Assembly (NCBI GenBank): GCA_003243255.1
Contig: QFQM01000002.1
Span: 1 to 64,000 of the forward strand
Origin: Flavobacterium psychrophilum
GTDB lineage: Bacteria; Bacteroidota; Bacteroidia; Flavobacteriales; Flavobacteriaceae
Length of the DNA: 64,000 bases
Reading direction: 5' to 3'
Shown here: in pieces, positions 1 to 64,000 of the stretch
How the letters are laid out: each line of letters starts with the position of its first letter
Position numbering within the stretch: position 1 is the first letter of the stretch
The notes under the pieces: generated by a model
Database searches by the model: none
What the model was told of the DNA's origin: nothing
The model's input: only the letters and a program-made list of their open reading frames with translations
Made by a program: the position numbers and the translations under genes

Positions 1-1
1 A

Positions 2-133
2 GGATCAGCACTAGAAGCGAAGTACTTAAATCTTCAAGGAAGAATGTATATGAGCAATGGTGATGTACCTCCAAGCTTTGTACTTACAATCCCAGATCTT
101 GGGGAGCGATTCTTTGTTCAAACCCGTAAATAA
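2..133 (+). CDS. C-terminal end of an unidentified protein (partial)
   Basis: An open frame runs from the window edge to a TAA just 6 bases before the next gene. About 43 residues remain, ending in GERFFVQTRK. The tight spacing suggests the same transcript as the HEPN gene that follows. The fragment is too short for me to recognise a family. Confidence 0.55.
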   Translation, partial: GSALEAKYLNLQGRMYMSNGDVPPSFVLTIPDLGERFFVQTRK

Positions 134-139
134 ATTATT

Positions 140-862
140 ATGTCGAGAAGGGATAATGCAGGATTTCAATATAGTGAATTTATCAATCTTCAGTTATTTG
201 GTATCGATATGTTATTTAATGACTTAAAGAACTATCAAAATCTGATAGAGGATTTTCTTAGTCGTGAAAAGAAAAAACTTGAAGAGGAGTACGATGTGAT
301 CGATTTTGAACTTGAATCGAAAAAAGCAGGAGACAATCACAGGGAATATTACAACCATCTGATAGATTCATATAGTGAAAGGCATCACGAAATTGCGGGT
401 CTATTTCCGCACCATTTCCGATGCTTTTTCCTCACACAGACAATGGCAGTTATTGAGGCAGAATTTAAAAAATTATGTAATTCATATGGTCATTACAAGG
501 GGCAAAAATTTTATGTTGAAGACATGAAAGGAAGCAGTGATTTGGAAAAGTGTAAAGAATATATTGTAAATCTTCATCCTATGGATTTCAATGATTTTGC
601 AGATGATTGGCAATTTATTAAAAACTGTAAAGAGCTCAGAAATAAGATCGTTCATGAAGAAGGGCTCATAAAAAAAACTAATAAGGCAATAGTTCAGTTT
701 ATCGAAAGCCATCCCTCGCTATCACACAGCAAATATGTTACAGGAGATTTACTTAACTTCTCTATTGAAAATAATGCCCTCGCTTTGGAACTCCTTAATC
801 ACGCCGAGAATTTTTTTCAAGTGCTATTATATAAATTAGCAGAGGCGGACAGACCAATTTAA
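140..862 (+). CDS. HEPN-like protein, putative RNase or toxin
   Basis: A 240-residue, mostly helical protein. Near the C-terminus the segment ELRNKIVHEEG (residues 165-175) contains R167-N-K-I-V-H172. This fits the Rx4-6H signature of HEPN domains, many of which are RNases in toxin-antitoxin, abortive-infection and other defence systems. The N-terminal half is charged and may be coiled-coil (around residues 30-62). No signal peptide or membrane segment is visible, so it is probably cytoplasmic. It sits in a run of closely spaced + strand genes with two nuclease-like proteins downstream, which supports a defence role. The family call rests on one motif; RNase activity is inferred. Confidence 0.6.
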   Translation: MSRRDNAGFQYSEFINLQLFGIDMLFNDLKNYQNLIEDFLSREKKKLEEEYDVIDFELESKKAGDNHREYYNHLIDSYSERHHEIAGLFPHHFRCFFLTQTMAVIEAEFKKLCNSYGHYKGQKFYVEDMKGSSDLEKCKEYIVNLHPMDFNDFADDWQFIKNCKELRNKIVHEEGLIKKTNKAIVQFIESHPSLSHSKYVTGDLLNFSIENNALALELLNHAENFFQVLLYKLAEADRPI

Positions 863-879
863 ATATAAAATTACTAATA

Positions 880-1551
880 ATGGATGAAAAAAAGTATATG
901 AAAGAACATAATTATAAAGTCTGGGAAGTAAAAGATATTGAAGAACTTAATTGGAACAATATTTCCTATGATGGTCATGGATATGTACTCACAACTGATG
1001 GCAGCAGATACGATAGCCCTAATGATGAAGCCCTTTATCGCCAGGAGCGTCAACGTTGGAATGAGTTGAAAGTAAATAATTCTATAGAAAAGAAAAGTCT
1101 GCCAATGCTTGATCCAAATATTAAAGCAAGCTTGCGTAATTTTTTCAGCAGTACTGACGTCTTGATTGAACAGGAGATTATTCGTAGCTCTAAGTATTCG
1201 GCCGATATCGCCGAATATCTTTGTGCTAAGCTATTTGGGCTGGTCCTTTGTGATAACCAAAGGGAGGTCGGCTATGATGCAATGAATGCACAGGGAAAGA
1301 AAATACAGATTAAAATTAACAACAGCACAAAGAAAACCAACCAGGATATTGGGGACAAATCGGCTTATGATTATCTTTATTTAGTTGTTACTAGAAATAG
1401 CCTAATGTTTAATGCTGATTATGCCAGTGCTTTTCTTTTGTTTTATGTCTTGAGCAGTGAAGATATTCCAGGAGATAAGTACATTGCAAAGAATTTTATA
1501 AAAGGTCTTACACCGATCATCGCTGTAGACAGCCAATTTAAAATTATCTAA
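880..1551 (+). CDS. DUF6998-like protein with a possible PD-(D/E)XK core
   Basis: A 223-residue soluble protein, 17 bases after the HEPN gene. The N-terminal third (WEVKDIEELNWNNISYDG) is of unknown type. The C-terminal half reads ADIAEYLCAKLFGL, then GYDAMNAQGKKIQIK at residues 131-145, giving D133 followed by Q143-x-K145. That spacing resembles restriction-endonuclease-like folds and the DUF6998 family as I remember it. A nuclease role is inference. The neighbours (HEPN upstream, NucS-like protein downstream) point to a defence or DNA-processing cassette. Confidence 0.5.
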   Translation: MDEKKYMKEHNYKVWEVKDIEELNWNNISYDGHGYVLTTDGSRYDSPNDEALYRQERQRWNELKVNNSIEKKSLPMLDPNIKASLRNFFSSTDVLIEQEIIRSSKYSADIAEYLCAKLFGLVLCDNQREVGYDAMNAQGKKIQIKINNSTKKTNQDIGDKSAYDYLYLVVTRNSLMFNADYASAFLLFYVLSSEDIPGDKYIAKNFIKGLTPIIAVDSQFKII

Positions 1552-1568
1552 GATACCAAACACGCATT

Positions 1569-2675
1569 ATGTATAAGATTAATAGGTCAGCTAACAAGAT
1601 AACAGAACTTACAAAGGTTAGGTTCAAAGATTACGGTATACGTGAAAGACAGCATTTACAGGAATGGCTGGCTAATGAACAGGGAGTTTTTGGTGGTGAA
1701 GAGCTACTTATTATCGCTAAGGAGTTTAGCGGATTTTCGGATACCAACGAAAGGCTCGATCTCCTGGCGCTCGATAAAGATGGAAACGTTGTTGTAATCG
1801 AGAATAAACTTGATGATTCCGGTCGAAACGTCACATGGCAAGCATTAAAATACGCATCGTATTGTTCAACACTGAAAAAGGAAAATATCTTAAAGATATA
1901 TCAGGAATATCTAGATAGGTATACTAGTGGTGCCATAGCAGTTGAGAAACTGTCGGAATTTTATGATGAAGAATTTGAGGCGATGGATAGTTTCAATATT
2001 TCAAACTCACAACGCATCATATTTGTTGCCAATGAATACCGTAAGGAGGTTACCTCAACGATTATGTGGCTTCTTAATTTTAAATTGAGAGTGCAATGCT
2101 TTAAGGTAACTCCCTTTGCATTAGAGGATGACTTATTCCTTACACTTGAGCAGATCATTCCCCAAAAAGATATTGAAGATTACATCATTAAGATGGCAGA
2201 GAAGAGTAGGGAAGAAATGAATACACAAGAAGGCAATAAGGATAGGCATAATTTGCGGCTAAAATTCTGGAATAAGATCCTTCCCCTTTTTAAAGGTAAG
2301 ACGCAGCTATTTCAAAGTATAAATCCAACTAAAGACCATTGGTTGACATCAACCCTTGCAGGGGTAAAGTATACGATTGTGATAACCAAGAATAATTGTA
2401 GTGTCCTTATTGAATTTAGCAAGTCCGACGTGAGTGAGAATAAGCATATGTTCGATTCGCTACTAAAATCAAAGGAAGAAATTGAGACTAAGTTTGGGCA
2501 CCCGTTAAATTGGGAAAGGTTAGATGATAAAATATCAAGCCGGGTTTCCTATAGTTTGCAGGAAGTAAATTATTTTAACGAGAACAATTGGGGTACTATG
2601 CAGACATTTTTAATTGAGAATATCATTAAATTAGAAAAAGCTGTAGAAGATCCTTTAGCTAAAATTAAACGATGA
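1569..2675 (+). CDS. DUF4268-type protein with NucS-like nuclease domain
   Basis: 368 residues. The N-terminal domain carries RLDLLALDKDGNVVVIENK at residues 62-80. Asp64 and the E78-N-K80 triad match the PD-(D/E)XK signature of NucS-like and DUF4268 proteins, and a conserved-looking Q-x-L-K-Y-A-x-Y stretch follows. The C-terminal half (about 220-368) fits the DUF4268 domain, rich in aromatic and charged residues. The product is probably a cytoplasmic DNA-cleaving enzyme. The gene begins 17 bases after the previous one, so the three genes at 140-2675 likely form one operon. The family call is fairly firm; the substrate is unknown. Confidence 0.65.
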   Translation: MYKINRSANKITELTKVRFKDYGIRERQHLQEWLANEQGVFGGEELLIIAKEFSGFSDTNERLDLLALDKDGNVVVIENKLDDSGRNVTWQALKYASYCSTLKKENILKIYQEYLDRYTSGAIAVEKLSEFYDEEFEAMDSFNISNSQRIIFVANEYRKEVTSTIMWLLNFKLRVQCFKVTPFALEDDLFLTLEQIIPQKDIEDYIIKMAEKSREEMNTQEGNKDRHNLRLKFWNKILPLFKGKTQLFQSINPTKDHWLTSTLAGVKYTIVITKNNCSVLIEFSKSDVSENKHMFDSLLKSKEEIETKFGHPLNWERLDDKISSRVSYSLQEVNYFNENNWGTMQTFLIENIIKLEKAVEDPLAKIKR

Positions 2676-2788
2676 GGCCTTATAGCTTAATTATTAATTG
2701 AAACAGTTGTATTAGCAACAGGCATATTTATTCCTTTTTAAGCTCATCTAGGAAGAACTTGAATGTTTCTTATTGAATACGTCAGTAA

Positions 2789-3070
2789 ATTGCTGAGCTG
2801 TTCCAAAACGGATGTATTCAACAGCTAATTACAGCAATTGAAGCGAATCGTAAAAAGAATCGTGAAGAATATGTTGCTTTATGGGATGGGATCTTTATAA
2901 TAATAAGGTGAAAAGGTTTAAGGCTGAAGAAGCTTTCAATAAAATGAAGCAAGCGATAAAATTAAATGCTTTCTCGCTATTCCTGGATATCACAATGTCT
3001 TGTCCGTGGAGGAGCAAAATGTTGACATGATTGATATCCTATTGGCAGGTAGCTTTATATCAAGAATAAC
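2789..3070 (+). pseudogene. Decayed coding remnant between two nuclease cassettes
   Basis: The 533-base gap at 2676-3208 holds no intact gene. Two overlapping broken frames look protein-like: 2789-2911 (including QQLITAIEANRKKN and EEYVALWDG) and 2902-3030 (including FKAEEAFNKMKQAIKLNAF). A short third stretch (DMIDILLAGSFISR) follows. Frame changes and stops suggest a former gene with several frameshifts. I cannot name the parent family. Chance open frames in AT-rich DNA remain possible. Confidence 0.3.
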
Positions 3071-3208
3071 ATAGCCGTTTCAATTTTGCAGCAGAAAGAA
3101 CATTTTTTCTATAAACTCCACTTTTAATCAATCGTTGAGGTGTCCGGTGTCCAAACACAGTTTGATCTCATTATCAGTTAATTTTAGTGGGCCAGCAAAA
3201 TTTTTAAA

Positions 3209-5416
3209 ATGATAATACTATCTAATATGGAAAATACTTCAATAAATAAGAAAGATCCGATGGATGAATGGTCTGCAGGGTTACCGAATGAAGTTTCGAG
3301 ACTTAATAAGTGGCTTAGTGAAACTACAAAACGTTTTGAAACATTTGATCTCCTTGCAAATGTATGTTTTTACAATCATATACACAGCCCTGATGAGTAT
3401 ACTGACTATCGCGGAGATAAGCACTTCTATGTGCCTGAGATTTTAGCTTTACTTTGTCTGAAGGAAAATTATATTGAAAAAAGTACAATAAGTGATGACG
3501 ATTTTTTTCCCACCTTGCAAGATATACAAGATAATATCTTGAAATATAGCGGAATGAAAGACGCGATGGAATTTACCGAAAAAGCAGCAGTTAAAAATGT
3601 AATTTCAGATATCGCAGAGATCCTTGAGCGAGAAGCGAAAGTAATTCGCAATCCTGGATTACCGGATCATCATTTAGATTTTACATCAAAGCTTTTTGAA
3701 CCAATAAAACAAACAATAGAGACAACTTACGGATTTAGCTTGTCAGATTCGATTCAGATCAGGGACAAAATTTCACAATTCTTAAATGATAAAGTTTTTA
3801 CTGCCAAAAGTTCAGTTTTTGGCGACCTGAAGGCGTATATGGATGAAATCGTCAGATTCAGGAAAACAAAAACATATCCACCAGACGCCAAGCTCAGCGA
3901 AGAAGATCTACAGGAACTTTCTGCAATGAATTACAATGATGCACGAAAGGTTTTAAAAGATCATTTGTCAATTCTGGTACACCATAAATTCGGAGAGGTT
4001 TATTCTTTTACAGCTGAAGAATTATCTACGTTTACCGAAGTGGATTTAAAAAGTGTCAACTCTTTTTTATTAGCTTTCTCTTGTGAGTTTCCTTCTTTAA
4101 AAGCGACAGATGAAATACATGAGACGAATTCCATCCTTAAAAGAAAGCCAATAGTCCATCATAATGGTCGGTATTTACTTGTTTCAATACCATTACTGTT
4201 TTGGGCTCCGGAAATCCTATTTGAAGAAGGAATTAAATTGAATTCGAAACTATCAGGAAGGTATTCTAAAATTAAACATGATTTTGTATTGGAAGAAAGT
4301 CTTTTATATTTTAAAGAACTGATGCCGACAGCAAACATACTACCTTCTAACCTATATTATACCATTGGTGAAGATCGTTTTGAGACAGATGCTATAATTA
4401 TCTTTGACACAGTTTTATTTATTATTGAAGCAAAAGGTCATAGAATTAGTACAAAGGCAAAGTCTGGCAACAGGCAGCGGACCGAAAATCATTTAAAAGA
4501 AATAGTAAAAGAATCATATCAACAAGGAATCCGTACATTGCGATACATTGAAGAAAACCAGGAGGTCGAATTTAGTACTGATCGCTCGGGCAAGTTTAAA
4601 ATCAGGAAAGAAGATTTCGATGAAATTGTAATTGTCTCCCTGACACTTGAACCTGTAGGCAATCTTTCAATGTCATTAAAAGCTACCGACAGTCTAGGTT
4701 ATTTTAGAGATGGCTACTTTCCGTGGATCATTAGCATCTATGATTTGGTAGTGCTGCGCGACATGATTGATAACCCCTTCATGTTTATCCATTACATTAG
4801 GAAAAGAAAGGATTTTTTATCCCATAACCATGTTTCTACCTATGAAGAAACGGACTTGCTCGGATATTTCCTTTCCAATGGTTTGAATATAGACAATCTT
4901 CTAAAAGATTCCGAAGGAAATCCTAACTCTTTTATTTTCCTAGAGCCAAATACCGATAAGATAAATGACTATTACTTATATAAATTCGGAAAGAAAGAGA
5001 AATTTACAAAAAAACCGGCGTGCTATTTGCCGACCGCAATGAATGATTTCTTAATTCAATTGGACCAATCACTCCTAGAACATAGGGTCAAAGTGGCTTT
5101 AATTATACTTCAGTTTGACAATGGCTCAATGAAAAGTTTCATGGATAGGGTCAAAATTACCAAAAGGGATTTTAGTAAAGATAAGCAATTGCATGATGGC
5201 TCATTATTTAACGACCAACTTAAGTTCGGAATGACACATATGACGAGTGCAAATAAATCTGAATTAGATTCAAAACTGTACTACTATTGCCACTATAAGT
5301 TCAATCAATTAAATGCAAATGTTTGGGTTGGTGTAGCAGATATGGGGTCAGACCCAAATAAATTTGATTTTACCGGAGTATTTTTCATGAGCAAAGAAAA
5401 ACCGCAATTACTATAA
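3209..5416 (+). CDS. Large protein with PD-(D/E)XK / NERD-like nuclease motif
   Basis: 735 residues; an internal ATG at 3227 (MENTSINKK) is an equally plausible start. The N-terminal 350 residues are helical and unrecognised. Near residue 390 the text runs ETDAIIIFDTVLFIIEAKGHR, with D394 and E407-A-K409, the pattern of a PD-(D/E)XK or nuclease-related (NERD) domain. A basic, Gln-rich helix with regular spacing follows, as in such nucleases. The C-terminal 200 residues include a K/F-rich region of unknown role. No export signal is seen. It is followed by a DUF2971 gene only 4 bases away, so the two are probably co-expressed, and the pair resembles a two-gene anti-phage cassette. Confidence 0.6.
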   Translation: MIILSNMENTSINKKDPMDEWSAGLPNEVSRLNKWLSETTKRFETFDLLANVCFYNHIHSPDEYTDYRGDKHFYVPEILALLCLKENYIEKSTISDDDFFPTLQDIQDNILKYSGMKDAMEFTEKAAVKNVISDIAEILEREAKVIRNPGLPDHHLDFTSKLFEPIKQTIETTYGFSLSDSIQIRDKISQFLNDKVFTAKSSVFGDLKAYMDEIVRFRKTKTYPPDAKLSEEDLQELSAMNYNDARKVLKDHLSILVHHKFGEVYSFTAEELSTFTEVDLKSVNSFLLAFSCEFPSLKATDEIHETNSILKRKPIVHHNGRYLLVSIPLLFWAPEILFEEGIKLNSKLSGRYSKIKHDFVLEESLLYFKELMPTANILPSNLYYTIGEDRFETDAIIIFDTVLFIIEAKGHRISTKAKSGNRQRTENHLKEIVKESYQQGIRTLRYIEENQEVEFSTDRSGKFKIRKEDFDEIVIVSLTLEPVGNLSMSLKATDSLGYFRDGYFPWIISIYDLVVLRDMIDNPFMFIHYIRKRKDFLSHNHVSTYEETDLLGYFLSNGLNIDNLLKDSEGNPNSFIFLEPNTDKINDYYLYKFGKKEKFTKKPACYLPTAMNDFLIQLDQSLLEHRVKVALIILQFDNGSMKSFMDRVKITKRDFSKDKQLHDGSLFNDQLKFGMTHMTSANKSELDSKLYYYCHYKFNQLNANVWVGVADMGSDPNKFDFTGVFFMSKEKPQLL

Positions 5417-5420
5417 GTTT

Positions 5421-6851
5421 ATGTACAGATTCAGATCAATTTATAATTTGCTTGATGGCCATAGTGAATTGGAAAACCAGGAAATTTATTTCTCGCCTTC
5501 GCGCGATTTAAATGACCCGATGGAGGGTCTGCTTGACATTTTTTGGGATGGTGATTCAGTCGTATGGGAAAACCTCTTGAGGCATTTTCTTATGTGTTTG
5601 GAGCATGCTTTCGCATTAAACGCAATAGCCGGGGAAACAACACAAATCAAGGCAGCGCAAATACCGATATTTAGAAACAGGTCTACCTATGCTTCTGAAG
5701 CTGCAAAAAAAATACACTCCCAGATAGAAGAAATTTTCTTTGCCTATGACTATATAAAAAACTTGCCGGACGGTCTGGCCAGCCGTACCAATGCAATTAG
5801 AAGAGACGAACTAATTACATACCTGAGATTGGTCCATGCCTATGCACTGCAGGCCATAACATCTGTATATCAGGAGCAAGGGCTGCTAAATGGAAAAACC
5901 AGTAGAAAGACTTTCACAGATCTGAAAAACTTCATCAAAGGCAATGATCCGTTGATAGAAATCCTCACCAGGGCAGAAGGAGAGTCGTCTGGAACTGCAG
6001 AACTTGGCTCGATATTCTTTTCAATTGCTGGAAAAGTTTCAACCGAACTGAACCTGCTGACAGCTTTCCACGATCCCACATTATCTGTGAATTCGAATAA
6101 GTTTTTTCTTCTTTATGAATTTTGCGAAGCATACGTATCTAGAATTGAAGAGATGGTATATCCAGATTGGTATACCGCCTGCTTTATGTCAAGCTGTGAT
6201 AACGCATCCGTCTGGAGCCATTATGGTGAACAACACAAAGGTGTGTGCCTAAAGTTTAAGACCGATATTGTCGGCAATGAAATTCAGTTTAACATCGAGC
6301 GTATAAGAGGATATAATGGTAGTGGGCCCGTCGTGGGAACTATGCCGCATACTTTTTACAAAGTCAATTATGAAAACAAGCACGTAGAAATTGATTTTTT
6401 TAGATCCCTGGGAAGGTTGCAGGTGTTTATGCTGAGGAGCCATTGGTACACCGATAGAAATGGCAATTTGAGTGTATGCGCCGATCCGATTTCAAAAGAT
6501 CCAGAAATTTGGGACAGGTGGCATTCGAGTCATTGGAGTAGCTTTTACAGGGGTGCGACCACCAAACTGCAAGATTGGAGCTATGAGAACGAATACAGAT
6601 TGATCCTTACAAATATGCTGCATGATTTCGATACGGTAGAAAACCGTAAATTGAAATATGATTTCAACTCCTTGGAAGGCATAATTTTTGGGATCAAAAC
6701 TACAGCGGAAGACAAACTGAAAATTATTAAAATCGTCGATGAAAAGTGTAAAAAATACAATCGTAACGATTTCAATTTCTATCAGGCATATTATTCAAAA
6801 GAGTCAGGAAAAATTGAGTATTCTTTACTTGGGCTGATCAAACAAGACTAG
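5421..6851 (+). CDS. DUF2971 domain protein
   Basis: 476 residues. The N-terminal MYRFRS..., SPSRDLNDPMEG (about residues 27-38) and the later SVWSHYGEQHKGVCLKF are hallmarks of DUF2971, a family common in bacterial defence islands whose biochemistry I do not know. A further conserved-type block, YENEYRLIL, lies near residue 390. The usual family length is about 250-300 residues, so the middle part (about 50-240) is an insertion. The protein is cytoplasmic by appearance. Co-transcription with the upstream nuclease is suggested by the 4-base spacing. Confidence 0.7.
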   Translation: MYRFRSIYNLLDGHSELENQEIYFSPSRDLNDPMEGLLDIFWDGDSVVWENLLRHFLMCLEHAFALNAIAGETTQIKAAQIPIFRNRSTYASEAAKKIHSQIEEIFFAYDYIKNLPDGLASRTNAIRRDELITYLRLVHAYALQAITSVYQEQGLLNGKTSRKTFTDLKNFIKGNDPLIEILTRAEGESSGTAELGSIFFSIAGKVSTELNLLTAFHDPTLSVNSNKFFLLYEFCEAYVSRIEEMVYPDWYTACFMSSCDNASVWSHYGEQHKGVCLKFKTDIVGNEIQFNIERIRGYNGSGPVVGTMPHTFYKVNYENKHVEIDFFRSLGRLQVFMLRSHWYTDRNGNLSVCADPISKDPEIWDRWHSSHWSSFYRGATTKLQDWSYENEYRLILTNMLHDFDTVENRKLKYDFNSLEGIIFGIKTTAEDKLKIIKIVDEKCKKYNRNDFNFYQAYYSKESGKIEYSLLGLIKQD

Positions 6852-7123
6852 TGCTATACTGCTTTAGCTTTCCACTTTTACAAATTTTCCTAAAAAATCT
6901 TCGATTCTTTCTTTAAAACTTATTACAGATAGCTAAAGCGTATAAGGTAGGAGAATAGCAAATTAGTAAGTAGTGACTTTGTAAATAGGTATTTATATAT
7001 ATTGACCAACTTCATTAAAAGTGTTAATTTAGTTTTAGATTGGCTTTTTGCGGTATATAGTTTACTATTTTGATTGAAAGGATAATAAGTAACTTTATTA
7101 AATCAATCAAATACATTAATTAT

Positions 7124-8617
7124 ATGAAGTCAGCCTATTTGTATGTTCGTGTAAGTACCGACGAACAAAAGAGAAAAGGATACTCTTTGCCGGAACAAGA
7201 GGATAGATTATTAAAGTATTGTAAATACAACAATATCTATGTAAAGGGAATTTATCGCGAAGATTTCTCTGCAAAAAATTTCAATAGACCAGAATGGAAA
7301 CAGTTGTTTTCAGAAATTAAAAAGAGATCATCAGGAGAAGATAAAAATATACTATTTATCAAATGGGATCGATTCAGCCGTAATGTTGAATATGCTTATG
7401 AAATGATCGGTAAGCTTCGGAAATATAAAACAACCGCAATGGCTATAGACCAACCAATTGATTTCTTTGTTCCGGAAAGTACAGTTATGCTGGCTGTTTA
7501 TTTAGCTGTTCCCGAAGCAGAAAACACCCGAAGAGCTCAAAATACTGCAAGCGGCATTCGTCGAGCGAAGCTGATGGGTAGATATCCTGGTAAGGCACCA
7601 TTGGGATTTATCAATTTAACATTAATGGATGGCAAAAAAGCTATCGCTCCTAAAGAGCCAGAAGCCGAAATTATAAAATGGGCATTTTATCAGGTTGCCA
7701 AGAACGATCATAAAATATCTGAAATCATAAAAATAGCTAATGATAAAGGATTACTATGTTCAAGATCACACTTTTTCAGGATTTTGCACAATCCGGTTTA
7801 TTGCGGGCTTATTCCAATCAAACTAGACTCTAGCGAAAAGCAAATGATAAAAGGATTACACGAACCATTGGTATCTGAGTCTTTGTTTAATCAAGTTCAA
7901 TCTGTTATTAATACAAAAAGAAGAACTACTGCGAAAAGAGATGATTTACAATCATTATTTTTTCTCAGAGGTCTTTTAATCTGTCCTGTTTGCGGTAGAA
8001 AACTAAGTGGAAGTGTTTCACAAGGGAGGTCAAAAAAATATCCATATTATCATTGTCATGATGGTTGCAGAACAAGGATAGATGCAGTTTTTCTTAATGA
8101 TTGCTATCGAAATAAGCTTCAACAATTGATACTCTCGAATAATACAATTGAATTGTTTAAGAATATTTTAGAAGACCAAAATATTAAGACAGAAAAAGCA
8201 AGTTATATATACTCTCAAAAAGTATTAGAGAGGAAAATAAAAGAGGAGGGGCTAACCCTTTCTCGAGGCAGAAAATTATTTATAGCAGGAATATTAAAAA
8301 TTGATGACTACAATGAATTAAAAAAAGAGAATCTGGTTAACATTAAAAACCTTAAAAAGGAAGCACGAGATGTTATGTTTAAATTAAAAGCTATTGATAA
8401 AAAAAATCAAATAGTAGATAATACATTGGTGGAAATCTTTCAAAAATTTTCTGAATTTCATACATCAGATAAAAAATATCTTGTAAATCTTATTCCGCCG
8501 ACAGATGTTGATTTTAAAACAGGATATCTTTCTTTAGATTTAAATCAAGCATTTTCAAAAATATTATCAAAAAAAGGTAACCGAAAAACTAATAAAAAGC
8601 ATGAATTTCATCGATAA
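7124..8617 (+). CDS. Large serine recombinase 1
   Basis: 497 residues from the ATG at 7124. A TTG 54 bases earlier extends the frame, but the natural family start is MKSAYLYVRVSTDEQ. The resolvase/invertase catalytic domain covers residues 1-150, with catalytic Ser11 in VRVSTDEQ and the Arg-rich KWDRFSRN block. A recombinase domain follows, then a zinc ribbon (CPVCGRKLSGS ... CHDGC) and a C-terminal coiled coil. Such enzymes integrate and excise mobile elements with little homology between att sites. It is clearly related to recombinase 2 at 54615. Its 3' end overlaps a 54-residue companion gene, and an att-like sequence lies 340 bases downstream. Confidence 0.92.
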   Translation: MKSAYLYVRVSTDEQKRKGYSLPEQEDRLLKYCKYNNIYVKGIYREDFSAKNFNRPEWKQLFSEIKKRSSGEDKNILFIKWDRFSRNVEYAYEMIGKLRKYKTTAMAIDQPIDFFVPESTVMLAVYLAVPEAENTRRAQNTASGIRRAKLMGRYPGKAPLGFINLTLMDGKKAIAPKEPEAEIIKWAFYQVAKNDHKISEIIKIANDKGLLCSRSHFFRILHNPVYCGLIPIKLDSSEKQMIKGLHEPLVSESLFNQVQSVINTKRRTTAKRDDLQSLFFLRGLLICPVCGRKLSGSVSQGRSKKYPYYHCHDGCRTRIDAVFLNDCYRNKLQQLILSNNTIELFKNILEDQNIKTEKASYIYSQKVLERKIKEEGLTLSRGRKLFIAGILKIDDYNELKKENLVNIKNLKKEARDVMFKLKAIDKKNQIVDNTLVEIFQKFSEFHTSDKKYLVNLIPPTDVDFKTGYLSLDLNQAFSKILSKKGNRKTNKKHEFHR

Positions 8618-8765
8618 AAATGTTTCAGTAGAAAAAGCCGTTATTATTCTGTCGAAGAACGGCATTCAGGTAAATGAGAAGGAAGCCGAAATTATATTGG
8701 AATTACTATATTTAGTATCAAAAAGTTACGATAAACCAAAAGAGAAAAAAATACCATATCGTTAA
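8601..8765 (+). CDS. 54-residue companion of recombinase 1
   Basis: A short frame overlaps the last 17 bases of the recombinase gene in another frame. It encodes a 54-residue helical protein containing VSVEKAVIILSKNGIQV and AEIILELLYLV. The same residue pattern (S-x-E-x-A, L-x3-G-I, A-x2-I-L-x-L-L) and the identical length recur in the protein encoded just before recombinase 2 at 54454. Its presence with both recombinases argues that it is a real gene, perhaps a directionality or expression factor. That role is inference. Confidence 0.65.
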   Translation: MNFIDKNVSVEKAVIILSKNGIQVNEKEAEIILELLYLVSKSYDKPKEKKIPYR

Positions 8766-8924
8766 TGAGATTTCGAACCACCGTTCAACTCCAATTAAAT
8801 CTCTAAATAAAGCACTTTTTGACTGTCTATTTCACATAGGCTAAGGATTTCTTGAGAAAAACTCGAACCATAAAATATCAGGCTGTAAAAGTTTGATAAA
8901 GAGATTCTTATGGGTATAAAAAAA

Positions 8925-8949
8925 GAGACAACTATTTGATAGTTGTCTC
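8925..8949 (-). terminator. Hairpin terminator (leftward) at the island junction
   Basis: GAGACAACTA and TAGTTGTCTC form a perfect 10-bp stem around a TTTGA loop. On the minus strand a T-run follows (A-run at 8918-8924). No minus-strand gene remains to its right, so it looks like a leftover. The tRNA-Arg gene at 56.1 kb has the same arrangement of GGTCACT followed by a leftward hairpin. Confidence 0.6.
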
Positions 8950-8953
8950 TCTA

Positions 8954-8982
8954 AGTGACCCGAATATACAAAATCCAAACCA
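8954..8982. other. Putative attachment-site remnant
   Basis: Read on the minus strand it has TGGTTTG, a short spacer, then GGTCACT and the hairpin terminator. The tRNA-Arg gene at 56131-56204 ends the same way: TGGTTTG in the T arm, GGTCACT at the 3' end, then a terminator. The blocks between differ and spacing is 15 rather than 11 bases, so this is a diverged or hybrid att site at best. Confidence 0.35.
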
Positions 8983-9109
8983 TTTTATGCAGGATTTGAA
9001 GAAATTGGCCTACTTTAACGGGATTTATTAAGATATTTTCTATACGTTTTCAAAGTTAGCGGTTTATTTTGTCTAGTCGGGGATTCGGTAAATTTTATAC
9101 TTCAAAACT

Positions 9110-9127
9110 GTGGCAAATTCGTGGCAA
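9110..9127 (+). repeat. Short direct repeat GTGGCAA
   Basis: GTGGCAA occurs twice, separated by ATTC, inside the junction region. Close direct repeats near element ends can be recombinase arm sites; here that is only a suggestion. Confidence 0.35.
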
Positions 9128-9343
9128 TTTTATTTTATTGGGAACGAAATTATCTAATTTTAAGCATATGATAAGTGTTAGTTCGACTATTGTCACCTCC
9201 TCCGGTAAGTATTAAAAAAACTACTTATACATAGTATGTTTAGGGTTGACGCGACACGCTAATTGTAATTTTGCGGTAAGCCTATCCAAAAATTTTATAC
9301 TATATTCCCATAATTGTATAATAAGTACCGTTAAAAGATGCCG

Positions 9344-9351
9344 TACTTTTG
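9344..9351 (+). promoter_or_regulatory. TACTTTTG -7 promoter element (distal)
   Basis: Matches the Bacteroidota -7 consensus TAnnTTTG and lies 126 bases upstream of the first copper-operon gene. No clear TTTG -33 element is placed 19-21 bases upstream, so support is moderate. Confidence 0.35.
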
Positions 9352-9443
9352 CTATACAGCATGTAATACGATGCTGCCTTACGCAGGTAAGCTAAATAAC
9401 ATGTTTTTAACCCTCTGGGTAACGGCGTAACATTTTTTTTTTC

Positions 9444-9451
9444 TAACTTTG
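9444..9451 (+). promoter_or_regulatory. TAACTTTG -7 promoter element of the copper operon
   Basis: A full match to TAnnTTTG, preceded by a T-rich run and 18 bases upstream of the TTG start at 9470. This is the most likely promoter of the copper operon. Confidence 0.5.
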
Positions 9452-9469
9452 TAATTCAAATCATTTCTA

Positions 9470-9841
9470 TTGAGGAAGTTTCGTTTCATATTACTGATGA
9501 CCCTGGGCTTTTTGTTAAGCCCGTCACTGTCATTTGCCTGTGGCAATAAGGACAAGGTACATCATAAGGAGACTTCCGCTAAGGCATGTACGAAGGAATG
9601 CTGCAAGGAAAAGAAACAATCATCGCCGTGCGGCGAAAACCATAAGGATTGTGATGGCAAATGCGGCCATTCGTCGTGCAACTGCCCGTCATCCGCCGGG
9701 ATTGCGTTTGCACTGGTGCCAATTCTGGAATATGGCCAGCAACCTTTAGAATTTACCTTTGAAAATGTCGAATACGGTTATACCGAGACATTTTTTACAT
9801 CTGCAATAGATTCATTGCGGCTACCCCCAAAAATAGGCTAG
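9470..9841 (+). CDS. Small secreted Cys/His-rich protein heading the copper operon
   Basis: 123 residues from a TTG start that gives a clean signal peptide (MRKFRFILLM..., ending SLSFACG); an ATG at 9497 is the alternative. The mature part holds about eleven Cys within residues 24-73 (CTKECC, CNC, CGHSSC), a probable metal-binding cluster. It ends in a conserved-looking tail, FFTSAIDSLRLPPKIG. The architecture parallels the DUF6660-like protein at 23538, which heads the RND operon. It lies first in the metal operon behind a good promoter. A periplasmic metal-buffering or sensing role is inferred. Confidence 0.65.
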   Translation: MRKFRFILLMTLGFLLSPSLSFACGNKDKVHHKETSAKACTKECCKEKKQSSPCGENHKDCDGKCGHSSCNCPSSAGIAFALVPILEYGQQPLEFTFENVEYGYTETFFTSAIDSLRLPPKIG

Positions 9842-9960
9842 GCTTCCCCTGTAACAGCCATAAGTGCGTCCTGACCGGACTGCTGTTCGCTTCCCATAGG
9901 TCTCTGTACGCCTATGAGGATTGCCGCACATTTTCCTATTTTTCATAATATAAATAAGTC

Positions 9961-10824
9961 ATGAGTTTATTTAAAAAACTGGTGGTGCCGGCCATTATCC
10001 TGGCATCATCATTCCACGCGAATGCGCAGATAAAAAATTCCCAAACCTTTACAGCTAAAGTCTCAGGCAATTGCGGCATGTGCGAAAGTACAATCGAGAA
10101 AGCGGGGAATATCAAGAAAGAGGCCCAAGTCGAATGGGACAAGGATAAGCAGGTGGCCACCATAACCTATGATCCGCAAAAAACAAGCCCTGACCAGATA
10201 CTGAAGCGTATTGCCCTGGCAGGGTACGATAATGAGAAATACCTTGCTCCGGCCGAAGCATACAATAATCTTCACGGCTGCTGCCAATACGAGCGTTCGG
10301 AAACAGCTACCGCTGCTGTAGTTGACCATAGCGGCCACTCAAATGATGCGCCCGCAGGACAAGGGCACAACAGTGCCGCTACAGGCGTGCAATCGGATGT
10401 TATCAAACCTGTCTTGTCAGGCTATTTCAGGTTGCAGGAAGCCCTTGTAAAGTCAGATGCCGGGCAAGCCGCATCTATTGCGGCAGAACTGCAGAAAGCA
10501 ATTGCCAACGTCGATATGAAAGCGCTGACACCAGGAATCCATAATGCATGGATGGCTGCCAATGTGAAATTAACGGAAGCAAGTAGTGGAATTGCCGCAA
10601 CCAAGGACCTTAAGAAACAAAGGATGCTTTTCGCCGGGCTCTCGGAAGGTATGTACGATTTGGCAAAAGAGGCGGAACTGGGACAACCGGTCTATTACAA
10701 TAATTGCCCGATGTTCAACGACGGAAAAGGCGCCAATTGGCTGAGTGAAGAGAAAACCATCAAAAACCCCTACTACGGCTCACAGATGCTTAGCTGTGGA
10801 AAAACAATCGAAACAATCAAATAA
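9961..10824 (+). CDS. Secreted HMA-DUF3347 fusion protein
   Basis: 287 residues with a signal peptide (cleavage near SFHANAQ). Residues about 29-95 form a heavy-metal-associated (HMA) domain with G-N-C38-G-M-C41. A His-rich linker (HSGHSNDAPAGQGHNS) leads to a DUF3347 domain at about 135-285 that ends in CPMFNDGKGANWL...NPYYGSQMLSCG. The same terminal motif is present in the lipoprotein at 12673. HMA domains bind Cu(I). DUF3347 proteins accompany CusB-type copper systems. The protein is probably a periplasmic copper-binding or delivery factor. It overlaps no neighbour and is 3 bases from the TlpA-like gene. Confidence 0.85.
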   Translation: MSLFKKLVVPAIILASSFHANAQIKNSQTFTAKVSGNCGMCESTIEKAGNIKKEAQVEWDKDKQVATITYDPQKTSPDQILKRIALAGYDNEKYLAPAEAYNNLHGCCQYERSETATAAVVDHSGHSNDAPAGQGHNSAATGVQSDVIKPVLSGYFRLQEALVKSDAGQAASIAAELQKAIANVDMKALTPGIHNAWMAANVKLTEASSGIAATKDLKKQRMLFAGLSEGMYDLAKEAELGQPVYYNNCPMFNDGKGANWLSEEKTIKNPYYGSQMLSCGKTIETIK

Positions 10825-10826
10825 CG

Positions 10827-11303
10827 ATGAAAAGGAACTTAATACTGATCCTTGTTGTCGGGCTTATTTCTGCAGGGGCGAGTGCTCAGCTGAAACAGGG
10901 CGCATCAATTCCCAAGATTTCCCTTAGCGACAATGCCGGAAAATCAGTCGAGCTGGCTTCCGTAAAGGGAAAAGTCACACTTATAGATTTTTGGGCCTCA
11001 TGGTGTGGCCCCTGCAGGGTTGCCAATAAGCATTTGGTAAAGCTATACGGCAAGTATAGTAAGAAACTTGAGATCGTGGGGATTTCATTAGACAAGGATA
11101 AAGCCAAGTGGCTGGCTGCAGTGAAGAAGGATAAGATTGGCTATGTACAGTTCAATGACCCAAAAGGGTTTGATTCCGGGTCAGCAAGAGCTTTCGGGGT
11201 TGAGAATATGCCTGCAAGCTATTTATTCGATGCGGCTGGCAGGCTGGTGGCAATCAATCCTTCGGAAGAGCAGATTATAAATGAGATCAATAAAGTAAAA
11301 TAA
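10827..11303 (+). CDS. TlpA/ResA-like thioredoxin
   Basis: 158 residues with a signal peptide (ending SAGASAQ) and a thioredoxin fold. The active site WASWCGPC carries C60 and C63, followed by a cis-Pro region (ENMPASYLFD). Such periplasmic thioredoxins reduce disulfides in cytochrome or copper-site maturation. Its place between two HMA proteins suggests it keeps their CxxC sites reduced. It is tightly packed with both neighbours (2 and 1 bases). Confidence 0.9.
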   Translation: MKRNLILILVVGLISAGASAQLKQGASIPKISLSDNAGKSVELASVKGKVTLIDFWASWCGPCRVANKHLVKLYGKYSKKLEIVGISLDKDKAKWLAAVKKDKIGYVQFNDPKGFDSGSARAFGVENMPASYLFDAAGRLVAINPSEEQIINEINKVK

Positions 11304-11304
11304 G

Positions 11305-11832
11305 ATGAAAAATATACTATTTAAGCTACTGCTGTTCAGCTTCGCTACAGCTTTAGCGACAGGCAAGGGCTATGGACAGATAAAGAAAGCAGAGATCATA
11401 GCTACAGGCCTGACCTGTTCGATGTGTTCCAATGCGATAAACAAGCAACTGAAGTCCCTTGAGGGAGTTGACAAGGTGGAGACAGACCTAAATACCAACA
11501 CTTTTACGGTTTACCTCCAGCCCGATAGCCGCCTGACACCGGCAGACCTGAGAGACAGTGTGGAAAAAGCAGGCTTTTTTGTCGGCTCCATGGTCATCAC
11601 CGTTAGCCTGGAAAAGGTCGTGCCAAAGGATAATGCGACCGTGCATGCCGAAGGCACAACACTTGTTTTTGTCGACTCAAAGGAGAGGATGCTAAATGGC
11701 GAGACGAGGCTCAAGGTGCAGGACAAAGGTTATGTAACCCAGAAAGAATATAAAAAACTACAGAAATCCTACGCGAAGTATCCGACCTACAATATGGAGA
11801 ATGAAAGTGATTTCCATGTGAAGGCGATTTAA
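11305..11832 (+). CDS. Secreted HMA domain protein
   Basis: 175 residues with a signal peptide (ending GKGYGQ). Residues 28-95 are an HMA fold with G-L-T-C38-S-M-C41. The C-terminal 80 residues (KDNATVHAEGTTLVFVDSKE, then KDKGYVTQKEYKKL) form an extra domain I do not recognise. It is likely a periplasmic copper chaperone. It is translationally close to the TlpA gene before it and the barrel protein after it. Confidence 0.85.
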   Translation: MKNILFKLLLFSFATALATGKGYGQIKKAEIIATGLTCSMCSNAINKQLKSLEGVDKVETDLNTNTFTVYLQPDSRLTPADLRDSVEKAGFFVGSMVITVSLEKVVPKDNATVHAEGTTLVFVDSKERMLNGETRLKVQDKGYVTQKEYKKLQKSYAKYPTYNMENESDFHVKAI

Positions 11833-11833
11833 T

Positions 11834-12643
11834 ATGAGGAAGCTATCTGTACTGTTTTTATTGCTAGCCAGCTACCATGCCGGGGCACAAGAGCTTTTTG
11901 TAATGACAGAGCCCGCCAGCAATGTGCCGGCAGGCTCAATTAGCGCCAGGATAGGGCAGTCCCTGATGAAAGAGCAATATGATTACGGGTACAATTACCA
12001 TATGATGCCTGAGGTTACCTGGGGCATCAATAAAGACTGGATGGTGAGGGCAACAGCCTTCATCAGCAACAGGAATACTGACCTTGTGGCGGAAGGCGCA
12101 GGCGTCTATGCCAAATACAGGTTCCTGTCTGAAGACGACCTGCACAGCCATTTCAGGATGGCCGCATTCGGGCGCTACAGCATCAATAATGCTGACATCC
12201 ACCAGGAAGAGATCGAAACGATGGGGCACAACACGGGGCTGGAAGCCGGTATAATAGCTACCAAGCTGATCAATAAACTGGCGGTCAGCTCATCAATAAG
12301 TTACGAGAAGGCATTCGACAACCGGCCTGATTATGATTTCCCCGCGGGGCAGGCAAGTACGGCCATCAACTATACGCTTTCCATCGGGCAACTCATGTAC
12401 CCGAAAACCTATACCAGCTATAAGCAGACGAACATTAACCTGATGCTGGAATTATTAGGGCAGACACTTGCCGAGAATGGTAAGTCCTACCTTGATGTGG
12501 TGCCTTCGGTGCAGTTTATCATCAACAGCCAGGCCAGGATTGACCTTGCCTATAAACAGGAACTGTACAGCTCAATGCTGCGTTCGGCGCCCAATGGCAT
12601 GTACCTAAAATTAGAATATACATTTTTTAACCTCACAAACTAA
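11834..12643 (+). CDS. Outer-membrane beta-barrel-like protein
   Basis: 269 residues, with a signal peptide (MRKLSVLFLLLASYHAGAQ) and many alternating hydrophobic/polar strands ending in an aromatic C-terminus (LKLEYTFFNLTN), typical of outer-membrane barrels. Met/His-containing strands (YNYHMMPEVTW, DLHSHFRMAAFGRYS) suit a copper setting. It resembles transporter-like or CopB-type barrels found in Bacteroidota copper operons. Its exact function is unknown. Confidence 0.65.
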   Translation: MRKLSVLFLLLASYHAGAQELFVMTEPASNVPAGSISARIGQSLMKEQYDYGYNYHMMPEVTWGINKDWMVRATAFISNRNTDLVAEGAGVYAKYRFLSEDDLHSHFRMAAFGRYSINNADIHQEEIETMGHNTGLEAGIIATKLINKLAVSSSISYEKAFDNRPDYDFPAGQASTAINYTLSIGQLMYPKTYTSYKQTNINLMLELLGQTLAENGKSYLDVVPSVQFIINSQARIDLAYKQELYSSMLRSAPNGMYLKLEYTFFNLTN

Positions 12644-12672
12644 GCTCGGGAGAGCTCATAATTAATACGACT

Positions 12673-13299
12673 ATGAAAAATTTAATGATTACCCTATTGG
12701 CAACAGCATTGTTGACAATTGGCTGCGGCAAGAAAGAAAGCGAAACTACCGATGCCATGGAGACCGCACCGGAACCAGCTGCGCAAAACGGGGCCGGAAC
12801 GGCACAGGATAGTGCCGCTGCCATGAAGGCGCCTTTCTCCGGCGAGGCGGTTGCTGAAAATGTGGCCGGGTTCTCTACAGAAGGGATTGTTGCGGCCTAC
12901 CTGAAACTTCAGGACGCCCTTACGAAAGATGATGCCAGAGCTGCCGCTCAGGCAGGCAAAGTGCTGCATAGCGAGTTTGCTAAGGTTGATGCCACTGCAA
13001 TTGACCAGAAAAAACGCGCGGAATACCTGGACATTGCCGAAGACGCCAAAGAGCATGCTGAGCATATCAGCCACAATGCCTCGGATATCGCTCATCAGAG
13101 GGAGCACCTGGCAGTATTGAGCAAGGATATCAGTGACCTCGTTACAGCTTTTGGCTCCAATACCAAACTGTACCAAGACCATTGCCCCATGTACAGTGAC
13201 GGCAAAGGAGCAATCTGGCTAAGTGCCAGCAAGCAAATAAGGAATCCGTATTATGGCAAGGCAATGCTATCCTGCGGCACTGTCCAGAAGGAATTTTAA
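12673..13299 (+). CDS. DUF3347 lipoprotein
   Basis: 208 residues. The lipobox LTIGC18 marks a lipoprotein signal peptide, and a low-complexity acidic/Ala linker follows. The DUF3347 domain covers about 70-205: AYLKLQDALTKDDARAA near the start and CPMYSDGKGAIWL...NPYYGKAMLSCG at the end. The last block is nearly the same as in the HMA-DUF3347 protein at 9961, so the two are likely paralogous partners at the inner or outer membrane. Paired Cys plus Met/His residues in this motif suggest copper binding. Confidence 0.85.
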   Translation: MKNLMITLLATALLTIGCGKKESETTDAMETAPEPAAQNGAGTAQDSAAAMKAPFSGEAVAENVAGFSTEGIVAAYLKLQDALTKDDARAAAQAGKVLHSEFAKVDATAIDQKKRAEYLDIAEDAKEHAEHISHNASDIAHQREHLAVLSKDISDLVTAFGSNTKLYQDHCPMYSDGKGAIWLSASKQIRNPYYGKAMLSCGTVQKEF

Positions 13300-13767
13300 A
13301 TGGCTAGGCGGTCCCGCAAAATCGCATTTGCCGTATTGGCGCTGTTGCTATTGATGCAGTTTTATCAGCCAAGGCAAAATGCGCGTGTAACATCTCAGGA
13401 GCCCAATAGCATTGAGACTGTGGCAAATGTGCCGCATGATGTCAAGGCAATCCTTCAGCGCTCCTGTTATGACTGCCACAGCAATGCCACCGATTACCCG
13501 TGGTATTCTTACATCCAGCCGGTAGGCTGGTGGCTCGAGGGGCATATTACCGAAGGCAAGGAAGAGCTTAATTTTAGTGACTTCGGAGCCTATTCCCAAC
13601 GCAGGCAGGCAAGTAAGCTCGAATCCATAGCCGGGGAAGTACGGTCGGGGGCAATGCCGCCCGAATCCTACAGATCGCTGCACAAGGATGCACAGCTTTC
13701 AAAATCCGATACCCGTGCATTGCTGCAATGGGTTGTGACGCTGCAGGACAGCCTGCAAAAGCAATAA
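13300..13767 (+). CDS. Haem-binding domain protein (c-type cytochrome-like)
   Basis: 155 residues. An N-terminal signal anchor (residues 8-22) precedes SCYDCHSN with C56-x-x-C59-H60, the covalent haem attachment motif, then [18 protein letters not shown], typical of the Bacteroidota haem-binding domain. It is periplasmic and membrane-anchored. It may pass electrons to or from the multicopper oxidase encoded downstream; that link is inferred from the operon. The start ATG directly follows the previous stop. Confidence 0.85.
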
Positions 13768-13789
13768 AATTAACTTAATTCGTCCGGTT

Positions 13790-16294
13790 ATGAAGCACAT
13801 ATATGACATTCAAGGAATGAGCTGCGAGGGCTGCAGGGTAGCTGTAGAGAAGGCACTCAGCACTATAGAGGGCATGACCGCAGAGGTGACCCTTGACCCT
13901 CCTGTGGCTACGGTTACTATGGAGCACCACATCGCTACGGAGAAGCTGCAGGAGGCAGTTGGAAAGGCAGGGCATTACCGCATTTCCATGCAGGGCCAAA
14001 GCAATGAGGCAAGCCATCCGCATCATCAGCCCCACAGGCACAATCCTGCAGGCCAGCAAGCCACAGAGCATGCCAAAGCAGGGGAATATTATTGCCCGAT
14101 GCATTGCGAAGGCGATAAGACCTATGACAGGCCGGGCAACTGCCCTGTCTGTGGTATGCATCTGGAAAAAGTGCCGCAGGCCCAGCGGGCTTTGGGACAA
14201 TATACCTGCCCGATGCATCCGGAGATAGTAAAGGATGCGCCGGGTGCATGCCCGATTTGCGGCATGGACCTGGTGCCGCTTGCACCGGAGGATGAACAGG
14301 AAAAAGCCTATAAAGTTTTACGAAGCAAGTTTTGGATAGCCATCGGCTTCACCATCCCTATCTTTATACTGGCTATGGGTGAGATGATTCCCGGCAATCC
14401 CATTGGAAACGCGCTGGGACAGGATGTTTCGAACTGGCTCCAGCTACTACTCTCACTGCCGGTAGTCTTTTATTCCACCTGGATGTTCTTCCAGAGGGCC
14501 TGGGTGTCCTTTGTAACCCTGAAACTTAATATGTTCAGCCTTATCGGCCTTGGCGCTGCGGCTGCTTTTGTCTTCAGTATTGCAGGGCTGCTATTCCCTT
14601 CCATCTTTCCGGAGCAATTCCGCAGCCATCATGGAGGTGTTCACCTATATTTTGAAGCCGTTACGGTAATACTTACCCTGGTGCTGCTGGGCCAGCTCCT
14701 GGAAGCAAAAGCCCACAGCCGCACCAGCGGGGCAATTCGCGAATTGCTGAAATTGTCACCTACTGAGGCTACCCTGGTGAAAGATGGCAGGGAGACGGTC
14801 ATACAAATCGATGATATTGCCAAGGGGGACCTACTGCGGGTAAAGCCGGGTGAGAAGATTCCCGTGGACGGCACTATTACCGAAGGCAGTGCCAGCATTG
14901 ATGAATCGATGATAACGGGTGAGCCTATACCCGTTACCAAGGCTGCCGGCGACAAGGTGAGTGCAGGTACAATCAACGGGACCAAGACATTCTTAATGTC
15001 GGCAAACCGTGTAGGCCATGAGACCCTGCTGGCGCAGATCATTGAGATGGTGAACACTGCAAGCCGTTCCAGGGCGCCGATCCAGAAACTTGCCGACAAG
15101 ATATCACGATATTTCGTACCTATCGTTATAGCTATCGCTGTAGTGACATTCATAATCTGGGCATCAGTCGGGCCGCAACCCGCCTATATTTTTGCTTTTG
15201 CCAATGCACTGGCCGTGCTGATCATTGCCTGCCCATGTGCCCTCGGGCTGGCGACACCGATGTCCATAATGGTAGGGGTCGGCCGGGGTGCCCAGCAGGG
15301 CGTACTCATAAAGAATGCCGAAGCTATTGAGAAGATGGCCAAAGTGAATGTGCTTATCACCGATAAGACCGGCACTATTACCGATGGAAAGCCTTCGGTC
15401 GAACGAGTCGTCACTTCAGAAGTTGCTAAGGAGAGCGAGCTAATAAGCGTGATCAGTTCGCTCAACCAATACAGTGAGCACCCCCTGGCCATTGCCGTGA
15501 TGGCTTTTGCCAAAACAAAGGGCGTTGCGCCCGGCAAGGCGGAAGATTTCGAGGCAGTAACCGGCAAAGGCGTTACGGGGCTTGTATCAGGCCGGAAAGC
15601 CGCTGTGGGCAACAAAGGACTTATGGAGGCTGTCGGGGCTGCCATTGACTCTGGGCTTGCAGATGAAGCTGCTGTCGAGCAGTCACAGGGCAAAACAGTC
15701 TCGTTTGTAAGCCTGGGTAATACCGTGCTGGGCTTTATCACTATTTCAGATGCGATAAAGCCTACCAGCGGTGATGCTATAAGGGACCTTCAAAAAAAAG
15801 GCATCGATGTCATCATGCTCACAGGCGACAACGCGGCGACCGCCAAAGCGGTCGCTTCCAGCCTTGGGCTGGAGCATTTTAAGGCTGAGGCCCTGCCACA
15901 GGACAAGCTGCGGGAAATAAAGAGGCTGCAGGCTGAGGGCAAGATCGTGGCCATGGCCGGAGACGGCATCAATGACGCGCCCGCCCTGGCGCAGGCCGAT
16001 ATAGGCATTGCAATGGGGACAGGCACGGACGTAGCCATTGAAAGCGCGGGGGTAACCCTTCTTAAGGGAGACCTGCAGGGAATTGTCACGGCTCACGAAC
16101 TGAGCCACAAGGTCATGGGCAACATTCGCCAGAACCTTTTTCTTGCTTTCATATACAATGTCGTAGGCATTCCCGTCGCAGCCGGGGCGCTTTATCCGGC
16201 TTTTGGCATCCTGCTCTCACCCATGATAGCGGCTGCGGCCATGAGCCTGAGCTCTGTCTCGGTCATCATAAATGCGCTCAGGCTAAGAAGATAA
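13790..16294 (+). CDS. copA: Copper-exporting P-type ATPase with HMA and two metal-binding zinc-ribbon-like domains
   Basis: 834 residues. Order: HMA domain (GMSC12EGC15), a His-rich linker, two heavy-metal-binding CPMH...CPxCGM domains (near 99-129 and 137-163), then the P1B ATPase. Visible ATPase motifs are TGEP near 373, the Cu-type CPC in IACPCALG near 480, phosphorylation DKTGTITDG near 523, and [12 protein letters not shown] near 722. CPC with downstream N-Y and M-S-S residues is typical of Cu(I) exporters of the inner membrane. The double CPMH domain resembles SilP/CopA variants of copper/silver islands. Confidence 0.93.
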
Positions 16295-16354
16295 GAGCCG
16301 GCTTTGCCGGCCAGGCACGCAAAGTTCCACAAACCAATCTAAAAATAATTTATT

Positions 16355-16849
16355 ATGAAACACCAGGATCATGCCCACATGGGCAAGCAGGAAAAGCAGA
16401 TGCATCACTACAGGAAGCTCCTTCTGATGACTGGGCTCTCATTTGTATCGATGTACATACTGATGTATGCCATGGTAGATGTCCTTGGCAATGTGGTAAA
16501 TAATATAAATCAGGTTTATATGGCGGGCCTGATGGCAACCCCGATGGTAATCATTGAGCTTTTGGTCATGGGCGGCATGTACTCGGATAAAAAACGCAAC
16601 GGGATCATCATTGCGTTAAGCGCCCTCGCGCTTGTTGGTTTCTTCATGCTGATCCGGACCCAGGGCGGGGTCACTGACCGCCAGTTCCTGAAGTCGATGA
16701 TACCGCATCATGCCTCAGCCATACTCATGTCAGAAGAGGCAACCCTGAGCGACCCGGAATTGCGTGAGCTTGCGCGGAACATTATCGAAAGCCAGCAGGA
16801 AGAGATCAGGCAGATGAAAGCGAAACTTGAGGCGATGGATGCGCAATAG
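16355..16849 (+). CDS. Membrane DUF305 protein
   Basis: 164 residues. A His/Met-rich N-terminus (HQDHAHMG) is followed by three predicted membrane helices (about 25-45, 55-78, 86-104) and a C-terminal half DUF305 domain, with MIPHHASAILMSEEA near 116-130. DUF305 proteins are ferritin-like helical proteins frequent in copper islands, and the paired His-His suggests metal binding. A paralogue, soluble rather than membrane-bound, lies at 19510. Confidence 0.85.
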   Translation: MKHQDHAHMGKQEKQMHHYRKLLLMTGLSFVSMYILMYAMVDVLGNVVNNINQVYMAGLMATPMVIIELLVMGGMYSDKKRNGIIIALSALALVGFFMLIRTQGGVTDRQFLKSMIPHHASAILMSEEATLSDPELRELARNIIESQQEEIRQMKAKLEAMDAQ

Positions 16850-16923
16850 GCAGTGCCATAATGCGCAAAGCAGAATTATGAACGGGTTGGCTACAGCAGT
16901 ACCGCCCACAATACAAACACCAA

Positions 16924-19485
16924 ATGAAAAGTATCCTTAGGCCGATATACAGCAAACTAGAATTCACGGGGATGGCGTTACTCCTTATCATTGCCATGGG
17001 AATGCCAGCCCAGGCGCAGGCTCCCGCTAAGAACCAAGTATCCTACACTTGTTCTATGCACCCTGAGATCCACTCTCCCAAGCCCGGAAAATGCCCTAAA
17101 TGCGGTATGGCCCTGGTTAAGGAAAAGGCTAAGCCTGCCAAGACGAAGCAGGAGCCCAAAAAAAAGGCACCAGCACCAAAAGCGGAGCCAGCAAAAGATA
17201 AAGAAGCTGCCCACAGTGGCCACGTCACTGAAAAAACTATGCAGGAAGAAGTCAAGGAAAGCCCGAGGCGCAAAGTTGCCGATGCACCGGCAAGGCTGGT
17301 GCGCTACGATTTATATGTCAGGGACACGATAGTGAATTTTTCCGGCAAGCCCAGGCGGGCAATAGCCGTCAATGGCCAGATACCGATGCCGACGCTGACC
17401 TTCACCGAAGGCGATACCGCTGAAATTTATGTACACAACGAATTGGATGAGGAGACCTCGCTGCATTGGCACGGACTGTTCTTGCCCAATAAGGAGGATG
17501 GGGTGCCGAACCTAACGCAGATGCCTATTGCGCCCCACAGCACCTATAAATATACTTTCCCCATCATCCAGCACGGAACGCATTGGTACCATAGCCATTC
17601 AGGCCTGCAGGAACAGATCGGGATGTACGGGTCTTTTGTTATGAACAAAAGGAATTCTGATCCCGGTTTCAGGGAAGGCATAGATGATTTGCCCACCATC
17701 CCTATCGTGCTTAGCGAATGGACCGACCTGAATCCTGAAAACATACACAGGATGCTGCACAACGCCTCGGATTGGTTTGCCATACAGAAAGGTACTACCC
17801 AGAGCTACGGGGAAGCAATCCGGCAGGGTTATTTCACGACAAAGATCACCAATGAATGGAAACGGATGAACGCTATGGATGTCAGCGATGTCTATTATGA
17901 AAAGTTCCTGATCAACGGTGTGAACGAAAGCCAGCTCGGGCAGTTCAAGGCAGGGGACAAGGTCAGGCTCCGTGTTTCCAACGGCGGTGCCTCAAGCAAT
18001 TTCTGGCTTACCTATGCCGGGGGGAAAATCAGCGTGGTGGCGAGCGACGGCAACGATGTCGAGCCTGTTGCGGTAGACCGCCTGCTAATCGCCGTATCGG
18101 AAACCTATGACCTTGTACTGACCATACCTGCCGATGGGGTTTCCTATGAGTTCCTTGCTACACCAGAAGACCGCACCAAGTCAGCATCCCTGTATATCGG
18201 CGATGGCATCAGGCAGCTAACCTCCCCGTTGCCAAAGCTGAAGTACTTTGAAGGCATGAAGATGATGAATGATATGATGAAAATGAACGGCGATCTCGAT
18301 GATATGGGAATGCAGATGTCCCTCAACCAGATGGACATGAATTCCGTAATGTACCCTGAGATCACTGGGCCGGCTGATGGTATGGGCACGGCCACAAAAG
18401 GTAGCGACGCTGGTGACCACAGCATGCATGACATGCCGAATAAATACGATGCGAACGCGACCTCAGATATCGTAACGCTCAATTATGCGATGTTGAAGTC
18501 CACTAAGAGCACTGCACTTTCCAAGGATGCTCCCGTGCGTGAGCTGCGCTTTGAGCTGACCGGAAATATGAACCGCTATGTCTGGAGCCTGGATAACAAG
18601 GTGGTCTCCGAATCGGATAAGATACTGATAAAAAAAGGCGAAATACTGCGTATAGTCCTTCACAATAATTCGATGATGCGCCATCCCATGCACTTGCACG
18701 GGCACGACTTCAGGGTAATTAACGGGCATGGCGATTATGCCCCGATGAAGAACATAATTGACATCATGCCGATGGAGACTGACACCATCGAATTTGCCGC
18801 GAGCGAAGATGGTGGGGACTGGTTTTTCCACTGCCACATCCTGTACCACATGATGAGCGGCATGGGCAGGATCTTCAGCTATGAGGACTCCCCCCCGAAC
18901 CCCGAAATCCCGGACCCGAAGCTGGCCCAGAGAAAACTCTTTGCCGATGACAGGGAATTCCATTTCATGGCTGAAAATGACTTTGCCACCAACGGGAATG
19001 ACGGAGAGGCTATGCTTGCCAATACGCGCTGGAGCATCAATGCCGAATGGAGGCTTGGCTACAACGACCACCATGGCTATGAGACCGAGCTGCATATCGG
19101 GCGCTATATTGACAAGATGCAATGGCTGTTTCCCTTTGTGGGCTTTGACTGGCGCTATAGAGAGCAGGATATGGGCGCTATGGAGAAAAATATTTTCGGA
19201 CAGGGAAATACTAAGGACAAGAGGGCAGTCTTAAGCGCCGGGGTAAGCTATATCCTGCCAATGCTGATTACTGCTCAGGCTGAGATATTCACAGATGGCA
19301 ACGTGAGACTGCAGTTGGAGCGGAAGGACATCCCCCTTACCAGGCGCCTTCGCATGAACCTGATGGTAAATACCGATAAGGAGTACATGGGCATGCTGCG
19401 CTACATCGTCACGCGATGGGGCTCCCTATCGGCACATTACGACAGCGATATGGGAGCGGGGTTCGGGATGATGCTGAATTATTAA
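16924..19485 (+). CDS. Multicopper oxidase (CopA/PcoA type) fused to a CopB-like barrel tail
   Basis: 853 residues: signal peptide (ending PAQAQA), one CPMHPE...CPKCGM-type domain (here CSMHPE, residues 41-66), a Lys/Pro/Ala-rich linker, then three cupredoxin domains. Copper ligands are seen as HWHG (near 180), HWYHSHSG (near 220), HPMHLHGHD (near 586) and HCHILYHMMSGM (near 635). A Met-rich stretch around 440-475 fits Cu(I) binding. From about 660 onward the text changes to beta strands like the CopB outer-membrane protein. It probably oxidises toxic Cu(I) in the periplasm. The fused barrel would dock it in the outer membrane; that is inference. Confidence 0.88.
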   Translation: MKSILRPIYSKLEFTGMALLLIIAMGMPAQAQAPAKNQVSYTCSMHPEIHSPKPGKCPKCGMALVKEKAKPAKTKQEPKKKAPAPKAEPAKDKEAAHSGHVTEKTMQEEVKESPRRKVADAPARLVRYDLYVRDTIVNFSGKPRRAIAVNGQIPMPTLTFTEGDTAEIYVHNELDEETSLHWHGLFLPNKEDGVPNLTQMPIAPHSTYKYTFPIIQHGTHWYHSHSGLQEQIGMYGSFVMNKRNSDPGFREGIDDLPTIPIVLSEWTDLNPENIHRMLHNASDWFAIQKGTTQSYGEAIRQGYFTTKITNEWKRMNAMDVSDVYYEKFLINGVNESQLGQFKAGDKVRLRVSNGGASSNFWLTYAGGKISVVASDGNDVEPVAVDRLLIAVSETYDLVLTIPADGVSYEFLATPEDRTKSASLYIGDGIRQLTSPLPKLKYFEGMKMMNDMMKMNGDLDDMGMQMSLNQMDMNSVMYPEITGPADGMGTATKGSDAGDHSMHDMPNKYDANATSDIVTLNYAMLKSTKSTALSKDAPVRELRFELTGNMNRYVWSLDNKVVSESDKILIKKGEILRIVLHNNSMMRHPMHLHGHDFRVINGHGDYAPMKNIIDIMPMETDTIEFAASEDGGDWFFHCHILYHMMSGMGRIFSYEDSPPNPEIPDPKLAQRKLFADDREFHFMAENDFATNGNDGEAMLANTRWSINAEWRLGYNDHHGYETELHIGRYIDKMQWLFPFVGFDWRYREQDMGAMEKNIFGQGNTKDKRAVLSAGVSYILPMLITAQAEIFTDGNVRLQLERKDIPLTRRLRMNLMVNTDKEYMGMLRYIVTRWGSLSAHYDSDMGAGFGMMLNY

Positions 19486-19509
19486 CAACAACCATTAAAT
19501 AATTAGATT

Positions 19510-20133
19510 ATGAAAAAAACAATTTTATTAGTGACGCTGACCGCCATGTCCTTCATGGTTTCATGCTCGGAGGATGACAACACCGCTACGAGAGGGGTAC
19601 AGCTGCAGGCACACGATGACAATGAGATGATGGACACTATGCACACGATGATGGATGCGATGGCAGCCATGGAAATGACGCATGACCCTGATGTTGATTT
19701 TGCAGCCATGATGATCATGCACCATGAGGGCGCTATAGCAATGGCCGGTCTTGAGCTGCAGGAAGGCAGCAATGCTGAGATAAAGGCTGTGGCGGAAGGC
19801 ATCATTGCCGCACAGCAACAGGAAATACAGGAACTTGAGGGAATCCTTGCAGGAATCAGCGCTGATGAGATGGATATGGAATTTATGGAGGAACAGATGA
19901 ACGGCATGGACAGGATGGATGCGATGGCTGACCAGCAGATGATAACCGGCGATACCGACAACGACTTTGCCAGCCTGATGATAATCCACCACCAGGCCGC
20001 CATGGACAGCGCATCTTCCTACCTGCACCACGGAAGCAACCCTGAGCTGATAGCTATGGCCAATATGATTATTGAGGCACAAAGCGCGGAAATTATTGCG
20101 CTCAGCAACTGGCTGGCAGAAAACCGCCGATAA
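19510..20133 (+). CDS. DUF305 lipoprotein
   Basis: 207 residues. The lipobox MVSC19 makes it a lipoprotein. It carries two DUF305-type repeats, each with a double His: DFAAMMIMHHEGAIAMA and DFASLMIIHHQAAMDSA. It is rich in Met, Asp and His, suiting copper binding at the membrane surface. It follows the multicopper oxidase by 24 bases and is probably part of the same transcript. Confidence 0.88.
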   Translation: MKKTILLVTLTAMSFMVSCSEDDNTATRGVQLQAHDDNEMMDTMHTMMDAMAAMEMTHDPDVDFAAMMIMHHEGAIAMAGLELQEGSNAEIKAVAEGIIAAQQQEIQELEGILAGISADEMDMEFMEEQMNGMDRMDAMADQQMITGDTDNDFASLMIIHHQAAMDSASSYLHHGSNPELIAMANMIIEAQSAEIIALSNWLAENRR

Positions 20134-20210
20134 GGGCGACCAGAGGGAATTCCCAGGTGGCTTAGCCAAAGTTTAAAGTAATACGGACCGTTAAAGCAAT
20201 AGTATACCTT

Positions 20211-20564
20211 ATGAAAAGAATAATTGCACTGCTTGCAATAGCAGCCCTTTTTGCCGCCTACGGCTGCAGCGAAACAGGCCCCGATGGACAGGCCAGCGAA
20301 CACGATGACCTTACTGCGGCGCGGGAGATGGGCAATGCCCTGCATCACATGGAAAGTTATAATGACTCAATAGCCCATCATCCGGGCGCATTGGTGCATC
20401 ACTACGACAGCCTCTACCATCATCATGACTCCCTGTTTGTGCACTATCACCAAAATTACCACCATGGCGATACCCTGCATCATCACACAGGGGTGCAACA
20501 CGGCGTTGCACAGCATCACGAATATGATTCTGTAGCTGCTGCCCATCACCATATTGCCCACTAA
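20211..20564 (+). CDS. Extremely His-rich small lipoprotein
   Basis: 117 residues with lipobox AAYGC19. After residue 40 nearly every third residue is His, in repeated H-H-x-D/Y units (HHPGALVHHYDSLYHHHDSL, HHGDTLHHHTGV, QHHEY). No conventional domain is visible. It probably works as a surface metal sponge for Cu, Zn or Ni. As the last gene before a strong hairpin it closes the copper operon. Codon use matches its neighbours. Confidence 0.75.
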   Translation: MKRIIALLAIAALFAAYGCSETGPDGQASEHDDLTAAREMGNALHHMESYNDSIAHHPGALVHHYDSLYHHHDSLFVHYHQNYHHGDTLHHHTGVQHGVAQHHEYDSVAAAHHHIAH

Positions 20565-20598
20565 TCGGCAATACTATTTAATATTGTTACAGATACTG

Positions 20599-20624
20599 AT
20601 GCCGCTGCAACTAGTGCAGCGGCA
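20599..20624 (+). terminator. Hairpin at the end of the copper operon
   Basis: ATGCCGCTGCA and TGCAGCGGCAT form an 11-bp stem around ACTAG, followed by a short T-rich stretch. It lies 35 bases after the His-rich lipoprotein gene, so it is the likely transcript end. Confidence 0.7.
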
Positions 20625-20665
20625 TTTCTTACAGGCAATTCTACCAGCTTTACGTAAGATTTACC

Positions 20666-20848
20666 TCACATGAATTTACGTAATGTCGGATTACTCTCTA
20701 TTAATAAGTATAGTAAAGCGTCGGTACGCCTAAACAAGTTTTGCTGTCCGTGCACCTCTAACGCGGCCTTGCATTTCAATATGCTTTTCGCAAGACTGCC
20801 GTAATCGTATTTGGCATATGTTGCTTTCAATTGCCTATGCCACCTCAT
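20666..20848 (-). CDS. Possible small protein downstream of the ars operon
   Basis: A 60-residue frame, basic and helical (including LAKSILKCKAALEVHG and RRTDALLYLLIESN), 65 bases after the ACR3 gene on the same strand. It could be the last gene of the arsenic operon or a truncated piece of an older gene. I recognise no family. Its low-complexity-free composition makes a chance frame less likely but not excluded. Confidence 0.35.
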   Translation of the reverse strand: MRWHRQLKATYAKYDYGSLAKSILKCKAALEVHGQQNLFRRTDALLYLLIESNPTLRKFM

Positions 20849-20913
20849 GGAAGTTGTGCCTTATCTGACCAACTCTAACCTTATTTATGCGTTTAGAGAG
20901 GAAGTGATATGAA

Positions 20914-21987
20914 TTAATATTTCGTTTGGGAATAATATCTTTTACGGAACCAGAAGGCAAGGTTGACCAGTGCTATGAGCGCAGGTACTTCTACAAGGGG
21001 GCCGATTACGCCTGCAAACGCCTGTCCGCTATTTATTCCAAACACACCTATAGCAACTGCAATAGCTAATTCAAAGTTATTCCCAGTCGCTGTAAAAGCG
21101 ATAGATGTGCTTTTTGAATAGTCGGCCCCGAAAAAGCGCCCTGTAAAAAAGCTTATAACAAACATGATTGTGAAGTAGAATACAAGAGGTATAGCAATTC
21201 GAAGGACATCCATAGGAATCTGGACGATCAGTTCGCCTTTAAGGCTGAACATCACGACAATTGTAAAGAGCAGTGCTATCAGGGTTATTGGTGAGATAAA
21301 GGGAACATACTTTGCCTGGAACCATGCTATCCCTTTTAATTTGATTAAGGCATACCTGCTTCCAATACCGAGGGCGAATGGTATACCCAGGTAAATCCCG
21401 ACGCTTTCGGCAATCTGCCCAATGCTAATATCTACGTTGAAGCCGTCATAGCCGAAAAAGGGTGGAAGTATTGTTATAAAAATATACGCATATACGCTGT
21501 AGAGGAAGACCTGGAAAATACTGTTTAATGCTATCAAGCCTGCAGCATATTCACGATTACCATCGGCAAGGTCATTCCAAACTACCACCATTGCGATGCA
21601 TCTTGCTAACCCGATAAGTATTACACCAATCATATATTCAGGATAGCCTTTCAGGAACAATAGCGCTAGCACAAACATCAGAATAGGACCGATTATCCAA
21701 TTTAACAGCAGTGAGGCACCCAACACCCTCGTGTTTGAGAAAACTTCACCCATTTTGCTGTAATTCACTTTTGCAAGTGGCGGGTACATCATCAGGATCA
21801 ATCCGACTGCCAAGGGAATATTAGTGGTCCCGCTTGAAAAAGAATTTATAAAGTTGCTGCTGTCAGGAACCAGATATCCAACAGCTACACCTATTGCCAT
21901 GGCAAGGAAAATCCAAAGCGTCAGGTACCGGTCAATGAAACCAAGCTTCTTTCTACTCAACACCGGGGTACAATTCGCTACAGACAT
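20914..21987 (-). CDS. Arsenite efflux transporter, ACR3 family
   Basis: 357 residues with about ten membrane helices. The signature [18 protein letters not shown] (near residues 125-143) contains the Cys conserved in ACR3 arsenite transporters. VAIGVFG near the end is also typical. It expels arsenite across the inner membrane. It is the last clear gene of a leftward operon, 3 bases after the phosphatase-like reductase gene. Confidence 0.93.
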
Positions 21988-21990
21988 AAT

Positions 21991-22626
21991 TTATTTCTTA
22001 ATGTTGGAAAAAACATAGAACATCTCGGTAGCAATCTGGATGCTTCGCTCCCTGTATTTTTCATCCTGTTGGGCAGTACCGTCGAATGCTTTTGGATCAT
22101 CATAGGTTATGGCGATGCGTTTTTCAGCACCGGAAATAAAGGGGCAACCTCCATCTGCCTGTGAGCAGGTCATTATCGCTGCAAAGCCGCCTTCCGGATT
22201 AAAATCATCGTAATAAGTCTTTGAAAAGGCTATTACAGGATGTTCATCCTCCGCGTATTTAACGGCATAGACAGGATTGCTGCCCGAAGCGAGGATTTGT
22301 ATCTTAAACCCTGCTTGTGTCAGTGTCTCCGCAACTTTAGGATACATCGCTGTTGCCTCTGTTCCACCGGAGTAACATGTAACTTTTGGTATATCATAAT
22401 TATGTGCCGCGGCCTGTGCCCATATTTGCGCCAGGTGGCTCCTTCGTGAATTGTGGGTGCAGATGAGGTTCAGCCTGATGTCTTGATTGGCATCTGCCTT
22501 AGCTTGTATGAAATCCACTAACGGCTGGAGAATTTCTTTTCGCTCACCGGATATAGTAGTAAAGTTGAAATTTACTGACAGCGCTTTGATTTCAGGGAAT
22601 AGGGTTGAATCTTTTGACATATGCAA
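21991..22626 (-). CDS. ArsC-like low-molecular-weight phosphatase (arsenate reductase)
   Basis: 211 residues. The P-loop C56-T-H-N-S-R-R-S63 fits the arsenate reductase/LMW protein-tyrosine-phosphatase active site, with CYSGGTEA downstream. The larger size and an N-terminal extension of about 45 residues are typical for Bacteroidota ars operons. It reduces arsenate to arsenite for export by the adjacent ACR3 protein. The ArsR-DUF6428-ArsC-ACR3 order supports the assignment. Confidence 0.85.
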   Translation of the reverse strand: MHMSKDSTLFPEIKALSVNFNFTTISGERKEILQPLVDFIQAKADANQDIRLNLICTHNSRRSHLAQIWAQAAAHNYDIPKVTCYSGGTEATAMYPKVAETLTQAGFKIQILASGSNPVYAVKYAEDEHPVIAFSKTYYDDFNPEGGFAAIMTCSQADGGCPFISGAEKRIAITYDDPKAFDGTAQQDEKYRERSIQIATEMFYVFSNIKK

Positions 22627-22631
22627 ATGTG

Positions 22632-23105
22632 TTAGCAGCAGCCTCCCCCGGGAGTACAGTTATTGTTATTACTGCCCGCTAATTGAGATAAGCTGACTTT
22701 TTTCTTGTCGCTTGTGCCGCACTGGTCAGAGGCGAGACATGCTGTCTGTTTATTAAGCAACAGGAAACGCTCTCCATCAAAGCTTAGATCATATTTTCCA
22801 ATGGTCCTGTCCTGGTATTCAACCTCAATCTCGAAATCTCCAATCCCAAGCACCTTCTCAGAAAGCGATATAATATTTAGAAGCTTGGCAGGCTTAAGCC
22901 TATGGTCTTCATCTCCTTCATCTTCCCATAACTGGAAATTAACCACAGTTTCGCGACGTACGGTACCGCCGCAGTCTATAAAGTTTTTTGTAATAAGGCC
23001 CACTTCCGTTACGTGAAAGTTTTCAGGCACAAAGGAGCCATCAGGAAGCATAAAGCTTAAAGCTTCCATATTGTTCAGGTGGCTTTTAATCTCGGATAGT
23101 TTCAT
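22632..23105 (-). CDS. DUF6428-type protein of ars operon
   Basis: 157 residues, cytoplasmic. It starts MKLSEIKSHLNNM with a conserved-looking SFMLPDGSFVPENFHVTEVG block, and ends with a CTPGGGCC tail rich in Cys. I recall this family (DUF6428) as regularly present between arsR and arsC in Bacteroidota. Its function is unknown; the Cys tail may bind arsenite. It starts 17 bases after arsR ends. Confidence 0.75.
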   Translation of the reverse strand: MKLSEIKSHLNNMEALSFMLPDGSFVPENFHVTEVGLITKNFIDCGGTVRRETVVNFQLWEDEGDEDHRLKPAKLLNIISLSEKVLGIGDFEIEVEYQDRTIGKYDLSFDGERFLLLNKQTACLASDQCGTSDKKKVSLSQLAGSNNNNCTPGGGCC

Positions 23106-23122
23106 GTTGAATATAGTTTAAA

Positions 23123-23455
23123 TTAACAGCAATCAGCGTTTTTCTTATTCAGGTGTTCTGCTATATGCTGGAAAAATCCTTTTATCTTTTTGAACCCGGT
23201 CTCATTGATGCAGTAGCAAATAGCGTTGCCCTCGATATTGCCTTTAATAAGGCCGGCACTCTTAAGTTCCTTCAGGTGTTGGGAAACGGTGGGCTGGGCA
23301 AGGGGAAGCTCATTTACAATATCACCGCAAATACACGCGTCAACTTTAAGGAGATATTCAATGATAGCTATTCTGGCGGGATGCCCTAAAGCCTTGGCAA
23401 GTATGGCAAGTTCATTTTGGCTATCGGTAAAGTGGTCTGTTTTAGTTGCTCCCAT
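23123..23455 (-). CDS. arsR: ArsR-family repressor
   Basis: 110 residues from the ATG at 23455; a TTG at 23476 would add seven residues but overlaps the operator. The winged helix has [23 protein letters not shown]. Upstream helix Cys41 and Cys43 (DACICGD), and a C-terminal ADCC, are candidate As(III) ligands. It represses its own operon until arsenite binds. A palindrome covers its promoter. Confidence 0.9.
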
Positions 23456-23467
23456 CGTTATATTTTT

Positions 23468-23481
23468 ATATTGCAATATTA
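23468..23481 (-). promoter_or_regulatory. ars operator/promoter
   Basis: ATATTGCAATAT is a perfect 12-bp palindrome at 23468-23479. It overlaps TAATATTG on the minus strand (23474-23481), one base off the TAnnTTTG consensus. It lies 13 bases before the arsR ATG. A repressor bound there would block transcription, as expected for ArsR autoregulation. Confidence 0.5.
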
Positions 23482-23537
23482 CGATAATAATTTAATATTT
23501 TTATGATGGCTTTAAATTTTTTTATACTTTTACTCCA

Positions 23538-23864
23538 ATGAAAAACCTAAGGCACATCATAACCATTCTCTTCTCAGTGTATTTGCTGGGGCTTATGGTG
23601 TTGCCTTGCAGCGAATCGCACGCTGTGGCGGCCGGCAGGCACAGGTCAGAATCCCAATCACAGGATAAGCATGACCATGATGCGGAACTTTGCACGCCAT
23701 TTTGCGTTTGCGGCAGCTGCGTTACGGCAATCGTGCTGTATGCTCCGATTGACTTTGAGCTCCTTGAGCCAGGAATCCCGTTTCAAGACCAGGTTTCCAA
23801 TTTTTATCAATCGGTAACATCCGATTTCCACGGCTCCATCTGGCAGCCTCCTCAGTTAGTTTAA
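23538..23864 (+). CDS. DUF6660-like small secreted protein
   Basis: 108 residues: N-terminal signal peptide (ending SESHAVA), a His/Asp-rich stretch (SQDKHDHDAELC), then CTPFCVCGSC with four Cys. The tail FYQSVTSDFHGSIWQPPQLV recalls the tail of the protein at 9470. This family commonly precedes CusA genes in Bacteroidota. It is periplasmic or surface-bound and may be a metal-binding accessory of the efflux pump. It is divergent from the ars operon with a 61-base spacer. Confidence 0.75.
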   Translation: MKNLRHIITILFSVYLLGLMVLPCSESHAVAAGRHRSESQSQDKHDHDAELCTPFCVCGSCVTAIVLYAPIDFELLEPGIPFQDQVSNFYQSVTSDFHGSIWQPPQLV

Positions 23865-23948
23865 TGATTTTGCCGGCGATGAGCCGGATCATGCCGCATG
23901 CACCTGTGTGGCAAGTATTAAATAAATCATTATACTAATGCATTATCA

Positions 23949-26900
23949 ATGTTAGATAAGATCATTCATTTTAGCATTAACAATAAATTTATTGTTGGCT
24001 TATTCACTTTGGCACTGGTTGTTGTAGGCTCGTACTCCCTGTATAACCTTCCAATCGATGCCCTGCCTGATATAACAAATAATCAGGTGCAAATTATTAC
24101 CAGCTCACCGACACTTGCGACGCAGGAGGTGGAGCAACTCATTTCTTACCCTATAGAACAATCCGTAAAATCAATCCCTAAAGTAGTGGAACTCCGTTCC
24201 ATAAGCCGCTTTGGGTTAAGTGTTGTAACTGTTGTTTTTGAGGATGATGTAGATGTTTACTGGGCTCGGGCACAAATCTCAGAACGCATCAAAGAAGCTG
24301 AGGATATTATCCCAAAAAGCCTAGGCACACCTGAAATGTCGCCTATCAGTACCGGGCTTGGTGAAATTTACCAGTACGTAGTTTTTCCGGAGAAAGGCTA
24401 TGAGGATAAATACGATGCGACCGAACTCCGTACCATACAGGACTGGATCATTAAGCCGCAGCTAACCGGGACAAAAGGTGTGGCTGAGGTAAATACCCTT
24501 GGGGGTAAGCTAAAGCAGTACGAGATTGCAGTGCAGCCAGACCGCCTAAAGAGCATGAATACCACAGTCTCTGAAATATTCGAGGCATTGGAATCCAATA
24601 ATGAGAATACCGGCGGAGCTTACATCGACAAAAAACCGTATGCGTATTTCATCAGGGGTATAGGAATGGTAAGCAGTATCGATGACATCAATAAGATCGT
24701 CATTAAGAATGTCAATGGCATACCTATCCTGATACGGGATGTGGCAAAGGTCCAGATTGGAAGCAGCATCCGTTACGGCGCGGTAACCAAAGATGGCAAA
24801 GGCGAGGAGGTAAGCGGATTTGTAATGATGCTCAAGGGCGAGAACAGCGGCCAGGTTGTCCAGCGTGTGAAGGATAAGATGGAGCAGATCAAAAAGACAC
24901 TGCCTAAAGGGGTTGCCGTTGAACCCTTCATCGACAGGACGGTAATGGTCGATAACGCCATAGGGACTGTGCAGACTAACTTAATCGAAGGCGCCCTGAT
25001 CGTAGTGTTTATCCTCGTGTTGCTCTTGGGCAACTGGCGTGCGGGTCTGGTAGTGGCTTCTGTTATTCCACTTGCGCTTCTGTTTGCGATTTCCATGATG
25101 AAATTATTCGGGGTCAGCGGTAACCTGATGAGCCTTGGCGCTATCGATTTTGGTATCATTGTAGATGGTGCCGTCATTATAGTGGAGGCCATCATCCACA
25201 GGCTGGAAGTACGGAAAAAACATAAGCTTACAGCTGCCGAGATGAATGAGGAGGTCTATGCGGCCGCCTCTAAGATCCGTAGCAGCGCCGCCTTTGGCGA
25301 GATCATCATACTTATAGTATACCTGCCGATACTTGCCCTTGTAGGAGTAGAAGGCAAAATGTTCGGGCCTATGGCACAGACCGTGTCCTTCGCCATCCTT
25401 GGTGCCTTTATCCTCTCGCTGACCTATGTGCCGATGATGAGCGCTTTAGTGCTTAAGAAAGAAACCGGTCATAAACCGAACTTCAGCGATAAGATCATTT
25501 CTTCAACGTATAACGTTTATCGTCCCCTGCTTGACAAGGCCCTGAGGATAAAGGGAGCGGTACTCGGGTTCTCGGTAGCATTATTTGCCGCTGCACTTCT
25601 GGTCTTCAACTCATTGGGAGGTGAATTTATTCCCACCCTGGATGAAGGCGATATTGCCACGCACCTTATAATAGCTTCAGGAAGTTCCCTGTCCCAGGAA
25701 ATTGAGACCACCACAAAAGCTGAAAAAATACTTCGCGATAAATTTCCCGAAATCAAAATGATCGTTACCAAGATAGGCAGCGCTGAAATCCCTACCGACC
25801 CGATGCCGATAGAAGCGGGCGACATGATCATTATACTAAAAGACAAAGACGAATGGACCTCTGCCGGGACCAAAGAGGAGCTTATGGAGAAAATGGAGAA
25901 GGCCCTGGAGGATATCCCCGGCGCTACAACCGAATTCTCGCAGCCGGTGCAGATGCGTATGAACGAGCTTATGACCGGGGTAAGGAGCGATGTTGCCATA
26001 AAAATATTCGGTGAGGATATTGATATGCTGGTCAGCAAAGGCGAGGAGGTTACCGAAATGATCAAAGGCATTGAGGGCGTTGCCGATGCGAAGGCAGAAC
26101 GGGTAGCAGGGCTACCCCAGATAACGATCCGTTACAATAAGGATAAGCTTGCGCTCTACGGGCTCAATGTCGGGGACCTGAACAGGGTCATCCGTATGGG
26201 TTTCGCAGGGGAAGCTGCCGGAATAGTTTATGAAGGCGAAAAGCGCTTCGATATGGTGGTGCGGCTGGCAGAAGAAAGCAGACAGGATATCAGCAACCTC
26301 AAGTCGCTCTACGTTACGCTGCCCTCGGGGAGCCAAATCCCTTTGGAACAGGTAGCCGATATTAAATATGAGGACGGGCCGATGCAGATCAGCAGGGAAG
26401 ATGGCAGAAGGAGGATCGTGATCGGGTTTAATGTCCGTGGGGCCGATGTGGAATCGGTCGTCAATAAAATACAGGACAAGCTTGGCACGAGCCTGAAGCT
26501 GCCTTCAGGCTATTATATCACCTATGGAGGCCAGTTTGAGAACCTAGTCGAAGCCAACAAACGCCTTATGATAGCGGTGCCTGCAGCCCTTGCACTGATT
26601 TTTGTACTGCTGTACTTTACTTTTAAATCCGTTAAGCAATCCATCCTGATCTTTACCGCAATACCCCTTTCGGCGATAGGGGGAGTGTTTGCGCTCTGGA
26701 TGCGCAACATGCCCTTCAGCATTTCTGCAGGGGTCGGGTTTATAGCCCTTTTTGGCGTAGCAGTGCTCAATGGTATTGTACTGATAGCGTATTTCAACCA
26801 GTTAAAATCCGAAGGTATGACTGATATTTATAAACGCATCCACGAGGGCACAAAGGCAAGGTTAAGGCCTGTTATCCTAACCGCATCGGTCGCTTCACTG

Positions 26901-28289
26901 GGCTTCCTTCCGATGACACTGAGCAGCGGCGCAGGGGCAGAAGTACAGAAACCTTTGGCAACGGTAGTGATCGGGGGCCTTATAACAGCAACATTACTGA
27001 CATTGGTTGTCCTGCCGATACTTTATTATTATTTTGAAAAGGGTTTTGGCTACAAGCCAAAAATCAGGGGAGCTGCCATTGTAGTGCTGCTGTTTGCTAT
27101 TTCGGGCAACGCGCAGACAACAAAATCGCTCGATGTGAATTCCGCAATTACGACAGCCGTCCAAAATAATAAGGGCGTACAGGCTTCGGTGCTGGAGAGT
27201 CGGATGCAGTCGCAGCTGAAAGGAACGGCGTTTGACCTGCCAAAAACAGAAATCACCGGAACCTTTGGGCAGGTGAATACGGCAGCACAGGATAAATATT
27301 TCAGTATTTCCCAGACATTCAGCCCGTTCCAGTTCGGGGCGCGCAAAAAACTGCTGAACGAAACCGCGACAGCAGCGGAGCTGCGCGTTGCCGTTACAAA
27401 ACAGGAACTGTCCTACAGGGTGCGCCAGTCATGGAATACGATGCTGTACTATACCGAGCTTAACAAGATACTACAGGAGCAAAATGGTTACATGCAGAAA
27501 TTTGTGCGTGCCGCCGACCTGAAATTCAGGACAGGGGAGACGGGATCGCTCGAAAATACCACGGCAATCGCAAAACAGCAGGAGCTTTTGCAACAGATAA
27601 AGCAAAACGAAGCCATGATAAAGGTGGAACATTCCAGGATGCGGATATTACTGAACCTTGAAGATGACTTTACCATTACAGAAACCGCCTTTACCCCACT
27701 TGCAGCCATAGCCGTACGGGATTCAGCCCAGGTAAAGAAAAATGCCAATGTGCAGCTCGCAATGCAGGAACTGGAGGTTGCCAAGGCAGGGTCGAAGGTA
27801 GAACGTTCTGCCCTGATGCCGGATTTTACGGCCGGTTATTTCATCCAGTCCATGCGCGGTATGCAGGATGTGAACGGTTCGCCGGTTAACTACGACAGCT
27901 CATTGCAGTTCCAGGGGTTTTCGGTCGGTGTCGGTATCCCCATTTTTGCCGGAAGCGGGTCAGCCCGTATCAGGGCCGCCAAGACCAATGTAGAGGTTCA
28001 GCAAATGAACGCAGATTACCTGCAGGCGCAGTTGCAAGGAGAGTTCCAGCAGCAGCTGGAACAGCTTATCACATTTGAGTCTTTGGTAAACTATTACAAT
28101 GCCACGGCGTTGCCCAATGCTGATATTATCGCCAACAATTCTTCAAAAGCATACATGAACGGCGATATATCTTATGTGGAGTACATGCAGGGCCTGGAAA
28201 CCGCGCTTGATATCAGGACAAACTATATAAATGCGGTAAACAACCATAACCAAGCGGTGATCTACCTTCAATTTCTGTTAAACCAATAA
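23949..28289 (+). CDS. CusA/CzcA RND efflux pump fused to a TolC-like outer-membrane factor
   Basis: 1446 residues. Residues 1-1035 are a heavy-metal RND transporter: first helix near 14-32, DFGIIVDGAVIIVEA in TM4 and the HAE1/CzcA-type periplasmic loops. Residues about 1037-1055 form a further hydrophobic, signal-like segment ending GNAQT, leading into a TolC/CusC-like domain (about 1055-1446) with long helical repeats. Usual CusA length is about 1040, so the outer-membrane factor is truly fused, as in many Bacteroidota. The adaptor follows 4 bases later. It uses proton motive force to export Cu/Ag or Zn/Co/Cd. Confidence 0.92.
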   Translation: MLDKIIHFSINNKFIVGLFTLALVVVGSYSLYNLPIDALPDITNNQVQIITSSPTLATQEVEQLISYPIEQSVKSIPKVVELRSISRFGLSVVTVVFEDDVDVYWARAQISERIKEAEDIIPKSLGTPEMSPISTGLGEIYQYVVFPEKGYEDKYDATELRTIQDWIIKPQLTGTKGVAEVNTLGGKLKQYEIAVQPDRLKSMNTTVSEIFEALESNNENTGGAYIDKKPYAYFIRGIGMVSSIDDINKIVIKNVNGIPILIRDVAKVQIGSSIRYGAVTKDGKGEEVSGFVMMLKGENSGQVVQRVKDKMEQIKKTLPKGVAVEPFIDRTVMVDNAIGTVQTNLIEGALIVVFILVLLLGNWRAGLVVASVIPLALLFAISMMKLFGVSGNLMSLGAIDFGIIVDGAVIIVEAIIHRLEVRKKHKLTAAEMNEEVYAAASKIRSSAAFGEIIILIVYLPILALVGVEGKMFGPMAQTVSFAILGAFILSLTYVPMMSALVLKKETGHKPNFSDKIISSTYNVYRPLLDKALRIKGAVLGFSVALFAAALLVFNSLGGEFIPTLDEGDIATHLIIASGSSLSQEIETTTKAEKILRDKFPEIKMIVTKIGSAEIPTDPMPIEAGDMIIILKDKDEWTSAGTKEELMEKMEKALEDIPGATTEFSQPVQMRMNELMTGVRSDVAIKIFGEDIDMLVSKGEEVTEMIKGIEGVADAKAERVAGLPQITIRYNKDKLALYGLNVGDLNRVIRMGFAGEAAGIVYEGEKRFDMVVRLAEESRQDISNLKSLYVTLPSGSQIPLEQVADIKYEDGPMQISREDGRRRIVIGFNVRGADVESVVNKIQDKLGTSLKLPSGYYITYGGQFENLVEANKRLMIAVPAALALIFVLLYFTFKSVKQSILIFTAIPLSAIGGVFALWMRNMPFSISAGVGFIALFGVAVLNGIVLIAYFNQLKSEGMTDIYKRIHEGTKARLRPVILTASVASLGFLPMTLSSGAGAEVQKPLATVVIGGLITATLLTLVVLPILYYYFEKGFGYKPKIRGAAIVVLLFAISGNAQTTKSLDVNSAITTAVQNNKGVQASVLESRMQSQLKGTAFDLPKTEITGTFGQVNTAAQDKYFSISQTFSPFQFGARKKLLNETATAAELRVAVTKQELSYRVRQSWNTMLYYTELNKILQEQNGYMQKFVRAADLKFRTGETGSLENTTAIAKQQELLQQIKQNEAMIKVEHSRMRILLNLEDDFTITETAFTPLAAIAVRDSAQVKKNANVQLAMQELEVAKAGSKVERSALMPDFTAGYFIQSMRGMQDVNGSPVNYDSSLQFQGFSVGVGIPIFAGSGSARIRAAKTNVEVQQMNADYLQAQLQGEFQQQLEQLITFESLVNYYNATALPNADIIANNSSKAYMNGDISYVEYMQGLETALDIRTNYINAVNNHNQAVIYLQFLLNQ

Positions 28290-28293
28290 TCTG

Positions 28294-29643
28294 TTGATAA
28301 TGAAAAATATTAAGCTTAAACATATACTGTATATCATTCTGGGGCTTGCCGCTGTCTTTGCCTTTGATTACTTCCTGCTGCGCAATACGATAAAGGATGA
28401 TGCCCATAACCACGAGCACGAACAGGAAGAAGCCAAAAAGGAAGAAAGCGGTAAAGAGGATGCTATAATGAAGGAGGTCGAACTTAACGAAGCGCAATTC
28501 CAGGCATCCTCTATTGAATTGGGAACCTTTTCAATGAAAAATCTCAGCGAGGTTGTCAATGCCAACGGCTACACAAAGCTCCCCCCGCAAAACCAGGCCG
28601 ATGTTTCGGTACACATGACCGGTATTGTAAAATCCATCAATGTTATTGAAGGGCAATTTGTTAAGAAAGGGCAGGTGCTCGCAACCCTGGAGAGCCCGGA
28701 ATTTGCACAGCTCCAGGAGGCCTACCTCACCTCAAAAAGCAACCTTGAGTTCCTGAAGCTGGAATACGAGAGGCAAAAAACACTCAGCGAGGAAAATGTG
28801 AATTCCAAAAAAGTCTTCCAGCGCACAAAATCTGATTATGATATTGAAAAGGCCAGGCTGGCATCCCTTGACAGGCAGCTTTCGGTATTGAACCTGAGCA
28901 AGTCATCGGCCACATCGGTAATGGCGCTTACCTCTCCGCTTTCAGGTTATGTGACCGAGGTGAATGTCAAGCTGGCCAGCAATGCGGAAGTAGGAAAGCC
29001 ACTATTTACCATAGTGGATAATTCCAAGCTTCATGTTGACCTTCTGGTATATGAGAAGGACCTTCAAAAGGTGAAGGAAGGACAGAACATCCGATTTGTG
29101 CTGACCAACCAGGACAACAGTGAGATCACCGGCAAGGTGTTCAATGTCAGCAAATCCTTTGAGAACGATACAAAATCGGTCGCTGTCCACGCGGAAATTT
29201 TAAACCCGTCAAAGTCCCTCATACCGGGGATGTATGTCAATGCCCTTATCGATGTGGGTACGCGCCAGGTGCAGGCGCTGCCGGCTGATGCTGTCATCAG
29301 GGCTGATGGAAGGGAGTACATCTTTGTACTTGAAGAAGGACATGGCGACACTGAACATGACGAGCAGCAAGGGCACAGCCACGATGATGGGCACGGCCAC
29401 GATCACGACCATGATGCAGCAGAGGGACACTCCCATAATGACGGGCACGAGCATAAGGAATCCGAAGGCACGACCTATCATTTCCAGCGTATCGAGGTGA
29501 AGACCGGGACAAGCCAGCTGGGCTATGTACAGGTGACGATACTGCAGGAGATTGAGAAAGATGCCAAGATAGTACTTAAGGGAGCCTACTATATCCAAAG
29601 CCACCTTCTCAAGAGTGAAGGCGGTGGGGGGCATGAGCATTAA
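28294..29643 (+). CDS. CusB-type periplasmic adaptor with His-rich loop
   Basis: 449 residues. An N-terminal anchor helix (about 10-26) and a short HNHEHEQEE stretch precede a membrane-fusion-protein fold with lipoyl halves (ADVSVHMTGIVKSINVIEGQFVKKG near 100-125). A helical hairpin and beta barrel follow. Between about 345 and 395 lies a His/Asp/Glu-rich insertion (HGDTEHDEQQGHSHDDGHGHDHDHD...). It links the RND protein to its outer-membrane part and may collect metal ions through the His loop. Confidence 0.9.
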   Translation: MIMKNIKLKHILYIILGLAAVFAFDYFLLRNTIKDDAHNHEHEQEEAKKEESGKEDAIMKEVELNEAQFQASSIELGTFSMKNLSEVVNANGYTKLPPQNQADVSVHMTGIVKSINVIEGQFVKKGQVLATLESPEFAQLQEAYLTSKSNLEFLKLEYERQKTLSEENVNSKKVFQRTKSDYDIEKARLASLDRQLSVLNLSKSSATSVMALTSPLSGYVTEVNVKLASNAEVGKPLFTIVDNSKLHVDLLVYEKDLQKVKEGQNIRFVLTNQDNSEITGKVFNVSKSFENDTKSVAVHAEILNPSKSLIPGMYVNALIDVGTRQVQALPADAVIRADGREYIFVLEEGHGDTEHDEQQGHSHDDGHGHDHDHDAAEGHSHNDGHEHKESEGTTYHFQRIEVKTGTSQLGYVQVTILQEIEKDAKIVLKGAYYIQSHLLKSEGGGGHEH

Positions 29644-29661
29644 TAACTAAAGCATTAATTT

Positions 29662-31572
29662 ATGAGTACAACTAAATTGACACAGGCGGCTGTTGTAAAC
29701 GCAGGGGAGGAAGCGGAGGGCTGGCTGGCACACTGGCCTTTGCTCTCGGCGATCGCTATCCTTTTTGGGATGCTGGCCCTTGAATATGGATATGATTATA
29801 TTCCCGCATTCCCGTACAATTTTATCATCTATTGCGTTGCCTACCTCCTTTCAGGATACAATGTGCTTTACATGGCCTGGCGCAAAGCCATAAGGCTGGA
29901 TTTCTTCAATGAGTTCTTCCTGATGAGCGTGGCAACGATAGGGGCATTCGCCATTGGCTCGTATAGCGAGGGTGTTGCCGTAATGGCTTTTTATTCTATC
30001 GGGGAATGGTTTCAGGACAGTGCGGTCAACCGTGCCAAGCGAAGCATTAAAGCCCTGCTTGATGTCCGGCCTGAAGAGGTAACGGTAATCCGTAGCGGCA
30101 AGAGCGAAACCGTGCACCCCAAAGATGTGCAGGTTGGTGAGGTCATCCGTGTGAAGCCGGGGGAAAAGGTCGCATTGGATGGCGAGCTTGCCTCTGATCA
30201 AGCTTCCTTTAATACTGCCGCCCTCACAGGCGAGAGCAAACCTGATACCAAGGGCAAAGGCGAAAAGATCTACGCCGGGATGATAAACCTGAATACGGTA
30301 GCAGAGGTAACGGTAACAGCGCTGTTCCAGGACAGCAAGCTCAGCAGGATATTGGAGATGGTGCAGGATGCCACCTCACGTAAGTCGCAGACACAGCTTT
30401 TTATCAGCCGTTTTGCCAAAGTCTACACGCCCATTGTATTTGCGCTGGCATTGGCAGTATGTTTCCTCCCTTACCTGTTTGCAGAGGACTATATTTTCAG
30501 GGTTTGGTTCTACCGTGCGCTGGTATTCCTTGTCATCAGCTGCCCGTGCGCTCTGGTTGTTTCCATTCCCCTGGGCTACTTTGGAGGAATTGGGCTCGCT
30601 TCCCGGAAAGGCATCCTTTTTAAGGGCTCCAACTTCCTTGATGTCATGACGGAAGTCGATGTCGTGGTTATGGATAAGACAGGGACGCTGACAGAAGGCA
30701 TTTTCAAAGTACAGGAAGTTGCTGTACAGGGATTGACCGAAGCGGAACTTCTTAGAGCCGCCGCAGCTTTGGAAAGCCAGTCAACGCACCCCATCGGCAT
30801 GGCCATTGTTGAGCATGCCGGCAAGGAAACATTTCAGGATGCCAGCATCTCCAATGTGGAAGAAATCTCCGGGCATGGCCTTAAGGGTACCATTGATGGG
30901 AAAGAAGTCCTTGCCGGCAATACCAAACTGATGCGGAAGTTTAATATTGACTATCCGCAAGCCGTAGATGCAATTGTCTACACTATTGTTGTAGTTGCTA
31001 TAGATAATAAATACAGCGGCCATATTACGATTGCTGACCGGATTAAGGAGGATGCACAATCTGCCATATCCGGGCTCCATAAGCTCGGCATACAGACCGT
31101 GATGCTCTCCGGCGATAAGAAGGCCGTTGTTGAACAGGTGGCAAAAGAGCTTGGGATTGACAATGCCTACGGCGACTTGCTTCCGGAAGGTAAGGTTGAG
31201 AGGGTACAGCAGCTAAAAGACCAGGGGAAGCGGATCGCTTTCGTTGGGGATGGGGTTAACGATGCGCCGGTCGTAGCACTTGCTGATGCCGGCATCGCCA
31301 TGGGCGGGCTGGGCAGCGATGCTACCATTGAAACGGCCGATATCGTAATCCAGAATGACCAGCCTTCGAAAATCGTTACCGCCATCCGGGCAGGAAAACT
31401 AACAAAACAGATCGTGTGGCAAAATATTATCCTGGCCATGACGGTGAAGATAATTGTGCTCGCTTTGGGAGCAGGGGGTATAGCTAACTTATGGGAAGCG
31501 GTGATAGCCGATGTAGGCGTAGCGCTCTTAGCTATCCTAAACGCGGTACGCATACAGAAATCGCACATCTAA
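29662..31572 (+). CDS. Zn/Cd-type heavy-metal P-type ATPase
   Basis: 636 residues, lacking an N-terminal HMA domain. Visible motifs: TGESKPDT near 192, the transmembrane CPC as SCPCALVVS near 292-299, DKTGTLTEG near 338, and GDGVNDAPVVALADAGIAMG near 530. CPCALV and the C-terminal N-K/D helix text fit P1B-2 (Zn/Cd/Pb) better than the Cu type. The metal ion may be supplied by the small HMA protein encoded next. It is likely co-transcribed with the RND genes (18-base gap). Confidence 0.88.
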   Translation: MSTTKLTQAAVVNAGEEAEGWLAHWPLLSAIAILFGMLALEYGYDYIPAFPYNFIIYCVAYLLSGYNVLYMAWRKAIRLDFFNEFFLMSVATIGAFAIGSYSEGVAVMAFYSIGEWFQDSAVNRAKRSIKALLDVRPEEVTVIRSGKSETVHPKDVQVGEVIRVKPGEKVALDGELASDQASFNTAALTGESKPDTKGKGEKIYAGMINLNTVAEVTVTALFQDSKLSRILEMVQDATSRKSQTQLFISRFAKVYTPIVFALALAVCFLPYLFAEDYIFRVWFYRALVFLVISCPCALVVSIPLGYFGGIGLASRKGILFKGSNFLDVMTEVDVVVMDKTGTLTEGIFKVQEVAVQGLTEAELLRAAAALESQSTHPIGMAIVEHAGKETFQDASISNVEEISGHGLKGTIDGKEVLAGNTKLMRKFNIDYPQAVDAIVYTIVVVAIDNKYSGHITIADRIKEDAQSAISGLHKLGIQTVMLSGDKKAVVEQVAKELGIDNAYGDLLPEGKVERVQQLKDQGKRIAFVGDGVNDAPVVALADAGIAMGGLGSDATIETADIVIQNDQPSKIVTAIRAGKLTKQIVWQNIILAMTVKIIVLALGAGGIANLWEAVIADVGVALLAILNAVRIQKSHI

Positions 31573-31580
31573 AACTTTGC

Positions 31581-31588
31581 TATATTTG
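31581..31588 (+). promoter_or_regulatory. TATATTTG -7 promoter element
   Basis: Full match to TAnnTTTG, 23 bases before the ATG of the small HMA gene. It suggests that gene also has its own promoter. Confidence 0.45.
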
Positions 31589-31611
31589 CTCAAACAACCT
31601 AAAATTCAAAC

Positions 31612-31971
31612 ATGAAATCAATCTTTAAATTTTTATCACTGGCCTTTATATTTTTAGCATTTTCCGGCACAGTGTCAGCACAGGAAAAAAAGACGATCCA
31701 GACGGCAACAATAAAAACGGCCATCTACTGTGACCATTGCAAAGCATGTGAGACCTGCGGGCCGAAATTCAACCAGTCTTTGCTTAAGGAGAAAGGCGTA
31801 CAGATGGTAGTTCTTGACGATAAGGCAATGACCATTAAGGTAACTTATAACTCAAAGAAGACAGACCTTGGAAAAATCAAGACGGCTATAAGCAAGCTAG
31901 GCTACGATGCTGATGAGGTTAAGGCAGACCCGGTGGCCTACCAGAGCCTGGACGGATGTTGCAAAAAATAA
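31612..31971 (+). CDS. Small secreted HMA protein with extra Cys
   Basis: 119 residues with a signal peptide (ending GTVSAQE). The metal loop reads Y-C40-D-H-C43-K-A-C46-E-T-C49-G, twice the usual CxxC, and the domain ends in DGCCKK. It is a periplasmic metal chaperone, perhaps for thiophilic ions. It has its own -7 element and a terminator just after. Confidence 0.85.
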   Translation: MKSIFKFLSLAFIFLAFSGTVSAQEKKTIQTATIKTAIYCDHCKACETCGPKFNQSLLKEKGVQMVVLDDKAMTIKVTYNSKKTDLGKIKTAISKLGYDADEVKADPVAYQSLDGCCKK

Positions 31972-31986
31972 CGATTTAATGTATGA

Positions 31987-32011
31987 AGCCCTGATTATTC
32001 AGGGCTTTTTT
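31987..32011 (+). terminator. Terminator after the RND/P-ATPase cluster
   Basis: AGCCCTG and CAGGGCT make a 7-bp stem around ATTATT, followed by TTTTT. It lies 15 bases after the small HMA gene. Confidence 0.8.
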
Positions 32012-32088
32012 ATTAGACACAGCAGACCCATATAAAATTAGGGTACCGCCACAGGAATTTAATTGTGCACTGCTAACATATCGCCATT

Positions 32089-32811
32089 TTAGTGCACGGT
32101 CAGTCCATCCGTATTTTTTTTGTCTTTCCAAAGTGTCTGCCCTTTTACAAGCCACGAGAACCCGAACGCCTCTACGCCGATGGTCTCGAGAATGTAGACT
32201 ACAGGCCAGCTGCCGGTCTTTGGCCTTATTAAGAAGTAGGCTACCAGTAATGCAAGGCAGCCAATAATGATCCATCCGCAGGCATAAAATGCCTTATTGC
32301 GGCGCCTTTTCTGTTTCTTGTCCGGACCCTGGTCGTCGCCCTTTGTGAAGTATACCAGGCACATGATGGCCAGGCATAAGAAAAAAGTGCCGGCAAAAGC
32401 GAGGTGCCACCAGGATCCCTTCAGCGCCTTGAATACCCCTCCGTCGCTGTTGTGTACACTGTAAAGGCATTCAGCGCAGGCTTTACCGGTCGGTACGAAG
32501 GCAACACCTATGCCGCAGATGCCTGCAAGTGTGGTAAGTGCCATTTCAAGGCGGCTATATCCCTTATAAGTAATGAGGAATGCCCCAATGATGCACAACA
32601 GTACGACAAGGAAGTCACCACGGTCAGTATAATAGTAGTCACTGATGGAAAATTCGAACCCATAGTACTTTGATGGGCGCGAGGGAAAGATGGCAATAAC
32701 AAATGGCAGGAGCATTCCCCCGATCCCGATAAGGTTCCTGAGGGTCAGGTAGGAGAATACCAGTTCATTGCCTGCCTCTTTATGACGGTCAATAATTTTA
32801 GCCTGATTCAT
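32089..32811 (-). CDS. Six-helix membrane protein of unknown function
   Basis: 240 residues. Six hydrophobic helices can be seen (about 25-42, 64-84, 90-107, 132-154, 172-193, 202-222). A conserved-looking loop, PTGKACAEC...HNSDGGVFKALKGSWWHLAFAG, lies before helix 4. It is reminiscent of DUF998-like integral membrane proteins, but I would not assign a function. It stands alone on the minus strand, separated from the metal genes by a terminator. Confidence 0.65.
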   Translation of the reverse strand: MNQAKIIDRHKEAGNELVFSYLTLRNLIGIGGMLLPFVIAIFPSRPSKYYGFEFSISDYYYTDRGDFLVVLLCIIGAFLITYKGYSRLEMALTTLAGICGIGVAFVPTGKACAECLYSVHNSDGGVFKALKGSWWHLAFAGTFFLCLAIMCLVYFTKGDDQGPDKKQKRRRNKAFYACGWIIIGCLALLVAYFLIRPKTGSWPVVYILETIGVEAFGFSWLVKGQTLWKDKKNTDGLTVH

Positions 32812-32960
32812 AAGTAGTGTTTTGGTTTGATGGTTAATAATCAGTTGTTTAAGTTGTTAAAAATACATATTTATTGCATTGCATCTTATCCCTAATAACA
32901 GGTATATTGTGCCTGGGGGCAATACAGGTTGCAGCCGGTCGTAGCAGACTCAGGGCGCGC

Positions 32961-32991
32961 AAAAAAAAAGGGCAGCGCTTTTGCACTGCCC
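32961..32991 (-). terminator. Terminator of the leftward PRTRC operon
   Basis: On the minus strand GGGCAGTGC and GCGCTGCCC (one mismatch) flank a short loop and are followed by nine T (A-run 32961-32969). It lies 18 bases beyond the stop of the ThiF-family gene. Confidence 0.85.
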
Positions 32992-33009
32992 AGGTATACC
33001 ATACTTTGA

Positions 33010-33783
33010 CTACAGCGGAAGGGGCGCTGCCCTGAAGTCCGACAAATTCAGAAAGAAGCCCCTGTTAGTGGTCATGCCATTTCTGAACAGCTGCCACAAT
33101 AATGAGCAGCCTGCCTGCGCAAGGGTACTGTTGATGAATAAGTCCTGTTTCTCCAATGCTTCGGCAAGCGAGCAGCTTGGCGTTTCGTCCGTTTCCGACT
33201 GGCGCAGCAGTTCCCCGAACTCATCTGTTATGAAAGGCAGGCTATCCACCGTCTCGAACTTTTCGGAACTCGGCTGCTTGACAGCCCCTATGGTGGACAG
33301 GATAACCTGCCCTTTGTCCCTCCCGTTCCCGAAATCCATCCAGTATCGCGGCACAGTAGCATAGTGCTGCCTGTCCTCTTTATTTTGCAGTACATCGGCA
33401 ATGGCGAAACGTGCAGCCACGGTGTCCACGCACGAGATATAAATGGCAGCCCTCATCTTGGCATCCGCATCAAATTGCCTGTTTGCGGCTTTCCACATCG
33501 TACCGAAAAAGCGGTTGCAGCGCGTTATCAGCGCGGCAGATTTGCTCAATCCGACCTCACATTCGGCGAACAGCTGCCTGCCGCGGTTGGCTTCGGTAAC
33601 AAGGTCATCGTCCCACAGCGTTACCTGAAATCCCGCATGCCCGAGGGCTTGCAGGCTGTGGCTCATCCGTGCAAGGGCGGTCAGCACCTGCGAGCCTGTG
33701 CCGCCTGCCCCGATGAGGCAGACCTCAACAGGGTTGGTCGGGTTCAGGAGTTCGGGGGCTATAAAATGGGCTTTGGCTTTCAT
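33010..33783 (-). CDS. PRTRC system ThiF-family protein
   Basis: 257 residues. CLIGAGGTGSQ (residues 22-32) is the nucleotide-binding glycine loop of ThiF/E1-like enzymes, followed by LWDDDLVTEANRGRQLF, as in the PRTRC ThiF family. It overlaps the PRTRC B gene by 4 bases. PRTRC (ParB-related, ThiF-related cassette) modules occur on plasmids and integrative elements; their biochemical job is not established. Confidence 0.9.
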   Translation of the reverse strand: MKAKAHFIAPELLNPTNPVEVCLIGAGGTGSQVLTALARMSHSLQALGHAGFQVTLWDDDLVTEANRGRQLFAECEVGLSKSAALITRCNRFFGTMWKAANRQFDADAKMRAAIYISCVDTVAARFAIADVLQNKEDRQHYATVPRYWMDFGNGRDKGQVILSTIGAVKQPSSEKFETVDSLPFITDEFGELLRQSETDETPSCSLAEALEKQDLFINSTLAQAGCSLLWQLFRNGMTTNRGFFLNLSDFRAAPLPL

Positions 33784-34487
33784 CGCAACAGGTTTATGAG
33801 GGTTTTACCGTTGGGCAGCAATACATCAGCAGGGAAAGGGCTGCCCGTTTCCATAAGTTCTTTGTACAGGCTCACGAGGTTGCCCTGAATTGGTGAGTTC
33901 CCGCCAATAAAATGGCTGAAATAACTATCGAAGAAATAGCCCTCCCACGCGGCAATGAACTCCTCAAGTGCAGCGGTCTTTGCTATTTTCACGCTAACGC
34001 TGCCCATGCAGACGTTCCCGTTCTCATATACGTTCATAAAAGGGGCGTAGCAAAGCGGTGTGTTCAGGCTCGGTTTGCCCTTGCCTTTCAGGGCGTAGAG
34101 GAACAGCCTGTTCCTGTCCGCTGTCCAAATCAAGGCAGGCAATTGCAGCTGCCCTGACGGCAACCCGAGCCTATCGGCAAAATGCAGTGTTCGTGCCTTC
34201 GGTTTGGTGTACCAAACCACGCTGCCTTTCTCGCAAGGGTTGAGGTGCAGCACACAGGGCGGCAATAAACCCTTTGGTCGCAGGAAAGCCTTTTCTGCTT
34301 CCTTCCCGACATCGAGTGCTTTGGCAAGCCCACGCGCTTCCCGCAGGTTCAGCGGTCGGGGATTTACGGGGCATCCGTTATCGTCCATATCGTAATGCTC
34401 GATGTACAGTCCCTGCTCATTCCCTTCGGGCTTGAACAGCACGAGGGCTGCGGCGGGGTGGTACAGCGTTGGGCTATCGGTTTCCAT
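33780..34487 (-). CDS. PRTRC system protein B
   Basis: 235 residues. Features fitting the B protein: YHPAAALVLFKP near the start, VWYTKPKARTLHFA near 90, and a core of PALIWTADRNRLFLYALKGKGKP with CYAPFMNVYENGNVCMGSV. Position between F and ThiF matches the usual PRTRC order. Overlaps at both ends point to translational coupling. Confidence 0.88.
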   Translation of the reverse strand: METDSPTLYHPAAALVLFKPEGNEQGLYIEHYDMDDNGCPVNPRPLNLREARGLAKALDVGKEAEKAFLRPKGLLPPCVLHLNPCEKGSVVWYTKPKARTLHFADRLGLPSGQLQLPALIWTADRNRLFLYALKGKGKPSLNTPLCYAPFMNVYENGNVCMGSVSVKIAKTAALEEFIAAWEGYFFDSYFSHFIGGNSPIQGNLVSLYKELMETGSPFPADVLLPNGKTLINLLR

Positions 34488-35643
34488 ACTCTTTGTTGTT
34501 TAGTATATCGCATAAATCATCCATCAGGTGGAACAGCCTGCATTCAAAATCAAGGCTATCGTTCTCCTGCGCCCGACCGTCAAAGATGCGCCGCAGTACA
34601 GGCTCTTGTATTTGCGTGTATTCGCCGAACTCGGCGTTCACGCATTCGGACAGGGTTTGGTAGAGCCACCCTTTCGTATCGGCGCAGAAGCCGATGTATT
34701 TATCCATCGTGATGCAGTCCTCATCGCCATTCCCGTCAAGGTCGGGCAGTACGCTCCTGTCAGCATTGCGGTAAAGGCTCTCCTGCGGGTAATCCCGCAT
34801 CAGTTGCAGGCAGTCCTGCGCCAAGGTCAGGCAGTCCCAATCATAGGTATTGCGCGGGACAAGTTTTTCGGCATTGGCTTGCAGATGCTCAAGACTGTAG
34901 GTATTCCACAGCCTGCGCAGCATCACACCGCCGATATGCTGCGCCTCGTGCAGCTGTGAGCGTTGCTGCCAGTAGTATTCCTGTTCCCATCCTTCGGGGT
35001 CGGCTTCGACCCACTCGGCTATCATGTCGTATTGCCAACAGAGGTAACTACTCTCGTCATGGTAGTGCGGCATCCCTGCTTTGTGGAACAGGTAGCCGCA
35101 CACCCCGAGCAGCAGCGCTGCGCCTCTGCGCCGCCTGCGGTCTTGCATCAGGTAATGCAGGGGTACGAGCGGGATATAGTAGAGCGTATTGCCAGTGCAG
35201 TAGGTTTCTGTGACGGCAAGGCAGACCGTATTATCCTGTTGCTGCACTTCAAGCCCGATACTTTCCTCCTTCACCTTGCGCAACAGCTTATCCGCTTCCC
35301 ACAGGGCTAACGCCCTGCTGTAGGGATAGCCGTGGTGGCGGGTCGGTGTGAGGGAAATGCCATAGTGCGCCGTAAGCAGCCCAAGGGAGCGGAAGAAGGC
35401 TTCTTCTTCCTGTGGTGCTTCCGCCTTTCCCCGACCCACAAAGTGGGGCAGGAAGCGGTATTTCAGAAAACCATAGGCAGCAGCCCCTGCGGGGCAGATT
35501 GCAGCCTGTCGCGCTGCACCTCTGCGGCATCCCTGCGGCGGGAGAGTTGCAGGATGAATTCCCCTGCGCCTTGGTGTAGCCGCTTTTGGCTTCTGTCTTG
35601 GGGCAGGCGAAACTGCCCCGCTATTGTGTGTTGCATAGTCCAT
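34474..35643 (-). CDS. PRTRC system protein F-like
   Basis: 389 residues, between PRTRC C and B, where protein F is expected. The central part (about 150-290) has YYIPLVPLHYLMQDRRRRRGAALL and FHKAGMPHYHDESSYLCWQYDM, in line with the family. The first 60 residues are Ala/Pro/Arg-rich and look unlike a folded domain, so the real start may be internal or the 5' part may be altered. It overlaps protein B by 14 bases. Confidence 0.7.
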   Translation of the reverse strand: MDYATHNSGAVSPAPRQKPKAATPRRRGIHPATLPPQGCRRGAARQAAICPAGAAAYGFLKYRFLPHFVGRGKAEAPQEEEAFFRSLGLLTAHYGISLTPTRHHGYPYSRALALWEADKLLRKVKEESIGLEVQQQDNTVCLAVTETYCTGNTLYYIPLVPLHYLMQDRRRRRGAALLLGVCGYLFHKAGMPHYHDESSYLCWQYDMIAEWVEADPEGWEQEYYWQQRSQLHEAQHIGGVMLRRLWNTYSLEHLQANAEKLVPRNTYDWDCLTLAQDCLQLMRDYPQESLYRNADRSVLPDLDGNGDEDCITMDKYIGFCADTKGWLYQTLSECVNAEFGEYTQIQEPVLRRIFDGRAQENDSLDFECRLFHLMDDLCDILNNKEYGNR

Positions 35644-35653
35644 AGTTTATACA

Positions 35654-35872
35654 TTATCCTTTAGTTCCCATCAGGCTCTCAAAGCGGTACTGTACCACAT
35701 CGTTGTCAATCACGGGGCCGCTGACTTTAGCGGTCGTGAGCAGGGGGTAGGTATTGGCATAAAATTGCAGTACCGCATCCACGCTCCACGCGGGGTCGGG
35801 GTCAGCCAAGGTTATCTCCGCCTGCTGTTCCTTCATCGTGAACAGCCTCGGCATCAGGTGCGTTGTCATCAT
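35654..35872 (-). CDS. PRTRC system protein C
   Basis: 72 residues. EITLADPDPAWSVDAVLQFYANTYPLLTTAKVSGP and the terminal F-x-S-L-M-G-T-K-G closely fit PRTRC C, a small ubiquitin-like-sized partner of the ThiF protein. It overlaps the end of PRTRC E by about 70 bases in another frame. The second ATG (35869) is an equally good start. Confidence 0.88.
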   Translation of the reverse strand: MMTTHLMPRLFTMKEQQAEITLADPDPAWSVDAVLQFYANTYPLLTTAKVSGPVIDNDVVQYRFESLMGTKG

Positions 35873-36452
35873 AATCTTCGGTATTAGGTTCTACGGGTGT
35901 CTCGGGGGCGGCAGCCACGAACAGGTCGGGAGCGAACTGCTTCGACAGGCTTGCCCTGCGCGCGCGCAGGGTATCGGCACGGTCGGGATAGTCGGAAGGC
36001 TGCGGCACTTTGCTCCACGCTTCCTTAAATTTCCCTGCCGCCTCAAGGGCATCCACCTGCGCCATCGCATCAAAGTATCGTTTTTCCTTGGGGTCTTGTG
36101 GTGCAGCCTTGTCGGCTTTGTCCTCTTTATCGGTTTTCTCCGCCTTTTTCTTTTCCATTGCGGATTGCTTCTTGGCTTCTTCCTGCCCTTTCAGGAACTG
36201 CTCCATGTTGAGCAGCAATTTTGAGGTCTGCTGTACTGGCTCGGCTATAGCGGGAAAAAATCCCTCGCCGAGTTCCTTCGCATCGCCTTTGAGGATGAGC
36301 GGGGGTATATGCTTCTTGGCGGCATCCCCGCAGCCGTCATTTTGCAGCAGCACCGATACGGTCAGCTTCGCACCCTCTTTTTTGAGGGTCAGGTTCAGGC
36401 AGCCCTCAAACTCAAGGGCTGCCACCTGGCTGAAAAAATTGGTCATTGCCAT
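35802..36452 (-). CDS. PRTRC system protein E
   Basis: 216 residues from the ATG at 36452 (MAMTNFFSQVAALEF); an upstream extension in the same frame is not credible because it overlaps another gene. The N-terminal half fits PRTRC E (LTLKKEGAKLTVSVLLQNDGCGDAAKKHIPPLILKG). A Lys/Glu/Asp-rich linker (about 110-145) and a region typical of the C-terminus (KFKEAWSKVPQPSDYPDR) follow. Confidence 0.88.
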   Translation of the reverse strand: MAMTNFFSQVAALEFEGCLNLTLKKEGAKLTVSVLLQNDGCGDAAKKHIPPLILKGDAKELGEGFFPAIAEPVQQTSKLLLNMEQFLKGQEEAKKQSAMEKKKAEKTDKEDKADKAAPQDPKEKRYFDAMAQVDALEAAGKFKEAWSKVPQPSDYPDRADTLRARRASLSKQFAPDLFVAAAPETPVEPNTEDYDDNAPDAEAVHDEGTAGGDNLG

Positions 36453-36456
36453 AATC

Positions 36457-36642
36457 TTAATTTTTAGGTTCGTAATAATGGGGGCTGCTTTCCACAACCG
36501 CCCGTAAAAGGTTCTCCGCTTTGCGCACCTCGAAAGCATCTTCTGCGCTCATGCCGAGGCGTTCCAATTCCCCGAAACGGGGCAGCGGGCTTTCGATTAC
36601 CCTGATGGCAGCCATTTCCGTAATGTCGGTCAGGCGGCTCAT
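36457..36642 (-). CDS. Small unknown protein of the PRTRC operon
   Basis: 61 residues (contains RLTDITEMAAIRVIESPLPRFGELERLGMSAEDAFEVRKAEN). Its ATG overlaps the stop of the 134-residue gene by 4 bases and it ends 5 bases before protein E, so it is positioned as a real operon member. No family recognised. Confidence 0.65.
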   Translation of the reverse strand: MSRLTDITEMAAIRVIESPLPRFGELERLGMSAEDAFEVRKAENLLRAVVESSPHYYEPKN

Positions 36643-37043
36643 GGCGATGCGGTATAGTGGTCAAACAGCAGCTGCACAGCAAGCCCATAACGCCTGTTCT
36701 CGGGCAGTGGTGGCAGTGCCGCCGCCTGCTTTACGATGCAGTCGATGGTCAGGATGGCGAGATAGCCGTCAAAAAGCTGGTCTGAAAACAGGCTCGTACT
36801 TTTGGTCAGCTTCTGCCCGTAGTTGCGTATGATGCTGTGTGCCTGCTCAGCAAGCTGCATCCAAAAGTCAAAAGGGAGCAGGGTATTTTCCCAAGTGCTG
36901 CGCAGGGTCTCCTCATTTTCATTCAGGAAGGCGTGCGCTGCGGTCAGGCTGTCCAGTATGCCCTGCAGCTGTTCAGGGAACAGGGCGGCAAGCAATTTGC
37001 CCTTGTCCACGTTGTTCATATTTTGAAGTGGTTTCATAATCAT
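36639..37043 (-). CDS. Unknown protein of the PRTRC operon
   Basis: 134 residues, helical, acidic N-terminus. It contains KLLAALFPEQLQGILDSL and a middle LPFDFWMQLAEQAHSIIRNYG. Two later ATG codons (MKPLQ, MNNVD) are alternative starts. It lies between DUF932 and PRTRC E, and is translationally coupled to the 61-residue gene. Function unknown. Confidence 0.7.
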   Translation of the reverse strand: MIMKPLQNMNNVDKGKLLAALFPEQLQGILDSLTAAHAFLNENEETLRSTWENTLLPFDFWMQLAEQAHSIIRNYGQKLTKSTSLFSDQLFDGYLAILTIDCIVKQAAALPPLPENRRYGLAVQLLFDHYTASP

Positions 37044-37083
37044 AAAGTTTATGCAGCCCCGCGGCGGGGGCTGCGGTTATACA

Positions 37084-38127
37084 TCAGTTCAGGTGCAGGG
37101 CAGCTGCCCCGCTTTTTGCAAAGTCGGTACAGAGGTCAAAAGCTTTCTGCGCCCTTGCCTGCGCCGTGCCGCCGAGGTAGATAGATTTCATCTTGTCCTC
37201 ATCGCTCTTGAAACTGCGCACATTTTGGTAGTAGCCTGTCACGGCATTGTACGCCCCGAAGACTGTCCCTTTGGTGGTTTCCATCTGCTGCGTATCGCTT
37301 GCCATCGCGTAACCGAATGCGGCATCGCAGGCATTTTTGAACACGCTTGACAGCTCGTCATCCGCACCTTTTTTCAAAAGCTGCAATGTTTCATTGTTGG
37401 GGCAAAGCGCCAACTGTATCACCTTTTTGACCTGTGCATCCTCAATGCGCACTTTAGACCAGTCGTTAAAAATTCCCTCCAACTGTACCGACAGGGTATC
37501 TGCCAGTCCCATGACCCTGTGGGCATCCTCCAACCGTTGTTTTGCGTTGGCGGTATGCCTGATGCGCACCACGTTTGACATATTCCGTATGGCGGCGTTC
37601 AGCGTGTTTTGGCATACGATGCGGATAGGGGTAAAGGCGGCTGTGATGCTGCCCGAGCCATCGTGTGAGGTAGTCAGGAATATGTACTTTTCGGTTACGT
37701 CATCCCCGTTGCCGACACGGATGTAGCCGGGCAGTTTGGCAGTGATGAAAATGCGCTCACCCTGCCCGATAGCCCCTGCGGTCTCGTACAGGATGCCGTC
37801 CCCGCCGCCCACGATGGCATCAAAGAAGGCGAACGCATCGGCGTTCTGCACGATTTGGTAGTCCTTGCCCACCACTCCGAAAACGGCATTGGTATCGGTG
37901 CGCATCGTGGCGTACTGGTCAGGTACGGCAAAGTCGATGGCAGGTTCTGTGCCTTTGGCGAAAAGTGGTGCTTTTACCACTTCGTAATCTAACCCTGCGT
38001 GCGCTATCGCCTCGCGGGAAGTCGGGTAGTCCTGCACGATTTGCCCAAGGGCATGCCATGCAGTTTGCTTCACGCTGAAAAAGGAATATTTTCCAGTCTG
38101 TTCGTTGAAATTCAGGTTATGTGCCAT
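37084..38127 (-). CDS. DUF932 (phage/plasmid-like) protein
   Basis: 347 residues. The start (MAHNLNFNEQTGKYSFFSVKQTAWHALG) and blocks such as PIRIVCQNTLNAA are typical of DUF932, a protein common on plasmids, phages and PRTRC modules. Function is unknown; an association with DNA metabolism is presumed from context (SSB next door). Confidence 0.9.
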   Translation of the reverse strand: MAHNLNFNEQTGKYSFFSVKQTAWHALGQIVQDYPTSREAIAHAGLDYEVVKAPLFAKGTEPAIDFAVPDQYATMRTDTNAVFGVVGKDYQIVQNADAFAFFDAIVGGGDGILYETAGAIGQGERIFITAKLPGYIRVGNGDDVTEKYIFLTTSHDGSGSITAAFTPIRIVCQNTLNAAIRNMSNVVRIRHTANAKQRLEDAHRVMGLADTLSVQLEGIFNDWSKVRIEDAQVKKVIQLALCPNNETLQLLKKGADDELSSVFKNACDAAFGYAMASDTQQMETTKGTVFGAYNAVTGYYQNVRSFKSDEDKMKSIYLGGTAQARAQKAFDLCTDFAKSGAAALHLN

Positions 38128-38159
38128 GATAATTCGATTTAAGATTAAAATTGTACTGT

Positions 38160-38570
38160 TTAAAAAGGAAGGTCATCCTTCTCGCTGTCAGGGTTTACCT
38201 GTGTGCCTGTAACCTCCATTGCTGCAACTACTGCCTTTGCAGGCTTCTGCTTATCTGCTGCAGCCCCACCGCCGTGCAGCGTAATTTTTGAAGTGTGGAA
38301 GTTCAGCCCCGCCTTTGCCTGACCTTCGCCGTCCACCCATGCCCGTGCGCTCACGCGCCCCGAGAGTTCCACAATCGTACCCTTTGTGAGGTACTGCGCT
38401 ATGCCTGTGCCTATCCAGTAGGAACAGTCAAAAAATTCGGTTTGTGTGACCCGCTCCCCGTTGCGCGCCTTGTAGCTGTCATTGACCGCCACGGAGAAAT
38501 TCACTACCTGCCTGCCTTCTGACACGCTGCGCACCTGCGCATCTGCTGTCACTCGTCCTGTAATGTCCAT
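38160..38570 (-). CDS. ssb: Single-stranded DNA-binding protein
   Basis: 136 residues from the ATG at 38570 (MDITGRVTADAQVRS); an upstream in-frame ATG would add eight residues. The OB fold is visible (VVNFSVAVNDSYK, EFFDCSYWIG, LTKGTIVELSGRVSARAW), and the tail DSEKDDLPF is the acidic tip that binds partner proteins. It is a mobile-element SSB, first gene of the leftward PRTRC operon, 105 bases downstream of a strongly folded element. Confidence 0.92.
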   Translation of the reverse strand: MDITGRVTADAQVRSVSEGRQVVNFSVAVNDSYKARNGERVTQTEFFDCSYWIGTGIAQYLTKGTIVELSGRVSARAWVDGEGQAKAGLNFHTSKITLHGGGAAADKQKPAKAVVAAMEVTGTQVNPDSEKDDLPF

Positions 38571-38669
38571 GATGTAAAATTTTAAATGAAACAATCTTTT
38601 GCATCCTCCTCAACCCCTGCCAAAACAGCATTTTCCAAAAGAAAAAAGGGAAAAAAAGAAAGCCGCCCT

Positions 38670-38760
38670 GAAGTGTGCGGGCGCAAGCGGAGCGCTATAA
38701 GTCCCGAAGGGTGGCCAGCGGCCATTATGCGCGTGCAGCCTGCGCCCGCACGATAACTTC
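38670..38760 (-). ncRNA. Highly structured element upstream of ssb (candidate RNA)
   Basis: Outer arms GTGCGGGCGCA (38675-38685) and TGCGCCCGCAC (38741-38751) pair perfectly over 11 bp, and GAAGT/ACTTC extends the stem beyond a 4-base bulge. Inside, GCGC(T)ATAA (38692-38700) pairs with TTATGCGC (38725-38732), enclosing two hairpins: CCCGAAGGG (38703-38711), which on the minus strand is a cUUCGg tetraloop, and TGGCC-AGC-GGCCA (38712-38724). The tetraloop favours a minus-strand RNA, in the leader of the ssb operon. The structure is seen in the sequence; its function is not known. Confidence 0.6.
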
Positions 38761-39041
38761 GCTTGCCTTTTTATCCCTTTTCCCATTGGAAATGAAACTC
38801 TGATAAGTAATAAAATCAGCTATGAATAGGGGCTAAAAAGTTAAGGCGGAAAGTGGTGGGCTAAGACTTATAGAGCGCTTTAAATATGCAAATGATAAAA
38901 ACATATCTCATCTTAGCGCTTCTATAACAACTATGTGGTAAGATTTTTAGAAGATTCATCCAGTTTACGATGCATCGCTAAATTTACTGACCATAAATTG
39001 TAACAGTCAATTTTTTACATTTACAAAATAAAAGTTAGCCG
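38761..39041. other. Gene-free spacer between the PRTRC and Septu-like genes
   Basis: AT-rich and without an open frame of note. It ends the GC-rich PRTRC block; composition drops sharply after about 38780, as if a different DNA segment begins here. TACATTTA near 39017 may be a weak -7 element for the ATPase gene. Confidence 0.4.
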
Positions 39042-40400
39042 ATGAACAATTTTAAGTTGCTAGCGATTCGCCCTATGAAAGGGTGCGATAGCAAATTTAC
39101 TAAGAACCTTACAGAAGGGCAAATTTATCAATTTTATACCCCTTACCGCTTCTATGATTCCGAATCAAAACCTATACTTAAAGCGTCAGAGCAGGCTGTT
39201 GCATTCATTGATTCAGATAAAGAGGCCAGTCCGGGATTGTACAATAAGCTGACCGCTGATGGCCATACACTTTTCATATCGATTTCGGCCGTAGCAGGCA
39301 GAAACGGCTCAGGAAAAAGTTCACTTATTGAACTGCTTTTTGCAGCAATCTATTTATATTCAGTTACTAATGAAGTGCTTTCGCCCAATATTCGGGAACT
39401 TAGTGACTACAACGAATTCCTTGATAAAGACAATGATAGCTTAAAAGGAGATGCATCGGAACTGCTGGGAAGGAAGGATACGATCAAAGCGACATTACAA
39501 GAGTTATGTGAGGGAAAATATAATGAATCGGTAAAACATACAAACTCCGAGCGGGGTAAGGCAGAGTTGAATAAAGAACAAGTGCTTTTTGAAAAATTAA
39601 AAGAGAATTTCACGGATTTTGCAGACAGGGAAAAGAAGATAGTAAACCGTATTCAGTTTATAATAGATAAAAAGAAAGAGAATGACGCAAAGAAAAATGA
39701 CATTGTTGAGTTTGGGAAAAAGCTAAAAGTAGAAGTCTATTATGAAATCGATGGCAATTTTTATCGTCTAGTGCTGGATTACAATAAGGACGTCATTTCC
39801 AAAATTGAAGCAATACCCAATCTAAATACAGATATAATCTCACTGGCTCCAGATACTGCAATCGCGAAATTATCGAGGCATTTTTTCTATTCTATTGCTG
39901 TAAATTACTCTCACCATGCTTTAAACGCTACACATATGGGTGACTGGATTAACGCGCTTTTTCTCAAGAATGATGGATATACGGCACCTTTAGTACTGAA
40001 TCCCATGCGTAAAGGGGGTAATTTCAATATTAATGATGAAATGCGCTTTGCACGCTATAGGCTGCTGACAAATGCTGTCAAAGAGAAAATTGCAAATCCG
40101 TCAAAAGATTATAACGTATACGTAACAGATAATCAATTTATTGATAAAGTTAAATTGACTTTAAACTGGCCTAAAATTGATAGAATTCGCCGCGAACTGA
40201 AGTGTAAGGCTAATGGTACTATAAGTAGTTATGATCTGAGGTCTCGAAACTTTTTTGACACTCTTATTGCCGATTATCTGGGATCTGGAGAACTGGTAAA
40301 ACTTAATACTTATAATTTCCCGCTTAAGGAGATTATTATAAATTACATATTGCAAAAAATAGAACGTATTCCAGAAACATATCCTTGGTTTGGAGGGTAA
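39042..40400 (+). pseudogene. Septu-like AAA/ABC ATPase, N-terminal part, split by IS
   Basis: The first 451 residues of an ATPase. Walker A is AGRNGSGKSSL near 84-94, and a coiled-coil-like charged region covers about 130-240. The frame is cut by the insertion sequence at 40396; the TAA at 40398-40400 belongs to the IS. Removing the IS and one GTTTGGAG copy joins it in frame (PWF-GEG-YQF) to 44408-45318, giving a 754-residue protein. The gene is therefore probably inactive unless the IS excises precisely. Confidence 0.85.
40388..40395 (+). repeat. Target-site duplication, left copy
   Basis: GTTTGGAG immediately before the left inverted repeat; identical to 44400-44407. Confidence 0.9.
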
Positions 40401-40560
40401 CTATATACTATTTTACACCGAGCCATCTTAATTGATGGTTTTTGTGTTTTTAGGATAGTTGCCCCGAAAAAATTTATTAAAGAGAGGGGACAATTATTTG
40501 TAACTAATTTTTAATAAATATGAATTTTAAAGTAAAAATCAAAATTATCATTAACAACAA

Positions 40561-40585
40561 AAGCCACTCTAAATTGAAGTGGCTT
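40561..40585. terminator. Hairpin inside the IS
   Basis: AAGCCACT and AGTGGCTT form an 8-bp stem around nine bases, with A-rich sequence before and T-rich after, so it could stop transcription from either side. A smaller hairpin (CCATC/GATGG followed by TTTTTGTG) lies at 40423-40438. Confidence 0.5.
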
Positions 40586-40602
40586 TATTATTTAGTAATA
40601 CT

Positions 40603-40833
40603 ATGCAACAATCTATACCCCTTTTTCCTGAACGTCCTATTCTTTCTGAAACTGAAATAAAAGAATATATGGATAACTTAGGAGTAAAAACTTATGGTAG
40701 ATATATAGAAATTGTTTTAGACTTTCATAATCTTGATATAGAGAGCTTAAACAAAAAACATCCTTTATATGAAAGGATTATAAAAGCAAAAGAAAATATT
40801 TCTACTGATGGCTTTGCTTCTTTTCGTATATGA
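40603..40833 (+). CDS. IS passenger: unknown 76-residue protein
   Basis: Begins at the ATG 40603 (MQQSIPLFPERPILSETEIKEYM); an upstream TTG in frame overlaps the hairpin and is unlikely. Acidic and helical, no recognised domain. It overlaps the 3' end of the convergent gene 40802-41056 by 32 bases. Cargo of the IS. Confidence 0.55.
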   Translation: MQQSIPLFPERPILSETEIKEYMDNLGVKTYGRYIEIVLDFHNLDIESLNKKHPLYERIIKAKENISTDGFASFRI

Positions 40834-41056
40834 CAAGGTAAACATCCACAGCCCCTCTAAATTTGGTTTCTTCATTTGGGCTATCAACAGGTTTAACTTT
40901 TGAAAGCATTTCTATTGCATCTGCATAGCTATTGACTTTTATGTGTAGAATAGGTTCACGCTCGTCAAAAACATCTCCTATAAAAAATCTATAATTAGAA
41001 TCAGGATTTGACTCTAAAATTGATTTAGCTTCATCTATAAATTCTTGAATTGTCAT
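40802..41056 (-). CDS. IS passenger: unknown 84-residue protein
   Basis: MTIQEFIDEAKSILESNPD..., acidic, ending EKKQSHQ. Probably a small soluble alpha/beta protein. No family recognised. It is the last gene of a three-gene minus-strand run with the following two. Confidence 0.55.
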   Translation of the reverse strand: MTIQEFIDEAKSILESNPDSNYRFFIGDVFDEREPILHIKVNSYADAIEMLSKVKPVDSPNEETKFRGAVDVYLVIYEKKQSHQ

Positions 41057-41069
41057 AATATAATTGGTT

Positions 41070-41252
41070 TTATGGTTTATGTGTTTTCTTTTTTGAACTG
41101 TCCCACAGCCACATACCTAAAATAAGTAAAACTGTGCAGAATAGGATATATTTAAGAGAGTGTTTTTCATACTCTGTTCCTGTAATTAAGAACGCAGTAA
41201 GATAGTTTAGAGCAGCCAGTATAATAAGAATTATTGAAAATAATTTTTTCAT
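41070..41252 (-). CDS. IS passenger: small two-helix membrane protein
   Basis: 60 residues with hydrophobic segments at about 4-22 and 34-50 and a Lys-rich C-terminus (SSKKKTHKP). It overlaps the upstream sorting-domain gene by 4 bases, so it is translationally coupled. Function unknown. Confidence 0.6.
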   Translation of the reverse strand: MKKLFSIILIILAALNYLTAFLITGTEYEKHSLKYILFCTVLLILGMWLWDSSKKKTHKP

Positions 41253-41857
41253 TGCTTAACTATTTTAATGGTTTTAGAAGCTTTTTCGGCAGATAAGTTT
41301 ACAAAGTAAATACCACTATTTACCCCAGTTAAGTCTATTTCTATCGATTCATTATTTATAGCTTGATTGTAGACAATTTGACCTGATGAATTGAATATGG
41401 AGATAGAATTTATTTTGTTAGTGTTTTTAATTGATAATACTTCATTTATAGGGTTGGCATATTGTAAAGATGAAAGGCTGTTTTCATCAATGTTAGCAAC
41501 GGGAGTCTGAACGGTTAAATGAGCAATATTTACACCCTCACAACCAGTTAACACATTTTTCACTTTATAATAGTAAGTATAGCCGCCCCCTGTAATTAAT
41601 GCAGGTAACGGGGTGACAGGCTCAAACCAACCAACACTTGAAACAGTTAGTTCAAAATCAATATCAGGGTTTAATTCTAATACTGGCTCGAAGATATGTT
41701 CATATGTAAACAAAGCAGCACCGTCATTTGGGCTCTCATCTTGGTTATCAATAATTATTATTTCAAGTTGCGGGGCTATCGGTAGCGGGCTATCTCCACA
41801 GTCAACTTGACAATAAACAGCAGGGGTAAAAAACATTAATAAAAGAACTTTTTTCAT
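41249..41857 (-). CDS. IS passenger: secreted protein with T9SS sorting domain
   Basis: 202 residues. A signal peptide (ending PAVYCQ) is followed by a Pro/Asp-rich beta region. From about 120 the text fits a type A T9SS sorting domain: NPINEVLSIKN..., ISIFNSSGQIVYNQ, GVNSGIYFVNLS and KTIKIVKQ at the end. The product would be sent to the cell surface by type IX secretion. Finding such a gene as IS cargo is unusual. Confidence 0.8.
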   Translation of the reverse strand: MKKVLLLMFFTPAVYCQVDCGDSPLPIAPQLEIIIIDNQDESPNDGAALFTYEHIFEPVLELNPDIDFELTVSSVGWFEPVTPLPALITGGGYTYYYKVKNVLTGCEGVNIAHLTVQTPVANIDENSLSSLQYANPINEVLSIKNTNKINSISIFNSSGQIVYNQAINNESIEIDLTGVNSGIYFVNLSAEKASKTIKIVKQ

Positions 41858-41882
41858 AATTGGGTGGTAGTTATGGGTTAAT

Positions 41883-42062
41883 AAAAAAGCGTGGCCTTAA
41901 CAATCACACCTAACCCTTGGCCTACCACAGCCTTAGAAGTAATGAATGCAAGCCACGCCAAACGGCGCGCTACACATACATTGTTTACTTCTTTATTCGA
42001 GGTGGTAGTTCGGGTCAAGTAACAAATGCACAGAGCACGTAATATTTTCAGCTTCAAATATA
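41883..42062 (-). ncRNA. Candidate structured transcript upstream of the sorting-domain gene
   Basis: The gene-free 41858-42213 stretch has TATATTTG on the minus strand (42055-42062), a full TAnnTTTG match. About 100 bases downstream GCGTGGC pairs with GCCACGC (41952-41958 with 41889-41895), and six T follow on the minus strand. This would give a transcript of roughly 165 nt with a terminator-like end, or a folded leader of the T9SS gene. Low certainty. Confidence 0.35.
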
Positions 42063-42213
42063 GACAATTAAAATAAAATTTAGCTTTTTGGAAGTATAAA
42101 TAAGACGCTGTACATTAGCGTTATGCGGGTGTTAAATGTAGAAGATTATTACACTAATTATTAGGATAAGTGTAACTAAATCAATACCTTTAGTGAAGAA
42201 AAATCTCCGCATC

Positions 42214-43152
42214 ATGTTTAATAAATCCTTTACTTCAATTTTAGATGTCATCAATAATTTCCCTGATGAACAAGCCTGTATCGAATACTTAGAAGAGGCA
42301 CGCTGGGGCAATAATGTGATTAGTCCGTTCGATGAAACTTCAAAAGTATATGAATGTAAAAACAACCGTTACAAGTGTAAGAACACAGGTAAGTATTTTA
42401 ATGTGCGCACTAAAACTATGTTTGATAATTCTAAAATAGAACTGCAAAAATGGTTTATAGCAATTTGGTTATGCACTTCGCATAAAAAATCAATGAGCAG
42501 TTTACAATTAGGCAGGGATTTGAATATTACACAAAAGTCAGCTTGGTTTATGCTTCAACGTATTAGAAACTGTTTTGATATAGATGATACACCATCAGAT
42601 AATATGGTTGAAGTTGATGAAACCTATATAGGCGGTGCAAATAAGAATAAAAGCTTATCTAAGCGAAGAGAACTCCATAAAAATGGCGCACAAACAGGAG
42701 GTAATCATAAAAAACCTGTATTAGGGATATTAGAAAGAGAAGGAAGATTAAAAGGTATAGTTATCCCTGAAAGTACAGGTAAAACTATTAAGCCTATTCT
42801 ATTTGATGAAATAAAACAGTCTGCTATTGTAGTAACTGATGGATCGGGAGTATATAAAGACATAAACAAAAACTTTAGCGACCACCAAAAAGTATATCAC
42901 AATAAAGACCAATATGTAAACGGACAATATCATACAAATACAATAGAGGGATTTTGGGCATTACTGAAAAGAAATATCTTTGGGATACATCATTCGGTTA
43001 GCACAAAGCATCTACAGTTGTATGTAAACAATATGGTGTTCCACTACAATGAAAGAAAATTAACTACACACGAGCGATTTAATTTACTAATTTTAAACTC
43101 TGATACGAGATTAAAGTATAAAGACTTAATAAGAAAGAATGGCGAGGATTAA
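42214..43152 (+). CDS. IS1595-family transposase
   Basis: 312 residues from the ATG at 42214; a GTG seven codons earlier is possible. Zinc-ribbon-type N-terminus (YECKNNRYKCKNTGKYFNVRTKTMF), then the ISXO2-like DDE domain with VEVDETYIGGANKNKS, VVTDGSGVYKDI and HTNTIEGFWALLKRNIFG. These give the catalytic acidic residues and N-x-E-G-F-W block of the family. It moves the surrounding element. Confidence 0.93.
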   Translation: MFNKSFTSILDVINNFPDEQACIEYLEEARWGNNVISPFDETSKVYECKNNRYKCKNTGKYFNVRTKTMFDNSKIELQKWFIAIWLCTSHKKSMSSLQLGRDLNITQKSAWFMLQRIRNCFDIDDTPSDNMVEVDETYIGGANKNKSLSKRRELHKNGAQTGGNHKKPVLGILEREGRLKGIVIPESTGKTIKPILFDEIKQSAIVVTDGSGVYKDINKNFSDHQKVYHNKDQYVNGQYHTNTIEGFWALLKRNIFGIHHSVSTKHLQLYVNNMVFHYNERKLTTHERFNLLILNSDTRLKYKDLIRKNGED

Positions 43153-43405
43153 AGAAGAAGAATTAAAAGACATTCCACACGTAGAATTTGAAGGACAAAA
43201 ATATTATGCTGTAAAAGAAACAGCACAAGCATTAAATGCTGATTTAAAAGGCATAGAAGCAATTAAATTACCTATAGTAGGAGTTTATACAGAAGTTGCT
43301 ACATTCGATGCTATAATTGCGGCAAAAGAAGCAAACAGAAAACTATCAGAATTCGACAAGAATATAATAAAGGCAATAAACTACAATCCGAAGGAGAAGA
43401 AGTAA
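43139..43405 (+). CDS. Small accessory protein coupled to the transposase
   Basis: 88 residues, overlapping the transposase end by 14 bases. MARIKEEELKDIPHVEFEGQ... is Lys/Glu/Ala-rich and contains KYYAVKETAQALNADLKGIEAIKLP, resembling small antitoxin- or prophage-maintenance-like proteins that choose or skip an HTH. No firm family. Confidence 0.55.
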   Translation: MARIKEEELKDIPHVEFEGQKYYAVKETAQALNADLKGIEAIKLPIVGVYTEVATFDAIIAAKEANRKLSEFDKNIIKAINYNPKEKK

Positions 43406-43503
43406 GAGATGTAGGAGTTAATAACAATTAAGAAGACTTATTAACTATTTTTAATTATGTAAACGAAATTAAAATAATGTTGTCTATATTTGTATAGAAG
43501 AAA

Positions 43504-43536
43504 AAACTCCTAAAGTAAAAAATACAAAAGGAGTTT
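43504..43536 (-). terminator. Terminator of the small membrane peptide gene
   Basis: AAACTCCT and AGGAGTTT form an 8-bp stem; on the minus strand six T follow. It lies 16 bases past the stop of the frame at 43552-43680. Confidence 0.65.
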
Positions 43537-43551
43537 CTAAAAATGATTATT

Positions 43552-43680
43552 CTATCTTTCGATAAATAATCTCGCAAAATTGATTAGTAAGTTTCCGAGG
43601 CCTAAAATCAATGAAGCGAGTTTCCAAAATGTGAGCCATTGACTTTCTGGGTCGGTAGGCTCATTTTTTTGCTTTCGCAT
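43552..43680 (-). CDS. 42-residue amphipathic membrane peptide (possible toxin-like)
   Basis: Encodes MRKQKNEPTDPESQW, then the hydrophobic/aromatic LTFWKLASLILGLGN and LLINFARLFIER. A TATCTTTG promoter element (43685-43692, minus) lies only four bases before the ATG, so the mRNA would start at or near the start codon (leaderless). A terminator follows. Promoter, frame and terminator together support a real small gene. It resembles small hydrophobic toxins, but this is inference. Confidence 0.5.
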   Translation of the reverse strand: MRKQKNEPTDPESQWLTFWKLASLILGLGNLLINFARLFIER

Positions 43681-43684
43681 ATGT

Positions 43685-43692
43685 CAAAGATA
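43685..43692 (-). promoter_or_regulatory. TATCTTTG -7 element of the small peptide gene
   Basis: A full TAnnTTTG match on the minus strand, four bases before the ATG at 43680. Confidence 0.45.
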
Positions 43693-43848
43693 GCTATAAT
43701 ATTGGTGTGCTTTAGTAAAAGTTTTGCACAATTTTATGTCAATAACTACCCTTGCAATCAATTTTGGTCTCAAGAACTATTTTTAAAATAAAAGCTTTCA
43801 ATTTGTGGATTATTTCCAGCTTTTATTTTCACATATTCACGTAACACA

Positions 43849-43876
43849 AAGCCCCGCAATAACGCAGGGCTTTTTT
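43849..43876 (+). terminator. Hairpin with T-run in the IS
   Basis: AAGCCC and GGGCTT enclose CGCAATAACGCA and are followed by further T residues. Likely terminator for the rightward transposase genes. Confidence 0.6.
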
Positions 43877-43928
43877 AATATCTAATAATTTATGAATAAC
43901 TATGTATCAGGTGTTGATGATTATACGC

Positions 43929-44300
43929 CTAATCCCGAACACGATTTACAAAAACAGGAACACCCTCTTGATTGTAAAAAACCCGTCCTGATTGCTCGTC
44001 TTTATAGCCGCAAGAAAGATAACAATACTCCTTATAATCAGGGTTAGTAATCATTTCTATATTAGGGTTATTTTCTTTTGTCCTACCTGTTTTTATATAA
44101 AATTGACCAGGACTATTATTAGAAGAGAAAATAAAACTGTAAGTTCCTGAATCCTCTAATACTACATCTAATTCTGTTTCCCAATCTTTCATTAAAGCTC
44201 TGTAAAAATAATGAGCGTTTTCTTCATCAGTAAAAAGAAAGACTAAGAATAAACTATTGTTAGGCGATTTGATAGGCGCAACATCATAAGGTAATTCCAT
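43929..44300 (-). CDS. IS passenger: unknown 123-residue protein
   Basis: Contains SLFLVFLFTDEENAHYFYRALM and SGTYSFIFSSNNSPGQFYIKTGR, an alpha/beta protein with many aromatic residues, probably cytoplasmic. Starts near the right inverted repeat, so its promoter must lie within the last 80 bases of the IS. No family recognised. Confidence 0.55.
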   Translation of the reverse strand: MELPYDVAPIKSPNNSLFLVFLFTDEENAHYFYRALMKDWETELDVVLEDSGTYSFIFSSNNSPGQFYIKTGRTKENNPNIEMITNPDYKEYCYLSCGYKDEQSGRVFYNQEGVPVFVNRVRD

Positions 44301-44399
44301 AACGTTTTGATTTATTGGTTGTTATATCAAATATAACAAATCGCGCAAAAAGAGAATAGAAACAGGAAAAATTTCAGTGTAAAATAGTATATAGTTACC

Positions 44400-44407
44400 G
44401 TTTGGAG
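44400..44407 (+). repeat. Target-site duplication, right copy
   Basis: GTTTGGAG immediately after the right inverted repeat; identical to 40388-40395. Removing one copy plus the IS restores the ATPase reading frame. Confidence 0.9.
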
Positions 44408-45318
44408 AGGGGTATCAATTCAGCGACAGGACACCGTTTATCGAAAATGAAAAGTTTTTCAAGGCAATCAAGGAAGATAACAGCCATATTACTTACAAGT
44501 TAAAACAAGCAATAAATTTTCTGGTATTTAACTTAAATGCACCATCTAACGGAGCTTTTTATGTAGACCAGAAAATACTAGATAAAAAGGGAATAGTCGA
44601 ATTTGAATTTACGTTGCCGGAACTTATTGATTGGATGGGAAGCACGTCAGGAATTGAGATAATGCAAACACTGCCGCCTGCTATATTTGAAATTGACTTT
44701 ATCTTGTCTAATGATTTGCGTTCAAAATCCTCTTTCACGAGTCTAAGTTCAGGGGAGCAACAACTTATCCATACAATACAGTCTGTAATATACCATGTGA
44801 ATAATCTGCAGTCTACCCATCTCGGTAGTAGCAATGAAAGAGCAAAATACAATGCAATAAATATCATTTACGATGAGATTGAGCTTTATTTCCACCCTGA
44901 TTATCAGCGTAGGTTCATCAACGACCTTCTTCGGGCATTTGAGAGAATTTATATGAATTCTGAGCATAACAGGATAAAGTCAATCAATATATTATTTCTT
45001 ACCCATTCTCCATTTATTCTCTCTGACATCCCTTCAGAAAACATTCTCCTACTGGAACTTGACCGTAAAACGAAGAAGTCAGTGCCACTGCCCAAAGTTT
45101 CACAGACATTTGCAGCAAATATCAATGACCTCTTAGCAAATGGATTTTTCCTTGACGGAACCCTAATTGGAAAGTTTGCTGAAAATCTAATTAGGGATAT
45201 CATAGAAAAAATTAAGCGTGGTGAGCAGCTAACTGCAAAAGATAAGAATTTAATAGCTTTGGTAGGTGATTCTTTCCTAAGATCAAGTCTGCAGAACTTT
45301 ATGACCAGCGAGCAATGA
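44408..45318 (+). pseudogene. Septu-like ATPase, C-terminal part
   Basis: In-frame continuation of 39042-40395. It holds the ABC signature LSSGEQQL and Walker B NIIYDEIELYFHP, then an LTHSPFILSDI switch block. An ATG at 44614 could start a truncated 234-residue product that lacks Walker A. It overlaps the HNH gene by 4 bases (ATGA), the usual coupling of such pairs. Confidence 0.82.
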
Positions 45319-46556
45319 TTAAGATTCAGATTAATGATAAGGAGCAGCTAAAGCTGGATTATCTAGATAAAATTAGTCCAGAGCTTATTGAAGCACTAAA
45401 AAAAATGGATCTATCGCTTGCCCATCTGTTAGAACCTTCGAAGATTAACGATACTGATATAAGCAAGGCAAAACATTTAACTATTGCGATTGTCAATATA
45501 TTGCGTACCCCTGCCAAACCAGCATCTTATTTTAAAAAAAGTGTCTACAGGAATGGTGTCAAAAACTACGCAAAAAAGGCAAAAAAACTGATGATTGTCA
45601 ATCTTTCAGGATTATCGGGCCTGATTAAGGAATTATTAGATCTGACAAGTGGTAGCCTTGATTCACTTTTAGTTGGTGATGCGGAAAGTATAAAGAGGAC
45701 TAATGATGAACTACTAAACAAACACTTGCTTGGCACTCCATCAGAAATTGACATATTAAAGCTTGCATTTAAATATAAAGAAAGCAAATTAGGTGGCATA
45801 GTCCGTGAATTTTTTTACGATGCAAAATTGACAGTTTACTGTCCCTATTGCAATCAAAACCTGGCAATACGAAACTCAAATAAGGCTACAGGGGTTACAG
45901 GAGACTCCTTTCAGTTGGATCACTTTTTTGATCAGGATAACTATCCGCTATTGGCTCTCTCTTTATTCAATCTGGTGCCAAGTGATAGCAATTGCAACAC
46001 AGTTAACAAGAAGACTAAACGATTCAGTGATGAATTGCATTTGAACCCTTATATATCTGGTTTTGGACGCGACATGGTTTTTAGAAACATATATGACCCA
46101 CTTACTTTAGAAATATTCAGTATTTCATTAGACATTACCGTTCCACGAAATTCCCCGAGGCATCTCCAATTGATTGGCGACTTTGATAAACCTAATGAAT
46201 CACTTGGACACGGCAATATCAATGTTTTCCAATTGGAAACCAGGTATAACAGAGCCGATGTGCTTAAAAAAGCGGCAATACTTTTTCAGGATCTGAAAAA
46301 TGACGCTGTCAATAAAAGTTCTTTGGATTCCATACTTGCAGGCACCGGATTGGCTAACTCGTACAGCAACTTCGTATCGTACTATGAGCGGAAAGTCCGT
46401 GCAGAATTCCACGAAAAAGATTTTGGTAAAGAAGGATATTCCAAACTTTATCGTGACATCCTTGATCAAGTTTATGGACTGTACCCAACTACATTTAATA
46501 AGGAGGTAAGGGAGATAATTGAAAAAAGTTATGACAAGACTGTCAGGGGGGAGTGA
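45315..46556 (+). CDS. HNH endonuclease, PtuB-like partner
   Basis: 413 residues. The N-terminal 170 are helical. The HNH core has CPYCNQ (near 176-181), FQLDHFFDQDNYPLLALSLFNLVPS (about 198-222), then SDSNCNTVNK, giving Cys-rich zinc sites and the His of an HNH fold. Pairing of an SMC/ABC-like ATPase with an HNH nuclease is the Septu (PtuAB) layout. The protein is longer than classic PtuB, so call it Septu-like. It appears intact, but the ATPase gene upstream is broken. Confidence 0.8.
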   Translation: MIKIQINDKEQLKLDYLDKISPELIEALKKMDLSLAHLLEPSKINDTDISKAKHLTIAIVNILRTPAKPASYFKKSVYRNGVKNYAKKAKKLMIVNLSGLSGLIKELLDLTSGSLDSLLVGDAESIKRTNDELLNKHLLGTPSEIDILKLAFKYKESKLGGIVREFFYDAKLTVYCPYCNQNLAIRNSNKATGVTGDSFQLDHFFDQDNYPLLALSLFNLVPSDSNCNTVNKKTKRFSDELHLNPYISGFGRDMVFRNIYDPLTLEIFSISLDITVPRNSPRHLQLIGDFDKPNESLGHGNINVFQLETRYNRADVLKKAAILFQDLKNDAVNKSSLDSILAGTGLANSYSNFVSYYERKVRAEFHEKDFGKEGYSKLYRDILDQVYGLYPTTFNKEVREIIEKSYDKTVRGE

Positions 46557-46682
46557 CGGTAATGTTCAGTATTACTTTCCTATTTCATCATTGTGTAATA
46601 CCAAAATTAATTTACTGTTTTATATGAAATTTTTTAGGCTTGAGGTAAACATAACTATATAACTTTTAAATCTTCATTGCCG

Positions 46683-49490
46683 TTAACTGTAGAAAATTGG
46701 TAATGTTCCAATAAATACATCGCTAAATCCAAATAATTCCCGCTCTTCATCATATTTTCCTAAAGGAGTTTCCAAATTCACGGTTTTGGCGTAGCACCAT
46801 TTAAGCTTTGAAAACCCATAAGTCTTGCTGAAGATGATACAGTTAATATCCCTGTTTGTAACGGTTCTTTTAAGATTTTTAGGATTCTCCCTGTATATGT
46901 TAAGCCACATTTTATACTTAATGTGAAAGTTTATGATTTCCTGAATATCGTCGACTGATAAGAATTCACTGTGCTTCAATTTCTCGATAGACTTCAACAA
47001 TTCTGAACTTAATGCTTCTGAGTGTGGAAAAGTATCCAATAGGTGGAAAATATTCAATAATAAAAGATGTTTCGTGTCTTTAGTCTTGTCTGGCCATCTG
47101 CAATGCATTAATGTTATGATTGACATTGTTAGCAGCCTGCCTTTTTTTTCATCCCATCTTGCAATTTCCTCTGGCCGGTTCAATTTATCTTTGGTAAGCA
47201 ATAACAAAAATGACCCCAAACCATTTATAATGTAGTCGGATATTCCCTCATAAAAATAATCTTTCGGCCAAATCAATGATGGTAAGAAAGAGTGGTTTGT
47301 TGAGATACTTGCTGTGTGATCTATCTGCTTTGTTACAATCATAGTATTCAATTGTATTTCACTTCTGAGGCCGGGCAGATTCGCTTCGTCCACAGTATAT
47401 GAAATTTCATTCTTCATGTTTCCTGCTTGGGAGGTAGAGCGTAATAAGCCGAACTTGTATTCCAATGGCTGTACTTCCTTACCATCGTGGAATTGTATCG
47501 TTACATGGTGCCGGTTTTCAGAATAGAAGTCAGTCCTCTTCTTTAAAATCAAGTGAAATCCAATCAATAAGGCATTAAGGTGGTAAAAGGTTGCCAGGGA
47601 TGCATCTTGTGAGAATAAATTGTTGTCGATGTGGAAGCATTTCTTCTCCCATAATGCATTAGTAATTTTCTTAAGCGTCATGGCTATCTTATGCGCTATC
47701 CTACGTCCTTCATTTGAACTCATGAGCGGCCTCTTATAGCCTGAGACTGTCTGATTATCGTCTAACCCCTCTGGAGGTGCGTCCATCGCAAGCTGTTCTA
47801 CGCTATCAGTGATGTCTTCAAATTCTTCATTGGCAAAATTGAGGCTGTTTAAAAATTCTTCTGTCCGTGAAATAATATAGTTCTCATACGATTCATCCGT
47901 TTGTACAATACTTGCATTCTTATTGAATTCGTCTTCAGGAATACTTTTCACGTTGGCCTGATGTTCCTCCTCCTGCAAAGATGGCTTTCGTGGAGCCTGA
48001 TAGCTCCTGTCAAAAACATCGTTTCGCACTGTGATGAAGTCGAGAAGCTCTTCAAGTTCGAGATCCCCGAAAAAATTTGTATTGAAAAGTGCATTTAAAT
48101 TTGCTACCCTGCTGTCGGGGTTTGTGTAGAGCAATTCCCTCTGGTTGTGTATTAGCGAAAAATTAGATACCCGTTCATCCAAAATATATATTGCCAATCT
48201 GAATGGCCTTGCAGAACAATTTTCAGGAAGTTCAAAACAATTGGTCAGCTGTAGGCCATCCAATTCTTTTTCAACTATAAGCTGTCCGTCCGGATCTTCA
48301 ATCTCTACCTTGCAGGATGTGCTAAAGGTTTTCTCAATATTAAAGGTCAGACTTTTAAGCTCCAGTTCGCTATGCTGTATAAAAACTGCAAAATTCTGCC
48401 GTTCCCGATCATTATCGTTGTTTATAATTGTTTCTTCCGGCGGAATTTTAAAGGTTCCTTTTTTGGGAATATGTATCCCTAATTCATGGAGATAGTTCCT
48501 GGCCTGCTTCGCATGTAGCAGGATCGATGCTTCTGCGCTATGCGATTCTTTGCCTGAAGTTCCGAAAGCTTCGATTGTTGCATTAGCGCTTCCAAACAGA
48601 AAAAATGTCTCGCTTTCATATTCAAACTGGAATGCTTTGGCGTGGAGCCTGTTGTGCTGGTAGTTGCTTTCCTTTTTAAGGGTAGACCAATCAGAGAATT
48701 CTATAATAGGTTCTGGTTCCATCTTATAAGGCATACTACCATATAGCGGGTCGACAACACAATGAATCTTTTTGGGCTCGAATCGCTTTATTATTTTTTG
48801 CAAGAGTCGGCCATTACTGTTGTAATATGGAGAAACGATCTTTATGCATTTCGGATATAATGGTAGGCGTTCGGACAGTTCATCGAAGATTGATTCTTTT
48901 TCATACGTGTAGAGGACCTTGATTCCTTCATGTTTTAAATCAAGCGTTTGATTAAGCTGTGCGTTATCGCTAATCGTATTGTACCAAGGAGAGTTATCTC
49001 GTACCCATTTCAGTTTTACACGGTTTGTACCCTTTACGTATGATTCAAAACTTTGCAGATAGGCAGCTACACTCTGAAAAATCGGCTCTGTCAGATTTTC
49101 ATCTTCCGTGATGTGGAATGCTGACCAGATTTCCTCATTTGAACTTAATCCTGAACTGGTAATATTGCCGGATCCCAGAGCTAAGAAACCTTTAGAATTT
49201 CCTATAGCTAATATAATCTTTGGATGGAATGCGCAAGACATCCTTATCGGAGTTATGCTGTACGTTGTCTTCGAGTTCAGGAGGCCGCAGTCAATATATT
49301 GCTGCATCTGCCTGTCGAACTGGTACGCATCAACGTAAATATTAACGTTCGTTATACCTGCCTGTCTGAGTTTAGGAAGTACACGTTGTTCAAAATAAAT
49401 AAAATCAAAAGAGTAGCACGTGATAATGCAACTATGGTACTTTTTAGAATTTTGACCAAGTAAATCCAGAATATTATGCCTGCTGATCAT
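46683..49490 (-). CDS. PLD-superfamily nuclease-like protein
   Basis: 935 residues. Two phospholipase-D-like motifs are visible: H89-P-K91 followed by G106-S-G-N109, and H283-A-K285 followed by G300-S-A-N303. This fits the two H-x-K halves of PLD-type nucleases (BfiI/Nuc type). The C-terminal 550 residues form unrecognised domains, including a linker rich in acidic residues (about 510-580). It is the last gene of a five-gene minus-strand operon and overlaps the 531-residue gene by 17 bases. The most likely role is effector nuclease of a defence system. Confidence 0.75.
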   Translation of the reverse strand: MISRHNILDLLGQNSKKYHSCIITCYSFDFIYFEQRVLPKLRQAGITNVNIYVDAYQFDRQMQQYIDCGLLNSKTTYSITPIRMSCAFHPKIILAIGNSKGFLALGSGNITSSGLSSNEEIWSAFHITEDENLTEPIFQSVAAYLQSFESYVKGTNRVKLKWVRDNSPWYNTISDNAQLNQTLDLKHEGIKVLYTYEKESIFDELSERLPLYPKCIKIVSPYYNSNGRLLQKIIKRFEPKKIHCVVDPLYGSMPYKMEPEPIIEFSDWSTLKKESNYQHNRLHAKAFQFEYESETFFLFGSANATIEAFGTSGKESHSAEASILLHAKQARNYLHELGIHIPKKGTFKIPPEETIINNDNDRERQNFAVFIQHSELELKSLTFNIEKTFSTSCKVEIEDPDGQLIVEKELDGLQLTNCFELPENCSARPFRLAIYILDERVSNFSLIHNQRELLYTNPDSRVANLNALFNTNFFGDLELEELLDFITVRNDVFDRSYQAPRKPSLQEEEHQANVKSIPEDEFNKNASIVQTDESYENYIISRTEEFLNSLNFANEEFEDITDSVEQLAMDAPPEGLDDNQTVSGYKRPLMSSNEGRRIAHKIAMTLKKITNALWEKKCFHIDNNLFSQDASLATFYHLNALLIGFHLILKKRTDFYSENRHHVTIQFHDGKEVQPLEYKFGLLRSTSQAGNMKNEISYTVDEANLPGLRSEIQLNTMIVTKQIDHTASISTNHSFLPSLIWPKDYFYEGISDYIINGLGSFLLLLTKDKLNRPEEIARWDEKKGRLLTMSIITLMHCRWPDKTKDTKHLLLLNIFHLLDTFPHSEALSSELLKSIEKLKHSEFLSVDDIQEIINFHIKYKMWLNIYRENPKNLKRTVTNRDINCIIFSKTYGFSKLKWCYAKTVNLETPLGKYDEERELFGFSDVFIGTLPIFYS

Positions 49491-51069
49491 GTTGCAAATT
49501 TTTAAGAAGTCGGCCTCCCAGATCTGAAATCTTTAAAGTTTCTTTCGAAATTATATCCATGTCCTTCAGAAATGAAAGCAGCGTATTTATACGTGGGGAT
49601 GAATAGTTGTAATCAATGCCATCGATAAATCTGATGTATCCGTCTTCCCTGATTAATTTTTCGGTGCTCTGCGATGCATTCATTTTTTGAAGTGCAACCC
49701 ATTGATGCCTGACTATGACATATTTTTTGATGAAATAAATAATAAAATCTTCAATGGGCAAATGAGCAATCTTTTCCAGTAGCGCGACAGAGTTGACAAA
49801 ACTGCTTTTTGAGTTCAGCGACCACCGATTAGCCAGGAGTGAAATTTCTGATTGGTGTGGCTTATTGGACAATATCATTTGCTTTATTAGCAATATATTA
49901 CATGCTAATTTTGCATGAGCATTTTTATGCGTCATTGTCATTATTACCATTTCGTCCTCATTATCCCCAAGCAATTCTATATCTTCAAAAGTCTTTCCCT
50001 TGTACCCAAATGCTTCTCGAAGGAATGTTATCGTTCGTTGAGTAATATCCGTGACAAAGTTATCTTCATCAATCCAGCCTCCATGACTTTGGTGTCTAAG
50101 AAACTCCAGAACAGAAAATAATGAGCCGGTACATGCCATGTGCCAATATTGCTCAAGTTGGTAGAAATACCACAAAGACAATGTTTCGTCGACACTCCCA
50201 TTTATCTGGCCTTTGGCATTGTATGCTCCGATGGTAAACTGCTGGTCAAAAAAAGCACCTTTTGATAAGCTTACACCTTCGAGTATAAGCTGGATAGACT
50301 TTTTACGGAAAAAGGTTGCTTTTGCAAGTTTAGGCTCATCCTCACCTGTCAGCAATTTCCAGATAATTTCATGTTCTGCAGAGCCAGTGGGTACTGTGAG
50401 CATATTAAATTTCGGAATCAAGGATATGATATCATCCTGAGTTAAAATTCCGTTGATCATTGCCGTTATAAAAATTGTAGAGTTCTCTTGCCCAATATTC
50501 TTTTCAAATGCTTCTGCCAACTTTAGTCCTGATATAGAATTGGGATGCTCAAAATCAGTCCTTATGAAGATACCGCTATCCTGTTCGGATTCCCGAATTA
50601 AATTGAGTTGTTTGAGAGAGCTGACATAATTTTGCCCAAAAATGCCTCTGGGATTTTTCCAGTATGTCCCATCTTTCAGTCTTTTATGTTCTCCTGTTCC
50701 CACAGTTAGGTCAAAAGCTTCGGAAGAGTTGTCAAAAATTTCCATGGCTTTTGTAATTCCACCAATTCCCTGCAGTTTTTGCTTTGCCGCTAATAGTGCC
50801 AAAATGAACTCGGCACGCCTGAGGTAATCAAATTGTTCTTTTTTGGCTGGCTTTCCCACATACTTGGCGTAGATATGGAAGAACCAACAATAGAATGAGT
50901 AATAGCGGATACGATCAGTAACATTGTTTAGACCCGGGAGGAGCAGGTCAAAGGTGCGATTTCCTGTGTTGAGCAGTCCAAGCGGATCTTGGCCAACAAT
51001 GTGAACCAGAGGTTCGCCAAGAAATGGAGCATGGATTTTTTTCTTCTCAAATTGCTGTAAGCTCATCAT
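49474..51069 (-). CDS. Unknown 531-residue protein of the PLD operon
   Basis: Begins MMSLQQFEKKKIHAPFLGEPLVHIVGQDPLGLLNTG, a striking Gly/Pro-rich N-terminus, then DRIRYYSFYCWFFHIYAKY. The rest is helical with few recognisable motifs (WVALQKMNASQ, KKYVIVRHQ). No nuclease, ATPase or membrane signature seen. Coupling to the PLD gene (17-base overlap) suggests a partner or sensor in the same complex. Confidence 0.6.
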   Translation of the reverse strand: MMSLQQFEKKKIHAPFLGEPLVHIVGQDPLGLLNTGNRTFDLLLPGLNNVTDRIRYYSFYCWFFHIYAKYVGKPAKKEQFDYLRRAEFILALLAAKQKLQGIGGITKAMEIFDNSSEAFDLTVGTGEHKRLKDGTYWKNPRGIFGQNYVSSLKQLNLIRESEQDSGIFIRTDFEHPNSISGLKLAEAFEKNIGQENSTIFITAMINGILTQDDIISLIPKFNMLTVPTGSAEHEIIWKLLTGEDEPKLAKATFFRKKSIQLILEGVSLSKGAFFDQQFTIGAYNAKGQINGSVDETLSLWYFYQLEQYWHMACTGSLFSVLEFLRHQSHGGWIDEDNFVTDITQRTITFLREAFGYKGKTFEDIELLGDNEDEMVIMTMTHKNAHAKLACNILLIKQMILSNKPHQSEISLLANRWSLNSKSSFVNSVALLEKIAHLPIEDFIIYFIKKYVIVRHQWVALQKMNASQSTEKLIREDGYIRFIDGIDYNYSSPRINTLLSFLKDMDIISKETLKISDLGGRLLKNLQHDQQA

Positions 51070-51100
51070 GAAATTTTTTATAGGAGTATTTTAAAAGAGG

Positions 51101-51763
51101 TTACACTTTGATTTTAAGAAAGTATAAATCGTTGACGCGATCCCAATTGAACTCATAATCATTCTGCAAGGATAGGTCTGCACCATAGGGACTAACTGTC
51201 TTATATTTCAGAATCGTTCCTTTGGCATATCGTTTCTGGTGTCTGAAGTCAAAATCTCCAGTATCACCGGAATATAATTCCTGATTAACATAATGGGCAT
51301 GGTCAGTTGCCAAAATGAAATAGCAGATGTCGATATCATGATTCTTATACATTTCAAGATTTGAAATGTCTTTGAAAACATCATACCTGTTATTTGGCTC
51401 CCGGTGGTTCGCCTTTTTGAAATACTTAAGCTCTATGGCAGCTTTTGTTACTGAATTATCATCCTGATATTTAATGAGTATATCAACTCGGGCACGGTCA
51501 GTTTTGCTTTTTATACTTTGTCCGTTCAGACTGATATAGGTCTCAAATTCCAAGTGGAACTTATCTGTTAATCTGAATTCATACAATTGGCCTATTGTTT
51601 TTAAAATATGTCCAAGTTCTAATTGGAATGCGGCTTCATTTTTGGCGGTTATCCCACCGAAAGCAAGCTTATTAATCAATAATTTGTATGCTGTTTCTAT
51701 AATTTCCTCTGTCAGTCTGATTTGCTCGGCTTTCTGCATGTCTTGTCTATTTTGTCTTTGCAA
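51101..51763 (-). CDS. PD-(D/E)XK-like nuclease of the PLD operon
   Basis: 220 residues. RARVDILIKYQ with D94 and AAIELKYFK with E111 and K113 match the PD-(D/E)XK catalytic pattern. An N-terminal helix bundle precedes it. The start overlaps the preceding gene (51747-52190) by 17 bases. Probably a DNA-cleaving subunit or a decoy fold; catalysis is inferred. Confidence 0.65.
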   Translation of the reverse strand: MQRQNRQDMQKAEQIRLTEEIIETAYKLLINKLAFGGITAKNEAAFQLELGHILKTIGQLYEFRLTDKFHLEFETYISLNGQSIKSKTDRARVDILIKYQDDNSVTKAAIELKYFKKANHREPNNRYDVFKDISNLEMYKNHDIDICYFILATDHAHYVNQELYSGDTGDFDFRHQKRYAKGTILKYKTVSPYGADLSLQNDYEFNWDRVNDLYFLKIKV

Positions 51764-52190
51764 CTTCTATAATATCGACATCCTCAACAGAAAAATATTG
51801 CCATTGGCCAGAATCTACATTTTTAGAGAAATTGTTTTCAGCAACATAGCTGGAATATAATTCATTAATGAAATTATCCAGCTGTTCGAAGCTAAGTAAC
51901 TCATCAAGAGTATTGGTGTTGATAAGTAGTCCGCCAAATCTTTCTAGTTGTCCCACATACGGATATTCTTTCTTATGCACCCCTACGATATATTCGTCAA
52001 GGTCGTTGCAAAAGCTGAGAATATATTCCGAATCAGATTGCTTTAATTCTTCGAGCAGCATGCTAATATTGAAATCTTCCCGACCAGTCATCAGCCGTTC
52101 GGCACCAACGAGAAAGGGAAAACTGAGCCCATACCTACCCATTGTATTACACCAGTAATCAACTAAAAATGGGAAATAAGAATTTGCCAT
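51747..52190 (-). CDS. Unknown 147-residue protein of the PLD operon
   Basis: Acidic, with MANSYFPFLVDYWCNTMGRYGLSFPF at the start and YILSFCNDLDEYIVGVHKKEYPYVGQL in the middle. No family recognised. It is placed between two coupled genes, 3 bases from the 126-residue gene. Confidence 0.6.
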   Translation of the reverse strand: MANSYFPFLVDYWCNTMGRYGLSFPFLVGAERLMTGREDFNISMLLEELKQSDSEYILSFCNDLDEYIVGVHKKEYPYVGQLERFGGLLINTNTLDELLSFEQLDNFINELYSSYVAENNFSKNVDSGQWQYFSVEDVDIIEVAKTK

Positions 52191-52193
52191 GCT

Positions 52194-52574
52194 CTATTGT
52201 AAAAAAACTGATCCCAGTGGCAGTGAAAAAGTCTCACCCCTGTAATTTAGAGTTACTCCATCGGCTCTGAAACCTTCTACTGATGCTTTCAAGGTTGATT
52301 TCAGTGCTTTTTCACATGTCACAAATGAGACATGTACAGCAAAGATTAAAGTTTTCAGGTCAGTAACTCCCTGCTCATTTTCCAAAGCATTTTCACAGCA
52401 TTCTTCCAACATAGCTTTATGCAGCGGATGAATATCTTTTATTGGCAATTCTTTTATTACTTCATTATATAGTTCTATAGAAGTCATTGGCAAGGTGTTT
52501 TTAATGGTAATAGTAAGATGAGAATCAGGAGCTTTCTGATCCAACTTGGTTAGCAATTTACAAAAAAGTTTCAA
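52194..52574 (-). CDS. Unknown 126-residue protein, first gene of the PLD operon
   Basis: Begins MKLFCKLLTKLDQKAPDSHLTITI; an internal ATG (MTSIELYNEVIKE) is another possible start. The C-terminal half has EGFRADGVTLNYRGETFSLPLG, beta-rich. Without a recognised domain. As first gene it may carry regulatory or sensing roles; that is only a positional guess. Confidence 0.55.
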   Translation of the reverse strand: MKLFCKLLTKLDQKAPDSHLTITIKNTLPMTSIELYNEVIKELPIKDIHPLHKAMLEECCENALENEQGVTDLKTLIFAVHVSFVTCEKALKSTLKASVEGFRADGVTLNYRGETFSLPLGSVFLQ

Positions 52575-52613
52575 TAAAAATTTGTGTCGTTATAAAGCAT
52601 TGTTTGGTCAAGT

Positions 52614-53228
52614 CTACTGTTTAACTTTTCTAAAAGTTAAATTAATTCTTGGCAGCATATCTTTTCCCGACTTCGGGATATGATGCTCCCAATACGTATT
52701 GGTGGCTCCTGACATCAGTAATAATGTGCCATGATGCAAGGGAATCTCCAGTTGAGGCACAGATTTATCCGTCTTATGCCTGAACCGGAATGGTCTGGTC
52801 TGCCCGAAGGTTACCGAAGCAATAGAAGGGTTCTTACCTATTTTATGCTCCTTATCCGAATGCCAAGCAACGCTGTCATTCCCGTTGCGGTACAGATTCA
52901 GCAATACGGCATTGAAGGAAAGCCCGGTCTCTTTTTCAACTTTTCCGCGCAATTCCAAAAGCTCTGGTGTCCATGGCAGGGCACTTTCGTCCGCTTCTTC
53001 CTGCTCGCCATACCAGGCGATCATACGGGGAGCCGTAACCACCTTATCATACATAGGCATCTGGTATTCGTGCCATGGCGTACTATGCAATAGCGCATGG
53101 TAATACCGGTCAGCTTCTTCTTTAGGGATGAAAGCATCCAGCTTCATCAACTCAAGGCCGGGCAAGTCATATACTTTTTTTTGTTCTGTACCTGTAGTAA
53201 ACAGTTCATTATCATCAAATAGTGTCAT
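52614..53228 (-). CDS. AlkB-like 2OG-Fe(II) dioxygenase
   Basis: 204 residues. WHSDKEHKIGKNPSIASVTFGQTRPFRFRHK contains the HxD metal pair and, with LLMSGATNTYWEHHIPK, the third His and the Arg-rich 2-oxoglutarate region (INLTFR). It demethylates damaged DNA or RNA bases. It is a separate minus-strand unit, 39 bases upstream of the PLD operon, so it may be transcribed with it. Confidence 0.88.
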   Translation of the reverse strand: MTLFDDNELFTTGTEQKKVYDLPGLELMKLDAFIPKEEADRYYHALLHSTPWHEYQMPMYDKVVTAPRMIAWYGEQEEADESALPWTPELLELRGKVEKETGLSFNAVLLNLYRNGNDSVAWHSDKEHKIGKNPSIASVTFGQTRPFRFRHKTDKSVPQLEIPLHHGTLLLMSGATNTYWEHHIPKSGKDMLPRINLTFRKVKQ

Positions 53229-53245
53229 ACATCGTTTTGTTTACG

Positions 53246-53686
53246 TTATGATTTTTGTTTAGCCTCAACCATCTTATGCCTTGGCAGGTTGATTTCCTGT
53301 TCCTGCGGATAAGGGGCGCGGTGCGTCATAGAGACATCCTCCCGGAGCCTGTCCTGGGTGCGTAAGCTTTCAGCATCCGTTTCCCTATAGCGTGGGTCGG
53401 GTATAAATGGCATCTTTTCCATTTTGGATATCGTGATGGTAGGGAAGTGGTAATCCACTTCAACCGTGCCCAGCAGCAAATAGCAGCCGCCCCCTTTAAA
53501 AGGATATTCTTTCAGGCTTCCCGTGAAATGAGCGGTATCGAAAAATTCCCCATTTGCATCGATCCAGGTCCCAAAATACATGGCACCCATCTTGGTTGGC
53601 ACATGCTTGCGCGATACGAGATAGGCGAGCATCTTCACCTGCTTCTTATGATGCTTCACCAAATCGCGTGCCATCACAGGATTCAA
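53246..53686 (-). pseudogene. Truncated dnaE (DNA polymerase III alpha) C-terminal piece
   Basis: 146 residues matching only the end of DnaE-type polymerases: KMLAYLVSRKHVPTKMGAMYFGTWIDANGEFFDTAHF, then GGGCYLLLGTVEVDYHFP and DPRY. This is the OB-fold tail. About 850 residues that should precede it are absent, and the frame begins with a non-ATG codon exactly at a junction. It is a remnant of an element-borne polymerase gene, next to alkB, as found in DNA-repair cassettes. Confidence 0.75.
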
Positions 53687-54100
53687 ATGAACTTTAAAAA
53701 TACAGACACTAAGGGCAACTTCGAACTAAAGCATTATCATGAGAATTATGGATTCGATCTGGAAGCAGTGCTTTCCAAACATCCCATAAAAGAACTTGCC
53801 AATGATTCGCATAAAGATGACCTGATAAATTCGCTGAAGAAAGGTAACCTGCAATCCGCAACTTTCTTAAAGGACGGGCAGGAAGTGAAGCACTATATTG
53901 AGGCAACGCCCCAGTATAAAACACTTACCATATACGATGATAACCTGAAGCGCCTTGATACCCGACAGGCAAAGGAACAGTCACAGGGTGAAGGACAGGC
54001 AGCCAAGCAGGAAAGCAAAAAACAGCAGAAAGCTGCCGATGAAGACGGTCCTGCCGAGAATACTGAAAAGAAACAGCGCCGCAAAAAGCAATCGATGTAA
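53687..54100 (+). pseudogene. C-terminal fragment of a DUF3945-like protein
   Basis: 137 residues from the ATG at 53687. The text (NFELKHYHENYGFDLEAVL, ATFLKDGQEVKHYIEATPQYKTLTIYDDNLKRL) fits the end of DUF3945 proteins of Bacteroidota elements, followed by a Lys/Gln-rich tail (KKQQKAADEDGPAENTEKKQRRKK). The longer upstream frame is antisense to dnaE and is not part of it. The gene lost its 5' part at the same junction as dnaE. Confidence 0.6.
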
Positions 54101-54109
54101 ATGTAAGCC

Positions 54110-54394
54110 ATGGAAACTGAAAAGCCTTTATTAACCTTTTTTAGAGCGATACAAAATGACTATCGTATCAGCAGCACGCACATAAGCGTTTTTGCTGCGC
54201 TGCTCTATTACAGGAATGATAAAGGCTTTATCAACCCGATATATGCCTACAGTTCCGATATCATGGCAATCGCAAAGCTATCAGCAGCCAAGACGTACCG
54301 AAAGTGCATCAGGGAGCTTAGTGATTATGGATACCTGCGCTATGAGCCGTCCTTCAAGAAGAATAAGGCCAGCCGGATTTATATACCAGATTAA
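54110..54394 (+). CDS. Small winged-helix DNA-binding protein
   Basis: 94 residues: ISSTHISVFAALLYYRND, DIMAIAKLSAAKTYRKCIRELSDYGYLRYEPSFKK, a compact helix-turn-helix with a wing, similar to RepA/HTH regulators common beside element integrases. It probably controls the recombinase operon. Its start is 9 bases after the DUF3945 fragment. Confidence 0.75.
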   Translation: METEKPLLTFFRAIQNDYRISSTHISVFAALLYYRNDKGFINPIYAYSSDIMAIAKLSAAKTYRKCIRELSDYGYLRYEPSFKKNKASRIYIPD

Positions 54395-54415
54395 AATTTT
54401 AATGACAGCCGAACT

Positions 54416-54436
54416 GCCCGCTTGCGGGCTTTTTGT
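54416..54436 (+). terminator. Hairpin terminator after the winged-helix gene
   Basis: GCCCGC and GCGGGC form a tight stem around TT, followed by TTTTT. It separates the winged-helix gene from the recombinase operon. Confidence 0.8.
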
Positions 54437-54453
54437 GTTTAATATGATTTGCT

Positions 54454-54618
54454 ATGGAAAGGGATGATGAAAGTGAGCAGGGAAAAATATCCCCGGAGGA
54501 TGCCATGCGCATGCTGAAATCCGAGGGCATAATTATAGATGTAGAACAAGCAGCAGAAATATTGTTTCTTCTTCGAAAAATCGCTAATATAGCGGTTTCC
54601 AAATATTTAGAACGATGA
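54454..54618 (+). CDS. 54-residue companion of recombinase 2
   Basis: Encodes MERDDESEQGKISPEDAMRM, then LKSEGIIIDVEQAAEILFLLRK. The last 4 bases (ATGA) overlap the recombinase start, so translation is coupled. The residue pattern and length match the 54-residue protein next to recombinase 1 (8601-8765). A recombination-control factor is a reasonable guess, without direct evidence. Confidence 0.7.
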   Translation: MERDDESEQGKISPEDAMRMLKSEGIIIDVEQAAEILFLLRKIANIAVSKYLER

Positions 54619-56165
54619 AAAGGATAGCAGACTTATACGTGAGGGTGAGTACCGATGAACAGGCGGAAAAAGGCTACTCCCAAAGAAACCAGGAAGAGCT
54701 TCTGAGAAAATATTGCAGTATAAACGGCATACAAATCCGCGATGTCATCTATGAAGACCATTCGGCAAAAACATTCAACAGGCCCCAGTGGAAAAAGCTG
54801 CTGGTCAACCTGAAAAAGAATAAAAATAAGATTGACCTCGTACTGTTTATGAAGTGGGACAGGTTTAGCAGGAATGCAGGGGATGCCTACCAGATGATAA
54901 GCCTGCTCAGAAAGCTGGGCGTGGAGCCGCAGGCCATTGAGCAGCCCCTTGATCTGACCATTCCGGAAAATAAGATGATGCTTGCCTTTTACCTGGCCGC
55001 GCCGGAGGTAGAAAACGACAGGCGCGCGCTCAACACCTTCCATGGGCTGCGCCGTGCAAGAAAAGAGGGGCGTTACATGGGCATGGCACCTTACGGCTAT
55101 GCCAATAAGATTACCGAAGACGGCAAAAAATATATTGCGCCCGTACTCAAAGAGGCGAAACTGGTGCGATGGATCTTTGAGGAAATCGCAAAAGAAATAT
55201 TCAATACGGAGTCTATCTATCACATGGCAAAGGATAGGGGGCTTACCTGCACAAAAGGTAATTTCTGGATCATGATAAAAAACCCTTTGTACTTCGGCAA
55301 GATCATAGTCCCCAAGTATAAAGATGAGGAAGCGATATTGGTTGATGGGCAGCACGAGGCGATAATCAGTGAAGGCCTTTATTACAGGGTACAGGATGTC
55401 CTGGCGGGCAGGTCAAGAAATTACAGGCCGAAAGTACAGACCACAGAAAATTTCCCGCTCAGAGGCTTCTTTCTCTGTCCACAATGCGACAGGAAGCTTA
55501 CCGGGAGCAAATGCAAAGGTCGCCATAAGCATTATTACTACTATCATTGTGAAGCCAGCTGCAAGTACAGGATCAATTCGGATAAAGCGAATGAAATATT
55601 TATAGAGCACCTTAACGGGTACAAGCCAATACCAGAGGTTAAAAAATTATATTCAGCGGTGCTCCTTGAAGCGTATAAAGAGCATACCGGCAATGCAGCC
55701 AGTGAAAAAAAGAAGATGCTTGCACAGATTACCGAATATGAAAAAAAGCTCTCCAATGCGAGAAACCTTCTTGTAACCGAAAAGATCGATGTGGAAGATT
55801 ACAATCTGATGAAGTCCGATTACAACTCTGTCATCACTAAACTTGAAAAACAACTCGGCGATACAAATTTCGAAAAAGGAGACATTGAAGATTTAATGGG
55901 TAAGGGGCTTAACAACCTGATTTCCTTGGGTTCAGCTTATGAGAACGGCACACTTGCTGATGCGAGGGAGATGATTGGTTTAATTTATCCCGAAAATTTC
56001 ACGTTTCGCGGAAACAGTTTCCAAACCGCTCGGGTCAACGAAATTATGAACTGTATCTATCTGGTTAACAATGAGTTGAAATCAAAAAAAAACGGGACAA
56101 AAGACGATTTTTTCGCTTTGTCCCGAGTAGTGACCTCGACTGGATTCAAACCAGTAACCTTCTGA
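54615..56165 (+). CDS. Large serine recombinase 2
   Basis: 516 residues. Catalytic domain with LYVRVSTDEQ (Ser11) and KWDRFSRN; a recombinase domain; a zinc ribbon CPQCDRKLTGS ... YYHCEASC; C-terminal coiled coil around 375-420. Related to recombinase 1. The last 20 or so codons lie over the terminator and T arm of the tRNA-Arg gene on the other strand (tail SRVVTSTGFKPVTF), so this tail is derived from the host attachment site. The free element may encode another C-terminus. Confidence 0.93.
   Translation: MKRIADLYVRVSTDEQAEKGYSQRNQEELLRKYCSINGIQIRDVIYEDHSAKTFNRPQWKKLLVNLKKNKNKIDLVLFMKWDRFSRNAGDAYQMISLLRKLGVEPQAIEQPLDLTIPENKMMLAFYLAAPEVENDRRALNTFHGLRRARKEGRYMGMAPYGYANKITEDGKKYIAPVLKEAKLVRWIFEEIAKEIFNTESIYHMAKDRGLTCTKGNFWIMIKNPLYFGKIIVPKYKDEEAILVDGQHEAIISEGLYYRVQDVLAGRSRNYRPKVQTTENFPLRGFFLCPQCDRKLTGSKCKGRHKHYYYYHCEASCKYRINSDKANEIFIEHLNGYKPIPEVKKLYSAVLLEAYKEHTGNAASEKKKMLAQITEYEKKLSNARNLLVTEKIDVEDYNLMKSDYNSVITKLEKQLGDTNFEKGDIEDLMGKGLNNLISLGSAYENGTLADAREMIGLIYPENFTFRGNSFQTARVNEIMNCIYLVNNELKSKKNGTKDDFFALSRVVTSTGFKPVTF
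56093..56125 (-). terminator. Terminator of tRNA-Arg
   Basis: CGGGACAAA and TTTGTCCCG form a stem, and on the minus strand a run of nine T follows (A-run 56084-56092). It lies within the 3' end of the recombinase 2 gene, on the opposite strand. Confidence 0.8.
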
Positions 56166-56204
56166 GCCGTAATCAGATGCGCTATTCAGTTGCGCCACGA
56201 GGCC
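56131..56204 (-). tRNA. tRNA-Arg (anticodon ACG)
   Basis: 74 bases including the discriminator A. Acceptor GGCCTCG/CGAGGTC, anticodon stem TCTGA/TCAGA with loop TTACGGC (anticodon ACG), T arm ACTGG-TTTGAAT-CCAGT. All stems pair. Its 3' half serves as the integration site of the adjacent element. Confidence 0.93.
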
Positions 56205-56318
56205 AATTTTGCTTTCAGTTTGTGAATATTCAGTGATATTTATCATCCTGATTGCGGGTGCAAATATAGGCAATAATGCTTAACTTGCAAGACTAAATGA
56301 ATAAAAAAATATAAAAAA

Positions 56319-56831
56319 ATGACGTTGAATCAGTATATACGTGACGTTCAGGATTTTCCAAAAGAAGGAATTGTCTTTAAAGATATAACCCCGTTGCTTA
56401 ATAATCCTAAAGCGGTGCGCGAATGCATGGCTTTACTGCTAAATAACCTTCGTGACCGAAAAATCGATAAGGTAGTAGGGGTAGAGAGCAGGGGATTCTT
56501 TTTTGCTACGCTATTGGCTTATGAACTTAATGCAGGGTTCGTGCCTGTGCGTAAGCCTAAAAAGCTTCCTTTTGAGACTATTTCAGCTTCATACGCGCTT
56601 GAGTATGGTACCGACTGTTTAGAAGTGCATACAGATGCAATTAAGCCGGGAGACAGGATCCTTATCCATGATGATGTGCTGGCAACAGGAGGTACAGCTG
56701 CTGCGGTATGCGAACTGGTAGAAAAACTGGGAGGCGAAATTGTGCAATGCAATTTCCTTATGGAATTATCTTTCCTTAACGGCAGGCAAAAATTAGGGAG
56801 CAGGGAAGTGTATTCACCGCTGGTGTATTAA
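56319..56831 (+). CDS. apt: Adenine phosphoribosyltransferase
   Basis: 170 residues, full length for the family. IVFKDITPLL near the start, GVESRGFFFA, and the PRPP-binding loop ILIHDDVLATGGTA near 118-131. It salvages adenine to AMP in the cytoplasm. Core chromosomal gene; marks the right boundary of the island. Confidence 0.96.
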   Translation: MTLNQYIRDVQDFPKEGIVFKDITPLLNNPKAVRECMALLLNNLRDRKIDKVVGVESRGFFFATLLAYELNAGFVPVRKPKKLPFETISASYALEYGTDCLEVHTDAIKPGDRILIHDDVLATGGTAAAVCELVEKLGGEIVQCNFLMELSFLNGRQKLGSREVYSPLVY

Positions 56832-56968
56832 TCCAGTGCGCGGGTTGTTACAAAGTATTTCCATGCAATGATGGCCTTTTGCAGTTTTGTCGCTCTGCTA
56901 AGGTCCAGCTGCTCTTTAGTATAATTGGGTAGCAGCCACTTATTAAGTTTTGCAAGTATCTTAAACAT
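56828..56968 (-). CDS. Small conserved protein of unknown function
   Basis: 46 residues from the ATG at 56968 (MFKILAKLNKWLLPNYTKE...); an upstream ATG would add 16 hydrophobic residues. The segment LDLSRATKLQKAIIAWKYFVTTRALD is strongly helical. I recall such 46-residue proteins as widespread in Flavobacteria, without known function. Its stop overlaps the apt stop region. Confidence 0.7.
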   Translation of the reverse strand: MFKILAKLNKWLLPNYTKEQLDLSRATKLQKAIIAWKYFVTTRALD

Positions 56969-57046
56969 AAAACTGGTGTTTGGTATATCAAATATAAGAA
57001 AAGGCTGCCTAAACATGGCAGCCTTTAAGAATATATTAATCCTAAT

Positions 57047-59005
57047 TTATTGTACAGAAGAAGCAGTAAGTTGTCCTTTTATCCTGCCAATGTAAATATC
57101 AGGGATACCGTTTTTCTTCCCTTCAGAGCTCAATTTAGCGGTAGATTTTACATCACCTTCCTTTAATGATATTTTGATATTTGTTATTATACCAGTACTG
57201 TTTCTGGTAACATCAGAATAGACTACTGTGATTCCTGCTTTTTCAAGATCCTCTTTGTAGCTGTTAAGCTGAATATCTGTAGTTGTTTTATTAATGATAA
57301 AGTAGATGTTTTTCCCGTCATTGGAAATCAAATTACCGTCATTGTCGCGTAATGAAGTTTGAGTTACGGTGCGATATGGGCTGGAATTCATTTGTTTAAC
57401 TCTATCAGTAATACTTGTGTTAACATCTGAGGTGGCATCTGTTTTTGTTGTAGTATGGGTAACTATTGTTGTTTTATCGGTTGATTTAGGGTCAAAGTCT
57501 GATGTTGTAAATTCTAACGCACCATATTTAGCAATTTCGCCATATTTTTTTACGGCTTCTTCGCCAGACAGTTCTATTATCTTAACTTCCTTTTTCCCTC
57601 TAAATACTATATTTTCTTCTTTTTGAATTACACCATTAATTACAACGATCTTTTTTTCATTTTTTACTGCATTCTCAACATAATCGTTAAGGCCTTTTTT
57701 GGGTTCTCCGGCTTCTGGTTTATTAAAAGTGATAGTTTCATTTCCTCCATTTTTACTGGTAAAGTAAATTACATTATCAGCATCGGCACTTTCCTTTTCT
57801 ATGTTTAGGGTAAAAGGATATATTGGTTTATCGTCATCACTAAGAATTTCATATACAGGGTAGGCCTTAATATGATTTTTATCTTTTACGGAAACTTTGA
57901 TTTCAACGATCTCATTTTTTTTATTGCGTTTGATGTTCTCAAAATAAACATCGGCATCAAATAGGTCTTTGTACATCTCTTTTCTATCCTTCATTGTAGT
58001 GTTGGTCATATCTTTGTCGATTATAACTGCAGTTACCAAAGGATATGAAATTTCACTACCTGTGGCAATTTCATCTGTGCTTTGCATTTTTACAGGGATT
58101 GGATTTACTGATTCTACAATTTTCGCATCCCTTTCTTTAGCTACAACTTCAATCTGATACAGATATATAAACGCAATGATAGCGGGCACTATAGCTGCAA
58201 ATTTCAAAAAATTGTATTTTTTTGACTGTTTAGTATTTAGCATAACGATTCGTTTTTTGATTAGTGATTGATAGAAATGATTGGTGATTGAGATACACTC
58301 CTGCTGAAGTGTAATTTTTAATAATGTTTTTTGGTATTCAATGCTGTTGTCGATAGCTTTTACAGCATCTGCATCGGCAATGAATTCGAGATTTTGCGCT
58401 ATTTGTTTTTTGTACAGCCAGGTAAAAGGGCTAAACCAAAGGAATATGCATGACAGCTGACTCAAAATCATGTCAAACGAATGCAATTGCCTGCTGTGAA
58501 CTTTTTCATGGGCGATAATAGTTTTAAGTTCCTCGGTTTCTAAAGCACGAGAATTATAGGCTATGTAGCGGAAAAATGAGAAAGGAGATGCTATAGCTTC
58601 TGAATCAATAATTTTGTATTGATGGTCCCGTTGATATTTTTGACTTTTAAGCAGTGTGTTTACTTTAACGATCTCAATAATAAATTTTACCAGGAAAATA
58701 ACAGCTCCTATTGTGTATATTATTGTTGCAAACTGCCACCAGTCAAATTGAAATTCAGGTTTTTGGGTTACAATACCCTGAGTAATTTTGAAATTTTCAA
58801 GATTTACCGGTGCTATTGGTTGGGGTGTTATCCAAACTGTTTTTGTAAATCTAAGTAATGGTAGTATGAAAGCAGTTATGATTCCTGTCAACAGGAAGAA
58901 ACGAATCTGTATGAAGAAAGTTTCTTTTCTAAATAAGAGGTAATATGCTGTAAAAAATACAGCTATAAGACCCGATGCTTTAGCCAGGTAGATAATAATG
59001 CTCAT
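57047..59005 (-). CDS. M56 (BlaR1/MecR1-like) peptidase with TonB-plug-like tail
   Basis: 652 residues. Four membrane helices in the first 290 residues flank the zinc protease motif HEKVH (166-170) with ENLEFIADADAV as third ligand region. A periplasmic C-terminal half carries repeats such as VINGVIQKEENIVFRG ... GEEAVKKYGEIAKYGALEFTT, which resemble TonB-receptor plug sequence. With BlaI upstream it forms a sensor-protease pair. The paralogue at 59094 is next to it. Confidence 0.85.
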   Translation of the reverse strand: MSIIIYLAKASGLIAVFFTAYYLLFRKETFFIQIRFFLLTGIITAFILPLLRFTKTVWITPQPIAPVNLENFKITQGIVTQKPEFQFDWWQFATIIYTIGAVIFLVKFIIEIVKVNTLLKSQKYQRDHQYKIIDSEAIASPFSFFRYIAYNSRALETEELKTIIAHEKVHSRQLHSFDMILSQLSCIFLWFSPFTWLYKKQIAQNLEFIADADAVKAIDNSIEYQKTLLKITLQQECISITNHFYQSLIKKRIVMLNTKQSKKYNFLKFAAIVPAIIAFIYLYQIEVVAKERDAKIVESVNPIPVKMQSTDEIATGSEISYPLVTAVIIDKDMTNTTMKDRKEMYKDLFDADVYFENIKRNKKNEIVEIKVSVKDKNHIKAYPVYEILSDDDKPIYPFTLNIEKESADADNVIYFTSKNGGNETITFNKPEAGEPKKGLNDYVENAVKNEKKIVVINGVIQKEENIVFRGKKEVKIIELSGEEAVKKYGEIAKYGALEFTTSDFDPKSTDKTTIVTHTTTKTDATSDVNTSITDRVKQMNSSPYRTVTQTSLRDNDGNLISNDGKNIYFIINKTTTDIQLNSYKEDLEKAGITVVYSDVTRNSTGIITNIKISLKEGDVKSTAKLSSEGKKNGIPDIYIGRIKGQLTASSVQ

Positions 59006-59093
59006 ACTTTTATTGGTTTTAGTTGGTTAAGCTGTCAGGCTTTTTAATGATGCCTGACAGCATCTTGCGGTATAAATAACTAACTCAAAATAC

Positions 59094-61088
59094 TTAAGAT
59101 TTTTTAGAAAGTGCTTTTCTCTTTTCCATTTCCTTTTGAGCTTTTTGAAGATCTTTCTGAGCTTCCTCAAGTTGTTTCTGAGCCTCTTTCATCTGTTGTT
59201 TGGCCTGTTCCATCTCTTTCATGGCCTGCTTCATTTCCTGATCTTTTAGACCGGAATCTCTTAAAGATTCATTGATAGATTTTTCAATTTCTTTCCTGTC
59301 AATCTGGAGCTCTTTCATTGCTTGCTTAATCTCAACCTGCGCTTTTTTCATTTCTTCCTGAATTTCTTTTCTTTCTTCTTCAGAAATCCCTTCAAAAGCA
59401 AAATCTTTTTGCCAGTTAATATTAGCTAAAGCATCCATACCGGTACTTACGCCATTTAGGGCTATAGTCATTACTTCATCCATATTAGGCATAGTGAAAC
59501 TGAAAGAGTTGTTGGTGTTGTCACTACTGCCATATGCATAGTTAAAGTTTGGCTGTGTTGGTACTGTAGTTATTTCCACAGCACCTTTTTTAGCTTTTTT
59601 GCCATATTTCTTTTTGGCTTCTTTAGGCGAAATTACATTCATGTTGGCAATAGTCTGGCCTTTTGGTAATTGCAGGTCGCTAAGGTTGTCTCCAATTTCT
59701 TTTTGTTCTACACCATTTACATAAAATACAGCTCCTTTGTAAAGATTAACGGTATTTGGCCCGTTCATATAACCGTTGCAGCCTGTTGAAGCTGAAGTAT
59801 TACAGATTACTTTTGTCTGAACGGGTACATTCGCATTAGATGCGACACTTATTTTGTCAGCAGTAACGTGGAATGGGTTTGGATTGCCAAAACCAATAAT
59901 ATTACCTGTAGCATTGCTGTTTTTTTCCATTTCGATAGTAAACGGCTTAATAGGAGAGGTGCCGCTTACATAATGGTCCTGAGACTGATCCTTATCTTTT
60001 ACAGTTGCTTTAATGGCCGTAATTTCACCTGAAGCATTTCGGGCTACATTACTGAAAGTAACATCTGCCTCGAACTCATCTTTAAAAACGTCAGTATTTT
60101 TATTCAGCTCTTCATCAGTGGTATTTTTATCGATTGTGATGCTGATTTTTGTTTTTTCCTGAGAACTGGTATTGATCTCCGAAGCTTTTTCCTGGGCAAT
60201 TACTTTTACCTGAAAAAGGAAAATAAATGCTGCTAATGCAGGAAGTACAACTGCGTACTTCCATGAATTACGTTTTTTTGATTGTTTTTTGTTTAACATA
60301 ACGATTCGTTTTTTGATTAATGATTGATAAAAATGATTAGTGATTGCGATACATTCCGGCTGAAGTGTAATTTTCAGCAGGGTTTTTTGATATGCTTTTT
60401 TGTCGTTTAGCTGTTTGATGGCGACAGCATCGGCAATGAATTCCAGATTTTGTGATATCGATTTTTTATAGAACCACATAAAAGGGTTGAACCAAAAGGC
60501 TATGCAAAACAGCTGGCTAAGAATCATATCTGCTGAATGTTTCTGGCTGCTGTGTACTTTTTCGTGGCTTAAAATGCTTTCAAGCTCTTCCTGTTGCAAC
60601 TGGGCTGAGTTGTAAACTATATAATTAAAGAATGAAAAGGGTGATTGAACCTTCTCGGAATCAATAAGTTTGAAACGGCCTTGTTTTATAATGCTGTTTC
60701 CTTTAAGTATTTTTCGTATGGATATAAAATCCATAATGAAACGCATCAGGAAAAATAACAAGCCAATGCTATATACGGCCAATGCTACATAATACCAGTT
60801 TATAGTAAATGGTTCCGGTTTGGCAGCCATAAATTGCTGCATTACCATAAATTGCTGTAGCTGTTCGTTACTTATAGGTTCAGACGATATGGTTTGCTGT
60901 ACCGGCTCAATAAATATTACCTTGGTGTATTTCGCCAGGGGTAATAGGCCAGAGGTAATTAATCCTGCCAATAAAAAGCCACGGTTAGAATTGAAAAAAG
61001 TTTCTTTTCTCAGGAAAGCATAATAAGCAATAAAGAATACGGCAAGTAATCCTGAAGCTTTGGCTATATAGAGGATAAAGGTTTCCAT
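59094..61088 (-). CDS. M56 (BlaR1-like) peptidase paralogue with coiled-coil end
   Basis: 664 residues. Same layout as its neighbour: helices near 5-25, 37-52, 100-122 and 285-300, protease HEKVH (175-179), and QNLEFIADAVAIK. The periplasmic half has VNGVEQKEIGDN ... KEAKKKYGKKAKKGAVEITT. The last 120 residues form a long Glu/Lys/Gln coiled coil (KEMEQAKQQMKEAQKQLEEA). It starts 2 bases after blaI, so it is the coupled sensor of that repressor. Confidence 0.88.
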   Translation of the reverse strand: METFILYIAKASGLLAVFFIAYYAFLRKETFFNSNRGFLLAGLITSGLLPLAKYTKVIFIEPVQQTISSEPISNEQLQQFMVMQQFMAAKPEPFTINWYYVALAVYSIGLLFFLMRFIMDFISIRKILKGNSIIKQGRFKLIDSEKVQSPFSFFNYIVYNSAQLQQEELESILSHEKVHSSQKHSADMILSQLFCIAFWFNPFMWFYKKSISQNLEFIADAVAIKQLNDKKAYQKTLLKITLQPECIAITNHFYQSLIKKRIVMLNKKQSKKRNSWKYAVVLPALAAFIFLFQVKVIAQEKASEINTSSQEKTKISITIDKNTTDEELNKNTDVFKDEFEADVTFSNVARNASGEITAIKATVKDKDQSQDHYVSGTSPIKPFTIEMEKNSNATGNIIGFGNPNPFHVTADKISVASNANVPVQTKVICNTSASTGCNGYMNGPNTVNLYKGAVFYVNGVEQKEIGDNLSDLQLPKGQTIANMNVISPKEAKKKYGKKAKKGAVEITTVPTQPNFNYAYGSSDNTNNSFSFTMPNMDEVMTIALNGVSTGMDALANINWQKDFAFEGISEEERKEIQEEMKKAQVEIKQAMKELQIDRKEIEKSINESLRDSGLKDQEMKQAMKEMEQAKQQMKEAQKQLEEAQKDLQKAQKEMEKRKALSKKS

Positions 61089-61089
61089 A

Positions 61090-61449
61090 TCATTCCTTTT
61101 TTTCGATCATGTCAAGAATCTCACGAAGCTCTTTGGCGCTAATCTTTTCCTCTTTGGCAAAAAAGGAAATCATGCTCTTGTATGAATTATTAAAATAATT
61201 CTCGATAGCATTGCTCATAAAACCTTTCCTGTATTCTTCTTTACTAACCACCGGAAAGTATTGATGTGTGTTTCCGTAAGCATTATGGCTTACATAACCT
61301 TTTTCTTCCAGGTTTCGTATTATGGTAGAAAGCGTATTGTAATGAGGCTTGTCATCCTCAATTTCCATAAGCACATCTTTAACAAAAGCTTTTTCCAGCT
61401 TCCATAGTATGTGCATTATCTCTTCTTCCTTATTGGTTAACTTTTGCAT
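61090..61449 (-). CDS. BlaI/MecI-family repressor
   Basis: 119 residues: LTNKEEEIMHILWKLEKAFVKDVLMEI, and YNTLSTIIRNLEEKGYVSHNAYGNTHQYFPVVSKEEY, the winged helix and cleavage region of BlaI/MecI. It represses its operon until the M56 protease cuts it. Overall length is typical. Confidence 0.92.
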   Translation of the reverse strand: MQKLTNKEEEIMHILWKLEKAFVKDVLMEIEDDKPHYNTLSTIIRNLEEKGYVSHNAYGNTHQYFPVVSKEEYRKGFMSNAIENYFNNSYKSMISFFAKEEKISAKELREILDMIEKKE

Positions 61450-61564
61450 GATATCGTATTTATTATTCCAAATTTAAAACTATTTTTTTAGTTACACAAC
61501 TAATTTTATAGTTAAATAACTAAAACGATAGTTTTTTATTGTACGATACGCTGAAAAAAGTTTT

Positions 61565-62791
61565 TTACGTATTTTCTGAAAGTAGCTTTTTATGAAGCCA
61601 AAGTAATGATAATGTTGCTATTATGGCTAAGGTACCCATAAAGATCCAGTTGGCAAAATATCCATCTTCTTTATAATAGTCGATAATAGCAAGTCCTGTT
61701 TTTCCGCTTACAATATGTGCGAGGCTGAACATCATGGTGTAATAAGCCATGTACTGACCTTCGCGTCCGCGGGGAGCACGGTTCATTGCAAACCCGTTAG
61801 AAAAAGGAAAATTGAACATTTCGGCATAGGATATAATAAACATACTTACAACAACCATTCCTGCCCAACCTTCAAACAATAATGCATAAAAGCTCAAGGC
61901 CATACAGAATGCACCCAGCGCTACAACTTTTATTTTCTGGATTCCTTTACGTTCTACATAGCCAACAATAGGCATTTCGCACAGCAATACTAAAAGTCCG
62001 TTAAACGACATAAGTAAACCGGTCTGAAATTCCGAAAGGCCATATTGTTTGTGGTGGTATAACGGCAGGGTAGAGAACAACTGGAAAAATACCGTTGCAG
62101 TAATAAAGCTGCAGAACAGGAAAAGCCAGTAAAGCTTATCATTTTTGATCGAACGTTCAATCTTAGTTTCATCTACGGCAACCGCTTCAATTTTTACTCT
62201 TTCTTTTTCTTTTACCAAAAACATGAAGATAAGTATCGAAATGATGCATGAAGCACCATCAGCCCAAAACAGACCTTTATAGCCTATACCTAATATTATG
62301 AGTCCCCCCATTGCCGGCCCCGCCATAAAACCGAAATTAATAGCCAGGCGCACAAGGGTAAATGCTCTTGTGCGGTTCTCTGGTTTTGCATAAGTGCCAA
62401 TTGATACAAACATTGCCGGACGGAACATGTCAGCGATTGCCATAATGCTGAACATGGCAATACATAAGCCTGGGAATGTAGTAATATGTTGTATGACAAA
62501 GAAAGATGCTCCGCTCGCAATCATACTGAACACCATGATTTTATAGAAGCCAACTTTGTCTGTTAGTTTACCTCCCAGCCAGGAGCCTAACATTGAGCCT
62601 GAACCGAAACAAACCATAACCCATCCCACCTGGTCTAAGCTGAAATGAAGGTCTTCATTAAGGTATTTTGAGAGGAATGGGAATACCATAGTACCGGCAC
62701 GGTTAATGAAAGTAATGATGGCAAGTATCCATACTTCTCGCGTAAAACCACGAAAGTTATTGATGTAACGGGAAAAGGCCTGCTGAAGCAT
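61565..62791 (-). CDS. MFS transporter
   Basis: 408 residues with about 12 membrane helices. GSMLGSWLGGKLTDKVGFYK is the MFS loop 2-3 motif, and AFTLVRLAINFGFMAGPAMGG fits the antiporter-type helix 5. Probably a drug or metabolite exporter. Substrate unknown. It is separated from blaI by 115 bases, so likely a separate unit. Confidence 0.9.
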   Translation of the reverse strand: MLQQAFSRYINNFRGFTREVWILAIITFINRAGTMVFPFLSKYLNEDLHFSLDQVGWVMVCFGSGSMLGSWLGGKLTDKVGFYKIMVFSMIASGASFFVIQHITTFPGLCIAMFSIMAIADMFRPAMFVSIGTYAKPENRTRAFTLVRLAINFGFMAGPAMGGLIILGIGYKGLFWADGASCIISILIFMFLVKEKERVKIEAVAVDETKIERSIKNDKLYWLFLFCSFITATVFFQLFSTLPLYHHKQYGLSEFQTGLLMSFNGLLVLLCEMPIVGYVERKGIQKIKVVALGAFCMALSFYALLFEGWAGMVVVSMFIISYAEMFNFPFSNGFAMNRAPRGREGQYMAYYTMMFSLAHIVSGKTGLAIIDYYKEDGYFANWIFMGTLAIIATLSLLWLHKKLLSENT

Positions 62792-62841
62792 TTGTTTGAT
62801 TGATTTCTACAAATTTACAAATGTTAGTGTGCTTAAATAAT

Positions 62842-62849
62842 TATTTTTG
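62842..62849 (+). promoter_or_regulatory. TATTTTTG -7 promoter element
   Basis: Full TAnnTTTG match 10 bases before the ATG at 62860, supporting that start or the one at 62866 rather than 62800. Confidence 0.5.
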
Positions 62850-62859
62850 CAGAAACCTC

Positions 62860-63465
62860 ATGCAAATGAAACTCATTTTTACAGTTACAGCATTATTTTC
62901 ATTCATGGCACTCAGTGCGCAGGAATGCAGTATCGAAAATTCTAAAAAATACCAGCAGCAACTTAATAAGGAATATGCTGATCCGGCAGAATCGCCATTA
63001 ACGCCAAAAGATCTTAAGAAATTTAAATCGCTGGATTTTTATCCTGTTGATATGGCGTATTGTGTAGAGGCAAAATTTGTTCGCACTCCAAATGAGAAGC
63101 CTTTTGAAATGCCAACAACCACAGAAAGGAAACCGATGTATGTTAAGTTTGGTGAGGTATATTTTAAACTTCATGGTAAAGACTGCAAGCTGGATGTTTT
63201 TCAGAATATTGATTTGGTAAAAAAAGAAGAATATAAAAATCACCTGTTCTTACCGTTTACTGATTTTACCTCAGGTAATGGCAGTTATGGAGGAGGAAGG
63301 TATATCGATCTTCAGCAAACGGAGTCAGATAAAATCATGATTGATTTTAATACCGCTTATAATCCTTACTGTGCTTATAATCATAAATATTCATGTCCTA
63401 TCCCGCCTGCTCAAAACGATCTTCAGGTGGAGGTAAAGGCTGGAGTAAAAGCATATGAAAAGTAA
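62860..63465 (+). CDS. DUF1684-like secreted protein
   Basis: 201 residues from 62860 (or 199 from 62866); a longer frame from 62800 would place the start before the promoter. Signal peptide ends at ALSAQE. Fits DUF1684: NKEYADPAESPLTPKDLKKFKSLDFYPVDMAYCVEA, LFLPFTDFTSGNGSYGGGRYIDL, FNTAYNPYCAYNHKYSCPIPP. Periplasmic; function unknown in this family. Core chromosomal gene. Confidence 0.85.
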   Translation: MQMKLIFTVTALFSFMALSAQECSIENSKKYQQQLNKEYADPAESPLTPKDLKKFKSLDFYPVDMAYCVEAKFVRTPNEKPFEMPTTTERKPMYVKFGEVYFKLHGKDCKLDVFQNIDLVKKEEYKNHLFLPFTDFTSGNGSYGGGRYIDLQQTESDKIMIDFNTAYNPYCAYNHKYSCPIPPAQNDLQVEVKAGVKAYEK

Positions 63466-63477
63466 TCATTCTAAATT

Positions 63478-63511
63478 TCCCTCTCCTTTGGAGAGGGGTT
63501 AGGGGTGAGGC
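63478..63511. repeat. Intergenic repeat of the CCCTCTCC-TTT-GGAGAGGG type
   Basis: An imperfect palindrome followed by GTTAGGGGTGAGG. Similar intergenic repeats are common in Bacteroidota; on the minus strand it translates as PNPSPKER, a known spurious peptide. Only one copy is seen here. Confidence 0.5.
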
Positions 63512-63520
63512 AAAATAACA

Positions 63521-63548
63521 AAACCCCGAAGAATATTCTTCGGGGTTT
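63521..63548. terminator. Bidirectional terminator between convergent genes
   Basis: AAACCCCGAAGAA and TTCTTCGGGGTTT form a 13-bp stem, with A-rich left and T-rich right flanks. It serves both the DUF1684-like gene and the homoserine dehydrogenase gene. Confidence 0.85.
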
Positions 63549-63585
63549 GTCCTTTTCATAGCGTTTTTTGGTAGATAGTAGTAGT

Positions 63586-64000
63586 TTATATTTGAACAGC
63601 AATTTCGGTTTGTTGTACAGCAGCTTCTTTTTCGGTAACAACATGTTGTAATATAAACGACCTGTCACCGGTGTTACCTGCCTGTATGTCTTTCAGATTC
63701 TTAAGGGTAATAGTACCTGTAATATAACCTGACTCATTATTGGTATATGCTTCTTCAATTGTTGCAAACTGCCCTTTAAAGGTTTCAGCGTCTTCTTTTT
63801 TATGCCTTAGCAAGACACTAAGGTTTACATCGTCAGAAAGGATAAGGTTTTCCTTTTGATTAATCTTTTTGTATTCATACCTGTAATCGTAACTAAGGGC
63901 AGAGATATCAGATAGTACCGCTGAAGCTGTTGGATGTGCGCCGGCACCTCTTCCTACGAAGAACTGTGTATCGGCAAAGCTTGTTTTGGTAAGCACTCCG
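63586..64000 (-). CDS. Homoserine dehydrogenase, C-terminal end (partial)
   Basis: The last 137 residues of a homoserine dehydrogenase, running off the window. FFVGRGAGAHPTASAVLSDI is the conserved block near the catalytic domain end, and a C-terminal regulatory-type region follows (VNLSVLLRHKKED). It reduces aspartate semialdehyde to homoserine. Core metabolism. Confidence 0.85.
   Translation of the reverse strand, partial: GVLTKTSFADTQFFVGRGAGAHPTASAVLSDISALSYDYRYEYKKINQKENLILSDDVNLSVLLRHKKEDAETFKGQFATIEEAYTNNESGYITGTITLKNLKDIQAGNTGDRSFILQHVVTEKEAAVQQTEIAVQI

Follow-up and report, generated by a model that had tools for sequence, protein, structure and literature searches.

Which of the tightly packed genes in this part of the Flavobacterium psychrophilum contig QFQM01000002.1 belong together, and what might they do? 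The window, i.e. the whole 64,000-nucleotide stretch of DNA that was analyzed, contains five minus-strand open reading frames (ORFs), which an earlier note had proposed to be one undescribed defence system. In the order of their transcription they encode 126, 147, 220, 531 and 935 amino acids (aa):

52194..52574, minus strand, ORF of 126 aa (perhaps 97 aa), judged to be a passenger of a mobile element
51747..52190, minus strand, protein of 147 aa with no family match, judged to be a passenger
51101..51763, minus strand, PD-(D/E)XK-like protein of 220 aa (212 aa from Met9), judged to be a passenger
49474..51069, minus strand, ZacA-like partner of 531 aa (530 aa from Met2), assigned with PADLOC and hhalign
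46683..49490, minus strand, TDP1-like PLD protein of 935 aa, assigned from its PLD motifs and with Foldseek

The coordinates and lengths of these ORFs, which overlap or are separated by no more than 31 bases, agree in full with the earlier description. Met9 is probably the start of the 220-aa ORF, as most of the best 120 of its 621 relatives are 212 aa long. The 531-aa ORF probably starts at Met2; for the 126-aa ORF the first ATG, at residue 30, is a possible start. The operon boundary, as it had been drawn, is arbitrary. The close-packed run starts before the 126-aa ORF, and two further genes on the same strand adjoin at distances of 39 and 17 bases:

52614-53228, minus strand, AlkB-like oxygenase gene (Pfam E 3e-32)
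53246-53686, minus strand, ORF of 146 aa with relatives in plasmid records

The relatives of the 146-aa ORF come from six plasmid records and are up to 73.5% identical; in three of the six they lie under features annotated as dnaE. The two genes (52614-53686) are perhaps what is left of a mobile cassette for DNA repair or mutagenesis. Close gene packing by itself does not define a system. The surroundings further include:

33010-38127, minus strand, PRTRC-type genes (ThiF, E2 family D, PRTRC_E) with DUF932
39042-40400, 42193-43152, 44614-45318 and 45315-46556, plus strand, PDC-M62 (Septu-like) region with an IS1595-family transposase
54615-56165, serine recombinase ORF, the end of which overlaps a tRNA-Arg at 56130-56204

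Metal-efflux genes adjoin the PRTRC/DUF932 genes. The PDC-M62 ATPase gene is split in two with the transposase between the pieces, and the gene of its HNH-like partner, which comes next, is a single open frame. These neighbours had been called Septu-like, which is correct in kind; their best match is PDC-M62A/B of PADLOC. The view of a PLD protein with an unknown partner, located in a defence neighbourhood of an integrated element, was borne out.

The gene pair and its probable passengers

The analysis gives good support to a functional unit of two genes, 49474-51069 and 46683-49490, in place of the set of five. Among about 8000 candidates scored, 122 relatives of the 531-aa protein and 394 of the 935-aa protein were found at E<=1e-3. 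A set of 50 loci was assembled from a genome scan with the alignment of the 531-aa family (44 loci), from five of 15 matching plasmid records and from one viral contig. In 46 of these 50 loci the PLD gene directly follows the gene of the 531-aa family, with gaps of -28 to +7 bases; the two overlapping genes of the window are presumably co-transcribed. The four exceptions are L049, with a match of only 63 residues, L010, with a 330-aa ZacA-like ORF and without PLD, and L032 and L046, in which the contig ends at the pair locus. The PLD frame is broken into pieces in L014, L026 and L027. The lists of the best 120 relatives of the 531- and 935-aa proteins have 38 contigs in common, as judged by equal base counts; the best 120 of the 621 relatives of the 220-aa protein share a single contig (134193 bases) with the lists of the pair. 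The pair is spread over many Bacteroidota and is found in Proteobacteria on plasmids.

The other three genes behave differently, and conserved co-occurrence of all five in other genomes fails for each of them. A single-sequence search with the 126-, 147- and 220-aa proteins gave no match at E<=1e-3 in 49 pair loci. The 220-aa family is large, with 621 relatives at E<=1e-3, and the best 120 of these are 69-91% identical to the window protein. At E<=1e-6, six genomes out of 398 from a single genus have it; around the four closest relatives among these (71-76% identical) 7-18 kb were read, and none is accompanied by the pair. The same draw of genomes contains 16 relatives of the 147-aa protein in 15 genomes, none of which is among the six; the 2-3.4 kb read around these relatives contain neither the pair nor the 220-aa gene. 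Relatives of the 220-aa protein were read in 18 distinct places (23 stretches, five of them repeats of the same place), one half over 2-4 kb and the other over 7-18 kb, and the 147-aa gene and the pair are both absent from these stretches. Likewise, the 220-aa gene and the pair are both absent from the 2-4 kb read around 17 places with relatives of the 147-aa protein. This count excludes L054, which is the same place as L072, and L060, in which the match is part of a frame of 1104 aa. For the 126-aa ORF a single weak match, over 51 residues, was found on a plasmid, about 600 bases from tra (conjugation) genes. We judge all three genes to be passengers, but in one close relative the 220-aa gene may be linked to the pair.

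The settings in which these families occur are of some interest in their own right. The four closest relatives of the 220-aa protein in the genus lie among spaced, mostly same-strand small genes (L073:4297-15426 and L075:414-17229, also L074 and L076). The arrays, which in L075 have some diverged intergenic repeats, resemble immunity-gene or cassette arrays. The 147-aa family (51747-52190 in the window; L084-L099) likewise stands in rows of small, unrelated genes, and the 147-aa protein might be an immunity protein. In the Sphingobium plasmid pANTQ-1 a gene of the 220-aa family (L050:4980-5642) is absent from the gene table of the record, which instead lists an ORF on the opposite strand at 5013-5450.

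The PLD protein and its ZacA-like partner

The 935-aa protein has a catalytic PLD domain (about residues 1-360), a beta-rich part (about 370-450), a poorly modelled linker (about 490-590) and a mostly helical C-terminal part (about 590-935). Both H-x-K...G-S-x-N halves described before are indeed present. The active-site residues are H89, K91, N109 and E120 in the first half and H283, K285, N303 and E320 in the second; the H, K, N and E of both halves are invariant in all of the 69 sequences chosen for the alignment, down to about 18% identity to the window protein. The classical Asp of the HKD motif is missing: D occupies the fifth place in 0/69 sequences in the first half and in 4/69 in the second, so the family as a whole lacks the paired H-x-K-(x)4-D signature. 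TDP1-like PLD enzymes are marked by H, K, N and E in each half of a PLD fold, and TDP1 likewise lacks the Asp. The solved fold closest to the PLD domain is TDP1, which was placed first by Foldseek and VIA. Nucleases of the PLD type cut via a phosphohistidine intermediate and without a metal ion. With these residues conserved, the 935-aa protein is likely to be a DNA-cutting enzyme.

The earlier note had counted three proteins as unknown. Searches of Pfam, PADLOC and NCBIfam bear this out for the 126- and 147-aa ORFs but not for the 531-aa protein, which is a remote relative of ZacA/DUF6361. Its N-terminal domain is of this type and matches the ZacA model of PADLOC with E 3e-4; of 21 members of the family, among them the window protein, 17 reach E<=0.01 against ZacA, and the best of them 6e-9. 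A comparison of the family with two real ZacA sequences in hhalign resulted in E 1.3e-4 and a probability of 54% over 86 columns, which are confined to the N-terminal stretch. The AF2 model of the protein has a pLDDT of 91. A match to HTH_45 was obtained in five of the 82 sequences chosen for the family alignment, C-terminal in both cases that were located, albeit below the cut-off. The protein may thus end in a winged helix and is possibly the DNA-reading partner of the pair. A FokI-like recognition protein would carry winged-helix domains in tandem. BrxA and FokI are among the proteins treated in PMC12839542.

The 935-aa protein in turn matches ZacB of PADLOC (E 1e-11 for the window protein). 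The hhalign comparison of its family with ZacB gave E 1.2e-6 and a probability of 91% over 51 columns, which cover the second PLD motif; the ZacA and ZacB profiles in these comparisons were built from two sequences each. No model in Pfam, PADLOC or NCBIfam covers either protein of the pair end to end. The third component of Azaca was not found: a search with two real ZacC sequences gave nothing at E<=1 among the 209 ORFs of the window, and the ORFs of the 50 pair loci, some of them short, contained no ZacC, save a distant DrmD-like helicase in L004 (3e-10). When the ZacA model was run against 296 genomes of the phylum, two strong matches and one weak match were obtained. Both strong matches are true ZacA-ZacB-ZacC loci; the weak match, L083, turned out to be one more pair locus outside the count of 50. 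As ZacC was found neither in the window nor in the pair loci, we do not file the pair as Azaca. We consider it probable that the pair is a helicase-less, Azaca-like defence cassette.

Restriction neighbours and a possible mechanism

The genes around the pair agree with a likely function in defence. With our own cluster models, of which one representative each was checked with Pfam, HsdM, HsdS or HsdR was in reach in 27 of the 50 loci, and no restriction gene was in reach in the other 23. In 18 of 46 loci an Hsd gene lies on the same strand within 1.3 kb of the pair. The pair sits between hsdS and hsdR in L001 and L018, and directly after hsdR in L014, L019, L037-L039 and L041. Of the 44 genome loci, 30 were examined for HsdS, which lies no more than 9 kb away in 16; random places in these genomes have it that close in 1.1% of cases at most. 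Since observed and expected values came from different HsdS models, and since defence genes cluster anyway, we take this enrichment as a sign of a defence neighbourhood more than of a specific partnership. A quick tree was made with 47 rows (the window plus 46 loci), of which 18 are restriction-adjacent. On it restriction adjacency changes nine times, at least seven of them on well-supported branches; some long branches make placements unsure. That the pair turns up repeatedly next to genes of type I restriction points to a strategy of layered restriction. Zorya lies beside the pair in L003, and a PDC-M62 pair in L015, L016 and the window.

None of the 209 window ORFs matches the HsdM, HsdS or HsdR models at E 0.01. 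The four nearest relatives of the window copy are L006-L009; the pair follows hsdR and a 236-aa gene in L007-L009, and on the short contig of L006 no restriction gene was matched. The 236-aa protein between hsdR and the pair (L007:8230-8940, same place in L008 and L009) has an HExxH motif, and we take it to be YgjP-like.

On these grounds the following mechanism can be proposed. The ZacA-like protein would bind DNA, or a DNA-bound partner, via its conserved N-terminal domain and possibly its C-terminal winged helix, and would recruit or license the PLD protein. The latter would then cut invading DNA via a phosphohistidine intermediate and without a metal ion. HsdR is itself a DNA translocase; where a type I system adjoins, it may take the motor role that ZacC has in Azaca. 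In the window no restriction genes are close to the pair, which lies on the same strand as the passenger genes. In a more speculative form, which we regard as possible but rather unlikely, the pair would be a transferable cutting module whose own motor was either lost or never there. It would be a helicase-less Azaca with a recogniser that docks on the HsdR of any host type I operon and turns translocation into metal-independent cleavage; in this element the PD-(D/E)XK-like protein would possibly have been acquired instead.

Alternative readings and comparison with known systems

The close packing of the five ORFs favours the five-gene defence system proposed before. The same packing however continues into the AlkB-like gene and a further ORF, and three of the five genes lack conserved co-occurrence with the others, so that this proposal is largely refuted and must be considered very improbable. 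It is less far-fetched, albeit still unlikely, that the 220-aa protein joined the pair in this lineage as a second nuclease. The 31-base gap and the common strand are in line with such a three-gene variant. The D...E-L-K pattern noticed earlier is present, but the PD-(D/E)XK-type matches of this protein are all sub-threshold (Pfam E 0.009-0.047). Relatives of all three proteins point to the entry of 134193 bases, taken as one contig, with a 220-aa relative (91% identical), a 531-aa relative (75%) and a PLD relative (67%). This is, however, apparently the only other contig with all three; the pair is present in none of the 18 distinct places of the 220-aa family, the 220-aa gene in none of 49 pair loci, and its closest relatives in one genus stand among small genes.

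A different function is also conceivable. The pair could repair DNA ends, with the TDP1-like enzyme stripping covalently bound protein from DNA, such as may be left by restriction, recombination or conjugation; it would then protect the host or the element and not attack phage. The nearest solved fold, the missing HKD Asp, and the presence of the pair on plasmids and in an integrated element make this a rival to be taken seriously. The similarity to ZacA and ZacB, which belong to a defence system, and the co-location with Zorya, PDC-M62 and restriction systems speak against it, and we rate it as improbable. Finally, the pair could be a decayed Azaca that is no longer functional after losing its helicase, as the search for ZacC might suggest. 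Decay does not give active-site residues that are invariant in 69/69 sequences, nor one uniform helicase-less arrangement in 46 loci; this last explanation is therefore the least likely of all. The helicase-less, Azaca-like cassette thus remains the reading that we prefer, and its comparison with known systems is as follows.

To TDP1 the pair is tied by the fold of residues 1-360 of the 935-aa protein. With type I restriction-modification it shares the location, since Hsd genes are close to many of its relatives and in some cases directly against hsdS or hsdR, whereas the window pair has no hsdM, hsdS or hsdR. DISARM and Dpd resemble it in having a PLD nuclease inside multi-gene defence loci. 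The profiles of DISARM DrmC (6e-4) and Dpd DpdK (8e-3) match its PLD protein weakly, and a DrmD-like helicase lies near the pair in L004. These profiles are, however, only 153 and 173 positions long, unlike the 935-aa protein, and no other DISARM or Dpd protein was found among the ten window proteins scanned. PMC12458937 describes nucleases of the PLD type together with YprA helicases.

Azaca is the closest comparison. A PLD-like domain is mentioned for this system in PMC10952713, and ZacC appears in a list of proteins with an SF1/SF2 helicase domain (PMC12278908). As in Azaca, the ZacA-like gene comes before the PLD gene, in the same order and with an overlap, and the ZacB-like gene is downstream of the ZacA-like one; the similarity to ZacB is confined to the PLD part of the 935-aa protein. 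In contrast to Azaca, the pair comes without a detected ZacC SF2 helicase, its proteins are longer (531 versus about 410 aa and 935 versus 610-662 aa), their sequence similarity is partial and the pair often adjoins type I restriction genes. Together, these results indicate that the pair is probably related to ZacA-ZacB and would work like it, but is not Azaca. The mechanism of Azaca is listed as unknown in a review (PMC12926258), and our literature searches found no account of it. A natural version free of the helicase would separate recognition and cutting from the motor and in this way make the mechanism of Azaca testable.
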